A DNA stretch of 64,000 bases from Microbacterium esteraromaticum (GTDB taxonomy: Bacteria; Actinomycetota; Actinomycetes; Actinomycetales; Microbacteriaceae): NCBI RefSeq assembly GCF_014084045.1, contig NZ_CP043732.1, forward strand, positions 248,001-312,000, written 5' to 3'. The position numbers and the translations under genes were made by a program. Within the stretch, counting starts at the first letter, position 1. Every line of letters starts with the position of its first letter. The notes beneath the pieces were generated by a model, which saw only the letters and a list, made by a program, of their open reading frames with translations, had not been told where the DNA came from and did not search any database. Below, piece after piece: positions 1 through 64,000 of the stretch.

Positions 1-271
1 TGCCGGCGGCGTGCGAGCGGATCAGGCTGAGCTGCAGCTGACGGCGACGATCCGGAGCGATGAAGGTGGTGGCCAGGGCGCCGAATCCGGTCGAGACGCC
101 GTAGTGCGGGTTCGGATCGGCAGCCATGCCGTCGATGACCGCGCGGGCCGCCAAGACGCGATCGCGAGCCGCTGCGGCGATCTCGACGGGGGCGAAGTGG
201 CGCGCGACGGCGACGACGTCTGCGGGCGAGAGCGGGCTGTCGCCGACGATCACGGGGGAAGTTTCAGGCAT
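1..271 (-). CDS. hutH: Histidine ammonia-lyase, N-terminal part (cut by window edge)
   Basis: This gene runs off the left edge, so only about the first 90 residues are visible. Histidine ammonia-lyase removes ammonia from L-histidine to give urocanate, the first step of histidine use. The visible part contains NPHYGVSTGFG, which matches the conserved segment near the N-terminus of the family that carries a catalytic tyrosine, followed by LQLSLIRSHAAG. The MIO-forming Ala-Ser-Gly triad lies outside the window. The start is ATG at 271. The gene diverges from an IclR-type regulator that begins about 50 bases away, an arrangement usual for hut genes, so the regulator probably controls it. Family assignment is firm; phenylalanine or tyrosine lyase cannot be fully excluded without the rest of the sequence. 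Confidence 0.87.
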   Translation of the reverse strand, partial: MPETSPVIVGDSPLSPADVVAVARHFAPVEIAAAARDRVLAARAVIDGMAADPNPHYGVSTGFGALATTFIAPDRRRQLQLSLIRSHAAG

Positions 272-322
272 GACTCGATTCCACACCTTCCGCTGTCATC
301 GCGGGAGCCCGAGTGACAGACT

Positions 323-1110
323 GTGTCTGTGATCCCAGACATTCCGGACGCCCGCGTCGGCCGCCCCCAGGTGCCGGCGGCCGACCAGACGCTGCGCATC
401 CTGCGCCACCTCGCCCGGCGCCCTGCGCCGATCGCCGCGACCGCGCTGGCCCGCGACCTCGGGATCCCCGATCGACGGTGTATCACCTGCTCTCGACACT
501 CGAGGATCACGGCTTCGTGGTGCACCTGCCTCAGGAACGACGCTGGGGCCTCGGCACCAGTGCGTTCGAGCTGGCCGGCGGCTACGCAAGGCAGGAGCCG
601 CTCGCACGGCTCGGTCGACCGATCCTCGCGGCACTCGCCGATCGGATCGGGGAGAGTGCTCACCTCGCGGTGATGAGCGGACGAGACGTGCTGTACATCG
701 TCGAGGAGCGCGCGGCGCGCCGCCCCGCGCTGGTGACGGATGTCGGGGTCCGTCTGCCTGCCCACCTGACCGCGACGGGGCGGGCGATGCTCGCCGCTCT
801 TCCCCGCGCGCAGGTGCGAGCGCTCTACCCAGACGCCGCCGCGTTCACCGACCGCACGGGCCGGGGACCTGCGCGCCCGTCCGAGCTGCGCGATGTGCTG
901 CGAGATGTGCGCCAGGCCGGCGTCGCGGGCGAGGACGGCGAGGTGACGCCGGGATTCCGATCGGTCGCCGCGGCCGTGCACGATCATGCCGGGTGGCCGG
1001 TGGCGGCCGTGGCGGTGACCTGGGAGGGCGAGCGGGAGACGCAGCCTGATGCAGTCGTGCGCGAGGCGGCGCATACGCTGCAGAGTCGCCTAGGCTACGA
1101 CAGGCGCTGA
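323..1110 (+). CDS. IclR-family regulator, reading frame broken by one missing base
   Basis: The gene encodes an IclR-type transcription factor: an N-terminal winged helix (QTLRILRHLARRPAPIAATA, then STVYHLLSTLEDHGFV) and a C-terminal effector domain (ESAHLAVMSGRDVLYIVEE, HLTATGRAMLAALP). The two halves are in different frames. The first frame reads as far as ARDLGIP and the second resumes with RSTVYHLL, with the junction at the C run 466-469. One extra C there restores an uninterrupted protein of about 262 residues, the normal size for the family. GTG at 323 or 329 is the start; 329 follows CAGACT by six bases. It diverges from hutH and probably controls histidine use. Either a recent frameshift or a base-calling error explains the break; similar breaks elsewhere in the window favour the latter. 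Confidence 0.8.
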
Positions 1111-1163
1111 CTCCGCCTCACACGTTCATACATCGCATGCGTCCACGGGCACGCCTTAACGCA

Positions 1164-1193
1164 AAAGAGCCACCCAACGATGGGTGGCTCTTT
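1164..1193. terminator. Bidirectional terminator between the IclR gene and the rRNA operon
   Basis: A perfect 13-bp stem (left arm AAAGAGCCACCCA) with a four-base loop is followed by a T run when read on the minus strand. It sits directly behind the 5S gene and is the likely end of the rRNA transcript. It can also stop the convergent IclR transcript. Confidence 0.85.
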
Positions 1194-1204
1194 CACAGAA
1201 GAAG

Positions 1205-1322
1205 TCCGGCGGTGTCCTACTCTCCCACAGGGTCCCCCCTGCAGTACCATCGGCGCTGTGAGGCTTAGCTTCCGGGTTCGGAATGTGACCGGGCGTTTCC
1301 CTCACGCTATGGCCGCCGTAAC
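1205..1322 (-). rRNA. rrf: 5S ribosomal RNA
   Basis: Read on the minus strand the segment begins GTTACGGCGGCCATAGCG and ends near GGACACCGCCGGAC, the expected ends of an actinobacterial 5S rRNA of about 118 bases. It contains the conserved loop CCGAACCCGGAAGCTAAG. It is the last gene of the 16S-23S-5S operon. The ends are placed by eye and may be off by a few bases. Confidence 0.93.
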
Positions 1323-1424
1323 ACTATTGACGTTTCGGCAACATCACTCGCGTGGAGTGTGTTGTTTGGTTCCGACCGTACGTCGAGAACCACAAAGTGG
1401 ACGCGAACCTTCTCGCAGAAGGGT

Positions 1425-6412
<4,988 letters not shown>

Positions 6413-6656
6413 AAAAACAGATGCATACCCACCACCGGGAAAACGGCAATGAGCAGCGAGTTCAATCATGACCAAAAGAGACGAACATCATTGCTGACAT
6501 TCATATACATTGATCCAAAGGAATTCTCAACCAACCCCCACAAGGGTTGGACGAGGATAATTTGGCATTTGACAAGTGCACGCTGTTGAGTTCTCAAGGA
6601 TCGGACGCACCCACACACCCACCCCATCAGGGCAAGAAGCGCAGGGCAACTTCACA

Positions 6657-6684
6657 ATCTTATCCATCCCAGCCCGACTGTCAA
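6657..6684 (-). promoter_or_regulatory. rRNA promoter, proximal
   Basis: On the minus strand there is TTGACA at 6679-6684, a 16-bp spacer, and TAAGAT at 6657-6662, close to the vegetative sigma-factor consensus. It lies about 245 bases before the 16S gene. The 30 bases around it resemble the distal promoter, as if one arose by tandem duplication. Confidence 0.82.
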
Positions 6685-6743
6685 ACCGACACGCCGAGAG
6701 AACCAGGACCAGATCCGCGCCCCGTCTCCGAGGCAACTTCTCC

Positions 6744-6771
6744 AGCCTAACCCATCCGACGAACTTGTCAA
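6744..6771 (-). promoter_or_regulatory. rRNA promoter, distal
   Basis: On the minus strand there is TTGACA at 6766-6771, a 16-bp spacer, and TAGGCT at 6744-6749. The sequence just before the -35 (TTGTCGATTTGACA) and just after the -10 (GGAGAAGTTGCC) is repeated in modified form around the proximal promoter 87 bases downstream, so the operon has two matched tandem promoters. Confidence 0.82.
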
Positions 6772-6985
6772 ATCGACAACCCCGACAGGGATGACCACAC
6801 TCCCCGGGCCAAAGACCCACACCAGAACCGAAGCTCACAATGCTGAAGGTGGATGATTCGCTACTTGGAGGGGAGCCAGGCCCTTCAGGCCTTCCGCTCA
6901 ACCGCTTGGGGCGAACAAGTAATAACTTACGCCGAACCACACACCCCAGCAAATCCCCACCACACCCCGGGCGTGTCGCACGTGC

Positions 6986-8182
6986 TCACCGGGTGCGAAG
7001 ACTCGATCGCTCCCGGCTGACGAGGGGTACACCCGCAGCCGCGATCGCGCAGGTGATGGCGACCGCGATCGTCGGTGCGACCAGCAGCTGGGCCACGTGA
7101 GTGAGCAGCACACCGAGTGGCAGTGTCCCCACGCCCAGGCTGAGCAGTCCCATCGCAGTGAGTCGGTCGTCCGGCTCGACGCTCAGGAGCGCGAGCACCG
7201 GCTGCTGAACGGTGAAGCCCGCCTGTCCGAGACCGGCGATGACGAGGATGGCGAATGACCCGGGTCCTGCATCCACCAGCACGAAGACCGCGAATGCGAC
7301 CAGCGCGAGAATCGAGCTGATCAGGTAGATCCGTCGTGGCTCGAGCGACGGCAGGAGCGCAAGCAGTATCGCGCCCAGCAGCCCGCCGAGCCCGACCATC
7401 GAGGCCAGCCACCCGCTTACGACGGGATCCATTCCGCGCTCGTGCGCGATGAACGGCACCACGGGCACGGCGGCGAAGAACCCCATGTTCATCAGAACGG
7501 TCACGGCCAGCACCTGCTGCAGCGATCTGTTGCCACGCAGGATGCGGAGGTCGTCACCGAGGCGCTGAGGTGGTGCCGCGGGATCGACATCCGCTGCCCG
7601 GCGGCGCAGCACGAGCAGCGCGACCGCCGCAGATGCGAGCACCCCGGCCGTCAGGATCAGGCTCGACCCCACACCGGTGAGGGCGATCACAGCGCCGCCT
7701 GCGAGCGGCCCGATCAACGCGCCGACCGCCGATGAGATCGCCTCGATCGCCATGTATCGCTGACTGCTGCGACGCCCGATCATCGTCTGGAGCAGTGGCA
7801 GCCGCAACGCGATGTTGATGAGATTTCCGCTGCCGAGCACTGTCATGAACATCAGGACCAGCCAGGTGGTCGGGTCGCCGACGGCGGCCACGACTCCCAG
7901 CACAGCGATGATGCCGGCCGCTGCCGCGCACCCGCGCAACGCCGACGTCACCGCCGACTGCCCCCGGGTGAAGCCGGGGATGCGCCGGTATCCGTTGCCG
8001 AACAGCATGGGAAGGAAGTACAGCGCACCAGCCAGCTCGACCAGGATCAGCGGAGCGCCCTCGGCGCTCAGCGCGAAGGCTCCGACGAACAGCCCGATGC
8101 CTCTGACGAAGTTCAGCGCGACGCCCGCGTACAGCATCCATCCGTAGTCCAGGGGCACGGCTGGCGTCCCGCTGCTGCGCAT
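6986..8182 (-). CDS. MFS transporter
   Basis: The protein of 398 residues is almost entirely hydrophobic, with about 12 predicted membrane segments in two halves, as expected for a major facilitator. The first segments are LNFVRGIGLFVGAFAL and LILVELAGALYFLPM. A central cytoplasmic loop, rich in Arg and Asp, separates the halves near residue 205. The chosen ATG at 8182 follows GGGAGAGGG; a longer frame exists upstream but has no initiation signal. It lies 82 bases behind the PuuE-like gene in the same direction, so it may export or import a compound of that catabolic cluster. Substrate unknown. Confidence 0.8.
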   Translation of the reverse strand: MRSSGTPAVPLDYGWMLYAGVALNFVRGIGLFVGAFALSAEGAPLILVELAGALYFLPMLFGNGYRRIPGFTRGQSAVTSALRGCAAAAGIIAVLGVVAAVGDPTTWLVLMFMTVLGSGNLINIALRLPLLQTMIGRRSSQRYMAIEAISSAVGALIGPLAGGAVIALTGVGSSLILTAGVLASAAVALLVLRRRAADVDPAAPPQRLGDDLRILRGNRSLQQVLAVTVLMNMGFFAAVPVVPFIAHERGMDPVVSGWLASMVGLGGLLGAILLALLPSLEPRRIYLISSILALVAFAVFVLVDAGPGSFAILVIAGLGQAGFTVQQPVLALLSVEPDDRLTAMGLLSLGVGTLPLGVLLTHVAQLLVAPTIAVAITCAIAAAGVPLVSRERSSLRTR

Positions 8183-8264
8183 CGATCCCTCTCCCCTCTC
8201 TTCGCCGAGCCACGACCGCCCGGGGCGCCGGCAGAACGCCCACGACCCCGGGACGGACAGGCCA

Positions 8265-9218
8265 TCAACCGACGACGAACTCGCTGGAGTTGTCGATCCA
8301 CCACTGCGCGATCTCGGAGCGCGGCGCGATCCACACGTCGCCGAGACTCTGCGCGTACTCGATGAACATCCGAAGCGCCGAGGCACGCGATGCCTGGCCG
8401 ATCCAATGCGCGTGAACACCTAGCGTCATCATCTTCGGGTGCGTGTCGCCCTCCCTGCGCAGGTAGTCCAGGCCGTGCTTGAGCGTCTTGACGTAGTCTT
8501 CGGGCTCCGAGTACCCCTGCCCGATCACGAAGCGGTGATCGTTGTAGACGCCGCTGTATGGAATCACGAGGTGCTTCCTGTCGGCGACATCGACGAAGTA
8601 CGGCACATCGTCGTTCACCGCATCCGAGTCGTAGATGAAGCCGCCTTCTTCGACGACCAGCTCACGCGTGTTCGTCGAGGCGGTGCGCGACTGCCAGCCG
8701 ACCGGACGCGACCCGCAGGTGTCCTCGATGATCTTCACCGCGGCGTGGATGCGCTCGCGCTCCTCCTGGCGAGAGAGCAGGTGGCCGTACTCCCAGCGCC
8801 AGCCGTGGCAGCCGGGCTCGTGCCCGGCCTCCTTGATGTAGGCGCCGACCTCGGGGTTGCGGGCGAAGGCGACCGCGCAGCCCGAGATGGTCGCCTTGAC
8901 GTCGTACTCGTCGAACAGGCGCTGGATGCGCCAGAATCCGGCGCGGCTGCCGTACTCCGAGACGGACTCCGACGGCAGGTCGCGGAAGCGCGACTCGATG
9001 CCGTAGGGGAACTCGAAGATGCGGTCGTTCTGCCGGTCGCCAGATGGCCAGGACGCCTCGGCTCCGGTCTCGAAGTTCACGACGATCGTGACGGCGACCT
9101 TGGCCCCGTTGGGCCAACGCGCCTGAATGCCGGTGCGTCCGTATCCGTAGAGGTCGCGCCGGGGGCCGGGGCCGGGCTCGTCCTCGAATCCGCTCAGACG
9201 GTCGTTGGAGATGGTCAT
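8265..9218 (-). CDS. PuuE-like polysaccharide deacetylase-family hydrolase (allantoinase type)
   Basis: The 317-residue protein resembles the PuuE type of allantoinase, a branch of the polysaccharide deacetylase family that opens hydantoin rings. Seen directly: RRDLYGYGR near residue 20, WPNGAKVAVTIVVNFETGAE (35-54) where sugar deacetylases have a TFDDG metal motif, SRAGFWRIQRLF, GHEPGCHGWRWEYG, and a late LGVHAHWIG. The N-x-E-x-G-x-E signature rather than TFDDG argues for the PuuE branch. It begins by four-base overlap with the end of the AroM-family gene and has a good ribosome site (AGGAAGGA). With an NCS1 permease and a racemase-like protein alongside, a hydantoin- or ureide-type substrate is plausible; allantoin itself is not proved. 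Confidence 0.75.
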   Translation of the reverse strand: MTISNDRLSGFEDEPGPGPRRDLYGYGRTGIQARWPNGAKVAVTIVVNFETGAEASWPSGDRQNDRIFEFPYGIESRFRDLPSESVSEYGSRAGFWRIQRLFDEYDVKATISGCAVAFARNPEVGAYIKEAGHEPGCHGWRWEYGHLLSRQEERERIHAAVKIIEDTCGSRPVGWQSRTASTNTRELVVEEGGFIYDSDAVNDDVPYFVDVADRKHLVIPYSGVYNDHRFVIGQGYSEPEDYVKTLKHGLDYLRREGDTHPKMMTLGVHAHWIGQASRASALRMFIEYAQSLGDVWIAPRSEIAQWWIDNSSEFVVG

Positions 9219-9964
9219 GCTTTTCCTTCCTCGTGCGTGGTGGTGTCGTTCGCGGGCTCGAGGTAGAGCCCGAAGATGCCGGCAGCCCGTCCCGCGACCT
9301 CGCGGGCGACGAAGACGGGGACGCCGAGCTCGCGGTGCACGAGACGACCGTCATCGGCGCCGAAGCCGAAGCAGTCCAGCACGACCGCGCCGGCGCCGGC
9401 CCCCACCATCCGCGTGGTCTCGGCGATGAGCTGCATGGTGCGCACCTCGCGGGCCGCGTACGGCGGCACCGCGACGACGTCGACCTCGAAGCCGTCCTCG
9501 TTCCACTTGCGTCGGGCGAAGGGCACCTGTCCGTTGTTCGGGGTCACGACGGCGAGCGGCACGTCGGTGCCGAGCGTGGCCTGCACCATGTGCGGGATGA
9601 GCCGTCCGGCGGCGAGCAGCGGCACCGGGCAGTCGAATCGGCCGAGGTCGCCTGCGCAGAGCACCGCGACCGCCGCTGCGCCTTCGGCGACGAGCGCATC
9701 GATCGAGCGCTGCAGGTACGGACGGATCCGGTCGCGGGAGACGTCGATTCCGCCTTCCCGGGCGACCGGGATGTGGATCGGGTACTCGCCGTCCGGTGAG
9801 TGCAGCGAGATCGCCTCCTCGTCGCTGACGCCGTCGAGCGCACCGGTCATGCGGTACGGCGTGCGGCCGAGGTGCGGGGCGAACGTCTTCTCGAAATCGG
9901 GTCGCGGCGTGCGGCCCAGGGTCGCCAGGCCGATGAAGCCGCCGGCCACCGGTGTGTCTGTCAT
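9215..9964 (-). CDS. AroM-family protein (Asp/Glu-racemase-like fold)
   Basis: The 249-residue protein matches the AroM family. It carries IGLATLGRTPRPD near the N-terminus, GALDGVSDEE, a central VLCAGDLGRFDCP and a late VLDCFGFG. The two cysteines sit where the paired catalytic cysteines of aspartate/glutamate/hydantoin racemases lie. E. coli AroM has no settled reaction. ATG at 9964 is preferred to an upstream ATG because AGGAGA lies six bases before it. It overlaps the start of the PuuE-like gene by four bases, which ties the two functionally. A racemase, isomerase or related carbon-acid reaction on a ring compound is inferred from context. Confidence 0.75.
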   Translation of the reverse strand: MTDTPVAGGFIGLATLGRTPRPDFEKTFAPHLGRTPYRMTGALDGVSDEEAISLHSPDGEYPIHIPVAREGGIDVSRDRIRPYLQRSIDALVAEGAAAVAVLCAGDLGRFDCPVPLLAAGRLIPHMVQATLGTDVPLAVVTPNNGQVPFARRKWNEDGFEVDVVAVPPYAAREVRTMQLIAETTRMVGAGAGAVVLDCFGFGADDGRLVHRELGVPVFVAREVAGRAAGIFGLYLEPANDTTTHEEGKA

Positions 9965-9984
9965 GGTCTTCTCCTGTCGATCGC

Positions 9985-10752
9985 TCACAGCATCACGTCG
10001 CCGCTGTTGGGGCCGAGCGTCTGCCCGACGTAGAGGTTGCCTCCCGGCTCGCTCGCCAGCAGAAGCACGCTCGGCGCCACCTCAGCCGGCGCCCCGGTGC
10101 GGCCCAGCGGCAGCGCCTTCGCGGTCTCGGAGAGGGTCTCCGCGCTGAGCGTCGCCGAGAATCCCGTGTCGATCGGGCCCGGGGCGACGGCGTTGACCAG
10201 GATGCCCTCACCGGCGACCTCGCGGGCGAGCGCCTTCGTGAAGCCGATGACGCCCGCCTTCGCGGCGGCGTAGTGGGTGAGGCGCTCGCGTCCGCGCTGC
10301 CCGACCTGGCTCGCGATGTTGATGATGCGGCCTCCCCCGGCCGAGCGCAGGTACGGCAGCACCTCACGGCATCCCAGGAAGACGCCGCCGAGGTTGATCT
10401 CGACCACCCTGGTCCACTCCGCCAGCGACATCTCGTCGATGGGCGACTCGGTGATCATGCCGGCGGAGTTCACCAGCACATCGATCCCGCCGAGCCGATC
10501 GGCGGCTTCGCGGAACGCGTCGACGACCGAGCGCTCGTCGGAGATGTCGATCGCGACGGCGAAGGCCGTCCTCGACTCCCGCCGAAGCCGGTCCGCGAGC
10601 GCCTGTGCGGCGGCGAGGTCGTGGTCGGCGACGACCACCGCCCCTCCCTCGGCGGAGAGGAGCTCGACGATCGCCTCGCCGATGGCACCGGCACCGCCGA
10701 TGACGACAACGCGCCTGCCTGCGATTCGACCGTCGTGTTTCGTGCTGTTCAT
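9985..10752 (-). CDS. Short-chain dehydrogenase/reductase
   Basis: The 255-residue protein is a classical SDR. It has a glycine-rich NAD(P) site near residue 15 (VVIGGAGAIGEAI), NSAG, the catalytic serine in IINIASQVGQ, and the YAAAK motif that supplies tyrosine and lysine, followed by PGPIDTGF. Asp about 25 residues past the glycine motif (VVVADHDL) suggests NAD rather than NADP. The start at 10752 follows AGGAAG. It sits 20 bases before the AroM gene and 20 bases behind the epimerase, so it belongs to the same transcript. Its substrate is probably a hydroxyl or keto intermediate of the cluster. Confidence 0.85.
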   Translation of the reverse strand: MNSTKHDGRIAGRRVVVIGGAGAIGEAIVELLSAEGGAVVVADHDLAAAQALADRLRRESRTAFAVAIDISDERSVVDAFREAADRLGGIDVLVNSAGMITESPIDEMSLAEWTRVVEINLGGVFLGCREVLPYLRSAGGGRIINIASQVGQRGRERLTHYAAAKAGVIGFTKALAREVAGEGILVNAVAPGPIDTGFSATLSAETLSETAKALPLGRTGAPAEVAPSVLLLASEPGGNLYVGQTLGPNSGDVML

Positions 10753-10772
10753 GCTGTTCGCTTCCTGATCGT

Positions 10773-11624
10773 TCACTTCGTCGCCGCGCTCGGCTCCGGC
10801 ACGAGGCCGGCGATGCGGATGATCGCCTCGGGCAGCCGCATCGGCTGCCCGATGAGGCTGCCCGCCGCATCGCCGAGCAGGCGGAATCCGCGGGGATACC
10901 AGACCTCCTCGCCGCCGAAGGTCTCTGTCTCCCCGCCCAGCTGCGCGGCGATCGTCTCGGCGATCTGGCGATGCGTGGGCAGCTCGGTCACCGCGTCGTA
11001 CGTGGGCTGGAGGTGCTCGACGGTGGCCAGCGCGGCGAGCAGCTGCGCGCAGTCCCGCACCCACACGATCGGCTCGCGCTGATTCTCGTTGCAGCGGATC
11101 GGCTCGCCGTGCACCGCCTGACGCACCATCTCGTGCAGCGGGTTGAACGTCTCGCGTCCCTCGCCGTACGTCGAGCCGATGCGGACCGAGCTGATCTGCA
11201 TCGGAGTGGTTGCCCGGTAGAAGTCGGCGAGCATCTCGCCGAACTTCTTGGTGAGTCCGTAGACCGAGTCGGCGAGCGGCTCCCCGACGCCCTCGGTGGC
11301 GTATGCCGCCACCGAGGCGCCGTAGATCAGCCGTGCGACGCCGCTGTCGGCAGCCGCGCGGATGACGTTGAGCGTGCCGACGCAGTTGATGTCGACGACC
11401 GCTCCGGGGTCGTCGGTCAGCAGCATCGGTCCGGAGACCCCGGCGAGATGGAACACGACGTCCGGAGCCGCGTGCGCGATCACGCTCCTCACCAGCTCGG
11501 CATCCCGGATGTCGACTCGGGCGTCGTCGTGCTCCAGGCCGACGACCTCCCAGCCGAGCTCCTCGAGCCGATGCTGCAGCGCGGTGCCGATGAACCCTCG
11601 GCGGCCCGTGACCAGTGCCTTCAT
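10773..11624 (-). CDS. NAD-dependent epimerase/dehydratase family protein
   Basis: This 283-residue extended SDR has TGRRGFIG at residues 6-13, Asp in VDIRD, FHLAG, a serine in IYGASVAAY and the YGLTK motif. The C-terminal half shows the substrate-domain pattern of nucleotide-sugar epimerases (RIGSTYGEGRETFNP, then REPIVWVRDCA), but such proteins also act as dehydrogenases on small acids. It is the second gene of the minus-strand cluster, 18 bases behind the NCS1 permease. In this catabolic setting a dehydrogenase role is more likely than cell-wall sugar synthesis. Confidence 0.78.
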   Translation of the reverse strand: MKALVTGRRGFIGTALQHRLEELGWEVVGLEHDDARVDIRDAELVRSVIAHAAPDVVFHLAGVSGPMLLTDDPGAVVDINCVGTLNVIRAAADSGVARLIYGASVAAYATEGVGEPLADSVYGLTKKFGEMLADFYRATTPMQISSVRIGSTYGEGRETFNPLHEMVRQAVHGEPIRCNENQREPIVWVRDCAQLLAALATVEHLQPTYDAVTELPTHRQIAETIAAQLGGETETFGGEEVWYPRGFRLLGDAAGSLIGQPMRLPEAIIRIAGLVPEPSAATK

Positions 11625-11642
11625 GTGCCGGTCTCCTCCGGG

Positions 11643-13193
11643 TCAGTCGCGCGCCAGCGCAGGATCGGCCTCGCCCTGGGCATCCGGTGCGGGAACGATG
11701 ATCACGCGTCCGCGGGAGATCACCAGGTGCAGCACCAGCCCGAGTCCTGCGCCGATGAACCATCCGTAGTTCGTCAGTGCTCCGAAGGCGGGGACGACGG
11801 CGATGGTGAGCGCGATCGCGCTGGCGGGAATGAACGCCCACAGCGTCTTCAGGCTCACGCCGCGGTTGTAGTAGTAGATCGATTCGGGCGTCGGCATGAA
11901 CATGTGCCGCAGCGCGAAGGACTGCCGGCGCACGAGATAGAAGTCCGCGATCATGATGCCGAACAGCGGCCCGATCATGGCGCCGAGGCTGCCGAGGAAG
12001 TATCCGACGACGATCGGGTTGTTGAAGTAGTTCCACGGGGTGACGACGACCGCGATGAGCGCCGTGAAGAAGCCGGCCCGCCGGAAGCTGATTCGTCGCG
12101 GCGCGATGTTCGAGATGTCGAATGCCGCCGACACGAAGTTCGAGATGATGTTGACGCCGATCGTGGCGAGCGTGAAGCCGCCGGCGAAGATGTAGAACAG
12201 CAGGTCATTGCTGACGTGCGTCATCAGGATGCCTGGATCCTTGATCGCCTCCTGGTCGATGCCCGTCAGCACCTGCGCCGCGGCGCCGGTGGTGAGCACC
12301 GAGGTGACGGCGAACAGGGTCCAGTTCAGCGGCGCGCCGATCAGTGTGCCGATCTTGACGCTGCGCTCGTCCTTCGAGAAGCGCGCGAAGTCGGCGTAGT
12401 TGAGCATCACGGGGGCGAGCTGCGAGACGACCTGCGCGGCCACGAGGGCGATGAGCCCGATCTTCGCGGCCAGGTCGAACGACGCGCCGCCCACGCCGGT
12501 GAACCAGTCGAACGACCAGCCGGCCTCGTTGAGGAAGTACACCATGGCGCCGAGCATCATCACCCAGATGATCGGGCCCGCCCACCCCTGCACGTGGCGT
12601 ACGGCCTCCATGCCCTTCTGCACGACGTAGAGCTGGATGAGGGAGAGCAGCAGGAAGCAGATCCAGCCGCCGACGGCGAGGTTGAGGATGACCGGGGCAC
12701 CAGGCGCGCTGAGATCGCCGAAGGCGGGCCACAGTCGCGTCACGATCGCGTTGAGCGCGATCGAGGCGAGGTAGGTCTGCACGCCGTACCAGGCGATCGC
12801 GACGATCCCGCGGATGACGGCGGCGACGTTCGCGCCCCAGATGCCCCAGGTGATGCGACTGATCACCGGGAACGGGCTTCCGGTCTTCTGACCGATCAGT
12901 CCCGACAGCACGCAGCCGATGCTGAGCAGCACGCAGCCGATGAAGATCGCGACGGTCATGTCGAAGGCGCTGATGCCGAGGGTGAGGAAGATGCCGGCGG
13001 CCCACGTGTAGCTCGCCGCGTTGTGGGCGACGTTCATCCACAACGACATCAGGTGGTAGACGTTCCATGTACGGCGACTGCGGGGCACCGGGGCGAGGTC
13101 CTCGTTGTAGAGGCGACCCGCGGGGTCGGTCTCGACCAGGCCGGTGAGCGACTCGCCGTTCCAGCGGTCTTCGGTGCGGACTTCTTCGTCCAT
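11643..13193 (-). CDS. NCS1-family nucleobase/hydantoin-type permease
   Basis: This 516-residue protein fits the NCS1 cation symporters that import purines, pyrimidines, allantoin and hydantoins (the best-studied member, Mhp1, comes from Microbacterium liquefaciens). About 12 membrane segments are visible. Family landmarks include WNVYHLMSLWMNVAHN in segment 1, GSPFPVISRITWGIWGANV, and IADFYLVRR in the later half. The start at 13193 follows AGGAA; an upstream in-frame ATG lacks a site. It is the first gene of the minus-strand cluster and faces the GntR gene across a region with three candidate operators. It most likely imports the substrate of the cluster. Confidence 0.85.
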   Translation of the reverse strand: MDEEVRTEDRWNGESLTGLVETDPAGRLYNEDLAPVPRSRRTWNVYHLMSLWMNVAHNAASYTWAAGIFLTLGISAFDMTVAIFIGCVLLSIGCVLSGLIGQKTGSPFPVISRITWGIWGANVAAVIRGIVAIAWYGVQTYLASIALNAIVTRLWPAFGDLSAPGAPVILNLAVGGWICFLLLSLIQLYVVQKGMEAVRHVQGWAGPIIWVMMLGAMVYFLNEAGWSFDWFTGVGGASFDLAAKIGLIALVAAQVVSQLAPVMLNYADFARFSKDERSVKIGTLIGAPLNWTLFAVTSVLTTGAAAQVLTGIDQEAIKDPGILMTHVSNDLLFYIFAGGFTLATIGVNIISNFVSAAFDISNIAPRRISFRRAGFFTALIAVVVTPWNYFNNPIVVGYFLGSLGAMIGPLFGIMIADFYLVRRQSFALRHMFMPTPESIYYYNRGVSLKTLWAFIPASAIALTIAVVPAFGALTNYGWFIGAGLGLVLHLVISRGRVIIVPAPDAQGEADPALARD

Positions 13194-13513
13194 CGTTGCT
13201 TTCCTGTTCCTGAGGGGTGCCGTGGGGTTGCCCGGGGGCATGACGACGCGGCTGTGCGGGGAATGCGCCGGCGCGGGGTCAGCGCCGGTGGGGTGGTGCG
13301 GCGATCACCGTGTCCGGGCGCCGTCACATCGGTCACGCAGATTTCCACAATTCGAAATCTTTGTTTCGTTCTGCTGTCTTCCTCGATTGTCGGCCAGTCA
13401 GGGGGCGCTGTCAAGGCGATTCAGCATTTTTGTAATACAAGATCTCTGCAGACTGGGCTCGAATCTTGATCTACAAGGCCATTTTGTTAGACAAACACGA
13501 TGCATCCGTGCCC
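13194..13513. promoter_or_regulatory. Divergent control region with three matching inverted repeats
   Basis: This 320-base gap between the NCS1 permease and the GntR gene is markedly richer in A and T than its surroundings at 13330-13500. It holds three copies of one pattern, TTGw-N3-ACAA: TTGTAATACAA at 13430-13440, TTGATCTACAA at 13466-13476 and TTGTTAGACAA at 13484-13494 (extended to TTTGT/ACAAA). Their centres are 36 and 18 bp apart. FCD-type GntR regulators bind short inverted repeats of this kind, so they are probable operators for the neighbouring regulator, acting on both directions. The part at 13194-13330 shows nothing clear. Confidence 0.7.
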
Positions 13514-14254
13514 ATGGATAATGAAGGGGTGACCTCCCGCGAATCTCCTTCCGCCGCTCCCGGCATCCCGCTCGAGGTCGCCGACGGCGGAACCGTTCCG
13601 CATGGTGGTCGCCGCGACTGGATCTACGAACGGATCCGACGCGGGGTCATGACCGGCGAGTACCCCGCCGGCATGCGGCTGAACGAGATCCGCCTGGCGC
13701 AGTCCTTCAACGTCTCGCGGGTGCCGCTGCGCGAGGCCTTCCACACCCTCGAGCGCGACGGCTTCATCGACCAGGAGCCCCGGCGCAGTGCGGTCGTCAC
13801 CGCGTGGACCCCGCAGCGGGTCGATGAGCTCTTCGACGTGCGCCTCGGCCTCGAGATCGAGGCGACCGCCGTGGCCACGCGGCACCGGTCGCCCGAGGCC
13901 GTAGAGGCGCTGCGCGACGTCGTCGCCGCCGAGCACCTCGCCAGCACGGAGGGACGCATGCTGGACCTCGCCGAGACCAGCGCACGGTTCCACACCGAGA
14001 TCGTCGCGATCACCGGCAATCAACTGATGTCGCGTTTGATGGCCCAGATCGCCCAGCGCATGACATGGCTCTTTTACATGACATCGGCCCGCGGGCCTGA
14101 GCAGGCGTGCGTCGAGCACCTCGAGATCGTCGAAGCGATCGCTTCGGGCAACGAGGCACTGGCCCGGTCGATCGCCCATGCGCACATCGAGAAGGGGCGT
14201 CAGCCTTCGCTGAACGTCCTCTCACTCGGCTCCCCTGCCGATCAGCGCGAATGA
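13514..14254 (+). CDS. GntR-family regulator, FCD (FadR) subfamily
   Basis: The 246-residue protein has an N-terminal winged helix from about residue 38 (WIYERIRRGVMTGEYPAGMR, then FNVSRVPLREAFHTLERDGF) and a C-terminal all-helical FCD domain. The FCD metal or ligand residues are suggested by the Asp in FDVRLGLEIEA, H in ARFHTEIV and H in CVEHLEIVEAI. ATG at 13514 is chosen; TTG at 13466 and GTG at 13529 are alternatives and none has a strong ribosome site. It diverges from the NCS1 permease and very likely represses or tunes the catabolic cluster, with an intermediate as ligand. Confidence 0.85.
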   Translation: MDNEGVTSRESPSAAPGIPLEVADGGTVPHGGRRDWIYERIRRGVMTGEYPAGMRLNEIRLAQSFNVSRVPLREAFHTLERDGFIDQEPRRSAVVTAWTPQRVDELFDVRLGLEIEATAVATRHRSPEAVEALRDVVAAEHLASTEGRMLDLAETSARFHTEIVAITGNQLMSRLMAQIAQRMTWLFYMTSARGPEQACVEHLEIVEAIASGNEALARSIAHAHIEKGRQPSLNVLSLGSPADQRE

Positions 14255-14268
14255 CATCGGAAACGAGA

Positions 14269-14294
14269 GAAGCCACCGGGATTCCGGTGGCTTC
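14269..14294. terminator. Bidirectional terminator
   Basis: A perfect 11-bp stem (GAAGCCACCGG) with a GATT loop and a short T tract lies between the convergent GntR gene and tRNA-Ala. It serves either transcript. Confidence 0.8.
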
Positions 14295-14299
14295 TTCTG

Positions 14300-14372
14300 T
14301 GGACCTAAGGGGATTCGAACCCCTGACCTCCTCGATGCGAACGAGGCGCGCTACCAACTGCGCCATAGGCCC
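14300..14372 (-). tRNA. tRNA-Ala (anticodon CGC)
   Basis: The minus strand folds into a complete cloverleaf: acceptor GGGCCTA with TAGGTCC, anticodon stem CCTCG/CGAGG around the loop TTCGCAT, and a standard TTCGAAT T-loop. The CGC anticodon reads GCG codons for alanine. The CCA end is not encoded. A TAACCT box at 14386-14391 is a likely -10 for it. Confidence 0.95.
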
Positions 14373-14399
14373 GTGAACAGGATTCAGGTTATCACGTGC

Positions 14400-15263
14400 T
14401 CAGCCGGCTGCTCGCCGTGCCAGCAGCTGACGCACGTGAGCCTCGATCTCCGCGTCGTCGACGACTCCCATCGAGGCATACGGCGACGCTTCGGCGGCAG
14501 CGGGTGCGACGGGCAGCGCGGTCGGCGCCGGCGGTGCCAGCTCCTCCGCCCGACGACGCAGCTCTGCCCGCCGTGCGGCGCGCTCGCGCTCGGCTCGGGC
14601 ATCGATCTCAGCCTGAGCGGCCTGAGCTCGCGATCCCGTGACCGTCACCAGCTGCTGCGGCAGCGGGCGAGGAGTCCAGACAGCCGGACCCTGATCGTGA
14701 AGCGGCGGGGAGACGCGCTCGGCGACGGGCTCCGCGACGGGACCAACCGCGCGTCGCCCACGGCGACGCGAAACCTCGGCCATGCGCACCAGAACGGCGA
14801 TGCCGAGCGCAGCGAGCACGAGGCCGGCGGCGGCCAGCATCCATCCGCCTGTGACGATGGCCTGCCAGGCGCCGAACCCGAGCATGCCGAGAGCGAGCAC
14901 GAGCACAGCAGTGGCCGTCAGTCGCACTCGACGGCGTGCCCGCGCCTGACGCAGCACCGGGTCACGACGGGTCGCGGCGAGCTCTTCGCGCAGACGCTCG
15001 AGCTGCGCGCTCTCCTTCTCGGCCTGCACCCGCTTGGCCAGCCTCTGCTGCGCCAGCGCGGTGCGCGCCGTGAGCTCGAGGCGCACCTCGTCGGGGGTCT
15101 CACTCGTCTCGGCAAGCACGCGGAGGGCCTGATTGAGTCGCACGGCGTTGCGCTCGGCGGCGTAGTACTGATGGCGTCCTCGCCAGCTGGGCACGAAGTA
15201 GAGCACCCAGAGCAGCACGGCGACGACGACGATCACGCCCCCACTCAGCACCGGCCCATCCAT
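14400..15263 (-). CDS. Membrane protein of unknown function
   Basis: I do not recognise a named family. The protein of 287 residues starts with a membrane segment (VIVVVAVLLWVLYFVPSW), then has a charged region at about 30-110 that probably forms a coiled coil. Two closely spaced membrane segments follow (LTATAVLVLALGMLGFGAWQ and WMLAAAGLVLAALGIAVLV), then an Arg/Ala/Pro-rich cytoplasmic tail. The ATG at 15263 lies eight bases after TACCGT on the minus strand with no ribosome site, fitting a leaderless transcript. It is followed by tRNA-Ala. A role at the membrane, perhaps as a scaffold, is all that can be inferred. Confidence 0.72.
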   Translation of the reverse strand: MDGPVLSGGVIVVVAVLLWVLYFVPSWRGRHQYYAAERNAVRLNQALRVLAETSETPDEVRLELTARTALAQQRLAKRVQAEKESAQLERLREELAATRRDPVLRQARARRRVRLTATAVLVLALGMLGFGAWQAIVTGGWMLAAAGLVLAALGIAVLVRMAEVSRRRGRRAVGPVAEPVAERVSPPLHDQGPAVWTPRPLPQQLVTVTGSRAQAAQAEIDARAERERAARRAELRRRAEELAPPAPTALPVAPAAAEASPYASMGVVDDAEIEAHVRQLLARRAAG

Positions 15264-15334
15264 GCAGTCCACGGTAGCGCGACCGCCCGGTCAGTCCCGC
15301 TCATTCCCCCGCGTGTGTCGCCCGCTCGACCAGG

Positions 15335-15970
15335 TCAGCTCTGCATCGCGTCGTGCGGCGGAATGGCGGCCGCCTCCTGCGGGGCCGATCCGCTCACCCA
15401 GCGGGCGAGCACCCCGCGCGGCACCTCGTCCTGCGTGAGCGCGAACGCGTAGTGGTCGCGCCAGTCGCCGTCGATGTGGATGTAGCGGCGGCGCAGCCCT
15501 TCGTACCGGAAGCCCAGCTTCTGCACCACGCGCAGGCTGGCGTGGTTCTCGGGGCGGATGCAGATCTCCATCCGGTGCAGACCGAACTGATCGAACGCGG
15601 CGTCGGTCGCCATCGCGACGGCGGTCGGCGTGATGCCACGGCCCGCGAACCGCTCGCTCACCCAGTACCCGATCGTCGCCGACGCCAGTGATCCGCGGGC
15701 GATGCCCCATACGTTCAGCTGTCCTGCCACCTCGCCGTCGTACTCCATCACGAACGGATAGCCGGCGCCATCCCGATGCTGCTGCAGCAGGCGCCTGATC
15801 CCGGCGCGCATGTCGAAGCCCGCGGTGCCGCCAGGGATCGTGGCCTCCCAGGGCTGCAGCCACGCGCGGTTGTCGAGCAGCTCGCGCTGCAGCACCCGCG
15901 CATCGCGGGGCTTCACCAGGCGCAGACCGACCGGGCCGTAGCGCATCACCGGCAGGACGTCAGTCGGCAT
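15335..15970 (-). CDS. GNAT-family acetyltransferase, RimJ/RimL type
   Basis: The 211-residue protein has the layout of RimJ/RimL acetyltransferases, which modify protein N-termini or small amines with acetyl-CoA. Visible landmarks are LRLVKPRDARVL at the start, GYWVSERFAGRGITPTAVAM, which contains the acetyl-CoA loop (R-G-I-T in place of the common R/Q-x-x-G-x-G/A), and MEICIRPENHASLRVVQKLG, the family's asparagine/arginine segment. It starts at 15970, 15 bases beyond galU in the same direction, so the two share a transcript. The substrate is unknown. Confidence 0.85.
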   Translation of the reverse strand: MPTDVLPVMRYGPVGLRLVKPRDARVLQRELLDNRAWLQPWEATIPGGTAGFDMRAGIRRLLQQHRDGAGYPFVMEYDGEVAGQLNVWGIARGSLASATIGYWVSERFAGRGITPTAVAMATDAAFDQFGLHRMEICIRPENHASLRVVQKLGFRYEGLRRRYIHIDGDWRDHYAFALTQDEVPRGVLARWVSGSAPQEAAAIPPHDAMQS

Positions 15971-15985
15971 CGCATCCCCCGTGGC

Positions 15986-16867
15986 TCAGAGACCGGCGGC
16001 GAACTGCTTGAGCCACGGACGCAGCTCCCCGCCGAGGTCATCGCGGTCGGCGGCGAGCTGAACGATCGCCTTGATGTAATCCGCGCGATCGCCGGTGTCG
16101 TAGCGACGTCCGCCGAACACCACCCCGACCACGCCTGGACCGTCCGGATCGGCCGCGAGCTCCTGCAGCGCATCCGTCAGCTGGATCTCGTCGCCCTTCC
16201 CCGGCTCAGTGCGCTCGAGGATGTCGAAGACGGCAGGCGGCAGCACGTAGCGTCCGATCACCGCGAGGTTCGAGGGGGCGTCCTCGGGCGCGGGCTTCTC
16301 GACCAGGGCATCCACCCTCACGACGCCCTCGACGTCGGTCGACGTGGCATCGGCCGCGCCGTACATGTGGATCTGCGCCGGGTCGACCTCCATGAGCGCG
16401 ACGACCGCCGCGCCCGTGCGCTCGTGCGTCGCGATCATCTCCGTGAGCAGCGCATCGCGCTCGTCGATCAGGTCGTCACCCAGGAGCACGGCGAAGGAGC
16501 TGTCGCCGACGTGCGTCCTGGCCCGAAGAACCGCATGGCCGAGTCCCTTCGGCTCACCTTGACGGACGAAATGGATGTCGGCGAGATCGCTCGACGCGAT
16601 CACCCGCTCGAGCCGCCCGTGATCGCCCTTCTCCTGCAGGCGCACCTCGAGCTCTGGCACCGAGTCGAAGTGATCGGAGATCGCGTTCTTGTTGCGGCCG
16701 ATGATGACGAGGATGTCGTGGATGCCGGCGGCGACCGCCTCCTCCACCACGTACTGGATGGCCGGCTTGTCGACGACGGGCAGCATCTCCTTCGGCAGCG
16801 CCTTCGTCGCAGGCAGGAACCGCGTTCCGAGGCCTGCGGCGGGGATGACCGCCTTCATCGTGCTCAT
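15986..16867 (-). CDS. galU: UTP-glucose-1-phosphate uridylyltransferase
   Basis: The 293-residue enzyme makes UDP-glucose from UTP and glucose-1-phosphate for cell-wall and storage sugars. It has AVIPAAGLGTRFLPATKA at the N-terminus with the nucleotide-binding GLGTRF, PKEMLPVVDKPAIQYVVEEA, GLGHAVLRA and the metal-site LLGDDL. VEKP and the late FGGRRYDTGD are also typical of bacterial GalU. The start codon ATG at 16867 lies eight bases past TAAGCT (16875-16880), so the message is probably leaderless. It diverges from the cyclo-ligase gene across 72 bases. Confidence 0.95.
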   Translation of the reverse strand: MSTMKAVIPAAGLGTRFLPATKALPKEMLPVVDKPAIQYVVEEAVAAGIHDILVIIGRNKNAISDHFDSVPELEVRLQEKGDHGRLERVIASSDLADIHFVRQGEPKGLGHAVLRARTHVGDSSFAVLLGDDLIDERDALLTEMIATHERTGAAVVALMEVDPAQIHMYGAADATSTDVEGVVRVDALVEKPAPEDAPSNLAVIGRYVLPPAVFDILERTEPGKGDEIQLTDALQELAADPDGPGVVGVVFGGRRYDTGDRADYIKAIVQLAADRDDLGGELRPWLKQFAAGL

Positions 16868-16939
16868 GCGGTTCAGCTTAGCCGCGGGTCACGCTCGCGA
16901 CTCGGCGGGTTGCAGGACGCGCCGCCGTATGATCGGGGC
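16868..16939. promoter_or_regulatory. Divergent promoters for galU and the cyclo-ligase gene
   Basis: Two -10 boxes face outwards: TAAGCT on the minus strand at 16875-16880, eight bases before the galU ATG, and TATGAT on the plus strand at 16928-16933, seven bases before the ATG at 16940. Neither gene has a Shine-Dalgarno site, so both messages probably begin at the start codon. Confidence 0.65.
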
Positions 16940-17536
16940 ATGCGGAGCGAAGCAGAACAGCAGAAGCGCGCGCTGCGCGCCGACCTGCGCGAACGTCGCC
17001 AGATCCTCTCCGAGGCCCAGCGCGACGAGGCATCCGCGGGAATCGCCGCCCAGCTCGACGCCCTGGTCGCCGCCCACGACGCCCGATCGGTATCGTGCTT
17101 CCTCTCCACCACCACCGAGCCGGGCACGATGCTCTTCGTGCAGGCGGCGGTGCGCAGGGGCATCCGGGTGCTGCTGCCGATCACCCGCGCCGACGGCCTA
17201 CTGGACTGGGCCGTCGCCGACGACTCCGGCGCCGTCGCCGAGGGCCTGTTCGGTCTTCTCGAGCCGACCGGCGAGGTGCTCGGGCCGATCGCCGTGAACG
17301 ACGTCGACCTGATGATCGTCCCCGCCGCTGCGGTCGACAGGGACGGCACCCGCCTCGGCTGGGGACGCGGGTACTTCGACAAGACTCTCGGATCGATGGA
17401 GCGCCGCCCGCCCGTGTACGCGGTGATCTATGATTCCGAGGTACTCGATTCGCTGCCGCGCGAAGTGCACGACCAGCCGGTCGATGGCATCGTCACCCCG
17501 ACGCAGACCATCGCCCTGTCGCCCGCGCGGAACTGA
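16940..17536 (+). CDS. 5-formyltetrahydrofolate cyclo-ligase
   Basis: This 198-residue enzyme converts 5-formyl-THF to 5,10-methenyl-THF with ATP. The N-terminus KRALRADLRERRQ is the basic helix of the family. IRVLLPITRADG, VDLMIVPAAAVDRDGTRLGWGRGYFDKTL holds the conserved ATP-site G-x-G-x-G-Y-Y/F-D motif, and HDQPVDGIVT ends the fold. Start ATG at 16940 follows TATGAT by six bases without a ribosome site, indicating a leaderless message. It heads a plus-strand run with the FmdB-like protein and mscL, an order common in actinobacteria. Confidence 0.93.
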   Translation: MRSEAEQQKRALRADLRERRQILSEAQRDEASAGIAAQLDALVAAHDARSVSCFLSTTTEPGTMLFVQAAVRRGIRVLLPITRADGLLDWAVADDSGAVAEGLFGLLEPTGEVLGPIAVNDVDLMIVPAAAVDRDGTRLGWGRGYFDKTLGSMERRPPVYAVIYDSEVLDSLPREVHDQPVDGIVTPTQTIALSPARN

Positions 17537-17547
17537 CAGGAGCATCC

Positions 17548-17820
17548 ATGCCCACCTACGCCTATGCGTGCACGGCCTGCGACCACCGCTTCGACGCTGT
17601 GCAGTCCTTCACCGAGGAGTCCCTCACTCTCTGCCCCGAATGCGGCGGCGCGCTGCGCAAGCAGTACGGGTCGGTCGGGGTCACTTTCAACGGCTCGGGC
17701 TTCTATCGCACGGACTCGCGCGGAAATACTGGCATCTCGGACGCGCCTTCGGCATCATCTAAGGCGGAACCTTCGACGGGAACCAACCCGGCGCCCGCGA
17801 AGGCCCCGGCCTCGACCTGA
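17548..17820 (+). CDS. FmdB-family zinc-ribbon protein
   Basis: A 90-residue protein starting MPTYAYACTACDHRFD, the hallmark of the FmdB family. Two knuckles, CTAC and CPEC, form a zinc ribbon, followed by KQYGSVGVTFNGSGFYRTD. The tail is Ser/Pro/Ala-rich and probably unfolded. FmdB proteins have been linked to formamidase regulation, but the role in actinobacteria is unknown. It starts 12 bases after the cyclo-ligase stop with AGGAG ahead of it, so it is in the same operon. Confidence 0.9.
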   Translation: MPTYAYACTACDHRFDAVQSFTEESLTLCPECGGALRKQYGSVGVTFNGSGFYRTDSRGNTGISDAPSASSKAEPSTGTNPAPAKAPAST

Positions 17821-17845
17821 GGTCGCGCACCTCCAGGGGGAGTCC

Positions 17846-18256
17846 ATGTTCCAGGGATTCAAGGAATTCATCACCAAGGGCAACGTCATCGACCTGGCCG
17901 TCGCCGTGGTCATCGGCGGCGCGTTCACGGCGATCGTCAACGCGGTCGTCTCGAGCATCATCAACCCGCTGGTCTCGCTCTTCTTCAAGGCAGACGCGAC
18001 CGGCAAGTTCGGCCCTCAGCTGCAGAGCATCTACGGCGAGGCGGTCACCTTCCCGCTCGGCGACCTGATCTCGGCGATCATCAGCTTCCTCGCCGTCGCG
18101 CTGGTCGTGTACTTCGTCTTCGTCGTCCCGATGAACAAGTACAAGGAGCGCCAGGCGGCCAAGAACCCCGCCGTCGAGGAGGAGACCCTGCCGACCGAGC
18201 AGGAGCTGCTCATCGAGATCCGCGATCTGATGCGCCGCGACGCCGACGCACGCTGA
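17846..18256 (+). CDS. mscL: Large-conductance mechanosensitive channel
   Basis: This 136-residue protein forms the homopentameric safety valve that opens when osmotic downshock stretches the membrane. It starts FQGFKEFITKGNVIDLAVAV, the conserved N-terminal amphipathic helix and start of TM1. TM2 is ISAIISFLAVALVVYFVFVV, followed by the Pro-Met-Asn-Lys segment and a charged cytoplasmic helix ending in LLIEIRDLMRR. The size is normal. Start ATG 17846 has a GGGGGA site. It is the last gene before a terminator. Confidence 0.95.
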   Translation: MFQGFKEFITKGNVIDLAVAVVIGGAFTAIVNAVVSSIINPLVSLFFKADATGKFGPQLQSIYGEAVTFPLGDLISAIISFLAVALVVYFVFVVPMNKYKERQAAKNPAVEEETLPTEQELLIEIRDLMRRDADAR

Positions 18257-18275
18257 CCCGACTCGCTCGTCACCG

Positions 18276-18303
18276 ACGCCCTGCCCCTCCGGGGGCGGGG
18301 CGT
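18276..18303 (+). terminator. Terminator after mscL
   Basis: A GC-rich hairpin (CGCCCTGCCCC with GGGGCGGGGCG, one wobble pair) lies about 20 bases behind mscL and is followed by TTGTCGTG. It probably also ends the convergent minus-strand transcript. Confidence 0.65.
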
Positions 18304-18323
18304 TGTCGTGTCGGGCAGACGGC

Positions 18324-18500
18324 TCAGTAGTGCGGCGGCACCTCGCGCAGCATCCGCTCGTCGTTCGGTCCGCGTTCCGCAGGCGGCGGGGCCGAGGGGT
18401 CCTCCCTCGCGTGCGGTTCCGACGTCGTGCCCTCGACGGGCGTGAGCTTCGCCCGCCGAGCGCCCGCGACGCGAACGATCCGCTGTCGCTCGTCAGTCAT
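18324..18500 (-). CDS. Small protein coupled to the helicase-nuclease gene
   Basis: This 58-residue frame (MTDERQRIVRVAG near its start, MLREVPPHY at its end) begins eight bases inside the end of the large upstream gene, so its translation is probably coupled. I recognise no family. The sequence is charged and Pro-rich in the middle and lacks cysteine or a membrane segment. Its only support is the start-stop overlap, sensible length and the lack of another gene on this strand. It could be an accessory peptide of the helicase-like protein or a spurious frame. Confidence 0.5.
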   Translation of the reverse strand: MTDERQRIVRVAGARRAKLTPVEGTTSEPHAREDPSAPPPAERGPNDERMLREVPPHY

Positions 18501-21500
18501 CGAGATCGAGCGGCTGCGTGTCGTTCTCGGCGCGCACCGCATCCTCGTCGATGCCCAGCACGGACCCGATGCGCCGCGCGACCGTGGCCGGGTCGCTGTA
18601 GAGGTCGAACGCGTGCACGCGCACGTAGTGCCAGCCGAGCCTGCGCAGCACCTGCGGGCGCAGTCGAACGCTCTCACGCAGCGACTCCCCACTGGTCTCG
18701 GGGTCGGATTCGATCACGACCGCCCGGCCGTCATGCTGCGCGACGAGCGGCAGCAGTCCGCGGTAGTCGACGTCGACCGAGGCGCCGAGGCGACGCAGCT
18801 CCCTGGCCAGCGCGAGGGTGAGCGGGTCGGCGAGGTCCTCGAGACGCGCGTCTCGACCGCGCGCCGCGAGCCCGCCGAGGATCGACATGAGCGTGGATGC
18901 CCCGTGCTCGAGACGCCCCTCGTCGAATGCCGACGGGCGGATGCACGAGACGATGACCATCGAGCGGCGGGCCCTCGTCATGCCGACGGTGAGCAGCCGC
19001 TCGCCGTCCTGCTGCGACAGATCGCCGAAGTCGCTGAGCACGCGGCCGTGCTTGGTGAGTCCGAAGCCGAGCGAGAAGATGACCCGGTCTCGGCTCTCGG
19101 CGACCGATTCCTCCAGCGTGAGCACGGCGAAGGGCTCGGCGGTGTCACGGCCCACGAAGTCCGCCACGTCCGAGCGCCCTGCGAAGGCGGATGCCACGGC
19201 CGCGCGCACCCGCTCGGCGTGCCGCCTGCTCGCGGTGATCACCATGAGCGATTCGCTGGGGCGGTGGATCGCGTGCTCGACCGCCAGGGTCACGACCCGG
19301 GCCACTTCGGCATCCGGGCTCTCGACCGCTCCCGACTCGGGGTCTGGCGTGCCCACTCCCCCCTCGACGTAGTCGACGGTGAGACTGCCCCGGCCGAGGT
19401 ACGAGCCGGCCCAAGGGAGCGAGACGATCTCGCCTCCGTAGAAGGCGTCGTTGATGAGCTCGGCGAGATCCTCGCCGCCCGCACGGTAGCTGCGGGTGAG
19501 GGTCATCACGGGGAAGAGCTCGGCGAGGCGCTCGAAGATCGAGACGTCGTCGAACTCGACCTCCGGCTCCCAGTCGGGGTCGCTGACCGTCGCCACGGTG
19601 AACGGCGTGGGACGCTGCGTGACGGGGTCGCCGAAGGCGACGATCTGACGCGCGCGGCGGATCGCCGGCGCCGTCTCGGCGAGGTTCACGGCGGCGGCAT
19701 CCACCAGCAGCACCGCATCGAACTCGACCGAGTCGGGGATCAGCGGCACCTCGTACGGCGATGCGATCCAGACGGGCGCGAGCACGCGGGTGAGGTCGGG
19801 CGCGGCGGCGACGATCTCGGCCGTCGTCGCATCGCCGCTCTTCAGGGCTCTGCGCAGGTGCGCCGCCTGCTCGGGCTCGTCGACGATGGCGATCCGCCAC
19901 TGACTGGCGAGGTTCCAGGCGAGCAGCGGGCCGGCCATCGCGGTGTGCGCCTCGTCGACGAGCCTGAAGTCGCGCTCGAGACGGTCGACGACGGCGGTGT
20001 TCGCGCCCAGCAGCGACCGATCGTCCTGCAGGGCGCGCTCGAGCAGGGACTGCCACCACGCGAACTCGAGCTCGGCGGACACGCGCTCCTCTGGCACGTG
20101 CCGCACCGAGAGGTCGGAGAGCAGCGGACGCAGGCCGAGGCCGGCCAGCGCGTCGCGGATCTGGGTGCGCTCGACGAGGTTGTCGAACACGGCTGAGCGC
20201 GCGGCGAGTCCGGACAGGGTGCGCACGAGGCGTGCGACCGGCAGCGAGCTGAGCGGCTCGCGTCGGCCGAGTGCGTGATCGAGGTCTGACAGTTCCGCCG
20301 AGACCCGCTGCCAGGCGACATGGACGTCGGAGAGGCCGAGCGGCACCTGCGGCGCGACGCCGGCCTCGACGTAGCGCTGCCACTGGGTGCGCTGCTGCTG
20401 GATGCGCAGCAGCGCCTCGTGCATCTCCGAGACGTGCGCCCCTGGGCGCACATACTCGCGAGCGAGCTTCTTGAGTCGGCGACGGTTGGCCGACGACATA
20501 CCCGGCGCATCGCGGCGCGAGCCGTGCGCCTGGATCAGTTCGCCGAGGGGGCGCTCGAAGACCGTCGGGCTGAAGCGGTCGAGCGAATCCCGGATGCCCT
20601 GCAGCAGCCGCACGTACTCGCCCAGCTCGTCGATCGTGCCGAACGGGCGCATGCTCGTCTGCGCGATGAGCTCGTACCCCCGCTCGAGCAGCGATGGCAC
20701 GGCCGAGCCATGCAGGCGCCCGGCCAGCTCATGCGCCTTCTGCGCGGCCTCGGCGCTGTCGAAGCTGACGCCGTACCAGGGCGAATCATCCGGCCCGAAG
20801 CGGAACTCGCCCAGCTGCGCCGCGCGCGTGAGCGATCGGGCGGCGTCGCGGCGATCGCCTGCGAGCTTCTCGAGGGTCTCCATCGACAGCCGGGCGCCGG
20901 TCGACGGCGGCACGGGCAGCGACGCGAGTCGCGTGAGCTCCCTTGTGGCGTCGAGGACGGATGCCCCGGTGCGGCCCACCGGCTCGGCGAGGGCTCTGCG
21001 GTAGTCGCGCAGGACGGTGCGCAGGCGCACCAGCGCCTCATCCAGCTCCGCGGCCTTGGGCTGCGTCGCCTTCTCGCTGCGGGTGATCGCGGCGATCAGA
21101 TCGCGGCGAGCGCGGCTCGGCGAGACGGCGAGCCCGTCGAGGCCGACGCCGGCGAGCCGGTGCCTGACCCCGTCGAGAGTCGAGCGTCGCGCCGAGACGA
21201 CCAGGACTCGTCGTCCCGAGCGGACGAACGCGCCCAGGGCGTTGATCACCGTCTGCGTGCCGCCGGTTCCGGGGAGCGTCGAGACGACGAGGGAATGGCC
21301 GGCCGCGATGCGGGCGAGCACCTCCTCCTGCTCGGAGTCCGCGTCGAGCAGGAGACTCTCCGATGCCGGAGCCCGATCGTCCGGCCCTGCGGTGGCGGGG
21401 AGCTCTCGAGGCGCGGTGACCTGCTCGCGGTCGCCGACGTGACCGCCGAGCGCGTTCAGCACCGGATGGTCGAGATCGACCATGTCGCGCACCATGGCGT

Positions 21501-22200
21501 CGGCGACGTCGGCGAACGTCGAGACGACCAGACGGGGATGCACGGCGAAGGTGTCGATGGAGTGGGTGAGAGCACGCAGCTGGTCGATCACCGGCTGCGG
21601 CTTGAAGATGCCGCCGTCGTACGCGAGGGATGCCAGGCCCGCGGGATCGAGCTCGAGCCCGAAGTGCTCGCGTGCGACGCGCACGAGCTCGGGGTTGACC
21701 TCGAAGCGGCCGTGCAGCTTCAGCTCGAAGTCGGTGTGGTGCCGACGGATCGCCAGTGGGCGCAGCAGCACCGGCGCGGCGAAGTGCGCGCCGCCGATGC
21801 GCCAGCGCGCTATGCCGACCGCGAGCCGCACGGCCTCGATGCCGCGCACGGTGCGCAGCTCGGTGTTGCGCGCGGTGATCCGCTCCGCGGCCATGCGAGC
21901 CGTGCGCAGCCCCACCTCGTCGCGGAACAGGTTGGACAGCAGCGTGGAGCGGCCGGTGATGAACTGCGGCAGGCTGCCGGGGTGCGCCTTCGAGATGTCG
22001 ATGACGGACTCTGGAGCATCGGCGAATCCGGTCAGCGGAGACGCGCCGCCGAGATCGGCGGCCTGTGCGCGCAGGCTGGTGCGTCGCTCCTCCGCAGCGT
22101 GAGCGATGCCGACGCCGGTCGAGGAGTCGCTCAGATCACCGAGAGTCACTGCGGCCTGCTGGTCCGCGCTCTCCGCGTTCTTCGCCTCTCGTCGCCACAC
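18493..22200 (-). CDS. Superfamily 1 helicase-like protein with C-terminal MTES_1575-type nuclease domain, ATPase motifs degenerate
   Basis: A very large protein of 1,235 residues. The central and C-terminal parts follow the order of superfamily 1 helicases: a P-loop-like LPGTGGTQTVIN at about 309-320, the motif III-like FGDPVTQRPTPF, SYRAGGEDLAELINDAFYGG, and motif VI-like VGMTRARRSMVIVS. However, the P-loop lysine is glycine (GTGG for GTGK) and the motif II position reads LLVDAAAVN, without the Asp-Glu pair. The last 90 residues (LARELRRLGASVDVDYRG, then VVIESDP and RLRPQVLRRLGWHYVRV) look like the PD-(D/E)xK domain that Pfam, as I recall, named after Microbacterium testaceum MTES_1575. GTG at 22200 follows TAGGCT by six bases, suggesting a leaderless message. 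A DNA-repair or defence role is possible; ATP-driven activity is doubtful. Confidence 0.78.
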   Translation of the reverse strand: MWRREAKNAESADQQAAVTLGDLSDSSTGVGIAHAAEERRTSLRAQAADLGGASPLTGFADAPESVIDISKAHPGSLPQFITGRSTLLSNLFRDEVGLRTARMAAERITARNTELRTVRGIEAVRLAVGIARWRIGGAHFAAPVLLRPLAIRRHHTDFELKLHGRFEVNPELVRVAREHFGLELDPAGLASLAYDGGIFKPQPVIDQLRALTHSIDTFAVHPRLVVSTFADVADAMVRDMVDLDHPVLNALGGHVGDREQVTAPRELPATAGPDDRAPASESLLLDADSEQEEVLARIAAGHSLVVSTLPGTGGTQTVINALGAFVRSGRRVLVVSARRSTLDGVRHRLAGVGLDGLAVSPSRARRDLIAAITRSEKATQPKAAELDEALVRLRTVLRDYRRALAEPVGRTGASVLDATRELTRLASLPVPPSTGARLSMETLEKLAGDRRDAARSLTRAAQLGEFRFGPDDSPWYGVSFDSAEAAQKAHELAGRLHGSAVPSLLERGYELIAQTSMRPFGTIDELGEYVRLLQGIRDSLDRFSPTVFERPLGELIQAHGSRRDAPGMSSANRRRLKKLAREYVRPGAHVSEMHEALLRIQQQRTQWQRYVEAGVAPQVPLGLSDVHVAWQRVSAELSDLDHALGRREPLSSLPVARLVRTLSGLAARSAVFDNLVERTQIRDALAGLGLRPLLSDLSVRHVPEERVSAELEFAWWQSLLERALQDDRSLLGANTAVVDRLERDFRLVDEAHTAMAGPLLAWNLASQWRIAIVDEPEQAAHLRRALKSGDATTAEIVAAAPDLTRVLAPVWIASPYEVPLIPDSVEFDAVLLVDAAAVNLAETAPAIRRARQIVAFGDPVTQRPTPFTVATVSDPDWEPEVEFDDVSIFERLAELFPVMTLTRSYRAGGEDLAELINDAFYGGEIVSLPWAGSYLGRGSLTVDYVEGGVGTPDPESGAVESPDAEVARVVTLAVEHAIHRPSESLMVITASRRHAERVRAAVASAFAGRSDVADFVGRDTAEPFAVLTLEESVAESRDRVIFSLGFGLTKHGRVLSDFGDLSQQDGERLLTVGMTRARRSMVIVSCIRPSAFDEGRLEHGASTLMSILGGLAARGRDARLEDLADPLTLALARELRRLGASVDVDYRGLLPLVAQHDGRAVVIESDPETSGESLRESVRLRPQVLRRLGWHYVRVHAFDLYSDPATVARRIGSVLGIDEDAVRAENDTQPLDLDD

Positions 22201-22373
22201 ACCGCAAGCCTAGGCGCGACACGCGCGACCAGCGGTATTCCGGGCCGTTTCGCTGCGATTCTGCCAGTGGTCCCGTCGATGCACTCCCCTGCACAGAGGG
22301 CGGGACGCGCGAGTTGTCCACGTCGGCCGTGATATCGGCGTCTCGCCCTCGCTCTGCAGAGCAGGATGGGGGC

Positions 22374-22904
22374 ATGAGTTATCGCTACGACTTCGCGCCG
22401 ACGCCGTTCGGCGATGCCCTCGCGGTCTTCTCGGATGACGGCATCGTGAGCTTCGATCTGTCGGAGTCGGCCGACCCCGGTGTTCCGTGGCTGCTCGAGA
22501 GCGTCAGCCGGCGCCTCGGCGCTGTGCCGGAGGCGACACCGGGAGCGGCGGACGAGCTGACGGAGGCTCTCGATTCGTACTTCGACGGCGAGCCGGTGCG
22601 GTTCGACGAGCACTTCGCATTCGACTGGCGCCTCGTCGACGGGTTCAGCCGGTCGGCGCTGCAGACGGTCTGCACCATCCCGTGGGGCGAGACGATGAGC
22701 TACGGTGAGGTCGCGGTGCTCGCGGGTAGTCCCGGCGCCGCGCGAGCGGTGGGAAGCGCATGCCGGCAGACGCCGCTGTCTGTGATCGTGCCTGTGCACC
22801 GCGTCATCCGCTCCGACGGCGCGCCCGGTCACTATGGCGCGTATCCGGAGCGCAAGCGCTATCTGCTCGATCTCGAGCGCGAGGCCTCGGCGGCGCGCTC
22901 GTGA
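22374..22904 (+). CDS. Alkyltransferase-like protein (Ogt/MGMT family) lacking the active cysteine
   Basis: The 176-residue protein has both parts of the O6-alkylguanine-DNA alkyltransferase fold: an N-terminal domain of about 85 residues and the C-terminal DNA-binding domain with IPWGETMSYGEVA and AVGSACRQ. The repair motif that is normally PCHRV reads PVHRV (residues 140-144), so the methyl-accepting cysteine is valine. The usual asparagine of the preceding NP hinge is also changed. Alkyltransferase-like (ATL) proteins, which replace the cysteine with tryptophan or alanine, bind damaged guanine and hand it to nucleotide excision repair. This may be such a protein with an unusual valine. It cannot act as a normal Ogt. 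Confidence 0.82.
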   Translation: MSYRYDFAPTPFGDALAVFSDDGIVSFDLSESADPGVPWLLESVSRRLGAVPEATPGAADELTEALDSYFDGEPVRFDEHFAFDWRLVDGFSRSALQTVCTIPWGETMSYGEVAVLAGSPGAARAVGSACRQTPLSVIVPVHRVIRSDGAPGHYGAYPERKRYLLDLEREASAARS

Positions 22905-22908
22905 ACGA

Positions 22909-22943
22909 AGCGGAGCCCGGCGTGTAGGCCGCCGGGCTCCGCT
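22909..22943. terminator. Bidirectional terminator
   Basis: A perfect 14-bp stem (AGCGGAGCCCGGCG) with a seven-base loop lies five bases past the alkyltransferase-like gene and 46 bases past the convergent acetate symporter gene. Confidence 0.82.
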
Positions 22944-22989
22944 CCTGCCGTGCTGGGGACACGGCACTCGGGTATCTCTGGGGAGAGAT

Positions 22990-24609
22990 CTAGTGGTCCA
23001 CCGCCTTCTCCGCACCATAGCCGGTCAGCGAGCGGACTTCCATCTCTGCTGCGAGAGCCCTCGACTCCGCCGACCTCGCTGTGACCGTTCCGATCCAGCC
23101 GAGCAGGAAGCCCAGCGGGATCGAGATGATGCCCGGGTTGTTCAGCGGGAAGATGGCGATGTCGATGCCCGGGATCATCGCCTTCTCGTTGCCCGAGAAC
23201 ACCGGCGAGATCACGATCAGACCGATGGCCGCGATCAGTCCGCCGTACATGCTCCACACGGCTCCGCGCGTGTTGAAGCGCTTCCAGAAGAGCGAGTAGA
23301 GGATGGTCGGAAGGTTCGCCGACGCCGCGATCGCGAAGGCGAGGGCCACCAGGAAGGCGATGTTCTGCCCCTGCGCGCCGATTCCGCCGACGATGGCCAG
23401 CACGCCGATCACGATCACCGTGCGACGGGCGACCTTCACCTCGCCGTTCGGGTCGGATGCACCCGTCCCGTCCTTGCCTCGCTTGATGACATTGGAGTAG
23501 ATGTCGTGCGCGAACGACGCGGCCGCGGTGATCGTGAGCCCTGCCACCACGGCGAGGATCGTCGCGAACGCCACCGCCGAGATGAAGCCCATCAGCAGCG
23601 GACCGCCCAGAGCCTGGGCGAGAAGCGGCGCCGCGGAGTTCACCCCTCCGGGTGCGGCTGCGATGCGCTCCGGGCCCACCAGGGCACCCGCACCGTAGCC
23701 GAGCACGAGCGTGAGCAGGTAGAACCCGCCGATGAGCCAGATCGCCCAGACCACGGAGCGACGGGCCTCTTTGGCCGTCGGCACGGTGTAGAACCGCATC
23801 AGAACGTGCGGCAGTCCTGCGGTGCCGAGCACGAGAGCCATGCCGAGCGAGAGGAAGTCGAGCGGATTGGCACCGTACTGCAGTCCGGGTCCGAGGATCT
23901 TGTCACCCGAAGGCGACTCCGCCACGGCTGCCTCGAGCAGCGTGTTCAGGCTGAACCCGTGCTGCGCGAGAACCCAGATCGTCATCGCGAGAGCACCCGC
24001 GATCAGCAGCACCGCCTTCACGATCTGCACCCAGGTGGTGCCCTTCATGCCGCCGATGAGCACGTAGACGATCATCAGCACGCCGACGATCGCGATCACG
24101 AGCGACTGGCCGATCCTGTCGTCGATGCCGAGCAGCAGCGAGACCAGGCCGCCCGCTCCCGACATCTGCGCGAGCAGGTAGAAGAAGCACACCGCGAGGG
24201 TGGTCAGCGCCGCAGCCATGCGCACAGGACGCTGCTTCAGGCGGAAGGCGAGCACGTCGGCCATGGTGAACTTGCCGGTGTTGCGCATCAGCTCGGCGAC
24301 GAGCAGCAGTGCGACGAGCCAGGCCACGAGGAATCCGATCGAGTAGAGGAACCCGTCGTAGCCGTTCAGGGCGATCGCGCCGCAGATCCCGAGGAACGAG
24401 GCGGCAGAGAGGTAGTCGCCCGCGATGGCGAAGCCGTTCTGGGTGCCGCTGAACGAGCGCCCTGCGGCGTAGTAGTCGGCCGCTGTCTTGTTGTTGCGGC
24501 TGGCACGGATGACGATGAACAGCGTCACGGCGACGAAGGCGCCGAAGATCGCGATGTTCAGCACCGGGTCGTTCTTGACCGCTTCTGCAGCCAGCGGAAT
24601 CGTCGTCAT
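22990..24609 (-). CDS. actP: Sodium:solute symporter, cation/acetate type
   Basis: This 539-residue protein is a member of the sodium:solute symporters with about 13 membrane segments. The opening DYYAAGRSFSGTQNGFAIAGDYLSAASFLG is the acetate-permease (ActP) signature (split here around positions 45-75). GMKGTTWVQIVKAVLL and GTAGLPHVLMRFYTVP are further ActP motifs. Substrates are acetate, propionate or related short acids. It overlaps the DUF485 gene by four bases, the standard pairing for ActP. The DUF485 protein is its small partner. The regulator next door with GAF and LuxR domains probably responds to carbon supply. Confidence 0.88.
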   Translation of the reverse strand: MTTIPLAAEAVKNDPVLNIAIFGAFVAVTLFIVIRASRNNKTAADYYAAGRSFSGTQNGFAIAGDYLSAASFLGICGAIALNGYDGFLYSIGFLVAWLVALLLVAELMRNTGKFTMADVLAFRLKQRPVRMAAALTTLAVCFFYLLAQMSGAGGLVSLLLGIDDRIGQSLVIAIVGVLMIVYVLIGGMKGTTWVQIVKAVLLIAGALAMTIWVLAQHGFSLNTLLEAAVAESPSGDKILGPGLQYGANPLDFLSLGMALVLGTAGLPHVLMRFYTVPTAKEARRSVVWAIWLIGGFYLLTLVLGYGAGALVGPERIAAAPGGVNSAAPLLAQALGGPLLMGFISAVAFATILAVVAGLTITAAASFAHDIYSNVIKRGKDGTGASDPNGEVKVARRTVIVIGVLAIVGGIGAQGQNIAFLVALAFAIAASANLPTILYSLFWKRFNTRGAVWSMYGGLIAAIGLIVISPVFSGNEKAMIPGIDIAIFPLNNPGIISIPLGFLLGWIGTVTARSAESRALAAEMEVRSLTGYGAEKAVDH

Positions 24610-24953
24610 GACCGGGCCTCCGTCTTCTCGAGCTCTTCTCGGATCTCGGTCGCAATGGGGTCGAGCCTGCGATTGGCGAATGACACATAAGCCATCGTGA
24701 TGACGAACGTCGTCACGAATTGGCCCAGTCCCATCAGCAGCCCTATGGTGATGTCGCCCCAGACCCGCTGACTCATGAAGTCGGTTGCGAACGCGGCGAG
24801 CAGCACATAAACGAAATACCAGATGAGGAAGAGCGCGGCCATCGGGAAGACGAATGACCGCTGCATTCGCTTCAGTCCCTGAAATCTCTCCGATTCCTCG
24901 ACAGCGATGTAGTCGATTCCCTGAGCGGAATCGCCCGTCGTCGGTTGTGCCAT
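24606..24953 (-). CDS. DUF485 membrane protein, partner of the acetate symporter
   Basis: A 115-residue protein with two membrane segments (FPMAALFLIWYFVYVLLAAF and IGLLMGLGQFVTTFVITMAYV) separated by a short loop, followed by FANRRLDPIATEIRE, the conserved end of DUF485 proteins. These are encoded just before ActP-type symporters (YjcH in E. coli). The start at 24953 has GGAGG seven bases ahead; an upstream in-frame ATG does not. It is the first gene of the pair. Confidence 0.9.
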   Translation of the reverse strand: MAQPTTGDSAQGIDYIAVEESERFQGLKRMQRSFVFPMAALFLIWYFVYVLLAAFATDFMSQRVWGDITIGLLMGLGQFVTTFVITMAYVSFANRRLDPIATEIREELEKTEARS

Positions 24954-25062
24954 GGGGCCTCCTTGCCACATGTCCATCGTCAGCGTGACGGGGTATCACG
25001 CGGTGGTATCGTCGACGCTACGAAACGGGCGGGTGCTGTCGTCACCCCGAAAGTTGGTACCA

Positions 25063-25917
25063 GTGGACGCGGACAAGCGCATCGGCACGGCCGAGGACCT
25101 CGTCGCCGACGGCGTCCGCGAACTGGCTCACCGCACGCGCTTCCCGGTGGCATTCGGCGGACTCATCGAAGACGGGGTCGTGCGGGTGACGAGCATCGTC
25201 GGCAACCGCACGCACAGCCTGGACGGCTTGAACGTGCGTCCCGAGCGCGGGCTCGGGGGCCGCGCGATGATCGAGCTGCGACCGCGGATGACCAGCGACT
25301 ACCGCACGTCGCAGCACATCACCCACGACTACGACGTGTTCGTGCTCGGCGAGGGCCTGCGCACTCTGCTCGCGCTGCCGATAGTCGTGGAAGGACGTCC
25401 TCGCGGCGTGCTCTACGCCGGCGCGTGGGAGGAGACCCCGATCGGCGGCGTGACGACCGCGCCGGCGATGAGCGTGGCCCAGAGCGTCGCGAACGAGCTG
25501 CACATCCGCGACGAGGTCGAGCGCCGTATGCGATCGATGAGAGCGGAGCCTGCGCTGGAGGGCTCGCACCTCGAAGATCTCAGGGAGAGCTTCGCCGAGC
25601 TGCGCAGCATCGCCGCCTCGGTCGCCGACGAGAAGCTGCGAGAGCGCATCGCCGCCGTCGAACGACGCCTCGTCGGCGCCGCCGCCCCTGAGCCGTCTGC
25701 CGTGACGGGAGCGATCAGCACGGTGCGACTCTCGCCGCGCGAGACGGACGTCCTCGCGTGCGCCGCCCTCGGTGCGACGAATGCGGAGGTCGCCGCGCAG
25801 CTCGGATTGAAAGAAGGCACGGTCAAGGCCTATCTCGGCGCGGCGATGTCGAAACTCGACGCCTCCACGCGCCATGCTGCCGTGGCGCGGGCCCGCCGCG
25901 CCGGCCTTCTTCCCTGA
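25063..25917 (+). CDS. GAF-domain LuxR-type regulator
   Basis: The protein of about 284 residues has an N-terminal GAF-like sensor region (from TAEDLVADGVRELAHRTRFPVAFGGLIEDG to RPRGVLYAGAW) and a C-terminal LuxR helix-turn-helix (LSPRETDVLACAALGATNAE, VAAQLGLKEGTVKAYLGAAM). A helical linker with VADEKLRERIAAVERRL lies between them. The start is uncertain: GTG at 25063 gives a protein that begins just before the sensor domain and leaves room for promoters; ATG at 24970 or 24952 would overlap the divergent gene start. It diverges from the DUF485-actP pair and is a good candidate for its regulator. Homologues near ActP are often called RamB-like or GAF regulators without proof. Confidence 0.82.
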   Translation: MDADKRIGTAEDLVADGVRELAHRTRFPVAFGGLIEDGVVRVTSIVGNRTHSLDGLNVRPERGLGGRAMIELRPRMTSDYRTSQHITHDYDVFVLGEGLRTLLALPIVVEGRPRGVLYAGAWEETPIGGVTTAPAMSVAQSVANELHIRDEVERRMRSMRAEPALEGSHLEDLRESFAELRSIAASVADEKLRERIAAVERRLVGAAAPEPSAVTGAISTVRLSPRETDVLACAALGATNAEVAAQLGLKEGTVKAYLGAAMSKLDASTRHAAVARARRAGLLP

Positions 25918-25971
25918 CCGACCGCGAAAATCAATTCGGCGGACATTTCCGGCTGGAATGCGGCCCGTGGA

Positions 25972-25999
25972 TTGCACGGATCAATGCGGGTCGAATAAT
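25972..25999 (+). promoter_or_regulatory. Promoter of lsr2
   Basis: TTGCAC at 25972-25977 and AATAAT at 25994-25999 are 16 bp apart, and the ATG follows ten bases later with no Shine-Dalgarno site. This suggests a very short or absent leader. Confidence 0.6.
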
Positions 26000-26008
26000 G
26001 TCATCTGC

Positions 26009-26353
26009 ATGGCTCGAAGAATTGTGCATCAACTGGTCGACGACATCGACGGAACGCTGCTCGACGCAGGCGAAGGAGAGACCGTCCATTTCGCATTGAA
26101 CGGGGTCGCCTATGAGATCGATCTGACGAATTCCCACGCAGAGGAGCTGCGCGATGCGCTCGCTCCGTACATCGAGGCGGGCCGACGTGCGGCGGGCTCC
26201 TCCTCTTCCCGCCCGTCGGCGCCCCGCCGCCGTGCCGCTCGCAGCTCGGAGACAGTCGAGATCCGCGAATGGGCGAAGAAGCAGGGCCTGAAGGTCTCGG
26301 AGCGGGGGCGGATCGCCGCCGACGTGGTCGAGGCCTATCGCGCCGCGCACTGA
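26009..26353 (+). CDS. lsr2: Lsr2-family nucleoid-associated protein
   Basis: This 114-residue protein coats and silences AT-rich, often foreign DNA in actinobacteria. The N-terminal dimerisation domain begins MARRIVHQLVDDIDG and includes VHFALNGVAYEIDL. A Ser/Arg linker follows. The C-terminal DNA-binding domain, IREWAKKQGLKVSERGRI, carries the Arg-Gly-Arg that inserts in the minor groove. Length and both domains are standard. It is followed by a strong terminator and tRNA-Arg. Confidence 0.94.
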   Translation: MARRIVHQLVDDIDGTLLDAGEGETVHFALNGVAYEIDLTNSHAEELRDALAPYIEAGRRAAGSSSSRPSAPRRRAARSSETVEIREWAKKQGLKVSERGRIAADVVEAYRAAH

Positions 26354-26360
26354 CATCCGG

Positions 26361-26402
26361 ATGCCGGTGGCCGAGGTTCCGATGGACCTCGGCCACCGGC
26401 AT
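26361..26402 (+). terminator. Terminator after lsr2
   Basis: A perfect 17-bp stem (ATGCCGGTGGCCGAGGT) with an eight-base loop begins seven bases behind the lsr2 stop. No T run follows, as is common in high-GC actinobacteria. Confidence 0.8.
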
Positions 26403-26436
26403 GTCGCGGCACGTCGCCCCGGTAGACTTGTGGTGC

Positions 26437-26510
26437 GCCTTCGTAGCTCAGCTGGATAGAGCAGCCCTCTCCTAAAGGGCAGGTCGCAGGTTCGAATCCT
26501 GTCGAGGGCA
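26437..26510 (+). tRNA. tRNA-Arg (anticodon CCT)
   Basis: The cloverleaf is complete: acceptor GCCTTCG with CGAGGGC, D-arm AGCTCAGCTGGATAGAGC, anticodon stem GCCCT/AGGGC around CTCCTAA, and TTCGAATC in the T-loop. CCT reads AGG, a rare arginine codon in this GC-rich genome. A TAGACT box at 26423-26428 is the likely -10. CCA is not encoded. Confidence 0.95.
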
Positions 26511-26511
26511 C

Positions 26512-26554
26512 GATCGTTGAAGGGGCCGCCCGGAGGGTGGCCCCTTCAACGATC
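26512..26554 (+). terminator. Terminator after tRNA-Arg
   Basis: A perfect 16-bp stem (GATCGTTGAAGGGGCC) starts two bases past the tRNA, with an 11-base loop that can pair further. Confidence 0.82.
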
Positions 26555-26566
26555 TACACCTCTCGT

Positions 26567-26750
26567 CAGTCGGGCCCCATCGGGCAGGAGGCTCCGCGCG
26601 CCGCCCCTCTCCTCCACCCGAACGCACTCGCCCGACTGCGGCGCGCGGAGGGCCCGATGGGGATGCGAGGGCACGCTCCCCCACTGCGGCTCGAGGGCAC
26701 GCTCCCCCCTATTGCGGCTCGAGCGCACGAGCGCGAAATGCGCTGCGCGG
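26567..26750. repeat. Gene-free stretch with nested inverted and direct repeats
   Basis: No gene is supported here. CAGTCGGGC (26567-26575) pairs with GCCCGACTG (26630-26638). The segment 26575-26604 (CCCCATCGGGC, later CTCCGCGCGCCGC) is an imperfect inverse of 26638-26662 (GCGGCGCGCGGAG, later CCCGATGGGG). Beyond that GAGGGCACGCTCCCCC occurs twice (26673-26712), each followed by a short GCGGCTC-containing unit. The inverted parts could form a large hairpin. It may be a REP-like element or the relic of duplicated terminators. Confidence 0.55.
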
Positions 26751-27248
26751 CTAGGCCGCCAGAGCCAAATAGCGCTCCCACACCGGATCTCCGCGCTCTG
26801 CACCGCGCACAACCCATGTGCCGCCGTGCGGCGCACGCGGCACCCGACGCAGCTCCCATCCCATCTCCTGCGGCGTGCGGTCGCTCTTCGCGTTGTTGCA
26901 GCGCAGACAGCAGGCGACCAGATTCTCCCAGCTGTCCGCTCCCCCGCGAGAGCGCGGCATGATGTGGTCGATGGTGGAGGCCGCCTTGCCGCAGTAGCCG
27001 CAGCGATGGTCATCGCGGCGCAGCACTCCGCGCCGAGTCACCGGCTGACGACGCGCGGTCGGCACGCGCACGTAGCGGGTGAGCAGGATCACGACCGGCC
27101 GGTCGTAGCGTCTGCGTCCGGCGATGACTGGATCATCCTCCACGCGCTCGATCACGCTGGCCTTCTCATTCATCACGAGAACCATGGCTCTCTTGAACGA
27201 GATCACCGTCAGGGGCTCGTATCCGGCGTTCAGGACCAGTGTGCGCAT
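26751..27248 (-). CDS. HNH endonuclease
   Basis: A 165-residue protein. The N-terminal half (MRTLVLNAGYEPLTVISFKR, then RAMVLVMNEKASVI) is the conserved lead of a common actinobacterial HNH family. The HNH core follows: two zinc-binding cysteine pairs, CGYC and CLRC, with IDHIMPRSRGG carrying the catalytic Asp-His and NLVACCLRCNNAK carrying the second asparagine/histidine segment. Start ATG at 27248 has AGAGG ahead. The members of this family are chromosomal, not phage-linked, and their role is unknown. No partner gene overlaps it. Confidence 0.9.
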   Translation of the reverse strand: MRTLVLNAGYEPLTVISFKRAMVLVMNEKASVIERVEDDPVIAGRRRYDRPVVILLTRYVRVPTARRQPVTRRGVLRRDDHRCGYCGKAASTIDHIMPRSRGGADSWENLVACCLRCNNAKSDRTPQEMGWELRRVPRAPHGGTWVVRGAERGDPVWERYLALAA

Positions 27249-27337
27249 CGTCGTTATCCTCTCGATCCGCCGGGATGGCTTCCCGGCACTCTCGACTCAC
27301 ACGTCGCCGTCGGAGCGGGAGAGGACGCGGATACGAA

Positions 27338-27367
27338 GAAAGGCGCTGTCTACAGACAGCGCCTTTC
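27338..27367. terminator. Terminator
   Basis: A perfect 13-bp stem (GAAAGGCGCTGTC) with the loop TACA. On the minus strand it would end the transcript of the possible small gene at 27350-27460, whose stop codon sits in the loop. Confidence 0.8.
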
Positions 27368-27460
27368 GCGCTCGGTCAGACCGAGATGGATCTGCGGGCA
27401 TTGCCGAAGGACCAGACGACCGAGCGCATCCATGGTGCGGATGCCCGGTATCGGCTCCAT
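27350..27460 (-). CDS. Possible 36-residue protein of unknown function
   Basis: Within the 306-base gap between the HNH gene and the M23 peptidase gene, the minus strand has GGGAGGAAG seven bases before an ATG at 27460. The frame (MEPIPGIRTMDALGRLVL at its start) runs 36 codons and stops inside the loop of a terminator hairpin. The ribosome site is among the best in the window. No family is recognised. It is followed, after the terminator, by the HNH gene. The rest of the gap, 27368-27457 and 27461-27554, shows no other gene. Confidence 0.45.
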   Translation of the reverse strand: MEPIPGIRTMDALGRLVLRQCPQIHLGLTERERRCL

Positions 27461-27554
27461 CGGCTTCCTCCCGTCCGTTCGACGACGCGTTCAGGGTAAC
27501 CCATCCGCATGAACAGCGGACGTATCGCGCCTGAACGGCCCGAAGACGTGTCGG

Positions 27555-28382
27555 TCAGCCGGCGTTGGCGCGCAGCCAGCCGATCGGCTCGACCAGTGAT
27601 CCGTTGACCTTGACCTCGAAGTGCAGGTGCGCCCCGTAGGAGCGACCCGTGTTGCCCACCTTGCCGATGAACTGGCCGGGCTCGACCGTCTGGCCGGCCT
27701 GCACGGCGCGGGTGCCGTTGGTCATGTGCGCGTAGAGCGTCGACACGCGCTTGCCGCCCACGACCGAGTCGATGACGACGGCCACGCCGTATCCGAAGTA
27801 GCTCTCGGACGAGACGCGCACCACGCCGCCCGTGGCGGCGAAGATCGGAGTGCCTGCGGGCGCGACCATGTCGGCACCGTTGTGGCTGCCGCTGAGCGTG
27901 CGGCTGACGTAGTAGGAGCCCTGGGGCAGCGGGTAGCGGACGGCACCGGACCCTGCGGCGACGAGGCGGAGGTCGGCGTCGCTGAGTCGGCCACCCCCCT
28001 GAGTGCTGGAGGCGACGCGGGCCGCGGCAGCGGCTGCTGCGGCGCGCTCCTTGGCGGCCTCCTCGGCCTTCTTCTTCGCGATCTCATCGGGGGTCGTGGC
28101 CGAATAGGTGCCGCGCTCGAGCGGAGCACTGGTGGCCTCCGATGCCACGACGAGCGACTGCGCGTCGTCGAACGCCATCTGCTGCAGAGTGGTGGCCTCG
28201 GCCGGAGCAGGCTTCGAGGAGGCCAGTGCCGGAAGCGCGACACCCGCGACGAGGGCGCAGACTGCGCCGAGGATCGCGACGGTGCGCATGGGCTTGACGC
28301 TTGAGCGGGCTGCGCGAGGTGCTCGACCTCGAGTGGGCTTCGGGTTGCCAGCGGACTCGGTCGGGGCGATTTCTTCGGCCAA
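27555..28382 (-). CDS. M23-family peptidoglycan peptidase (LytM-like), membrane-anchored
   Basis: This 275-residue protein has a short basic N-terminus, a membrane or signal segment (VAILGAVCALVAGVALPALA, about 34-53), an Ala/Lys-rich helical stretch (100-125) that probably forms a coiled coil, and a C-terminal M23 domain. The zinc ligands are visible: H and D of SHNGADMVAP, and H of HLHFEV, with YAHM between. It cuts peptidoglycan cross-links, or, as a DipM/EnvC-like factor, controls other hydrolases. The start is TTG at 28382, eight bases after AGGAGGA. It has its own promoter and a long leader. Confidence 0.87.
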   Translation of the reverse strand: MAEEIAPTESAGNPKPTRGRAPRAARSSVKPMRTVAILGAVCALVAGVALPALASSKPAPAEATTLQQMAFDDAQSLVVASEATSAPLERGTYSATTPDEIAKKKAEEAAKERAAAAAAAARVASSTQGGGRLSDADLRLVAAGSGAVRYPLPQGSYYVSRTLSGSHNGADMVAPAGTPIFAATGGVVRVSSESYFGYGVAVVIDSVVGGKRVSTLYAHMTNGTRAVQAGQTVEPGQFIGKVGNTGRSYGAHLHFEVKVNGSLVEPIGWLRANAG

Positions 28383-28633
28383 AAGGGATTCCTCCTGCGC
28401 CTCCGCGCTTCGGGCAGCGCAGGCTCGTCAGCAATGTCGTTTCTCGGGCACGTATGTCACACGGCACGTTGTGCGAACTATTCGCGAAGACGACGAGCCA
28501 GGGAGGCGATCTTCGCGATTCCGTCATCGGCGGGCTTCTTCTCCGACGACCTCACCGAGGTTACCGGAAGATAACGATTCTGTCACCCTCCGAACCTGGC
28601 AATCATCTCGACGGGCATCGAAATGCGATCTGA
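28383..28633 (-). promoter_or_regulatory. Promoter and long leader of the M23 peptidase gene
   Basis: On the minus strand GTGACA (28582-28587), 17 bp and TAACCT (28559-28564) form a likely promoter, giving a leader of about 170 bases before the TTG start. The leader can form a hairpin from GGCTCGTC and GACGAGCC (8 bp, 28422-28429 with 28491-28498) and a second one (CTGCGC with GCGCAG) that ends next to the ribosome site. I looked for the c-di-AMP (ydaO) riboswitch that often precedes wall-hydrolase genes and did not find its conserved core. Confidence 0.5.
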
Positions 28634-30544
<1,911 letters not shown>

Positions 30545-30564
30545 CGCCACGACCTGACCGCAGC

Positions 30565-30600
30565 ATCGAGGCCCCTCCTTGATTCAGGAGGGGCCTCGAT
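30565..30600 (+). terminator. Terminator after serC
   Basis: A perfect 15-bp stem (ATCGAGGCCCCTCCT) with a six-base loop begins 20 bases past the serC stop. Confidence 0.85.
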
Positions 30601-30619
30601 CGTCAGCGCGGACGGGCGG

Positions 30620-30681
30620 CGGATGCCGGATGCCGGATGCCGGATGCCGGATGCCGGATGCCGGATGCCGGATGCCGGATG
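30620..30681. repeat. Tandem repeat, heptamer CCGGATG, nearly nine copies
   Basis: The unit GGATGCC (in register GGATG at 30621, 30628 and so on to 30677) is repeated exactly about nine times, with no sequence variation. It ends one base before the stop codon of the DUF3027 gene on the minus strand, where it reads CATCCGG in series. The same word, GGATGCC, is scattered through the window at high frequency. A recent slippage event is likely, and copy number should vary between strains. Confidence 0.93.
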
Positions 30682-31350
30682 TTACTCGTCGTCGTCCTCG
30701 TCGGAATCGTCGTCGTCGGATTCGTCGTCGTCGGACTCGTCGTCGTCGGACTCGTCGTCGTTGGACTCATCTTCCTCGTCGTCATCCCCGGACTCGTCGA
30801 GCTCGTCGATGTCGACGCCGTCGAGGTCGCCGGCGTGCAGTCGCGGCGACAGATCGTCGTCATCCTGCTCGTCGTCCTCGTCGGACTCGTCGTCATCGGA
30901 CTCGTCGTCGTCATCGGACTCGTCGTCGTCATCGGACTCGTCTTCGTCATCAGACTCGTCGTCGTCATCCTCGCCGGAATCGTCCTGGTCCGAGTCGTCT
31001 TCAGCGGCGTCCGTCTCGGCCTGCGCCGCGAGCTCGGCCTGGTGCGCACGGTACTCGGCGAGGCGCTCGGCCCACGGCACCCAGTCGGGAGCGAGCAGCG
31101 CGCCGTCGCCCGGCATCAGCTCGACCTCGAGAACCGTCGGCTCCGAGTCCTCGACCTGCGCGACGGTCACGGTCCAGAACCAGCCCGGGTAGCCGGGCAG
31201 GCGGTTCTCGAAGCGCAGCGACACGGCGCCGCTCTCCTCGACCGTGTGACCGGCCGCCGGTCCCACGGTCGAGGCCGGAGTGATCTCGTGCAGCGCGGCG
31301 AGCGCGAGATCACGAGTGGATGCGGCGAGGTCGTCAGGCGTCGAGGTCAT
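30682..31350 (-). CDS. DUF3027 protein with long acidic tail
   Basis: The first 110 residues of this 222-residue protein match DUF3027, with LRFENRLPGYPGWFWTVTVA and VLEVELMPGDGALLAPDWVPWAERL. Residues from about 115 to the end are almost only Asp, Glu and Ser, broken once by LSPRLHAGDLDGVDIDELDE. The acid tail is encoded by repeats of GAC/GAT, GAG and TCC/TCG triplets (30685-31010) that could slip. The first 17 bases overlap the end of the cold-shock gene, so the two are co-translated. Function is unknown. The tail resembles those of proteins that mimic nucleic acid or bind basic proteins, but that is only an inference. Confidence 0.85.
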   Translation of the reverse strand: MTSTPDDLAASTRDLALAALHEITPASTVGPAAGHTVEESGAVSLRFENRLPGYPGWFWTVTVAQVEDSEPTVLEVELMPGDGALLAPDWVPWAERLAEYRAHQAELAAQAETDAAEDDSDQDDSGEDDDDESDDEDESDDDDESDDDDESDDDESDEDDEQDDDDLSPRLHAGDLDGVDIDELDESGDDDEEDESNDDESDDDESDDDESDDDDSDEDDDE

Positions 31351-31714
31351 CAGCGACCTTGCGGAGGACGGCGGCGACGGTGCGGCTCCTGGTCGCCGAA
31401 GGATAGCGGCCGCGCCGGAGGTCGCCGCCCATCTCATCGAGCATCCTCACCAGATCCTCGACGATCACGGCCATGTCGTCGGCGGGCTTGCGCGCGGCCT
31501 TCGCCAGACTGGGCGGCGCGTCGAGCACGCGCACCGACAGCGCCTGCGGGCCCCGACGGCCGTCGGCGAGACCGAACTCGACGCGGGCGTTCTTCTTCAC
31601 GGAGACGCCTGCAGGAAGGGCAGAGGCGTGCAGGAAGACGTCCTGGCCGTCATCCGATGCGATGAAGCCGAACCCCTTCTCGTCGTCGTAGAACCTGACC
31701 TTGCCGGTGGGCAT
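31334..31714 (-). CDS. Cold-shock-domain protein with C-terminal extension
   Basis: A 126-residue protein. The first 65 residues are a cold-shock domain: GKVRFYDDEKGFGFIASDDG with the RNA-binding RNP1 motif KGFGFI, then VFLHASAL (RNP2). A further 55 residues follow (ARKPADDMAVIVEDLVRMLD) and form a predicted helix pair not present in short Csp proteins. Such extended forms next to DUF3027 are a standing actinobacterial pair. It probably binds single-stranded RNA. The start at 31714 has GGGAGAACCTC-like purines further upstream but no strong site. Confidence 0.9.
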   Translation of the reverse strand: MPTGKVRFYDDEKGFGFIASDDGQDVFLHASALPAGVSVKKNARVEFGLADGRRGPQALSVRVLDAPPSLAKAARKPADDMAVIVEDLVRMLDEMGGDLRRGRYPSATRSRTVAAVLRKVADDLDA

Positions 31715-31814
31715 GGGAGAACCTCACTGAAACACGAAATGGAGACGTCGCGCGGCGGCGCGACCCCTTCAGCCTACCCGTCCGCCCGCACCGACAGGGG
31801 ATACGCTGAGAGCG

Positions 31815-32090
31815 ATGAGCATGCATGACGACCGCAGCGCGCCGAAGACCGGGCGACTCGAGCGATTCCTGGCCTTCACCGCGCTGGGTCTCGCCGCGGC
31901 GTCCGTGATCTGCTTCTTCTCGATCATCATCGGCACCGCCGTCGGCATGGACCAGTCCGCGTTCGGGCATGGCGTCTGGCCGTTCGTCGCGGGACTGCCG
32001 CTGTTCGGCCTGCCGATCGCGTTCCTGATGATCATCTCCCTGCTGGTGCTCAGCTGGGCGCGCAAGGGACGCGCGGGCTCCGGGTCCTGA
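31815..32090 (+). CDS. Small two-segment membrane protein
   Basis: A 91-residue protein with two membrane segments (FTALGLAAASVICFFSIII and FVAGLPLFGLPIAFLMIISL) and short charged ends. The start ATG at 31815 is preceded by TACGCT with seven bases between, so the message may be leaderless. The gene ends two bases before the next start codon and is in one operon with the helicase partner and XPB. Homologues are often misnamed as ABC ATPases; there is no ATPase motif. Function unknown. Confidence 0.75.
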   Translation: MSMHDDRSAPKTGRLERFLAFTALGLAAASVICFFSIIIGTAVGMDQSAFGHGVWPFVAGLPLFGLPIAFLMIISLLVLSWARKGRAGSGS

Positions 32091-32092
32091 CG

Positions 32093-33769
32093 ATGAGCAC
32101 GCACGCCCGTCCGCTGGCTGCCCGGCTCGCCTCGGCGAGCGACGCGCAGCTGGAGCGGGTGCTGCGCGAGCGGGCGGTGCGACCGGATGCCGGGTGGGTC
32201 GACTTCTTCGACGCCGCAGAGGCGCTTCTCGAGCCGGCCTCCATCGAACGCGCCCTTGCCCGTCTCACACTCGCCGAGGCGCGTGCCCTCCGCTCGGCAG
32301 GGCCGGACGATGCGGTCGATCTCGGCGATGCGGGTCTGGGCCTGCTCGACGAGGACGACCGGGTCCTCCCCCCGGTGCGCGCGGTCGTCGAGACGCTCGC
32401 CGAGATCCCGGATGCCGAGGAGTCGCGTCCCACTCGGGCATCCGCCGCCGATTCCGCCCGCGCCGCCGAACGGGCCTTCGCGACGATCGCCGGCGTGGCC
32501 GAGCTTCTGCTCGCCGCGCGCACCGCACCCCTCGGGCTGGTCGCGACCGGCGCGCTGAGCGCGACGGAGAAGCGGCGACTGCTCGACGACGGCGACCTCG
32601 ACGCATTGCGCGATCTGGCCGAAATGGCAGGTCTCACCAGGCGCGTCGACCGGGAGCTGAGGCCGACCGCGGACGCCGAGTCATGGCTGGACGCCTCCTT
32701 CACCGGACGATGGACGCTCGTGGCCGGCCGCTTCCGCGATGCCCTGCCTTCCGGCATCCGGGGTTCGGCGGCGATCGACTGGCCTCGCGCTCACCCCTGG
32801 GACGCGAGCTGGCCGGCGCGAGCCGCGCACCTGCGCGGCCTCGCCCTGCGGCTCGGACTTCTGGCCGACGACGGATCGGAGAGCGCATGGGCGGTTCCCG
32901 AGTGGGGCGGCCCGCTGCACACCGACGAGCCGTTCGACAGCTCGGCGCTGCAGGCGCTTCTGCCTTCGGAGGTCGACCGGCTCTTCCTGCAGAACGACCT
33001 CACCGCCATCGCCCCGGGCCCGCTGCGACCGTCGCTCGACAACAGGCTGCGGACGATGACCGAGCATGACCCCGCCCAGGCCTCGTCGTACCGCTTCACC
33101 GCCGAATCGGTGTCGCGCGCGCTCGTCGAGGGCGACAGCGCCGAGGGCATCCTGGCTTTCCTGCGGGAGATCTCGCTGACCGGGGTTCCGCAGCCTCTCG
33201 AGTACCTGGTCGCCCAGACGGCGTCGAGGCACGGTCTCGTGCGCGTGCGGCCGGATGCCGACGGCGGCACCGTCGTGACGAGCACCGACGCCCACCTGCT
33301 GGAGGCGATGGAGATCGACCGCAACCTGCGCCCCCTCGGACTCATCCGCGAGGGGGACCGGCTGATCTCGCGCGTCGGAGCCGAGGCGGTGGCGTGGGCG
33401 CTCGCGGATGCCAGATACCCGGCAACCCTCGTCGACCGCGACGGCCGCAGCGTGGCCGCTGGTCGAGCGCGGATCGCCGGTCCCGCCGCCGCGACCGACG
33501 GCGGACACGCCGCTCTGATCGCGAGGCTGCGCTCGCACCAGGGTCCCGACGCCGACGCCGCCTGGCTGGACCGCGAGCTGGAAGCCGCGGTGCGGGCGAA
33601 GGCCGTGGTGCTCGTCGAGGTCGCCATGCCGGACGGCTCGCGACGCGAGCTCACTCTCGAGGCTGCGGGTCTCGGGGGCGGACGACTGCGCGGGCGCGAC
33701 CGCGCAGCCGACGTGGAACGGACGCTCCCGGTACGCAGCATCGTGTCGGTGCGGGTGCTGCAGAGCTGA
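32093..33769 (+). CDS. Helicase-associated domain protein (partner of XPB)
   Basis: This 558-residue protein precedes the XPB gene in many actinobacteria. It has no P-loop or DEAH box. The visible features are an N-terminal helical region with repeated LxxLxL patterns, a central segment VDRLFLQNDLTAIAPGPLRP characteristic of the Helicase_C_3 domain family, SYRFTAESVSRALVEGDSAE, and a C-terminal beta-rich region (AKAVVLVEVAMPDGSRREL) resembling a WYL-type ligand domain. It probably works with the XPB helicase next to it, 30 bases downstream, in repair. The reaction is unknown. Confidence 0.83.
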   Translation: MSTHARPLAARLASASDAQLERVLRERAVRPDAGWVDFFDAAEALLEPASIERALARLTLAEARALRSAGPDDAVDLGDAGLGLLDEDDRVLPPVRAVVETLAEIPDAEESRPTRASAADSARAAERAFATIAGVAELLLAARTAPLGLVATGALSATEKRRLLDDGDLDALRDLAEMAGLTRRVDRELRPTADAESWLDASFTGRWTLVAGRFRDALPSGIRGSAAIDWPRAHPWDASWPARAAHLRGLALRLGLLADDGSESAWAVPEWGGPLHTDEPFDSSALQALLPSEVDRLFLQNDLTAIAPGPLRPSLDNRLRTMTEHDPAQASSYRFTAESVSRALVEGDSAEGILAFLREISLTGVPQPLEYLVAQTASRHGLVRVRPDADGGTVVTSTDAHLLEAMEIDRNLRPLGLIREGDRLISRVGAEAVAWALADARYPATLVDRDGRSVAAGRARIAGPAAATDGGHAALIARLRSHQGPDADAAWLDRELEAAVRAKAVVLVEVAMPDGSRRELTLEAAGLGGGRLRGRDRAADVERTLPVRSIVSVRVLQS

Positions 33770-33799
33770 TGCGCCGAGCGGCCGGTAGACTGGTCTGCT

Positions 33800-35440
33800 A
33801 TGTCTGATGGCCCCCTGATCGTCCAGAGCGACCGCACCGTGCTGCTCGAGGTCGCGCACGCCGACGCCGAGTCCGCCCGGCACGAGCTGGCGATCTTCGC
33901 CGAGCTGGAGCGGGCCCCCGAGCACATCCACACCTACCGCATCACGCGTCTCGGGCTGTGGAACGCACGAGCCGCCGGCCACACCGCAGAAGACATGCTC
34001 GAGACCCTCGACCGCTGGTCGCGCTTCCCCGTCCCGCCGTCTGTGGCGGTCGATCTGCGCGAGACGGTGAACCGCTACGGACGGCTCGTGATCGAACGCG
34101 ACGACGAGGGCGCGCTGGTGCTGCGCTCGACGGACCCCGCCGTGCTCGCCCAGGTGGCGAACAACAAGCGCATCCAGCCGCTGCTCATCGGGCACCCCTC
34201 GCCCGACAGCTACGTCGTCGACGCGTGGGCGCGCGGGCAGATCAAGCAGGAGCTGCTGAAGATCGGCTGGCCGGCCGAGGATCTGGCCGGCTACACGCCG
34301 GGCACGCCGCACGAGATTGATCTCGACGAGGACGGCTGGAGCATGCGGCCGTACCAGCGGCAGGCGGTCGAGGCGTTCGCGAAGGATGGCTCCGGCGTCG
34401 TGGTGCTGCCGTGCGGCGCGGGCAAGACGATCGTCGGCGCCGGCGCGATGGCCGCCACCGGCACGACCACCCTCATCCTGGTGACCAACACGGTCTCGGC
34501 GCGCCAGTGGCGCGACGAGCTGCTCAAGCGCACCTCGCTGACCCCCGAGGAGATCGGCGAGTACTCCGGTCAGGCCAAGGAGGTCAAGCCGGTCACGATC
34601 GCGACGTACCAGATCCTCACCGCGAAGCGGAAGGGCCAGTACGCCCACCTCTCGCTGCTCGACGAGATGGACTGGGGCCTCATCGTCTACGACGAGGTGC
34701 ATCTGCTGCCTGCTCCGGTGTTCAAGCTGACCGCCGATCTGCAGGCCCGCCGCCGCATCGGCCTCACCGCGACTCTCGTGCGCGAAGACGGCCGAGAGGG
34801 TGACGTGTTCAGCCTGATCGGCCCGAAGCGCTTCGATGCGCCCTGGAAGCAGATCGAGGCGCAGGGCTTCATCTCTCCGGCCGCCTGCTATGAGGTGCGG
34901 GTGGACCTGCCGCCGAGCGACCGCCTCGAATACGCCGCGGCCACAGACGACGAGCGCTACCGGCTCGCGGCATCCGCACCTGCGAAGATCACAGCGGTGC
35001 GTGAGCTGATCGCGAAGCACCCCGGCGAGCGCATCCTCGTCATCGGTCAGTACCTCGACCAGCTGGAGAGCCTGTCACAGGCGCTGAACGCGCCGCAGAT
35101 CACGGGCGCGACCCCCATAGACGAGCGCGAGGAGCTGTACCGACAGTTCCGTGAGGGCGAGATCTCGCTGCTCGTCGTGTCGAAGGTCGCCAACTTCTCG
35201 ATCGACCTCCCCGAGGCCTCGGTCGCCATCCAGGTGTCCGGCTCCTTCGGCTCGCGCCAGGAGGAGGCGCAGCGTCTGGGTCGCCTTCTGCGACCCAAGC
35301 AGTCGAATCACACGGCCAGCTTCTACACCCTCATCGCCCGCGACACCGTCGACCAGGACTACGCGCAGAACCGGCAGCGGTTCCTCGCCGAGCAGGGGTA
35401 CAGCTACACGGTCATGGATGCGGTCGACCTGGCCGCCTGA
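33800..35440 (+). CDS. XPB-type DNA repair helicase
   Basis: The 546-residue protein is a 3'-5' superfamily 2 helicase related to eukaryotic XPB. Seen directly: damage-recognition-like N-terminal domain to about residue 160; SMRPYQRQAVEAF; Walker A LPCGAGKT; YDEVH (DEVH box); RED loop in TLVREDGREGD; GLTAT; and RQEEAQRLGRLLRPK (motif VI). It unwinds DNA, and archaeal relatives pair with the Bax1 nuclease. TAGACT lies nine bases before the ATG at 33800, a possible leaderless start. It follows its usual partner gene. Confidence 0.93.
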   Translation: MSDGPLIVQSDRTVLLEVAHADAESARHELAIFAELERAPEHIHTYRITRLGLWNARAAGHTAEDMLETLDRWSRFPVPPSVAVDLRETVNRYGRLVIERDDEGALVLRSTDPAVLAQVANNKRIQPLLIGHPSPDSYVVDAWARGQIKQELLKIGWPAEDLAGYTPGTPHEIDLDEDGWSMRPYQRQAVEAFAKDGSGVVVLPCGAGKTIVGAGAMAATGTTTLILVTNTVSARQWRDELLKRTSLTPEEIGEYSGQAKEVKPVTIATYQILTAKRKGQYAHLSLLDEMDWGLIVYDEVHLLPAPVFKLTADLQARRRIGLTATLVREDGREGDVFSLIGPKRFDAPWKQIEAQGFISPAACYEVRVDLPPSDRLEYAAATDDERYRLAASAPAKITAVRELIAKHPGERILVIGQYLDQLESLSQALNAPQITGATPIDEREELYRQFREGEISLLVVSKVANFSIDLPEASVAIQVSGSFGSRQEEAQRLGRLLRPKQSNHTASFYTLIARDTVDQDYAQNRQRFLAEQGYSYTVMDAVDLAA

Positions 35441-35446
35441 GTCCGC

Positions 35447-35577
35447 TCACCGCTCTTCGCCCGGCTTCAGTCCGCACCGCCAGCACGGTGCGGCGAGGTC
35501 GTCGAGCAGCGCCCCGCACTCGGGCACACCTGGGAGAGCCAGCAGGCACTGTCACCGTGCTCCTCGTCGTCACCCAT
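35447..35577 (-). CDS. Small zinc-ribbon protein, frame broken by one missing base
   Basis: On the minus strand an ATG at 35577 opens MGDDEEHGDSACW, and the frame drifts to a senseless end at 35467. The next frame reads ECGALLDDLAAPCWRCG and stops at 35447. Adding one base in the three-C run at 35522-35524 joins them into a 43-residue protein with CPEC and CWRC knuckles, a compact zinc ribbon. It begins ten bases behind the hydrolase stop on the same strand. The fit of both halves is good, but there is no ribosome site and the reading depends on the repair. Confidence 0.45.
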
Positions 35578-35587
35578 GGCAGCGAGG

Positions 35588-36508
35588 CTACTCGCCCTCA
35601 GGGGCTCTCTCACCACGCGTGAACCAGTCGAGGCACAGCTCGGCGACGGCTTCCGGAGCATCGTCGACGACGAAATGCGCGGCGCCGTCGACGAAGGCGA
35701 GCTCGAAGCGGTCGGCGTACCGCTCATGTCCTCGGCAGATGCGACGCACCGTCGGCTCGGCGAAGGGAGCATCCTGGCGCCCGAAGACCGCGAGCGTCGG
35801 CGGGTGCAGCCGGCGCCTCTTGTAGTGGCCCGTCGCCAGGCGCATCACCTCGGGAATGATCATGCCGCGGTACAGCTCCCGGACGGCGGCATCGAATCCC
35901 GATCGCTTCTGCACCCGCAGATAGCCGTCCACGACATCGGCGGTCATGGGCTTCGCCGCGTAATCGGGGCCGAACAGCCAGGCGAGCGAGTCGCCCGCAC
36001 GATGCCTCAGCAGCGGCGGCATGTGCGTGAACGCAGGAAGCAGCTTGGGGCTGAAGGTCATGAACCCCGGCGGCACGGCGAACTGCACGGCTGTGCGGAC
36101 GCGTTCCGGATGCCCGTATGCCAGCTGACCGGCGACGACCGCACCGAGGTCATGGCTGACGACGTGTGCTTTCACGACGCCCAGCGCATCGAGAACCGCG
36201 ATGAGATCCGCGACCATCGTCGTGCGGCGGATGGACGGGTCGTCGGCCTCCGTCCAGCCCGAGCCACGCAGGTCGGGGCAGATCACGCGGTGACCTCGGG
36301 CGGCGAGCCTCGGCGCGACATGCCGCCACTCCCACCAGCTCTGCGGGAAGCCGTGCAGCATGACCACGGGCTCCCCCTCGCCGATGACGGCGACATGGCT
36401 GCTCAGGCCGAGGGTTCTGACGACGATGTGGTCGAAGCCGGATGCGTGGGGAAGCGAAGGCGACCACTCGCGGTGGCGGGAGCCCGTCGACGGTGCCGGT
36501 GCGTCCAT
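35588..36508 (-). CDS. Alpha/beta hydrolase, epoxide-hydrolase or dehalogenase type
   Basis: A 306-residue alpha/beta hydrolase. VMLHGFPQSWWEW is the oxyanion loop with HGFP, and VVSHDLGAVVAGQ carries Asp in the nucleophile elbow (SHDLG), so the nucleophile is Asp, as in epoxide hydrolases and haloalkane dehalogenases, not Ser. The catalytic His is in DGAAHFVVDD. WWEW supplies the tryptophan seen next to HG in such enzymes. ATG at 36508 has GGGGAGG seven bases ahead; a longer frame begins inside the operator palindrome and is unlikely. It diverges from a TetR regulator, which probably controls it. Confidence 0.87.
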   Translation of the reverse strand: MDAPAPSTGSRHREWSPSLPHASGFDHIVVRTLGLSSHVAVIGEGEPVVMLHGFPQSWWEWRHVAPRLAARGHRVICPDLRGSGWTEADDPSIRRTTMVADLIAVLDALGVVKAHVVSHDLGAVVAGQLAYGHPERVRTAVQFAVPPGFMTFSPKLLPAFTHMPPLLRHRAGDSLAWLFGPDYAAKPMTADVVDGYLRVQKRSGFDAAVRELYRGMIIPEVMRLATGHYKRRRLHPPTLAVFGRQDAPFAEPTVRRICRGHERYADRFELAFVDGAAHFVVDDAPEAVAELCLDWFTRGERAPEGE

Positions 36509-36560
36509 GATGAGCCTCCCCGTCGCTCGAAGGGTCGACATCGGCCCCTGCGCACACTCT

Positions 36561-36602
36561 ACTACTTTCATAGTAGTTTGTCACTATGAAAGTAGTGACA
36601 AA
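36561..36602. promoter_or_regulatory. Operator region with overlapping palindromes between hydrolase and TetR genes
   Basis: An AT-rich island in GC-rich surroundings. One palindrome has arms ACTACTTTCATAGT (36561-36574) and its exact inverse (36583-36596), eight bases apart. A second has arms TTTGTCACTA (36577-36586) and TAGTGACAAA (36593-36602), six bases apart. Their centres are 11 bp apart, one DNA turn, so two dimers could bind on one face. The site lies in the divergent promoter of the TetR gene. Confidence 0.8.
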
Positions 36603-36614
36603 TAGGCTCGATCT

Positions 36615-37157
36615 GTGAGCAACACTCGGATTCGCGCCCTCGAGGCCGCCGTGACCCTGATCGGCACGGAGGGCATCCGCGCCCTCACCCACGGCAGGAT
36701 CGACGCGGCGGCGTCCCTCCCCGCCGGCTCGACATCCAATCACTTCCGCACCCGCGCTGCACTGCTTGCAGGAGTGATCCAGTGGATAGCAGAGGCGGAG
36801 CGCGCCGAGGGCGGCTTCCCGGTGGTGGTCGACACCGCCGAGGACCTCATCGCGATGCTGCAGCGCGCGCTCGAGCTGGAATCGGGGCCGGGCGCGACGC
36901 GCACCCGCGCACGGTACGCGCTGTTCCTCGAGGCTCTCGACCACGACGCCGCCGCACCCCTTCGGCAGCAGCGGCGCATCTTCGAGGAGTGGACGCGCGA
37001 TGCGCTCGTCCGGATCGGAGGACCGGATGCCGCTGCGGGCACGCGCATGCTCATGGCTGCCTGCGACGGCCTCCTACTGCACCGCGTCACGGTCGACCCT
37101 GACGCCCCGACGGACGACGCGATTCGACGTGCGGTGACCGCTGCGCTCGGCGCCTGA
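36615..37157 (+). CDS. TetR-family regulator
   Basis: The 180-residue protein starts NTRIRALEAAVTLIGTEGIR and has ALTHGRIDAAASLPAGSTSNHF, the TetR helix-turn-helix with the unusual S-T-S-N-H-F end typical of some actinobacterial TetRs. The C-terminal half is helical and forms the ligand domain. GTG at 36615 is six bases past TAGGCT, so the message is probably leaderless and the -10 abuts the operator. It is most likely a repressor of itself and of the divergent hydrolase gene. Confidence 0.87.
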   Translation: MSNTRIRALEAAVTLIGTEGIRALTHGRIDAAASLPAGSTSNHFRTRAALLAGVIQWIAEAERAEGGFPVVVDTAEDLIAMLQRALELESGPGATRTRARYALFLEALDHDAAAPLRQQRRIFEEWTRDALVRIGGPDAAAGTRMLMAACDGLLLHRVTVDPDAPTDDAIRRAVTAALGA

Positions 37158-37203
37158 GCGCCGCACCACCGAAGGCAATCAGCCGATGCAAGGGCGGAGT
37201 CAC

Positions 37204-37209
37204 CATAAT
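37204..37209 (+). promoter_or_regulatory. -10 box of the response regulator gene
   Basis: CATAAT lies seven bases before the ATG at 37216. No Shine-Dalgarno site is present, so a leaderless start is likely. Confidence 0.55.
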
Positions 37210-37215
37210 GGGGGC

Positions 37216-37908
37216 ATGACTGATGCGCGCATCCTGGTCGTCGACGACGAGCCGAACATCCGCGACCTGCTCTCCCGGGGTCTCAGCTTCGCCGGGTTCA
37301 AGGTGAGGACCGTCGCGAACGGCGCCGCCACCATCTCGGCCGTCCTCGAAGAGGAGCCAGACCTCATCATCCTCGACGTCATGCTCCCCGACATGAACGG
37401 GTTCAGCGTGACCAAGCGCCTGCGCGGCGCCGGCTTCACGGCCCCCATCCTCTTCCTCACCGCCAAGGACGACACGCAGGACAAGATCGAGGGCCTGAAC
37501 GCCGGCGGCGACGACTACGTCACCAAGCCGTTCGCACTCGACGAGATCGTCGCACGTGCTCAGGCGATCCTGCGCCGCACGATGCAGACCGACGAGGAGT
37601 CGCTGATCCGCGCCGGCGAGCTGTCGATGGATCAGGACACCCACGACGTGTTCGTGGGCAAGGTCCCGATCGAGCTCAGCCCGACCGAGTTCAAGCTGCT
37701 CAAGTACCTCATGCTCAACCCCAACCGCGTGCTCTCGAAGGCTCAGATCCTCGACCACGTGTGGGAGTACGACTTCAACGGCGACGCCGGCATCGTCGAG
37801 AGCTACATCTCGTACCTGCGCCGCAAGATCGACCCGCACACCGACGAGTCCGTGATCCAGACCAAGCGCGGCTTCGGCTACATGCTGAAGGTCGGCAAGT
37901 CCGCGTAG
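37216..37908 (+). CDS. OmpR/PhoB-type response regulator
   Basis: A 230-residue regulator. The receiver domain has Asp10-Asp11, the phosphoacceptor Asp54 in LIILDVMLPDMNGF, and Lys104 in YVTKPF. The C-terminal winged helix has the PhoB pattern IELSPTEFKLLKYLMLNPNR, SYISYLRRKID and TKRGFGYMLK. It pairs with the histidine kinase that starts 22 bases downstream. Order and sequence match the actinobacterial TrcR/MprA-like group, but the signal cannot be named from here. Confidence 0.93.
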   Translation: MTDARILVVDDEPNIRDLLSRGLSFAGFKVRTVANGAATISAVLEEEPDLIILDVMLPDMNGFSVTKRLRGAGFTAPILFLTAKDDTQDKIEGLNAGGDDYVTKPFALDEIVARAQAILRRTMQTDEESLIRAGELSMDQDTHDVFVGKVPIELSPTEFKLLKYLMLNPNRVLSKAQILDHVWEYDFNGDAGIVESYISYLRRKIDPHTDESVIQTKRGFGYMLKVGKSA

Positions 37909-37930
37909 CGGACCCCGGTCCGAGGCGGTC

Positions 37931-39646
37931 ATGGCAGGCGAGCCCGACTCCGTCACCCGGTGGTGGCGGCGCATCAGCCTGCGCGCGAAGGTCACCGGCG
38001 TCACCGTCGCCGTGCTCGCTCTGGGGCTGATGATCGCAGGCATCGGCACCGTGCCGATCCTGCGGGGGGCGATGATCAACAACATCGACGCACAGCTGCC
38101 TGCGCTGGCGACGACCGGGCAGGCCGAGCGGTTCTTCGACGTCTCCGCGGAGGGCGGCCGGCTCGTGTTCGACCCGGCCGAGATCGCGCCGCGGCCGACC
38201 GAGTTCATGGTCGCCTTCTACACGGCCGACGGCGAGTTCGTCGCGGAGGCCGGCGGACAGGCGTCCGCTCCTCGACCCGACTTCCCCGAGACCTTCACCC
38301 TGCAGGACACCATCAGTCAGGGCGATCAGGTGATCACGCTGCGCGGCGAGGACGGCGAGACGTACAGCTCTGTCGCCTCCGCGCAGTCGGCGCAGGACCC
38401 CCAGGGGCTCACCTACGTTCAGATCGTCGCCCTGCCCCTCGATGAGGCCGATCGGATCGTCGCCACCTACGTCGCCGTGTACACGACGGTGGCCCTGGTC
38501 ACGATCCTGCTGGCTGCGCTGCTCACGCGCGGCCTGGTGACGCTGACCTTCCGAAGGCTCGGGCACGTGGAGTCGACCGCGATGGCCATCGCGGCCGGCG
38601 ACTTCAGCCAGCGACTGACCGACCTCGAGCCGACCACCGAGGTGGGCAGGCTGAACTCGGCGATCAACACGATGCTCGATCGTGTCGACCGCTCGCTCGC
38701 ACAGCGCGACCGCACAGTGCAGAACATGCGGCGCTTCATCGGCGACGCCAGCCACGAGCTGCGCACCCCGCTGGTGAGCGTGCGCGGTTACGCCGAGCTG
38801 TACCGCATGGGCGCGATCACGGGCGAAGAGGACACCGCCAGGGCCATGGAGCGCATCGAGAAGGAGGCGATCCGCATGGGGGTGCTCGTCGAAGACCTTC
38901 TCGCTCTGGCACGTCTCGACGAGGAGCGCTCCCGCGAGCTGCAGATCGAGCCGCTCGACCTCCGGCCCATCGCGCGCGACGCCGCGCTCGACCTGCGCGT
39001 CGCGGCACCGGGACGCACGATCTCGGTCGTCGACACCACGGCGGACGACTCGGGAGAGGTGCGCCTGCACGGCCGCCCCCACACGGCGCCGCCGCCGCTG
39101 CCGACGCGGCCAATCCCCTCGCGACCCGCCAGTGCTCTCGCCCGGCTGCGGCGCCGTCCCCGCTCGACTCCGCCGGTGCCCGCGATCGACTTCACCGAGG
39201 CGACGGATGCCCCTGTGCGCACTCCCCCGATCGTGCTCGGCGAAGACAACAAGGTGCGCCAGGTCGTCACCAACCTGCTCGGCAACGCGCGCAGGTTCTC
39301 ACCCGCGGACAGCCCGATCGAGATCGTCGTGGGTGCCGACCGCCGCAAGGGAGTGGGCACCATATCGATCGTCGACCACGGCGAGGGGATCCCCCCGCAG
39401 ATCCGCGAGCAGATCTTCGAACGCTTCTGGCGTGCCGACACGTCGCGCGCGAGGGAGACGGGCGGCTCGGGACTGGGTCTCGCCATCGTCGCCTCGATCG
39501 TCGAATCGCTGCACGGCACCGTCGCCGTCGATGAGACGCCAGGCGGCGGCGCGACCTTCACCGTCTCACTGCCCCTCGCCCCTGCCCAGGCGACCCCGGC
39601 GCATCTGCTGGAGGAGACCCAGCCGATCGATCGCCTCGAGCTCTGA
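37931..39646 (+). CDS. Sensor histidine kinase with Pro/Arg-rich insert in the ATPase domain
   Basis: A 571-residue kinase. It has a membrane segment at 22-42, an extracellular sensor of about 140 residues, a second membrane segment (VAVYTTVALVTILLAALLTR, 181-200), and a HAMP region. The dimerisation helix has FIGDASHELRTPL with His275 as phosphoacceptor. The ATPase domain has NLLGNARRFS (N box), SIVDHGEGIP (G1) and GGSGLGLAIV (G2). Between the strand ending VRLHG (about 381) and GEDNKVRQVV (about 437) lies an insert of about 55 residues, mostly Pro and Arg, not seen in most kinases. It shares an operon with the response regulator. Confidence 0.93.
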   Translation: MAGEPDSVTRWWRRISLRAKVTGVTVAVLALGLMIAGIGTVPILRGAMINNIDAQLPALATTGQAERFFDVSAEGGRLVFDPAEIAPRPTEFMVAFYTADGEFVAEAGGQASAPRPDFPETFTLQDTISQGDQVITLRGEDGETYSSVASAQSAQDPQGLTYVQIVALPLDEADRIVATYVAVYTTVALVTILLAALLTRGLVTLTFRRLGHVESTAMAIAAGDFSQRLTDLEPTTEVGRLNSAINTMLDRVDRSLAQRDRTVQNMRRFIGDASHELRTPLVSVRGYAELYRMGAITGEEDTARAMERIEKEAIRMGVLVEDLLALARLDEERSRELQIEPLDLRPIARDAALDLRVAAPGRTISVVDTTADDSGEVRLHGRPHTAPPPLPTRPIPSRPASALARLRRRPRSTPPVPAIDFTEATDAPVRTPPIVLGEDNKVRQVVTNLLGNARRFSPADSPIEIVVGADRRKGVGTISIVDHGEGIPPQIREQIFERFWRADTSRARETGGSGLGLAIVASIVESLHGTVAVDETPGGGATFTVSLPLAPAQATPAHLLEETQPIDRLEL

Positions 39647-39765
39647 GGCGCTGATCTCTTCTGCACAGCGGCTCCGCCGGGCGGGTTGTGCACGGATGCC
39701 GGGAACCGGCGTCTCCTCGCGATCCCGCCCCTCGTAGGGTCGGAACTCCATCGAGAGGAGATCCC

Positions 39766-40053
39766 ATGTCCGTCTTCACCGTCGACACAGACGCGGTCCA
39801 GGCCGCCAACGGCGCCGCCTACGCCACCATGGAGCGACTGCAGGGAGAGTCGTCCGCGCTGATGGCTCAGCTGAACCAGCTGCAGTCGTCGTGGACGGGG
39901 GCTGCAGCCGCGGCCTTCCAGCAGTGCAGCGAGCAGTGGCGCGGAGCGCAGCTGCACGTCGAGCAGGTGCTCGGATCGATCAGCGCCGCACTCGGTTCCG
40001 CGGCCGCGCAGTACGCGGACGCCGATCAGTACTCGGCCAGCCTGTTCCGCTGA
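39766..40053 (+). CDS. WXG100-family protein
   Basis: A 95-residue helical protein with the turn motif SWTGAAAAAFQQ near residue 42, between two long helices, the pattern of WXG100 (EsxA/EsxB-like) proteins that leave the cell by type VII secretion. The C-terminal tail ends YSASLFR. ATG 39766 has GAGAGGAG ahead. It stands alone: no second WXG100 gene and no ESX machinery lie in the window. It may travel with machinery encoded elsewhere or have another role. Confidence 0.85.
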   Translation: MSVFTVDTDAVQAANGAAYATMERLQGESSALMAQLNQLQSSWTGAAAAAFQQCSEQWRGAQLHVEQVLGSISAALGSAAAQYADADQYSASLFR

Positions 40054-40135
40054 CGCCCGACAGCGCTCGTGCCGCGCAGGAGCGCAACCCGGTCGTTGAG
40101 CGAGAGCGGCGGAGCCGATCGAGCCGACACGCGCA

Positions 40136-40168
40136 GAACGCCCCCTGCCTTTCGGGCAGGGGGCGTTC
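40136..40168. terminator. Terminator between the WXG100 gene and groEL
   Basis: A perfect 14-bp stem (GAACGCCCCCTGCC) with a five-base loop. It lies 24 bases beyond the groEL stop and about 80 bases beyond the convergent WXG100 gene, so it serves both. Confidence 0.82.
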
Positions 40169-40192
40169 GAGCAGTGCTTCAGATCGTCTGGA

Positions 40193-41872
<1,680 letters not shown>

Positions 41873-41935
41873 ACCCAGTCTGGCACTCGACCCATGAGAG
41901 TGCAAGCCGCGGGGGCGGGAGCTCGGCGTCGCGCG

Positions 41936-42514
41936 TCAGGGAGCCGGGGTCTCGGAATCGGTCGGCTCGCCGTCGACGCGGTCGAGCCCGATCACCACGG
42001 TCAGCTGCGGTTCGTCGGTGTCGTTCAGCGCGGCGTAGAAGTCGCTCTTCTGCACCTCGGCGCCGCCGAGCAGGTCGGCCAGGCCCAGCGCGGCTCCCTC
42101 GTCCTCATCGGCGACGTAGAACACCGTGGTCTTGGAGAACTCCTGCGACGCTCCGTCGCTGCCGAAGACATCCTCCGTCGACCATCCCTCGTCGAGCAGC
42201 TTCTCGCGAACCTCGGCGACCAGACCCTCCTCGGGCGTGGCGTTGAGGATCAGCACGCGGTACGACGGATCCACCTCGGCGACGACACCGGGCGCTGTCT
42301 GCACCGGAGCCGGCTCATCCCCGCCGAACAGCGAGATGCGGTCCATCATCACCAGCGACACGAAGATTCCGCAGACGATGAGCACGAGGGCGACAGCAGC
42401 CGACCACAGCAGCACGACGAGTCCGTTCATACCCGGCTGCTCGGCGCGGTGCGCGCCGACGCGTCCGGTCGCACGGGGGACGTCGTCGAATCGATCGCGG
42501 GGGGACTTCTGCAC
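41936..42514 (-). CDS. LytR C-terminal-domain membrane protein
   Basis: A 192-residue protein with a basic N-terminus, one membrane segment (GLVVLLWSAAVALVLIVCGI, about 31-50) and an extracellular domain whose YRVLILNATPEEGLVAEV and FYVADEDEGAALGLADLL fit the LytR C-terminal domain. Such proteins sit next to wall-linking enzymes but no catalytic domain is present. GTG at 42514 follows TAGCAT by six bases, a leaderless pattern. The next gene is DUF3263, a common actinobacterial pair. Confidence 0.85.
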   Translation of the reverse strand: MQKSPRDRFDDVPRATGRVGAHRAEQPGMNGLVVLLWSAAVALVLIVCGIFVSLVMMDRISLFGGDEPAPVQTAPGVVAEVDPSYRVLILNATPEEGLVAEVREKLLDEGWSTEDVFGSDGASQEFSKTTVFYVADEDEGAALGLADLLGGAEVQKSDFYAALNDTDEPQLTVVIGLDRVDGEPTDSETPAP

Positions 42515-42587
42515 CCCTCGATGCTATCGGGCGCCTCCCGTGAGTCCGCATCGAACGGCGGCGGGCGAATGCCGGCGCTGTGCGTCG

Positions 42588-42845
42588 TCAGCCGACGAAG
42601 CCGCGCATGCGAGCGGTGCGCTGCACAGCCCGAGCGTCGCGGAGGCGACGGAGCCTGCGCACCAGCAGGGGGTCGAACTCCAGCGCGGCCTCGGTCTCGA
42701 TGAGCCGGCCGAGCAGCTGGTAGTAGCGTGCCGGGCTCATGCCCAGCTGCGCCCGGATGGTCTCCTCCTTCATGCCGCCGTGACGCGGCCAGGCCGCCTC
42801 CAGCGTGAGGATCGCGCGATCGCGATCGGAGAGTTCACCGAGCAT
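42588..42845 (-). CDS. DUF3263 protein
   Basis: An 85-residue protein of the DUF3263 family, with LSDRDRAILTLEAAWPRHGG, then EETIRAQLGMSPARYYQLL, a helix-turn-helix-like pair, and LVRRLRRLRDAR. It probably binds DNA. ATG at 42845 follows TAGCCT by six bases, and that -10 box lies just outside the end of the preceding gene. It is immediately upstream of the LytR_C gene in the same direction. Confidence 0.86.
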   Translation of the reverse strand: MLGELSDRDRAILTLEAAWPRHGGMKEETIRAQLGMSPARYYQLLGRLIETEAALEFDPLLVRRLRRLRDARAVQRTARMRGFVG

Positions 42846-42854
42846 GTGCTCAGG

Positions 42855-43847
42855 CTACGCGGCATCCTCGCCGTTCCCCGCGCGCCACTCCCACCAGCGG
42901 CCCAGCGGATCGGCATCCGCCACCACCCGTCCGTCGAGGGCGACCGCGAAGCCGCGGAATCCGGCCGGATCGATCGCCGGTCGCCACCCGTCGTGCAGCC
43001 CGGGCGAGTCAATCGTGATCCAGTGCGCATCGACGGCGCGGATGCGCTCGATGAGCTCCAGCCGCCGCGGGCGCGGCAGATAGACGAGCATCCCCGGGGT
43101 GGTGATGACCAGCTTCGCGCCGGCGGGGGCGCAGGCCACCACGGCCTCGAGCTGCTCTGCCGCGTCGCCGGCGCGCAGCACGGGCGGGTCGGCGGCGACG
43201 ATCGCCATGGCCCCGGCGATCCGCTCGCTGCGCTCGCGCTCCCCCGGCCAGATGAGCGACTCCAGCCAGGCGCGATCCGACGGCGAGCGCACATCGAGGG
43301 GATCGAGGTCGACGCCTGCTCGCCAGATCACCTCCGGAACGCGCAGCGGGGGCAGCTCGCCCGTGACCACGCTGCCGAGCAGCACAGGAGACGGCCCGTC
43401 CGACGGGTCGATCCGCTCACGCGGGACGCCGTCGGCGCCGTCGATGCGGAACGAGAACCGGTCCGGGTAGAGACACAGCCCCGCGGCGGCGCCCAGCTCG
43501 AGCAGGGCGATCGGCCCGTCGATCATGCTCAGCGCAGGCAGCAGCGCCGCCAGCCGGAGCGGCTCGTTGATCTGCACGCCGCGGCGCCCGCACTCGGCAA
43601 CCAGTTCGTCGGCGTGCTCGAGCACGAACTCCCGCCACTGCGCATACCCGCCGACCGGCGCGCCCAGAAGCCGTGAGACCGCGAACACCAGCGGCGGCTG
43701 GCGGTTCTGCGGCGAGAGCCGGGCGAGGAGCGCCTGCACCGCGGCATCCCCGGCCACGCCCGCAGCCCACGCGGCGTACACGTCGCTGCGGCCAGGAGCC
43801 TCGTCACGGGCGAAGCGGTCGTAGCGCTCGGCGACGGCATCGATCAT
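42855..43847 (-). CDS. DUF2332 protein
   Basis: The 330-residue protein fits DUF2332. Seen directly: [39 protein letters not shown], which resembles the G-x-G region of an SAM-dependent methyltransferase fold, and LVIATTPGML-like [12 protein letters not shown]. No substrate is known for the family. ATG at 43847 lies seven bases after GACAAT on the minus strand, suggesting a leaderless start. It diverges from msrB and is followed by the DUF3263 gene nine bases later. Confidence 0.83.
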
Positions 43848-43900
43848 CCCGCCATTGTCCCAGCGCCCCCTCTTCGCCGCGGAAGAGAGAGAATAGAGGC

Positions 43901-44305
43901 ATGGGTTACAGCGTGAACAAGACGGATGCCGAATGGCGGGCAGAGCTCGGCGACGAGCAGTACGCGGTGCTGCGCGAAGCCGCCACCGAGCGCCCCTGGA
44001 CGGGTGAGCTGCTCGATGAGGAGCGCGCCGGCCTCTACACCTGCGGTGCGTGCGGGGCGGAGCTGTTCCGCAGCGGCACGAAGTTCGACTCGGGCTGCGG
44101 CTGGCCGAGCTTCTACGAATCGGTGCGCCCCGAGGCCGTGCAGCTCATCGAGGACCGCTCGCTCGGCATGGTGCGCACGGAGGTGCGCTGCGCCGCGTGC
44201 GGGTCGCACCTCGGGCACGTCTTCCCCGACGGCTTCGGCACCCCGACCGGCGACCGCTACTGCATGAACTCACTGGCTCTGTCGTTCACACCAGAGCAGC
44301 CGTGA
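43901..44305 (+). CDS. msrB: Peptide-methionine (R)-S-oxide reductase
   Basis: The 134-residue enzyme repairs the R isomer of oxidised methionine. Zinc is held by CGAC and CAAC pairs. [12 protein letters not shown] and [15 protein letters not shown] are standard, and the catalytic cysteine is in RYCMNSL. Length is typical. The stop overlaps the start of the nitroreductase gene by four bases (GTGA), so the two are translated together. Confidence 0.95.
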
Positions 44306-44925
44306 GCGCACTCGACGCCGTCCGGCGCCGCACGTCCTGGTCGCGCGTCACCGACGACGCCCCGACCCGCGAGCAGCTGCTGCCGCTCGTCGAGGCGGCA
44401 GGACGCGTCGCCGACCACTCGTCGCTGCGCCCCTGGCGCCTGATCGAGCTGCGCGGCGACGACCGGCTGACGCTGGGCGCGGCACTGGCGAAGGCGGGCG
44501 GAGACGACAAGCCCTCGAGCAAGCCGCTGCGCGCCTCGCTGCTGATCGCGATCGTGGCCTCGTACCGCAAGAGCGACAAGGTGCCTCGGTGGGAGCAGGA
44601 GGCGGTCGCATCCGGCGTCGCACACACCCTCAGCCTGCTGCTCGACGAGGCCGGCTGGGGCGTCATCTGGCGCACCGGCGGCCTCACCCGGTCGAAGGCC
44701 GTGGCCAAGGCGCACGGCCTGAAGAAGAACGAGGAGCTGCTCGGCTGGCTCTACGTCGGCGGCAAGCCCGAGGGCAGAAGCGCGGGGCGCCGCAAGCCGG
44801 TTGATGCCGAGACCCTGCTCACACCTATGCCCGCGGCATCCGGCGGGGCCGACAGGCTCCTGCAGAAGGAGCGGAAGAAGTCGGCGAAGAAGAAGTCGGC
44901 GAAGGACAAGCGCCGCAAGAGCTGA
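44302..44925 (+). CDS. Nitroreductase-family protein with lysine-rich tail
   Basis: A 207-residue flavoprotein of the nitroreductase fold. [20 protein letters not shown] and [14 protein letters not shown] form the FMN site, with S-S-L-R-P-W in place of a more usual motif. [14 protein letters not shown] is the second conserved region, and LLGWLYVGG ends the fold. The last 20 residues alternate Lys and Ser/Ala. The gene begins by overlap with msrB and ends one base before the convergent DMT gene. The physiological substrate is unknown. Confidence 0.85.
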
Positions 44926-44926
44926 G

Positions 44927-45862
44927 TCAGCGCCGCCGCGGCAGCGCCACGACGACGGAGGCCGAGGCGACGACGATCATCGCGGCGAGCTGCCACAGCG
45001 CGGGGCCCCGATCCACCGGCCAGACGACGTCGATCACCACGGAGGCGACGAGCTGGCCGAGCACGCTGCCGAGTCCGAGCAGCAGCACACCGGTATGCGG
45101 CACGAGCCAGGCACCGAGCAGGATGTATGCGAAGCCGAGCAGACCGCCCAGGTAGAGCCACGGCTCGGCGGGGAGGGCTTCGGGCATCCCTCGGGCGAGG
45201 ACGCTGAGCGCCGCGCCGACCGCAAGCACGACGGTGCCGGCGATGAAGCTCATCAGCGTGGCGGTGAGCGGCGACGCGACCCTGGCCGCGAGGCGCCCGT
45301 TCGCCGCAGCCTGCCACGCGATCCCCGCACCGGCCGCGAACGGGAGCAGCAGCAGCCACAGCGGCGCGGCCGCCAGCACGTCCCCTCCCAGCGAGACGCC
45401 GACCGCGGCGAGCGCGAGAGCACCGCCGATCACGCGCCCCGGCGTCACCGCGACGACGCCGGACGGCCCCACGCCGATGCGGTCGAGCAGCAGACCGTGC
45501 AGCGTCTGGCCCGCGACCACGCCGACGGTGAACAGCGAGACGCCGAGCACCCCTGCGACGAGGCCCTGCGTGGTCACCGTGAGTGCGCCGCACGTGCCGC
45601 CGAGCAGCATCCAGAACGGGATGCTGCGACTCCGGATGCCCGAGACCAGCCGCCCCAGACCTGCGCGCCCCGACGGCATCGCGAGGATGACGGCGGCGAG
45701 GATGACGAGTCCGACGCCGAAGGAGATGAGCCCCGCGACGATGGCGTCGTCGATGCGGATCCCGAGGACGCCGTTGATGCGGGCCTGCACGGCGGTCATC
45801 GCCCCGATCGAGACAGCGCCACCCAGCGCGATCCAGGTCGGCAGCGGGCGAGGACGGGTCAC
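44927..45862 (-). CDS. DMT-family transporter (YdcZ/DUF606, duplicated)
   Basis: A 311-residue membrane protein with ten hydrophobic segments in two repeats. Each repeat has an asparagine motif near its start: MTAVQARINGVLG and IAWQAAANGRLA, and each has FTVGVVAGQTLHG or LGLGSVLGQLVAS. This is the pattern of the YdcZ/DUF606 branch of the drug/metabolite transporters, here as a fused pair rather than two small proteins. GTG at 45862 is eight bases past TAGCCT. Its substrate is unknown. Confidence 0.84.
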   Translation of the reverse strand: MTRPRPLPTWIALGGAVSIGAMTAVQARINGVLGIRIDDAIVAGLISFGVGLVILAAVILAMPSGRAGLGRLVSGIRSRSIPFWMLLGGTCGALTVTTQGLVAGVLGVSLFTVGVVAGQTLHGLLLDRIGVGPSGVVAVTPGRVIGGALALAAVGVSLGGDVLAAAPLWLLLLPFAAGAGIAWQAAANGRLAARVASPLTATLMSFIAGTVVLAVGAALSVLARGMPEALPAEPWLYLGGLLGFAYILLGAWLVPHTGVLLLGLGSVLGQLVASVVIDVVWPVDRGPALWQLAAMIVVASASVVVALPRRR

Positions 45863-45924
45863 TCGCTCGAGGCTACCGGTCGACGGCCCTTCCCGGTGTC
45901 GGTGCCCGCGACTAGCCTGACGGC

Positions 45925-46578
45925 ATGTGCGCGAGCTACGGACTGGACCCCCGTTTCACCGATGCCGAACTGCTGGCCGAGGCCGATGACGCCGTGCTCG
46001 AAGGGCTGCGCTCCTGGGCCGAGCAGAACGCCGGCGAGACGCTGCGCCCGACGGGGAAGAACCTGCGAAACCTCAATCCGCTGGTGACGACCTCCGACGG
46101 CCGAGCAGCTCTCCAGGCTGCCTGGTGGGGCTATCTCGTCGATGGACAGCCCGCCAGATTCCCCTCGATCAACACCCGCTCCGAGCGACTGCAAGACAGA
46201 CCGGGCGGACTGCGCACCCGCGCCCTCGTACCTGCGACGGGCTGGTACGAGATGCAGAAGCCGGACCGCGTCTGGCATGAGTTCGGCCTGGGGCGGGGAG
46301 TCCTGTTCGGCATGGCCGCTGTCACCCAGCGCGGCCGGACACCGGACGGCGACTGGATCACCTGCTACTCGATCGTGATGCGCCCCGCTCCCCCGCAGCT
46401 GGCGCACATCCACGACCGGATCCCTCTGCTCATCCCCACGTCGTTCGCCGGCGACTGGCTCGGCGGCGACCCCACCCGCGAGCTCATCGACGAGGCGCTG
46501 CTCGCCGCCGGCGACCTCGATGAGCGAGTGGCGGCCACGCCGCAAGACGACGACAAGGGTGGGCAGACCCTGTTCTGA
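45925..46578 (+). CDS. SRAP-domain protein (abasic-site crosslinker)
   Basis: A 217-residue SOS-response-associated peptidase (YedK/HMCES). The N-terminal MCASYG exposes the Cys2 that crosslinks abasic DNA. The other key residues are in INTRSERL (Asn-x-Arg-x-E), LVPATGWYEM (Glu) and HIHDRIPLLI (His-x-R-M/I-P). The middle has AAWWGYL. ATG at 45925 follows TAGCCT by six bases, so the initiator would be exposed and the message leaderless. It diverges from the DMT gene across 62 bases. Confidence 0.94.
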   Translation: MCASYGLDPRFTDAELLAEADDAVLEGLRSWAEQNAGETLRPTGKNLRNLNPLVTTSDGRAALQAAWWGYLVDGQPARFPSINTRSERLQDRPGGLRTRALVPATGWYEMQKPDRVWHEFGLGRGVLFGMAAVTQRGRTPDGDWITCYSIVMRPAPPQLAHIHDRIPLLIPTSFAGDWLGGDPTRELIDEALLAAGDLDERVAATPQDDDKGGQTLF

Positions 46579-46689
46579 GGTCCCCCCCCGGATTCTGCAG
46601 GAGCCGAACCTCGGAAAACGATTGCTCCGCGCCCCGGGTCACTGCCACACTGACCTCATCCCCAGTCAACGACGACACAGGAGCACGCG

Positions 46690-47838
46690 ATGAACGAAAC
46701 ACGCCCCTCATTCACCCTCACTCGCCGCCAGATGCTCGCCGCCATGCCGCTCGCCGCAGCACTGCCCCTCCTCGCGGGTCAGCCGGCGTTCGCCGCAGGC
46801 AGCTTCCCCGAACCGGGCGGTCAGGTGCCGCGCGCGGCGCTGCTGACCTACGCCGACGTGCAGAAGGCACTCGCCGGCATCGAGCGCACCTCGAAGGGCG
46901 CCGTCACGGTGAAGACGCTCTCGAGCCTCGGCTTCGGCCGCAGCGAGGCCGGCCGGGAGCTGTACGTCGCCACTGTCGGCACCGGTCCGACGAAGGTGTG
47001 GCTGCAGGGCCGCATCCACGGCAACGAGCCCTACGGCCCCGACGTGCTGCTCGATGTGCTGCGCAACGCCGGGTCCAGCGGATCCCCGATGTGGAAGGCG
47101 GTCCGCGAGAAGCTGACCCTGCACGTCATCCCGATGTACAACCCCGACGGCTCCGAGCTCTACATCCGTCACACCGTGCTCGAGGACGGCAGGCGCATCG
47201 ACCTCAACCGCGACTGGTCGCCGACCGGCTTCGCGGCGAAGGAGTCGCTGGCCTGGTACTCCTACTGGGCGAGCGTGAAGCCTGACGTCGGTCTCGACAT
47301 CCACCACCAGGGTCTGAAGTACGACGACTCCGACGAGCCCATCACCATGTCTCTCGGCATCTCGCTCGCGCCGAGCGGCCCCACCCTTCCCGGAGTACGA
47401 GGCGGCGAGTACGACGTGAAGACGCGCCAGCTGCAGGGGCACGTGTACACCGCGCTGCAGCGGTACGGCTACGTGAACGCCGACCGCTACAGCGTGGGCA
47501 GCGCCAGCAGCGGGTACCGCGAGATCGACATCAAGGGCGGCGTCTCGTCTGCCGTCATGCTCGGACTGAACTACAACGGCCTGAACCCGACCGGACACAG
47601 CCACCCGATGGTCTTCTTCGAGACCTACGGCGGGTCGATCGGCCAGAAGAGCCGCGGCAAGGCGATCAAGCAGAACGTCGTCGGCGTGGAGGCGCTGCTC
47701 GGCGGTCTCGCCGATGGCAGCATCTGGAGCACCGATCCGATGATCTGGCACAGCATCCCGCACTACGACTACATCGGCTACCAGATCGACACCGGGCTCG
47801 TCGACGGCTGGCCGACGCAGCCGCCCGTCATGCCCTGA
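46690..47838 (+). CDS. Secreted M14-family zinc carboxypeptidase
   Basis: The 382-residue protein has a twin-arginine-like signal (TRRQMLAAMPLAAALPLLAG, ending AFAA at about 36). The M14 zinc ligands His and Glu are in RIHGNEPYG, and the later His is in VGLDIHHQG. The catalytic glutamate is probably in MVFFETYGG. It is thus exported, folded, through the Tat route and cleaves C-terminal residues of peptides or peptidoglycan stems. It is followed by a strong terminator. It stands alone on its strand. Confidence 0.89.
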   Translation: MNETRPSFTLTRRQMLAAMPLAAALPLLAGQPAFAAGSFPEPGGQVPRAALLTYADVQKALAGIERTSKGAVTVKTLSSLGFGRSEAGRELYVATVGTGPTKVWLQGRIHGNEPYGPDVLLDVLRNAGSSGSPMWKAVREKLTLHVIPMYNPDGSELYIRHTVLEDGRRIDLNRDWSPTGFAAKESLAWYSYWASVKPDVGLDIHHQGLKYDDSDEPITMSLGISLAPSGPTLPGVRGGEYDVKTRQLQGHVYTALQRYGYVNADRYSVGSASSGYREIDIKGGVSSAVMLGLNYNGLNPTGHSHPMVFFETYGGSIGQKSRGKAIKQNVVGVEALLGGLADGSIWSTDPMIWHSIPHYDYIGYQIDTGLVDGWPTQPPVMP

Positions 47839-47855
47839 CGCCCTCCCCCGCACAC

Positions 47856-47898
47856 GACGAGGCCCGTGCCCCCGCTGATCGGGGGCACGGGCCTCGTC
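47856..47898. terminator. Terminator between the M14 gene and tRNA-Thr
   Basis: A perfect 19-bp stem (GACGAGGCCCGTGCCCCCG) with a five-base loop. It lies 17 bases past the M14 gene and 5 bases past the convergent tRNA. Confidence 0.88.
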
Positions 47899-47903
47899 CA
47901 CTG

Positions 47904-47976
47904 AGCCGACTACGGGACTCGAACCCGTAACCCCCGTATTACAAGTACGGTGCGCTACCAATTGCGCCAAGTCGGC
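47904..47976 (-). tRNA. tRNA-Thr (anticodon TGT)
   Basis: The minus strand forms a complete cloverleaf: acceptor GCCGACT with AGTCGGC, anticodon stem CCGTA/TACGG around CTTGTAA, and GGTTCGAGTCC in the T-arm. TGT reads ACA codons for threonine. TATGCT at 47988-47993 is a probable -10. CCA is not encoded. Confidence 0.95.
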
Positions 47977-48026
47977 GGACCGTCACCAGCATACCGACGG
48001 TACGCGGCTGTGCCTGACCGGCCGGG

Positions 48027-48992
48027 TCAGGGCGCTGTGGTGGCGCTCGGCGTCGGAACGGGCGTCGGCGTCGGCTTCGTCGAGCCGAAGTACTCGTCGC
48101 TGGCGATCGTCAGCACGAACTGCGAGAACTCCGCGGGGTCGTCGAGCGCACCGACGTAGGACTTGCCGCCCACGAGGATCAGCGCCTCGTTGTTGAGCTT
48201 CAGTCCGTCGGTGCCAGGCAACGGTCCCTCGAGCGCCCTTGCGGTCGCGTCCTTCGCCCATGAGACGAAGTCCTGGCCCTCGATGCACGCGCGCACCTTC
48301 TTGGCGTCCGACACTCCGACGGCGACAGCCAGGTCGGCCAGCTGGGCGTCACTGCGGCCGTCGCTGTCGGCCTCGGGCTGATCGGTGAGCAGCTCGTGGT
48401 TGTAGTCGTAGAAGCTGTCGGGCGCGTAGGTCGCCACGCAGGCGGCTGCCGCTGCGGCGCGCAGCGAGTACTTCGTGCCGTTCGAGCTCGCGGTGAGCAG
48501 CGCGACCGGGTGGTAGGTGACGGTGACAGCACCCTCGGAGATCCAGCCCGCGAGCTGGCGTGCGTTCGCGCGCTCGAACTCCGCGGCGCCCGCCGAGAGG
48601 TAGTCGACGTAGATGTGGATCTCGGTGGCCTTCGCATCGGCCGTAGCCGACGGCGAGGGCGAGGGAGTCGCGGCTTCGCCTGCCTCGGTGGCGCTCTCGG
48701 TCGGGGCGGGCGACGGCGCGCCCCCGGATGGCGTCGCAGCGATCTGGCTGACGGTGACGCCGTCGCCTGGCATCCCGCTGGGGGTCAGCTGCGGCTTCGA
48801 GATCGACGAGCTGACCGCATACGCGACGGCGGCTCCGATCGAGCCGACGGCGACGATCGCGACGAGGCCGATGATGAGGCGTCGCATCAGTCGTGCCCGC
48901 GACTGCTGCGCGTGCACCAGCTGTGCCTTCTCGCGCACCGCCTCGCGGGAGTTGCGAGCGGCGGGGACGTTCGGCGTTTCGTCGCTCGACAT
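48027..48992 (-). CDS. Membrane-anchored DsbA-like protein without the active-site cysteines
   Basis: A 321-residue protein with a cytoplasmic N-terminus of about 38 residues, a membrane segment (IIGLVAIVAVGSIGAAVAYA), a Pro/Ser/Ala-rich linker to about 120, and a thioredoxin-fold DsbA-like domain. IHIYVDYLSAGAAEFERANA is where DsbA proteins have a C-P-x-C; here residues 133 and 136 are Ser and Ala. The later cysteines (ACVATYAPDSF and VRACIEGQDF) match helix positions. It cannot carry out normal dithiol exchange. It could be a binding scaffold or a substrate carrier. The Thr/Pro tail (TKPTPTPVPTPSATTA) is extracellular. Confidence 0.82.
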   Translation of the reverse strand: MSSDETPNVPAARNSREAVREKAQLVHAQQSRARLMRRLIIGLVAIVAVGSIGAAVAYAVSSSISKPQLTPSGMPGDGVTVSQIAATPSGGAPSPAPTESATEAGEAATPSPSPSATADAKATEIHIYVDYLSAGAAEFERANARQLAGWISEGAVTVTYHPVALLTASSNGTKYSLRAAAAAACVATYAPDSFYDYNHELLTDQPEADSDGRSDAQLADLAVAVGVSDAKKVRACIEGQDFVSWAKDATARALEGPLPGTDGLKLNNEALILVGGKSYVGALDDPAEFSQFVLTIASDEYFGSTKPTPTPVPTPSATTAP

Positions 48993-49219
48993 CGTTCCTC
49001 TTGAAGATCGGGTGGGATTGTGAAGATTCGGGTGGGGGACCCCTCGGCCGCGTGTGCTGCGGCGCCGGATTCGATGTTAACGAGGCAGTCTGAGAAATAC
49101 CCAGACGCGCCCGGGCGTGCCATACTGATCCCGACCCGATGGCGGGTCACGGCGGGCAGCGTCCGCCGCTTCCATCACGAAGGATCGTCCGGCACGTACC
49201 TGCCGGTGAAGGAGAAACC

Positions 49220-50323
<1,104 letters not shown>

Positions 50324-50335
50324 CGAATCAGCACA

Positions 50336-50373
50336 CGCGGCGCGGGCGGACCTTCTGGGTCTCCCGCGCCGCG
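50336..50373 (+). terminator. Hairpin between the MsmK-like and DUF4032 genes
   Basis: An 11-bp GC-rich stem (CGCGGCGCGGG) encloses a second short stem (GACC/GGTC). It sits in the 67 bases between two co-directional genes. It may attenuate or stop transcription, so that the second gene is expressed at lower levels, or stabilise the upstream message. Confidence 0.6.
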
Positions 50374-50390
50374 GTGTTTCCGGAGGAATC

Positions 50391-51695
50391 ATGCAGGACT
50401 CCCTGCGCATCACGGCCAGCTCGGTCGACCCGGGGCTGCTCGGCCTGCCCTGGTCGACCCCGCTCGGCAAGTGGCCGTCCGAGCACATCGTGTCGCTGCC
50501 GAAGGGCCTTTCCCGTCATCTCGTGCGCTTCGCGGACCTGTCGGGTCGGGTGGTCGCGGTCAAGGAGACGACCGCCGACATGGCGCAGCGCGAGTACGAC
50601 ATGCTCGGCAACCTCGGCCGGCTCGACGTGCCGTGCGTGAGCAGGGTGGCCGTGATCGCGGGGCGGACGGATGCCGAAGGCAAGGCACTGCCCGCGGCGC
50701 TGGTGACCTCGCATCTGCGCTTCTCGATGCCCTACCGGGCCCTGTTCACCCAGGTGCTGCGTCCGGACACGGCGACCCGCCTGGTCGATGCGCTCGCGCT
50801 GCTGCTCGTCCGGCTGCACAACGTCGGGTTCTACTGGGGCGACGTGTCGCTGTCGAACACGCTGTTCCGGCGCGACGCAGGAGCGTTCGCGGCGTACCTG
50901 GTCGACGCCGAGACCGGGGAGCTGCACGAGGAGGGGCTGACCGACGGCCAGCGGGCGTACGATCTCGACCTGGCGCGCACCAACATCGCGGGCGAGATCA
51001 TGGATCTCGCGGCGGGCGGGCGGCTGGAGCGCGGCGTGGACGCGCTGGAGATCGCCGATGGCATCGTCTCGTCGTACCGCTCGCTGTGGGCCGCTCTCAC
51101 CGACGAGGAGTCGTTCTCGACCGGTGAGACGTGGCGGATCACCGAGCGCGTCGAGAAGCTCAACGCGCTCGGCTTCGACATCGACGAGATGTCGATGGTC
51201 ACGACGGCCGACGGCACCGTCGTGCGCATACAGCCGAAGGTGGTGGATGCCGGTCACCACCAGCGCCGGCTGATCCGCCTCACCGGTCTCGACGTCGAGG
51301 AGAACCAGGCGCGTCGGCTGCTCAACGACCTCGACGAGTTCCGGGTGCGCTCGACCAAGGCCTGGGCCGACGAGGAGATGTACGCGCACGAATGGCTGAC
51401 CCGGGTCTTCGAGCCCGTCGTGCGCGCGATCCCCTACGACCTGCGGGCCAAGCTCGAGCCCGCGGAGGTGTACCACCAGGTGCTGGAGCACCGCTGGTAT
51501 CTGTCGCAGGCCGAGTCTCGATCGGTGCCGATCGCAGAGGTGCTCACGAGCTACATCAACGACGTGCTGCGGCACCGCCGCGACGAGGCGACCATCATGG
51601 GTCCGCCCACCGAGACGATGAGCGTCCCCGTGATCACCGGCTCCGTCGAGGTCTCCGACGACACGGCTGCCGTCGACTGGCGCGACCTGGTCTGA
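50391..51695 (+). CDS. DUF4032 protein, kinase-like N-terminal domain
   Basis: A 434-residue protein. The first 250 residues have a lipopolysaccharide-kinase-like pattern: VVAVKETTADMAQREYDML (the Lys and Glu of a kinase N-lobe), VRLHNVGFYWGDVSLSNTLF, which resembles the catalytic loop (H-x-x-x-x-D-x-x-x-x-N), and AAYLVDAETGE for the metal-binding Asp. The C-terminal part is DUF4032. Its partner or substrate is not known. A good site, GGAGGAATC, lies before the ATG. It follows the MsmK-type ATPase. Confidence 0.84.
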   Translation: MQDSLRITASSVDPGLLGLPWSTPLGKWPSEHIVSLPKGLSRHLVRFADLSGRVVAVKETTADMAQREYDMLGNLGRLDVPCVSRVAVIAGRTDAEGKALPAALVTSHLRFSMPYRALFTQVLRPDTATRLVDALALLLVRLHNVGFYWGDVSLSNTLFRRDAGAFAAYLVDAETGELHEEGLTDGQRAYDLDLARTNIAGEIMDLAAGGRLERGVDALEIADGIVSSYRSLWAALTDEESFSTGETWRITERVEKLNALGFDIDEMSMVTTADGTVVRIQPKVVDAGHHQRRLIRLTGLDVEENQARRLLNDLDEFRVRSTKAWADEEMYAHEWLTRVFEPVVRAIPYDLRAKLEPAEVYHQVLEHRWYLSQAESRSVPIAEVLTSYINDVLRHRRDEATIMGPPTETMSVPVITGSVEVSDDTAAVDWRDLV

Positions 51696-51788
51696 GCACG
51701 GTCAGCGGCGCCCGCGCACGCGGTGCACGAGCATCTGCACCGGGACACGGGCGAGGTGCAGCCACCCGTCGCCTCGACGCCGCAGCCC

Positions 51789-53330
51789 TCAGCAGACCAC
51801 CGCCGACCCGTCGGACCTCGGGTCGCTGGCCGCCGTCATGCCGCCGAGACCGTCGAGCTCGATGAGATTCGCATGGCCGACGACGTCGCTCAGATCGGGG
51901 ATGCGCTTCACCGCGAGGCCGGTTCGGTCGAACTCTGCGACCAGCGCGGCATCGACGCCGTTCTCGACGGTGACCGTGTCGGGCGTGTCGCTCGGCGTCT
52001 GCCGCCCGACCAGCCACCGCGGACGAGTCACCGCCGCGGCGGGATCGGATCCGGTCAGCACGGCCTCCAGCAGCTGCGCGTGGATCTGCGGCTGTCCCTG
52101 CCCGCCCATCGTCGCCGACACCCAGCGCAGCTCTCCGCCGCGCTCGATGAGAACAGGCATCAGCGTATGACCCGGTCGCTTACCCGGCGCGAAGGCGTTC
52201 GCGGCCTCCGGATCGAGCGAGAACGAGGCACCGCGGTTCTGGAACAGCACGCCCGTGTGCGGATCGAGCACGACCGCGCCGAACTGGAAGTACACCGACT
52301 GGATGAGAGACACGGCGTATCCGTCGGCGCTGGCGACCGCGATGCCGACGGTGTCGCCCATCGGGCGGCCGCGGTACGGTGCGTCGACGCCGTCGGGGAC
52401 GCCCACGTCGAGCAGCTGCTCGCCGCTCAGGCCCCCGCGCATCGGGTCGGCGAGGAACTGGTCGCGCACCGCGTTGGTGCGCCGGAAGGCCTCGGCGAGC
52501 AGCACGGGATCGATGGCGCCCGATGCGTCGCTCGCCGCCGTCCAGGACTCTCGCACCGCTCGGAGAAGGGCGAAGCCCTGCGTGTTGGGGTTGCTGCTGA
52601 GCAGACGCAGATCGCCGACGTCGACCGACAGCGCCGGTCCGACCTCCGGCCGGTACTCGCTCAGATCGCGCGGCGAGAGCAGCGAGCCCACCTGGCGCAG
52701 AGTGGCCAGCCAGCGCTCTCCGACGGCTCCGGTGTAGAACTCGTCAGGGCCGCGCTCGGCCAGCCGCTCCAGGGTGCGGGCGAGCGCCGGCTGCCGGAAG
52801 GTCTCGCCGACGCCGAGCGGGCGGTCATCCGCGAAGAACACCTCCCGGCATCCCGGATCCGCTCTGAGTCCGGCGTCGAGGGCGAGGATGCCCTTGGCGA
52901 CCGAGCTGGGCATCGGCACGCCGTCGCGGGCGAGCGCAGCGGCCGGTTCGACCACCTCGCGCCAGGTCTTGGCTCCTCCGAGTGCGAGCAGCCGCTCCAG
53001 GCCGCGCACCGCGCCTGGCACCGTGATCGTGTCGACGCCGTACATCGGCAGCGCATCGCCGTGGCGCTCGCGCATCAGATCGACGGTGGCGCCCTGCGGC
53101 GCGGGGCCCGTGGCGTTCACCTCGATGACGCTGCCGTCCGGCGCGTGCACCAGGGCGACCAGGTCACTGCCCAGCGCCACATTGTTCGGGTAGGTGACGC
53201 AGAGCGCGAGTGCGGCGGCCACAGCGGCGTCGATCGCGTTTCCCCCTTCGCGCAGAATGCGCTCGCCCACCTGGGTGGCGGTGTGGTGGGGTGTCGAGAT
53301 GGCGCCGAATGACGCTGTGCGATGGTTCAT
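51789..53330 (-). CDS. Gamma-glutamyltransferase-family hydrolase
   Basis: This 513-residue Ntn-hydrolase of the gamma-glutamyltransferase family has ISTPHHTATQVGERILREGG at its start, NAIDAAVAAALALCVTYPN, SNPNTQGFALL and a late GGQGQPQIHAQ. The processing site is recognised at GDTVGIAVASADGYAVSLIQ, where Thr would be the nucleophile and the usual TTHFSV is replaced by TVGIAV. There is no signal peptide, so it acts in the cytoplasm. It lies at the end of the minus-strand operon and overlaps the PucR gene by four bases. HpxW (oxamate amidohydrolase) of purine catabolism is a related member, and an amide substrate other than glutathione is likely. Confidence 0.85.
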   Translation of the reverse strand: MNHRTASFGAISTPHHTATQVGERILREGGNAIDAAVAAALALCVTYPNNVALGSDLVALVHAPDGSVIEVNATGPAPQGATVDLMRERHGDALPMYGVDTITVPGAVRGLERLLALGGAKTWREVVEPAAALARDGVPMPSSVAKGILALDAGLRADPGCREVFFADDRPLGVGETFRQPALARTLERLAERGPDEFYTGAVGERWLATLRQVGSLLSPRDLSEYRPEVGPALSVDVGDLRLLSSNPNTQGFALLRAVRESWTAASDASGAIDPVLLAEAFRRTNAVRDQFLADPMRGGLSGEQLLDVGVPDGVDAPYRGRPMGDTVGIAVASADGYAVSLIQSVYFQFGAVVLDPHTGVLFQNRGASFSLDPEAANAFAPGKRPGHTLMPVLIERGGELRWVSATMGGQGQPQIHAQLLEAVLTGSDPAAAVTRPRWLVGRQTPSDTPDTVTVENGVDAALVAEFDRTGLAVKRIPDLSDVVGHANLIELDGLGGMTAASDPRSDGSAVVC

Positions 53331-55018
53331 TCTTCCCCCTGCATGGGCGGCTGCGCGCGCCTGCGACGCAGCTGATCGGCCTCTGCGCGTCGTGCGCGCA
53401 GATCGGTTGCGAGGATCGCGACCTGCAGCCGCAGGCACGTCTCCTCATCGTCGAGGCTGATGCCGAGCTGACGCTCGACGCGGTCCAGCTGCTCGTACAG
53501 CCATTGCCGTGAGACGAACGAGCGCTTGGCCGCCAGGGACTTGTTGCGACCTGCGAAGAGGAACGACCGAAGCGCGTCGACGAGCTCGCCGTCGCGTCCT
53601 CCCGCACCGCGCAGAGCCGCGAGGGTGTCGTCGCCGAACCGCTTCAGCCGAGGGTCGGACCCCAGCGAGAGGAGCAGCCCGTCGAGACCGAGGTCGGCAC
53701 GGTGCACGGCCCGCGCCTCGACGCCCAGCAGCGCTGCGATCTCCGCGGTCTCCCGCGCTTCGCGGAGGATGTCCCCCGCAGCCGGCGCACCCGGCCATGG
53801 CGAGGCGAGCCCCACCACCAGGTGCGCGAGTCCGATGCCGGACACCCCGCGCTCGATCTGCTCGGCTTCGACGCCGTCCGTGCGGCACACGAGCGCCACC
53901 AGCGCGTCGTGACCGAGCTGGGCGAGCATGATCGGCAGCGAGAGGCGCACGCAGACCGTGCGCAGTCCCGCTGCGAATCCGTGCAGCAGGTCGTGCTGCT
54001 CCCGGGCGCTCAGCGCATCCGGGTCGTGGATCCTCGCCCCGAGCGCGATCAGCGTGCCTGAGCCGACGGGGAAGCCGATCGCCTCGGCCGTCTCGGAAGC
54101 CTCGTCGGCGGCGCGACCACCGGCGATGAGCCCCTCGAGCAGCTCTCGCTGGGTCTTGGCGCCGAGGGCGCCCCGATCGCGAGCGACGAGCCGCCCGAGC
54201 GCCACGGTGGTCGCGGCGCGTTCGATGAGCATGACGAGCGTCGATCGCACCGAGCTCAACGGGTCCTGGTCGAGGCCACGTGGCAGGCTCGTGTCGGCCG
54301 CCGACATGATGATGAGCCGTCCCCAGTCGTCGCCCTTGATCCCGACGGTGGAGGTGAGCCACCCGGTGCGCGGATCGTAATCCGTGCGCCGTACGGCCCG
54401 GTGACGCTCGGTGTGCTCCGCCCATTCCGTGATCACGTCGCCACGGGGCCTTGGCCCCTCGGCGACCTCGAGAAGCTCATGGCGCAGGTCTTCGAGCACG
54501 ACGGGCCTGCCCGCGACGCGCGCGACCTCGTGCAGCAGGTCGGCCGCGGCGCTGCCGTCCATCACCATCGTGCGCATCATCTCGTGGATCTGCACGGACT
54601 GCTGCAGCTGCTCGACCTGGGCGTCGACGAGCCGGGCATGCACATCCTCCGTGATCGTGACGAATGCGGTGTGCCGGCGCAGCACGACGAGCGGGATCGA
54701 GTGCTCATCCGAGGCATCCATCATCGCGGCCGGCAGACTGCGGTCGAAGTGCGGGCCGAGCCCCACGATGATCGCGGCGACGTCCACGCTCGCGAGCGCG
54801 GCGATGTAGCCGCGCAGTCCCGCATCGTCCTCGGGGAGCGCGATGCCGGTGGTGAGGATCATCTCCTGTCCGCGCAGATGACCGGCGATGTCGGCCAGCT
54901 CGCTCACGTGCACCCAGCGCACGGGACGCGTGAGCCCCGTCGCGCCCGCGACGACAACGGGGTCCGCGGCGGCGAGCGACTCGAACTGGAGCACCTGCGC
55001 GACGCTCGGCAGCTGCAT
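53327..55018 (-). CDS. PucR-family transcriptional regulator
   Basis: A 563-residue regulator. The N-terminal PucR domain starts LPSVAQVLQFESLAAADPVV and includes RWVHVSELADIAGHLRGQEM. The middle is GAF/CdaR-like, and the C-terminus is the PucR helix-turn-helix (RSFVSRQWLYEQLDRVERQL, then DDEETCLRLQVAI). It typically activates genes for purine or other nitrogenous compounds. ATG 55018 is preferred over GTG 55042 because homologues start at this point; the site is weak. It is cotranscribed inside the catabolic operon, so it probably responds to a substrate or intermediate. Confidence 0.88.
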   Translation of the reverse strand: MQLPSVAQVLQFESLAAADPVVVAGATGLTRPVRWVHVSELADIAGHLRGQEMILTTGIALPEDDAGLRGYIAALASVDVAAIIVGLGPHFDRSLPAAMMDASDEHSIPLVVLRRHTAFVTITEDVHARLVDAQVEQLQQSVQIHEMMRTMVMDGSAAADLLHEVARVAGRPVVLEDLRHELLEVAEGPRPRGDVITEWAEHTERHRAVRRTDYDPRTGWLTSTVGIKGDDWGRLIIMSAADTSLPRGLDQDPLSSVRSTLVMLIERAATTVALGRLVARDRGALGAKTQRELLEGLIAGGRAADEASETAEAIGFPVGSGTLIALGARIHDPDALSAREQHDLLHGFAAGLRTVCVRLSLPIMLAQLGHDALVALVCRTDGVEAEQIERGVSGIGLAHLVVGLASPWPGAPAAGDILREARETAEIAALLGVEARAVHRADLGLDGLLLSLGSDPRLKRFGDDTLAALRGAGGRDGELVDALRSFLFAGRNKSLAAKRSFVSRQWLYEQLDRVERQLGISLDDEETCLRLQVAILATDLRARRAEADQLRRRRAQPPMQGEE

Positions 55019-55049
55019 CCGACTCGCCTTGCCCGGGTTCACCGCTCGG

Positions 55050-56213
55050 TCACCATTTCCGCACCAGCGTCCACAGCAGCTCTGCTCCCAGTTCGATATC
55101 GGCCAATGACACGTACTCGTCGGCGGTGTGCGCCTGGTCCGTGGCTCCGGGACCGAGCACCGTGCACGAGTCGCTGCCGGTGAGCGCGGCGATCATCGAC
55201 GCGTCGGTGTAGGCCTCATGCCCGTCTGCGCCGCCGATCTCCGGCTCTGCGCCAGTGTGCTCGACATAGGCCTCGACGAGGTCCCTGATGATCTTCGCAT
55301 CATCGGAGGCGCCGACGGGCGGACGACGCGCGCCCAGCAGCTCGATGGCGTACTCGGCGCCGGGGTGCTCGCGCATCACGGCGTCGGCGACGCGCTGCAC
55401 GATGCCGACGGCGTCTTCGGGGACCATCGGCGGCACGATGCGCAGATCGAACTCGGCTGTGGCACTTCCTGGCACGACATTCGTCGAGACGCCGCCGTGG
55501 AACGTGCCGCACGTGAATCGTGCACGACCGAGGATCCCGTCCTCGAACGGCAGCGCCGAGAAGGTCGTCTTGGCCCGCGTCATGATCTCGGCCAGAACGT
55601 GGTTCGCGTCGATGCCGAGGTGGGCTCGGCCCGCATGCGCCATCTTCCCGGTCACGGTGATCGTCAGCCAGCGAAGACCCATCTGGCGCTGACGAAGACG
55701 CATGCCCGTGGGCTCCGGGGCCAGCACCTGGTCGGTGGGCCGGATCAGTCCATCGCGCACGAGCTGGTGCGCTCCCAGCATCCCGGGCGCCTCCTCATCG
55801 ACGGTGGCCACCAGCACGACGTCCCCGCGAGGCTGTTCCCCGGTTCGCACGAGCGCATCGAGCAGACCGATGCCCAGCGCGAGACCGGCCTTCATGTCGC
55901 ACGCGCCCCGTCCGTAGATGCGTCCGTCATCGATCACCCCGCCCAGCGGCGGATAGGTCCACCCCTCTCCGATCGGGACGGTGTCCATGTGGCCGAGGAT
56001 CACGAGCCGGGGAGCATCCGGATCGCTCCCCGCGACCTGGGTGAGGATGTTGTCCCTTCCGGGCTCGACCTCGTGGCGCTGCACGGCGAGGCCGACCCGT
56101 TCCAGTCGCGAGACCACCCAGTCCGCGCACTCGGCCTCGAGGGGGCCGGGATTCTGGCTGTCGATGCTGATGAGGGTGCGGGTGTCTTCGACCACCGAGT
56201 CGACGTCGATCAT
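55050..56213 (-). CDS. M20-family amide hydrolase (ArgE/DapE type)
   Basis: The 387-residue zinc hydrolase has LGHMDTVPIGEG with the first His and Asp ligands, YGRGACDMKAGLA with the bridging Asp, ATVDEEAPGMLGA with the catalytic Glu pair, and a late AHTADEYVS with the terminal His. The dimerisation domain is present (KMAHAGRAHLGIDAN). The family removes N-acyl or carbamoyl groups from amino-acid-like compounds. It sits 31 bases before PucR and 65 bases beyond the SDR; that gap has no gene. In the cluster it could release an amino acid from an acylated intermediate. Confidence 0.86.
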   Translation of the reverse strand: MIDVDSVVEDTRTLISIDSQNPGPLEAECADWVVSRLERVGLAVQRHEVEPGRDNILTQVAGSDPDAPRLVILGHMDTVPIGEGWTYPPLGGVIDDGRIYGRGACDMKAGLALGIGLLDALVRTGEQPRGDVVLVATVDEEAPGMLGAHQLVRDGLIRPTDQVLAPEPTGMRLRQRQMGLRWLTITVTGKMAHAGRAHLGIDANHVLAEIMTRAKTTFSALPFEDGILGRARFTCGTFHGGVSTNVVPGSATAEFDLRIVPPMVPEDAVGIVQRVADAVMREHPGAEYAIELLGARRPPVGASDDAKIIRDLVEAYVEHTGAEPEIGGADGHEAYTDASMIAALTGSDSCTVLGPGATDQAHTADEYVSLADIELGAELLWTLVRKW

Positions 56214-56278
56214 GTCTCTTCTTTCATGCCAGAGCCGCTCCTTCGCGGAGCCGCGGTTCGGGGTTGGGCTGCGCGGGG

Positions 56279-57010
56279 CTAGTTCGGTGCGCCGTCGACG
56301 ACGAGCGACTGCCCGCTGATGCCGCTGGATCGGCGGGAGGCGAGGAAGGCGACGGCCTCGGCGACCTCGTCCACCGTGATCAGTCGACGGAAGGCCGAGT
56401 CTCCGGCGAACCGGTCGAGCATCGCTTCTGCGGAGGTCCCCTCCCTCTCGGCGACCGCCGCCGCGAGATCGCGCAGCAGCGGTGAGTCGACGTTCCCGGG
56501 ACAGACGGTGTTCGCCCGAGCCCCGCGCGCTGCGATCTCAGCCGCGAACGACTGCACGAAGCCGATCAGCCCGAACTTCGTCGAGCAGTACACCGCTCCG
56601 CCCGCCTCGCCCGTCAAGCCGGCGACGGATGCCAGGAAGACATACGCGTCCGGTGAGCACGACTCCTCGCAGGCCGCGGCGATGTGGAAGGCGCCCTGCA
56701 GATTGACGCGCTGCATCCGCTCGTACATCGACCAGTCGGTCTCCGCCACCGGTCCCGTGTAGTTGATCCCCACGGCCGACACCACGGCCGTTATGTCGGT
56801 GCAGGCCGCGGCGACGGCCCGGACGCTCTCGAGATCGCCGACGTCGCAGGACGCGAACGTGTGTCCCTCCCCCGGCAGGTCCGAGATCAGGTGGCCTCGG
56901 TCTCCCAGATCGGCGACGACCAGCTCATCGCCGTCGGCGGCCAGCCGACGACAGATCGCCAGTCCGATCGATCCCGTGCCGCCGAAGACGAGGACGCGCC
57001 GCGCGCTCAT
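56279..57010 (-). CDS. Short-chain dehydrogenase/reductase
   Basis: A 243-residue SDR. VLVFGGTGSIGLAICRRL is the nucleotide site, with VVADLGDRG after it favouring NAD. SAVGINYTGP, FLASVAGLTGEAGG and YCSTK supply the active-site Ser, Tyr and Lys. PGNVDSPLL follows. The start overlaps the end of the E1 beta gene by four bases (ATGA). Together these genes form a pathway that processes an oxidised carbon chain. Confidence 0.86.
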   Translation of the reverse strand: MSARRVLVFGGTGSIGLAICRRLAADGDELVVADLGDRGHLISDLPGEGHTFASCDVGDLESVRAVAAACTDITAVVSAVGINYTGPVAETDWSMYERMQRVNLQGAFHIAAACEESCSPDAYVFLASVAGLTGEAGGAVYCSTKFGLIGFVQSFAAEIAARGARANTVCPGNVDSPLLRDLAAAVAEREGTSAEAMLDRFAGDSAFRRLITVDEVAEAVAFLASRRSSGISGQSLVVDGAPN

Positions 57011-58017
57011 CGTCCCGCCCCTGACTCGCGGACGGCGCGCGCGATGCTGGCAGCGCTCGGAAGCACGGCCTGCTCGAGCGTCTTCGACGCCGGAACGGGC
57101 ACATTGGCCAGGCCATGCCTGCTGACGCTGTCGAGTCCATCCAGACCAAGCCGCTCGATCGCGCCGGTGATCAGCTCGCCGCTCAGCCCGAACCCGAGAT
57201 AGTCCTCGTCGACGACGAGCAGACGCCTCGTCTTGCGCAGCGATGCAGTGATGCCGTCCCAATCCAGCGGCACGACGCTGCGCAGATCGAGCACTTCGAC
57301 GTCGATGCCATCGAGGGCGAGCGCCTCCGCGGCGTCGAGCGCGTCGCCTACGCTTGCGCTCAGCGTGGCGATCGTGACATCGCGGCCCTCTCGCACCACG
57401 TGCGCTCGGTCGAGCGGAACCGTGTACCGCTCGCGCGGAACGTCGGTGCCGTGCGAGAAGCTCGAGGCCTTCTTGAGGAGGAGGCCCTTGTGCTCGATGA
57501 ACACCACGGGGTCGGGCGACTGGACAGCGGCCGCCATCATGCCCTTGCTGTCGTGCGGGCTCGACGGAGCGACCACGCGGAGGCCGGGCAGATGGGCGTA
57601 CAGCCCCCACAGCGTCTGGGAATGCTGAGCGGCCGATCCGATCGCGCCGCCCGCGGTCTTGATAACGATGGGCATCGGCGTCGCACCACCCGACATGTAC
57701 GGGTTCTTGGCTATGGCATTGAAAACCTGCTCGAGGCAGACGCCGATGAAGTCGGCGAACATGATCTCCACCACCGGCCGGTAGCCCTCCATGGCCAGGC
57801 CGACGGCCATGCCCGTGAAGGCCATCTCGGAGATGGGGGTGTCGAGCACCCGCTCGGCCCCGAAGGCCTTCTGCAGTCCACGGGTGCTGCCGAAGACCCC
57901 GCCTTGCCTGCCGACGTCCTCGCCGATGACGAGCACGTGCTCGTCGGCCTCCATCTCGAGCCGGAGGCCCTCGGCCACCGCCTGCGAGACGTTGATGTTC
58001 TGTCTGATCGCGTCCAT
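57007..58017 (-). CDS. 2-oxoacid/acetoin dehydrogenase E1 component, beta subunit
   Basis: The 336-residue protein has GEDVGRQGGVFGSTRGL at 34-50, ISEMAFTGMAVGLAMEGYRP with the Glu that activates thiamine diphosphate, and VEIMFADFIGVCLEQVFN. The C-terminal domain has VVDEDYLGFGLSGELI. ATG at 58017 follows GGAG by seven bases; GTG at 58023 is an alternative. It is partnered with the alpha gene. No E2 acyltransferase or E3 lies in the window. Confidence 0.88.
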   Translation of the reverse strand: MDAIRQNINVSQAVAEGLRLEMEADEHVLVIGEDVGRQGGVFGSTRGLQKAFGAERVLDTPISEMAFTGMAVGLAMEGYRPVVEIMFADFIGVCLEQVFNAIAKNPYMSGGATPMPIVIKTAGGAIGSAAQHSQTLWGLYAHLPGLRVVAPSSPHDSKGMMAAAVQSPDPVVFIEHKGLLLKKASSFSHGTDVPRERYTVPLDRAHVVREGRDVTIATLSASVGDALDAAEALALDGIDVEVLDLRSVVPLDWDGITASLRKTRRLLVVDEDYLGFGLSGELITGAIERLGLDGLDSVSRHGLANVPVPASKTLEQAVLPSAASIARAVRESGAGR

Positions 58018-58019
58018 GC

Positions 58020-59000
58020 TCACACTCCGGCCGGAAGATCGAGTCCTGATGCAAAGACGTGCCGCCTGGCCGTCTCCGGATCGGGGAAGGGATCGGCGAG
58101 CACGCGCTGTACCAGGCCGCCGATCTCGGCGCGCACCTCCTCATCGATGCGGGCGAGTTCGGGCTCGTCGGCCGCGCCGCTCTCCAGCAGCTCGGCGCGC
58201 GCCATCGCAAGCGGGTCGCGCTGCTCTCGACGGCTCTCCTTGTCGCCCTGGTCGCGGTACAGATCGAGGTCGCCCTCGTAGTGGCCGCGGAACCGGTAGC
58301 AGGTGGCCTCGACGATGACGGGCCCTCCCCCGGCGCGGGCCGAGTCGACCGCGTCGATGAACGCTTCGCGCACCCGCTCGTAGTCGAGCCCGTCGACACG
58401 GACGCCGCGTGCGCCGAAGGCGGCGGCCCGCTCGGCGATCGTTGCGGTAGCGCTCGCCTGGCTGAACGGCACGGATATCGCCCATTCGTTGTTCTCGACG
58501 ACGACCACCAGCGGCAGCTTCATCGCCCCGGCCATGTTCATGCTCTCCGCGAACCCTCCCGTGTTCACCGACCCGTCGCCGACGACCGCGACGGCGACCG
58601 CGTCATCGCCCCGCAGCCTCGCCGCGTATGCGTGCCCGAGCGCGACCGGGAGCGAACCGCCCACTATGCCGGTCGTCGAGAACCGGCGTGCCGGGTCGAA
58701 CAGGTGCATGTGCCCGCCGAAACCACCGCAGAGCCCGGTGGCGCGCTCGAAGATCTCGGCGAGCATCGGGTGCAGCGGAACGCCTTTGGCGATGGCATGC
58801 AGGTGGTTGCGGTGCGTGCTGACCATGGCGTCGCTGTCACGCAGCACCCCGGCGAGCGCGGCGCCGATCGCCTCCTGGCCGATCGCGAGGTGCACTTCGC
58901 CGTGGATGTGCCGCTCGGCCACTCCGCGGGCGCAGGCCTCCTCGAACTCGCGCATCAACCTCATCAGGCGATACGTCTCCGTCGACGTGCAGGGCATCAT
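58020..59000 (-). CDS. 2-oxoacid/acetoin dehydrogenase E1 component, alpha subunit
   Basis: The 326-residue protein is the TPP-binding E1 alpha. The cofactor motif is GDGSVNTGGFAESMNMA (about 150-166). HGEVHLAIGQEAIGAAL and THRNHLHAIAKG are conserved, with GFGGHMHLFD. It closely resembles the acetoin/pyruvate dehydrogenase type. The start overlaps the VOC gene's stop. A complete dehydrogenase would also require E2 and E3, which are absent here. Confidence 0.88.
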   Translation of the reverse strand: MMPCTSTETYRLMRLMREFEEACARGVAERHIHGEVHLAIGQEAIGAALAGVLRDSDAMVSTHRNHLHAIAKGVPLHPMLAEIFERATGLCGGFGGHMHLFDPARRFSTTGIVGGSLPVALGHAYAARLRGDDAVAVAVVGDGSVNTGGFAESMNMAGAMKLPLVVVVENNEWAISVPFSQASATATIAERAAAFGARGVRVDGLDYERVREAFIDAVDSARAGGGPVIVEATCYRFRGHYEGDLDLYRDQGDKESRREQRDPLAMARAELLESGAADEPELARIDEEVRAEIGGLVQRVLADPFPDPETARRHVFASGLDLPAGV

Positions 59001-59497
59001 TCTCCTCCCTCTGGGGTCCGCTCGTGCGGTTGCTCGATCTCGATCACGGTTCCCCCGCCGGTGCGGAAGTAGGCGGCAGGGCCCTCGTCGAACTCGACGA
59101 TCTCCCCGAGCATCCGGCCGCCTTCGTCACGGATCAGCTCGGCGGCGGCCGCGATGTCGTCGACGAGATAGGCGGTGTGGGCCACGCCGACGTGCACCGG
59201 CGCCGCCGGATCGGCGTCGTCAGGCACGGCATGCGCGCGGATGAGCTCGATACGGGTTCGCGTGCGCGGGTTGTACAGCTGCGCGAGATCGCACGAGACG
59301 CCGGGGATGCCGACCATGCGCGCGAACTGGTCGGCCATCCCGCGCACGCTGAAGCCGAGCTCGTAGCCGAGGGTGCGCCGGTAGAAGTCGATGTCGCCAT
59401 CGAAGTCGGCCGTCACGATGCCGGTGTGGTGCTGCGCCCGGATGCCGAGCAGCCCGCCGTGCGGGTGCAGCCGAGGCGATACGGATTCGGTCGTCAT
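58997..59497 (-). CDS. VOC-superfamily (glyoxalase/dioxygenase fold) protein
   Basis: A 166-residue protein with the paired beta-alpha-beta-beta-beta units of the vicinal oxygen chelate fold. HHTGIVTADFDGDIDFYRRT is the first module with a metal His, VGVAHTAYLVDDIAAAAELI the second His, and TVIEIEQPH contains the last Glu. Members are glyoxalases, ring-cleaving dioxygenases or epimerases (methylmalonyl-CoA epimerase). It starts with overlap of the SMP-30 gene. An isomerase or lyase for a pathway intermediate is the most that can be said. Confidence 0.8.
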   Translation of the reverse strand: MTTESVSPRLHPHGGLLGIRAQHHTGIVTADFDGDIDFYRRTLGYELGFSVRGMADQFARMVGIPGVSCDLAQLYNPRTRTRIELIRAHAVPDDADPAAPVHVGVAHTAYLVDDIAAAAELIRDEGGRMLGEIVEFDEGPAAYFRTGGGTVIEIEQPHERTPEGGE

Positions 59498-60360
59498 AGT
59501 TCGGTCTCCTCCTGCGGAAGCCCGCCGATCGGCAGCGAGATGCCGAACACGGATCCGGCCGTCGGCTGCTGCCGTGCCTCTTCGACGCCGAGGTCGACGG
59601 TGCCGGTGGTGATGTAGAGCGTCTGCAGCCCAGCACCGCCGAAGGCGCAGCTGGTCACGTTGCGTGCGGGAACGAGGATCTCCTGACTCCAGGTGCCGTC
59701 GAGCTCGATCCGCCGCAGCCGACCGCCCGCCCACATCGCGACCCAGATGCCACCGCCGGCGTCGACGGCGATCCCGTCGGGCGTCCCCAGGTCGGGGTCC
59801 ACCTCGATGAGCACCCGGTCTCCCGACACGTCCTGCGTCTCGGGGTCGTAGTCGAGGACGGTGACCGCCCGACGAACGCTGTCGACGAGGTAGAGCGATC
59901 GGCCATCCGGAGAGAAGGCCATGCCGTTGGGCATCCCGAGCCCGGCACGCACCTCGGTCGGCGCGGATTCGCCGGCTCGCAGCCGGAAGAGGGAGCCACC
60001 GGCGGCGAGGTCGTGCCGCATGCTGCCGAACCAGAGCTCGCCCCCGGGGCCGACGGCACCGTCCGAGAGCCGCAGCCCCGTCTCCCGCTGGAGCACGCTG
60101 ATGCGCCCCAGCTCATGGAAGTCCGCGTCGAGGACGGCCACGTCGAGGTCATGAAGGGCCACGTAGCCGCCGCGGCGCCGCGGAAGCACGGCGCTGACCG
60201 GAGAGCCGAAGACCTTCATCGTCCGCGTACGGCCATCCTGGCTGCGCATCACCTTGCCGTCGGGGATGTCGACCCACAGCAGCCCGGCTCCGTGCCACAC
60301 CGGCCCTTCACCCAGCAGCGCACCGGCCTCGAAGACCGGCCTCGCCTCCAAACGGATCAT
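59494..60360 (-). CDS. SMP-30/gluconolactonase-family protein
   Basis: The 288-residue beta-propeller has the SMP-30 calcium/zinc ligands in GEGPVWHGAGLLWVDIP (Glu), GLGMPNGMAFSPDGRSLYL (Asn) and GTPDGIAVDAGGGIWVA (Asp). Family members hydrolyse sugar or other lactones. It begins with ATGA overlap of the amidohydrolase gene and ends with overlap of the VOC gene. A lactone product of the upstream amidohydrolase step could be its substrate. Confidence 0.85.
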   Translation of the reverse strand: MIRLEARPVFEAGALLGEGPVWHGAGLLWVDIPDGKVMRSQDGRTRTMKVFGSPVSAVLPRRRGGYVALHDLDVAVLDADFHELGRISVLQRETGLRLSDGAVGPGGELWFGSMRHDLAAGGSLFRLRAGESAPTEVRAGLGMPNGMAFSPDGRSLYLVDSVRRAVTVLDYDPETQDVSGDRVLIEVDPDLGTPDGIAVDAGGGIWVAMWAGGRLRRIELDGTWSQEILVPARNVTSCAFGGAGLQTLYITTGTVDLGVEEARQQPTAGSVFGISLPIGGLPQEETEL

Positions 60361-61748
60361 CTCGCCTCCGAACTCAGCTCGAGCACCCGGCGAAGCGGCT
60401 CCGCCAGCGCTCGGATCCGGGCCTGTCGCCCGGACGCGTCGGCCCCCACGGCCAGATCGAGGTGCTCGCGCATCCGCTCGACCTCTCTTGTGTCGTTCTC
60501 CCCCGCCGGGAGATGCGTCTCGCCGGCGATGACCGTGCGAGTGAGCGCCGCGTCCACCACCTGATCGAGGATCTGCTGGGCACCCCCTTCGCACTCGGCA
60601 TCGACCACGATGAAATCGGCGTCGGCTCCAGGTGCGATGGCACCACCGCGGCTGCCGATGGCTGCCGCGCCTCCCCTGGTCGCCATGCGCATGGCATCGG
60701 CGGCGGCGATCGGGTCGCCGGCCTCTGCGCTCGTGCGCACGGCCTCGCGGATCTCGGCGAAGAGATCGGGGCGGTCGGCGACCTGGCTGTCCATTCCCAG
60801 CGCGGAGCGGACGCCGCGCCTGAGCCATTCGCCGACCGGCGCCGAGCCGACGCCGAGCCGGCGATTCGATCCGGGACAGTGCACCAGGCTCGCACCTGCC
60901 GAGGCGACCACGTCGATCTCCTCCGGCATCAGATGCACGCCGTGCGCGTACGAGGCGAACGGACCGACCAGGCCGAAGCGCCGGAGCCGCGCGAGCGGAT
61001 CCTCCTCGCCTCCCAGCCAGGTGCGCTGCGCCGCGCTCTCGAGCAGGTGCGTGTGAACGCGCAGGTCTCCCCTGTGCGCGGCGAGCACGCTCAGGCCCTC
61101 CTCCGAGCACCACTGCGGCGCCACCGGGCCGATGGCGAGCCGCACCCGCGACTGCGCCTCGCCGACGAGCACACGGGCTGCGCGGATCAGCTCCGGCCAG
61201 TCCGCCACGGCCATGCCGCGCTCGGGGAGCGGGATGCCGGCCTGGTCATCGCCGTCGGTCACCGGAAGGTACTCCGCCTGGTCGGTGAAGCCGAGCACGA
61301 CCACGGCACGCAGCCCGGTGCGTCCGAGGGCGCGGAGTGCGGCGTCGAGCTCGTCGAGGCGGGCATCCGCGTCTCCCCAGCTGTGCAGCACGATCTGCGC
61401 GGCAGTCGCCCCCGCTTGGAGCAGCTCCGCCGCAGCGACGGTCGCGTCGTCCAGCGCGGGCAGCGGTGTGAGCGCCGAGAGCGCGTAGGCCCACTGCTCG
61501 AACGACATCCCCGGGAGGGAGGCCTGAGCGACGGCCGGCGTGCTGCGAAGGTGCGTGTGCGCGTCCACGAGCCCCGGCATCGTCGTCCCCGGCAGGTGCT
61601 CGATGTCGCCGGCGCCGACCGCGCGGGCCAGCTCCGAGCCGGCGATCACATCGAGGATGATGCCGTCCTCCACCAGCAGGCCGCGGTCGGATTCCACCTG
61701 GGCGTCTGCGTCGCGGAGCAGCCGCTCGCACCGGTATCCGCGGATCAT
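60357..61748 (-). CDS. Amidohydrolase-family metal-dependent hydrolase (TRZ/ATZ/cytosine-deaminase type)
   Basis: A 463-residue amidohydrolase. PGLVDAHTHLRSTPAVA has the HxH pair at about residue 62, RVHTHLLESAAQR the third His, VHCPGSNRRLG the conserved His-x-x-x-S-N, and GMDSQVADRPDLF the Asp. RGGAAAIGSRGGAIAPGADADFIVVD closes the beta-sandwich. This matches the TRZ/ATZ and deaminase branch, which removes amino groups from ring compounds. It overlaps both neighbours, linking it to the importer. A nitrogen heterocycle substrate is likely. Confidence 0.85.
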   Translation of the reverse strand: MIRGYRCERLLRDADAQVESDRGLLVEDGIILDVIAGSELARAVGAGDIEHLPGTTMPGLVDAHTHLRSTPAVAQASLPGMSFEQWAYALSALTPLPALDDATVAAAELLQAGATAAQIVLHSWGDADARLDELDAALRALGRTGLRAVVVLGFTDQAEYLPVTDGDDQAGIPLPERGMAVADWPELIRAARVLVGEAQSRVRLAIGPVAPQWCSEEGLSVLAAHRGDLRVHTHLLESAAQRTWLGGEEDPLARLRRFGLVGPFASYAHGVHLMPEEIDVVASAGASLVHCPGSNRRLGVGSAPVGEWLRRGVRSALGMDSQVADRPDLFAEIREAVRTSAEAGDPIAAADAMRMATRGGAAAIGSRGGAIAPGADADFIVVDAECEGGAQQILDQVVDAALTRTVIAGETHLPAGENDTREVERMREHLDLAVGADASGRQARIRALAEPLRRVLELSSEAR

Positions 61749-62536
61749 GTCGTCCTCGCCCAGGTGATCGCGGTGCGCTCGAGCACCGCCACGATCGAGA
61801 ACAGCGCGGCCGCGAGGATCGCAGAGAGCACGACGGCCGACCACATGGTCTGCATCTGCAGCGCGAGCCACGAGGTGATGACCAGGTGGCCGAGGCCGCC
61901 GCCGACGATCCATTCGGCGGTCATCACACCCAGCACGGCGTTCGGCGCAGCGATGCGCAGCGCGCTGAAGAACGACGGAAGGGAAGCCGGGATGCGCACT
62001 CGCGCATAGGACTGAAGACGCGACGCGTTCAGCACCTTCATCAGCTCCATCGACTCCGCAGATACCGAGTTCAAGCCCTGCAGCGAGTTGATCAGCGTCG
62101 GGAAGAAGACGATCAGGGCGGCCACGACGACGGTCGCCGCGGGGCCGCGGCCGAACGCGAGCGTGATGAACGGAGCGAGCGCGACGACCGGGATGGATCG
62201 CAGGACGAGCGCTCCAGGGAAGATGATGCTCGATACCGTCCGCGATGACGAGATGAGCAGGGCGCCGACGTATCCGACGATGTTTCCCGCCACGAAACCG
62301 GCTGCGGTCGACAGCGCGGTCTGAGCCAGAGCGCTCAGTGCAGTGCCCCAGTCGGCCTGCAGGGCGATGTCGGACGGCGCAGGCAGGATGAACGACGGGA
62401 TGCGGAAGATCCAGACCGCCAGCTGCCAGACGACCACCGCGGCGGCGAGGACGCCGAGCGAGATCAGTGCGCTCGTGGGTGTGACCAGACGACGGCGGGG
62501 GCGCCTCGGCAGCGCAAGGACACGGGTGAGCGTCAT
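61745..62536 (-). CDS. ABC transporter permease (NitT/TauT family), second
   Basis: A 263-residue integral membrane protein with six segments and the loop EAA-like FFSALRIAAPNAVLGVMTAEW that contacts the ATPase. TPTSALISLGVLAAAVVVWQ starts it and RSIPVVALAPFITLAFG lies in the middle. It overlaps the amidohydrolase start by four bases and the other permease stop by four. With two different permeases and one ATPase the importer resembles those for nitrate, taurine, alkanesulfonate or thiamine precursors. Confidence 0.88.
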   Translation of the reverse strand: MTLTRVLALPRRPRRRLVTPTSALISLGVLAAAVVVWQLAVWIFRIPSFILPAPSDIALQADWGTALSALAQTALSTAAGFVAGNIVGYVGALLISSSRTVSSIIFPGALVLRSIPVVALAPFITLAFGRGPAATVVVAALIVFFPTLINSLQGLNSVSAESMELMKVLNASRLQSYARVRIPASLPSFFSALRIAAPNAVLGVMTAEWIVGGGLGHLVITSWLALQMQTMWSAVVLSAILAAALFSIVAVLERTAITWARTT

Positions 62537-63303
62537 ACCTCGGCCCTCCGCTTCGCGCTCTCGTGCCAGGGCGTGGCGAACCGCGCGATCACACCGAACA
62601 GCACGACGAGCAGACCGTTGACCGCGGTGGCGATGACGAGGATCGCCCACAGGTCGGCCATCTTGTACCCGAACATCGCGTGCATCATGGCGAGCCCCAG
62701 GCCCGATTCCGCACCGATCCACTCCGCGATGATCGCGGCGATGAAGGCCGCGGGGGCGGCGATCTTGAGCGATGCGAGGAAGTCCGGCACGACCGCGGGT
62801 GCGCGCAGCCGGAGCAGGGTGGAGAAGTAGGAGAGGTTGAGCACCCGGCCCAGCTCCAGCACGCGCGGGTCCTGCGTGCGCAGCGCGCCGGTGAGGTTCA
62901 CGAGCACGGGGAAATACGCCCCCAGCATCGCGATCGAGATCTTGCTCCAGATGCCGAGCCCGAGAGCCGCGACCAGCGCCGGTGCCAGCGCGATCAGCGG
63001 CACCGAGTACACGATGAGTGCGAGCCGGTAGACGCCTTCGCCTGCCACGCGAAAGCGGTCGACGATGATCGTCAGCAGCACGGCGACGACGATCGCGAGG
63101 GCCAGACCGGCCGCCGTCTCGCCGAGTGTCGTGGCGGTGTTGATCATCAGCGGAGTGCGCCTGTCCCAGATCGTCTGCAGTATCTCGGTCGGCGCTATCA
63201 GGGGCGATGCCGGGTCTTCGACGCCGCTGCCCACGATCTGCCACGCGACGATGAGAGCCGCGTAGAAGAGCACAGGCGCTCCCACGCGCGTCCACCTAGT
63301 CAT
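62533..63303 (-). CDS. ABC transporter permease (NitT/TauT family), first
   Basis: A 256-residue permease with about six membrane segments. PVLFYAALIVAWQIVGSGVE starts it, YSVPLIALAPALVAALG is the central conserved region and SLKIAAPAAFIAAIIAEW is the ATPase-contact loop. It starts at ATG 63303 (or GTG 63309), overlapping the ATPase gene stop. No substrate-binding protein gene is visible before the right edge; it may lie beyond. Confidence 0.88.
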   Translation of the reverse strand: MTRWTRVGAPVLFYAALIVAWQIVGSGVEDPASPLIAPTEILQTIWDRRTPLMINTATTLGETAAGLALAIVVAVLLTIIVDRFRVAGEGVYRLALIVYSVPLIALAPALVAALGLGIWSKISIAMLGAYFPVLVNLTGALRTQDPRVLELGRVLNLSYFSTLLRLRAPAVVPDFLASLKIAAPAAFIAAIIAEWIGAESGLGLAMMHAMFGYKMADLWAILVIATAVNGLLVVLFGVIARFATPWHESAKRRAEV

Positions 63304-64000
63304 CGACACCCCGGTAGGCGTCTGTCAGCAGGGCGGTGAGCCGGTCCTCGTACGCCAGGAACTCCGGCGACCTGGTCAGCTCCTGCGTGCGCGGACGAGG
63401 CAGCCCGATGCGCTCGTCGGCGATGATGCGACCCGGGTTCCTGGCCATGACGAGCACGCGGTCCGACATGAAGACGGCCTCGCTGACGTTGTGCGTGACG
63501 AGGATCGCCGTGGTGCCGGACTCCAGCCAGATCCTCTGCAGCTCTTCGTTCATCTGCCGGCGCCGCAGCTCGTCGAGTCCGTTGAACGGCTCGTCGAGGA
63601 ACAGGATGCGAGGTGAGAGGACGAGCGCGCGGGCGATCGCGACGCGCCGCGCCATGCCGCCCGAGATCTGCGATGGCATCCGACGCTCGAACCCCTCGAG
63701 CCCCACCAGTCTGAGCATCTCCGTGGCCCGCTCCGTGCGCTCGCGCTTGGAGACCCCGGCGAGATCCAGAGGCAGAGCGGTGTTCGACAGGCAGTCGAGC
63801 CACGGCAGCAGCACCGGATCCTGGAAGACGAAGCCGAAGTCGCCGTTCTGACGCGCCTGGCTCGGAGTGCGACCGAACAGGCTGAGCGTTCCTCGCGACG
63901 GCTGCAGGATGTCGGAGATGGTTCGCAGCAGCGTCGATTTGCCGCATCCCGATGGACCGAGAAGGGTGGTGAATCCTCCGACGGGGATGTCGAAGGTGAC
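63296..64000 (-). CDS. ABC transporter ATPase (SsuB/TauB type), cut by window edge
   Basis: The gene continues past the right edge; about 234 residues are visible. GPSGCGKSTLLRTISDI is Walker A, FVFQDPVLLPWL the Q loop, SQISGGMARRVAIARALVL the signature, and ILFLDEPFNGLDELRR Walker B. VTHNVSEAVF gives the switch His. It pairs with the two permeases. The N-terminal residues and any binding protein lie outside the window. The frame continues through the start of the sequence beyond the ATG at 63814, so that internal ATG is not the true start. Confidence 0.92.
   Translation of the reverse strand, partial: VTFDIPVGGFTTLLGPSGCGKSTLLRTISDILQPSRGTLSLFGRTPSQARQNGDFGFVFQDPVLLPWLDCLSNTALPLDLAGVSKRERTERATEMLRLVGLEGFERRMPSQISGGMARRVAIARALVLSPRILFLDEPFNGLDELRRRQMNEELQRIWLESGTTAILVTHNVSEAVFMSDRVLVMARNPGRIIADERIGLPRPRTQELTRSPEFLAYEDRLTALLTDAYRGVDD

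Follow-up and report, generated by a model that had tools for sequence, protein, structure and literature searches.

What does a long run of catabolic genes at the right-hand end of a 64,000-nucleotide stretch of Microbacterium esteraromaticum DNA (hereafter the window) break down, and do these genes form one pathway? A sequence-only reading of the window had described them as an operon of at least twelve genes, most joined by four-base overlaps, and had placed the search for a binding protein further to the right. A Pfam scan with start calls found all twelve families it had named at 51789-64093 on one strand (minus) and added two genes beyond them, AH2 and, past it, an NMT1-family binding protein. 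The operon thus comprises 14 genes, all on the minus strand, at 51789-65948 in window numbering, which is continued past the window edge at 64000 (genome position equals window position plus 248000); the edge cuts the ATPase gene. From right to left the features are:

66124-66155, outside the window: hairpin upstream of SBP
64905-65948, minus strand, outside the window: SBP, NMT1/THI5-like binding protein (PF09084, E 1.7e-45)
64090-64821, minus strand, outside the window: AH2, short Amidohydro_2 protein (PF04909, E 5.3e-23)
63296-64093, minus strand, in the window to 64000: ABC transporter ATPase, 265 aa (PF00005, E 2.9e-31)
62533..63309, minus strand: ABC permease 1, start at 63309 or 63303 (PF00528, E 3.2e-22)
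61745..62536, minus strand: ABC permease 2, 263 aa, start by ATGA overlap (PF00528, E 1.7e-21 for the longer frame)
60357..61748, minus strand: AH1, Amidohydro_1 protein of the guanine/8-oxoguanine/TRZ-ATZ deaminase branch, 463 aa (PF01979, E 4e-38 for the longer frame)
59494..60360, minus strand: SMP-30/gluconolactonase-like protein (SMP30), 288 aa (PF08450, E 3.3e-63 for the longer frame)
58997..59497, minus strand: VOC protein, 166 aa (PF13669, PF00903)
58020..59000, minus strand: E1 alpha (E1a) of a thiamin-diphosphate enzyme, 326 aa (PF00676, E 1.8e-66)
57007..58023, minus strand: E1 beta (E1b), 338 aa (PF02779, PF02780)
56279..57010, minus strand: SDR dehydrogenase, 243 aa (PF13561, E 1.5e-37 for the longer frame)
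55050..56213, minus strand: M20 ArgE/DapE-type amide hydrolase, 387 aa (PF01546, E 5.2e-34)
53327..55042, minus strand: PucR-family regulator, 571 aa (PF07905, E 7.7e-34; PF13556)
51789..53330, minus strand: GGT-like Ntn hydrolase, 513 aa (PF01019, E 9.5e-106 for the longer frame)

Four-base overlaps join the genes at nine of the 13 junctions (eight ATGA, one GTGA). ATPase and permease 1 overlap by 8 or 14 bases, according to the start codon chosen, and the remaining three junctions are gaps of 7, 65 and 83 bases. A promoter scan returned none; a terminator scan gave two, against 2.6 expected, and the hairpin was not among them.

The gene order recurs elsewhere. Among 11 other genomes found, five (G079, G595, G816, G849 and G1051) carry the full order SBP-AH2-ATPase-permease-permease-AH1-SMP30-GGT-VOC-E1a-E1b-SDR-M20-PucR, which the window matches except in the position of GGT; protein identities to these loci, GGT aside, are about 33-79%. 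The search for the same order that had been proposed with the first reading thus succeeded, and the gene neighbourhood is beyond chance. Judged from this conservation, the cluster very likely represents a real pathway; that it is a single catabolic operon bringing its own importer and a PucR-type regulator is well supported by the order kept in five genomes. The earlier interpretation as a whole is upheld in part. The cassette is rare and has probably spread horizontally.

Six further genomes carry parts of the cluster. That of G189 consists only of SBP, AH2, ATPase, two permeases and AH1, and no M20 relative at E <= 1e-60 was found in its genome; since importer, AH2 and AH1 stand alone there, the two amidohydrolases probably catalyze early steps. 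AH1 was not found in the stretches read of G256 and G489. VOC directly precedes E1a in all nine fetched loci, besides the window, that hold both genes. Among the enzymes, AH1 and SMP30 show some of the weakest conservation, and the loci may therefore not all act on one substrate. Two contigs, L028 (7.6 kb) and L034 (7.3 kb), are short, and absences there mean little. Signature patterns were missed in M20 of L035, VOC of L025 and SMP30 of L016, where alignments show the residue itself in place and only its neighbours differing.

A search of genome contigs with AH1 gave three loci at 26-27%, lacking other cluster genes except for ATPase-family matches in L014. Plasmid searches with U485, a protein of some related loci (E <= 1e-5), and with M20 (E <= 1e-60) returned no match, and the plasmid SBP relatives H32, H37, H42 and H45 (about 28-33%) were dismissed, since no enzyme set is shared among them. 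On the Agrobacterium plasmid pAt15955, H37 is arranged as SBP-amidohydrolase-ATPase-permease-permease, and a gene that fuses E1 and lipoyl parts lies some 2 kb off. AH2 relatives number 652 at E <= 1e-40, and among their labels are Leucobacter, Leifsonia, Streptomyces, Nocardioides and Pontimonas; a Niallia relative (30%) sits among sugar-type genes and was rejected. In G1022, AH2 is at 57%; apart from it the locus has a GGT-like gene and, among further hydrolases, a weak match to amidase, a content that counts against the one-cluster reading.

In the window the GGT-like gene occupies the position following PucR, which in four of the five full-order loci is taken by allophanate hydrolase, and its product belongs to a different branch from the GGT-like proteins of the other loci (27-34% identity). 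Threonine at the processing site is the nucleophile of gamma-glutamyltransferase, and the GDTVG of the window protein aligns with the QATHY Thr of 2e0w. The gamma-glutamyl pocket of the E. coli enzyme is formed by R114, D433 and S462-S463; at the aligned positions the window protein has T, S and H-T, and a gamma-glutamyl route was discarded because these residues are absent. TIGR00066 scores 264 bits against a cut-off of 357.85. The best solved matches are 2i3o and 2nlz; 5hft, which we take to be HpxW, is also among the matches.

In six of the 11 other genomes the cluster includes allophanate hydrolase, which lies beside AH2 in G256 and G489. All three full-length proteins scanned exceed the TIGR02713 cut-off of 511.05 (602, 631 and 719 bits in L071, L016 and L035), and amidase and AH_C domains are present in L016, L034, L035, L070, L071 and L072. 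In G1051 a lone AH_C-domain gene lies between GGT and VOC. No match was obtained within 31 kb around the window operon (L009, L010), nor in the parts of G189, G791 and G828 that were read. Together with the guanine-deaminase-branch AH1, the enzyme in the relatives points to a substrate that would contain an N-C-N-C=O unit; examples are ureides and rings of the pterin, flavin or pyrimidine type. The nitrogen-containing ring proposed earlier has become likelier because allophanate hydrolase occurs in full-order loci, with a ureide standing beside it. Pathways with an AtzF-type end step are alike in this enzyme and differ from the window operon, which has the GGT-like gene in that slot; its upstream enzymes also differ from those known for cyanuric acid or urea breakdown.

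The remaining enzymes retain their catalytic signatures. AH1 has the HxH, HxxE, H and D set of guanine/8-oxoguanine/TRZ deaminases, and H64, H66, R68, H234, E237, H269 and D320 are invariant in all 24 aligned proteins; metal and catalytic roles are assigned by analogy with these deaminases. Sharing their branch and residues, AH1 differs from them in falling far under the cut-off of the named deaminases in the best 25 of 30 NCBIfam models (best match 8-oxoguanine deaminase, 125.4 bits against 532). Of its 45 listed relatives, eight are 47-97% identical and the others at most 43%. Alignment across loci shows that SMP30 keeps its E, N and D residues, M20 its metal residues and VOC an H/E/H/E set, which we liken to that of glyoxalase I. 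M20 passes TIGR01910 (ArgE/DapE-type; 223 bits, cut-off 217.6), and the best 25 of 213 NCBIfam matches of SDR all lie under cut-off. Deamination, lactone opening and amide hydrolysis, as first read from the window, are consistent with these signatures; the GGT-like protein appears not to be a gamma-glutamyl enzyme.

The nearest solved relatives of both E1 subunits are pyruvate dehydrogenase chains (E1 alpha chains for E1a; 3duf, 1w85 and 6cer for E1b). The thiamin motif GDGxVNT, Glu (PISE) and His (QHSQ) are kept in all eight aligned proteins, a set outside which the G1051 and Shinella copies fall. E1a and E1b adjoin as in E1a-E1b-lipoyl-E2 operons, with identities among the matches listed of at most 50% for E1b and at most 44% for E1a, except a decayed Shinella copy at 56%. 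Unlike those operons, the window operon has no lipoyl gene, and Pfam found no E2 or E3 gene among the 14; six E2-type PF00198 matches are spread over five sites elsewhere in the genome. The E1b relatives H2, H4, H6 and H13, with a lipoyl-domain gene right after E1b, were excluded as E1-E2 type loci.

Amidohydro_2 (PF04909) enzymes carry an HxH metal motif after strand 1. AH2 has their fold and profile, and the motif is present in none of 34 aligned proteins and in none of 12 loci; DAYNN is found in all 34 proteins and in 11 of the 12 loci (DAYNT in G1022). AH2 may be a non-enzyme. The best solved relatives of SBP are 4nmy and 3ix1, the latter named formylaminopyrimidine-binding protein. Where these two share L-D-W-x-P-N-x-x-H-T, a stretch whose role in them is presumed, SBP reads L-G-W-L-K-L-T-Q-F-G.

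No paper on this gene set was found in openly licensed literature, either by gene family or, among the papers listed, by compound; the earlier reading, too, knew of no described pathway with this set. The predicted fold of U485 resembles questin oxidase BTG13 and hydroquinone dioxygenase PaD, at 7-10% identity in the fold alignments; the likeness comes from a second comparison, Foldseek alone giving no match at E <= 0.001, and there is no PDB sequence match at E <= 1 or Pfam match at E <= 0.001. No copy of U485 is present in the window genome (E 1e-80) or in the parts read of the five full-order loci.

Which compound might be consumed? Tentatively, a pteridine, flavin or pyrazine-fused pyrimidine could be degraded: AH1 would remove an exocyclic amino group, the pyrimidine piece would leave as allophanate or urea, and E1 would decarboxylate a heterocyclic acid or cleave a dicarbonyl or acyloin piece. 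The guanine-deaminase branch of AH1, its invariant Arg68 and the allophanate hydrolase of the relatives suit this scheme, as does the lum cluster of the actinobacterium Nocardioides simplex for lumichrome (riboflavin) catabolism, in which, as far as the accessible part of the report goes, hydrolases dismantle the pyrimidine ring, an amino-quinoxaline acid is deaminated hydrolytically, a two-subunit thiamin-dependent enzyme decarboxylates a heterocycle, and transport-related genes occur (PMC12746152). In the same part of that source, however, the thiamin enzyme subunits LumK and LumL are of 20 and 23 kDa, against 326 and 338 aa here, P450, Rieske, xanthine-oxidase-type and catechol dioxygenase genes are described, and no GGT-like, M20 or PucR protein is mentioned (PMC12746152). 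None of the 14 genes encodes, by Pfam, an oxygenase of the P450, Rieske, flavin or molybdenum kind. That the operon belongs to the lumichrome cluster was rejected because P450, Rieske and xanthine-oxidase-type genes lack counterparts here, and Rfam found no riboswitch in L009. A route for ureides or purine derivatives (allantoin, hydantoin, oxamate), in which M20 would be the ureido hydrolase and a GGT-like protein the oxamate amidohydrolase, would account for the company of PucR, amidohydrolases, M20, GGT-like protein and, in relatives, allophanate hydrolase, and for 5hft among the GGT matches. It is unlikely: N-carbamoyl amidohydrolases score far lower on M20 than the ArgE/DapE type, no allantoinase is among the best 25 of 30 NCBIfam models for AH1, the window GGT is best matched by 2i3o and 2nlz, and E1, VOC, SDR and SMP30 are left unexplained.

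That the importer-deaminase unit and the E1/M20 unit merely adjoin is suggested by G189, holding the former only, and by G256 and G489, which have AH2 with the latter and no AH1 nearby; AH2 is common to both units, however, five other genomes also have the two joined in this order, and stops and starts overlap in the window, so that we consider such independence improbable. Degradation of a mycosporine-like amino acid or amino-cyclohexenone, in which AH1 would hydrolyse an imine, M20 a vinylogous N-acyl-amino-acid bond, and U485 would open the ring with oxygen in some relatives, is very improbable; its standing was halved because allophanate hydrolase has no role there. In addition, U485 is confined to other loci, and no matching gene cluster was found among the papers listed from openly licensed literature. 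Scarcely credible is thiamin-pyrimidine salvage or degradation, although the solved relatives of SBP fit it and the deformylase YlmB is an ArgE-type protein. It was set aside on the differing SBP stretch and the missing riboswitch, and E1, VOC, SDR and SMP30 have no role in salvage.

We favour, as the probable explanation, one horizontally spread catabolic operon for one small nitrogen-containing substrate, either a ureide or a ring of the amino-pyrimidinone type, in which an N-C-N-C=O unit is present. SBP, permeases and ATPase would take up the substrate, and AH1 and AH2 would act first, the invariant Arg beside the AH1 metal site possibly holding a carboxylate. SMP30 would open a lactone, and amide bonds would be cut by M20 together with the GGT-like Ntn hydrolase. 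Allophanate hydrolase would finish the urea-like piece in six of the 11 relatives, and the GGT-like protein may stand in for it in the window. VOC and E1a/E1b would act sequentially on the carbon piece, which may be a dicarbonyl, acyloin, 2-oxo acid or heterocyclic acid; SDR would supply a redox step, and E1 would either borrow E2/E3 or work alone. PucR would sense the substrate or an intermediate. Gene content, order, conservation, kept signatures and the allophanate hydrolase of the relatives are observed; the order of steps, every substrate and the mode of E1 action are what we infer from them.

A bolder and rather doubtful extension would make this an undescribed pathway, exchanged among actinobacteria and in one case transferred to a proteobacterial plasmid, for an abundant natural N-heterocycle resembling pterins, flavins or pyrimidines. 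The HxH-less AH2 and the E2-less two-subunit E1 would do chemistry new to their families, the GGT-like Ntn hydrolase of the window would have replaced allophanate hydrolase, and other lineages would add a questin-oxidase-fold dioxygenase. The allophanate hydrolase of the relatives narrows the substrate to a testable compound class. Identification of the substrate would assign a function to every one of the 14 genes and to many AH2 relatives, and AH2 and the E2-less E1 could represent new chemistry in well-studied families.

The sequence-only reading had described a catabolic operon of at least 12 genes whose activities would fit breakdown of a nitrogen-containing ring. With genes in the window and the adjoining stretch named by Pfam and NCBIfam, all 12 families were indeed found on the minus strand. 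The binding protein, sought by extending past the window edge, turned out to be an NMT1-family protein (SBP). Because SBP and a short Amidohydro_2 protein (AH2) precede these 12 families, the operon comprises 14 genes (51789-65948, window numbering continued).

64905-65948, outside the window: SBP, NMT1-family binding protein, 347 aa (PF09084, E 1.7e-45)
64090-64821, outside the window: AH2, 243 aa (PF04909, E 5.3e-23)
66124-66155: hairpin with a 13-bp stem, between the operon and its upstream gene
50025-51695, strand opposite to the operon: DUF4032 gene, 3´ of the operon

Four-base overlaps, as claimed earlier, join the genes at 9 of 13 junctions; of the remaining four, one is a longer overlap (8 or 14 bases), and the other three are gaps measuring 7, 65 and 83 bases. 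The hairpin stretch folds better than 200/200 shuffles and is not among the terminators listed by a consensus scan. The upstream gene (L010:4168-6429, or 66168-68429, minus strand) encodes a protein with one thioester domain plus three ester-bond domains of the T-Q type, a makeup known from Gram-positive surface adhesins. The genome is one contig of 3.37 Mb (window, G000:C1:248001-312000); G+C is 0.59-0.60 in window positions 1-8000 vs 0.67-0.71 elsewhere in the window, possibly reflecting foreign origin.

Next, we examined distribution. The Amidohydro_1 protein of the guanine-deaminase branch (AH1) is scarce, found in 2/149 genus genomes (E <= 1e-60) and, by profile search (E <= 1e-70), in 2/396 phylum and 6/398 family genomes, own genome counted throughout. 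AH2 occurs, own genome again counted, in 4/396 phylum genomes at E <= 1e-40 and, at E <= 1e-60, in 3/155 class genomes; at the latter threshold 2/35 genomes in the family of G256 and 1/39 in that of G189 have it, all already known. These AH1 and AH2 searches yielded 11 other genomes, and the loci of all 11 were examined.

The search for the same gene order proved fruitful: apart from the slot of the GGT-like hydrolase (GGT), order is the same in five of the 11 (G079, G595, G816, G849, G1051), reading SBP-AH2-ATPase-permease-permease-AH1-SMP30-GGT-VOC-E1a-E1b-SDR-M20-PucR. G189 has SBP-AH2-ATPase-permease-permease-AH1 alone, with no M20 relative at E <= 1e-60. In G791, one strand carries E1b, E1a, VOC and a gene of the TauE family, the opposite one GGT, M20, AH2, AH1, SMP30 and U485; a 7.6-kb piece of G828 bears AH2, AH1, SMP30 and U485. 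In G256 and G489, VOC, E1a, E1b and SDR lie close to AH2; G256 has in addition M20, GGT and U485. G1022 shares AH2 (57%) and a GGT-like gene, the remainder being other hydrolases; its locus (L067:307-14986) is a different hydrolase cluster that further holds two Amidohydro_3 proteins, one phosphotriesterase-family and one N,N-dimethylformamidase-beta-like protein, and transporter genes.

U485, a protein of related loci, was located at three sites:

L029:9011-10468: U485
L028:2904-4343: U485
L035:1282-2838: U485

Its family numbers 229 proteins at E <= 1e-5, has no Pfam match and is predicted by modelling to adopt a questin-oxidase / hydroquinone-dioxygenase fold; identity to two Chloroflexaceae-labelled proteins is 58-59%.

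Two further loci were noted. A decayed piece of the cluster on a plasmid of the alphaproteobacterium Shinella sp. PSBB067 (NZ_CP069304.1; L069:15522-17751) holds VOC, E1a and about 130 residues of E1b, which merge with the C-terminal part of a GGT-like protein encoded in a different frame. Agrobacterium tumefaciens pAt15955 (L043:3384-12636) has SBP-amidohydrolase-ATPase-permease-permease, with a lipoyl gene and a gene for E1 alpha fused to E1 beta in the vicinity, possibly a distant parallel.

No description of this gene set was found among the papers listed in searches of an open-licence library or in the sections of PMC12746152 covered.

The window GGT-like gene follows PucR, whereas GGT of the other loci, 27-34% identical, lies between SMP30 and VOC. 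In the window, SMP30 and VOC share a four-base overlap, so that nothing is left of a gene between them. In a tree of AH2+E1a+E1b+M20 (8 loci), G079, of the same genus as the window, clusters with G595, G816 and G849 (support 1.000), apart from the window. From this grouping, we read the operon as having spread horizontally.

In AH1, H64, H66, H234, E237, H269, D320 and R68 are invariant in 24/24; M20, VOC, SMP30, E1a and E1b retain their sets of signature residues, and window GGT keeps the nucleophile Thr and lacks the gamma-glutamyl pocket. AH2, whose model matches 3cjp, has DAYNN at the expected HxH position in 34/34 aligned relatives, picked from the 120 listed of 652 (DAYNT in G1022). SBP deviates from its closest solved relatives, 3ix1 and 4nmy, in a stretch common to those two.

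No allophanate hydrolase gene was found in the 31 kb around the window's operon (L009 and L010) or in the parts of the G189, G791 and G828 loci that were examined. In G079, G595, G816 and G849, the gene after PucR encodes an amidase bearing the allophanate-hydrolase C-terminal domain; for G079 and G816, the first start codon of this reading frame has a four-base overlap with the stop of PucR. The enzyme adjoins AH2 in G256 and G489, and all three full-length proteins scanned (G079, G816, G256) score 602-719 bits with TIGR02713 (cut-off 511.05). G1051 has a single AH_C-domain gene between GGT and VOC, and after PucR a DUF1275 gene on the opposite strand.

The gene set very likely constitutes one pathway. 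Since G189 retains nothing else of it, importer, AH2 and AH1 are probably the first-acting parts; VOC and E1a probably act consecutively, being adjacent in 9/9 examined loci having both, the decayed Shinella copy included. By the established chemistry of allophanate hydrolase, an allophanate intermediate implies that an N-C(=O)-N-C(=O) unit occurs somewhere along the route. Together, this enzyme in the relatives and the guanine-deaminase-branch AH1 point towards a ring of the amino-pyrimidinone type, or else a ureide, as the class of substrate.
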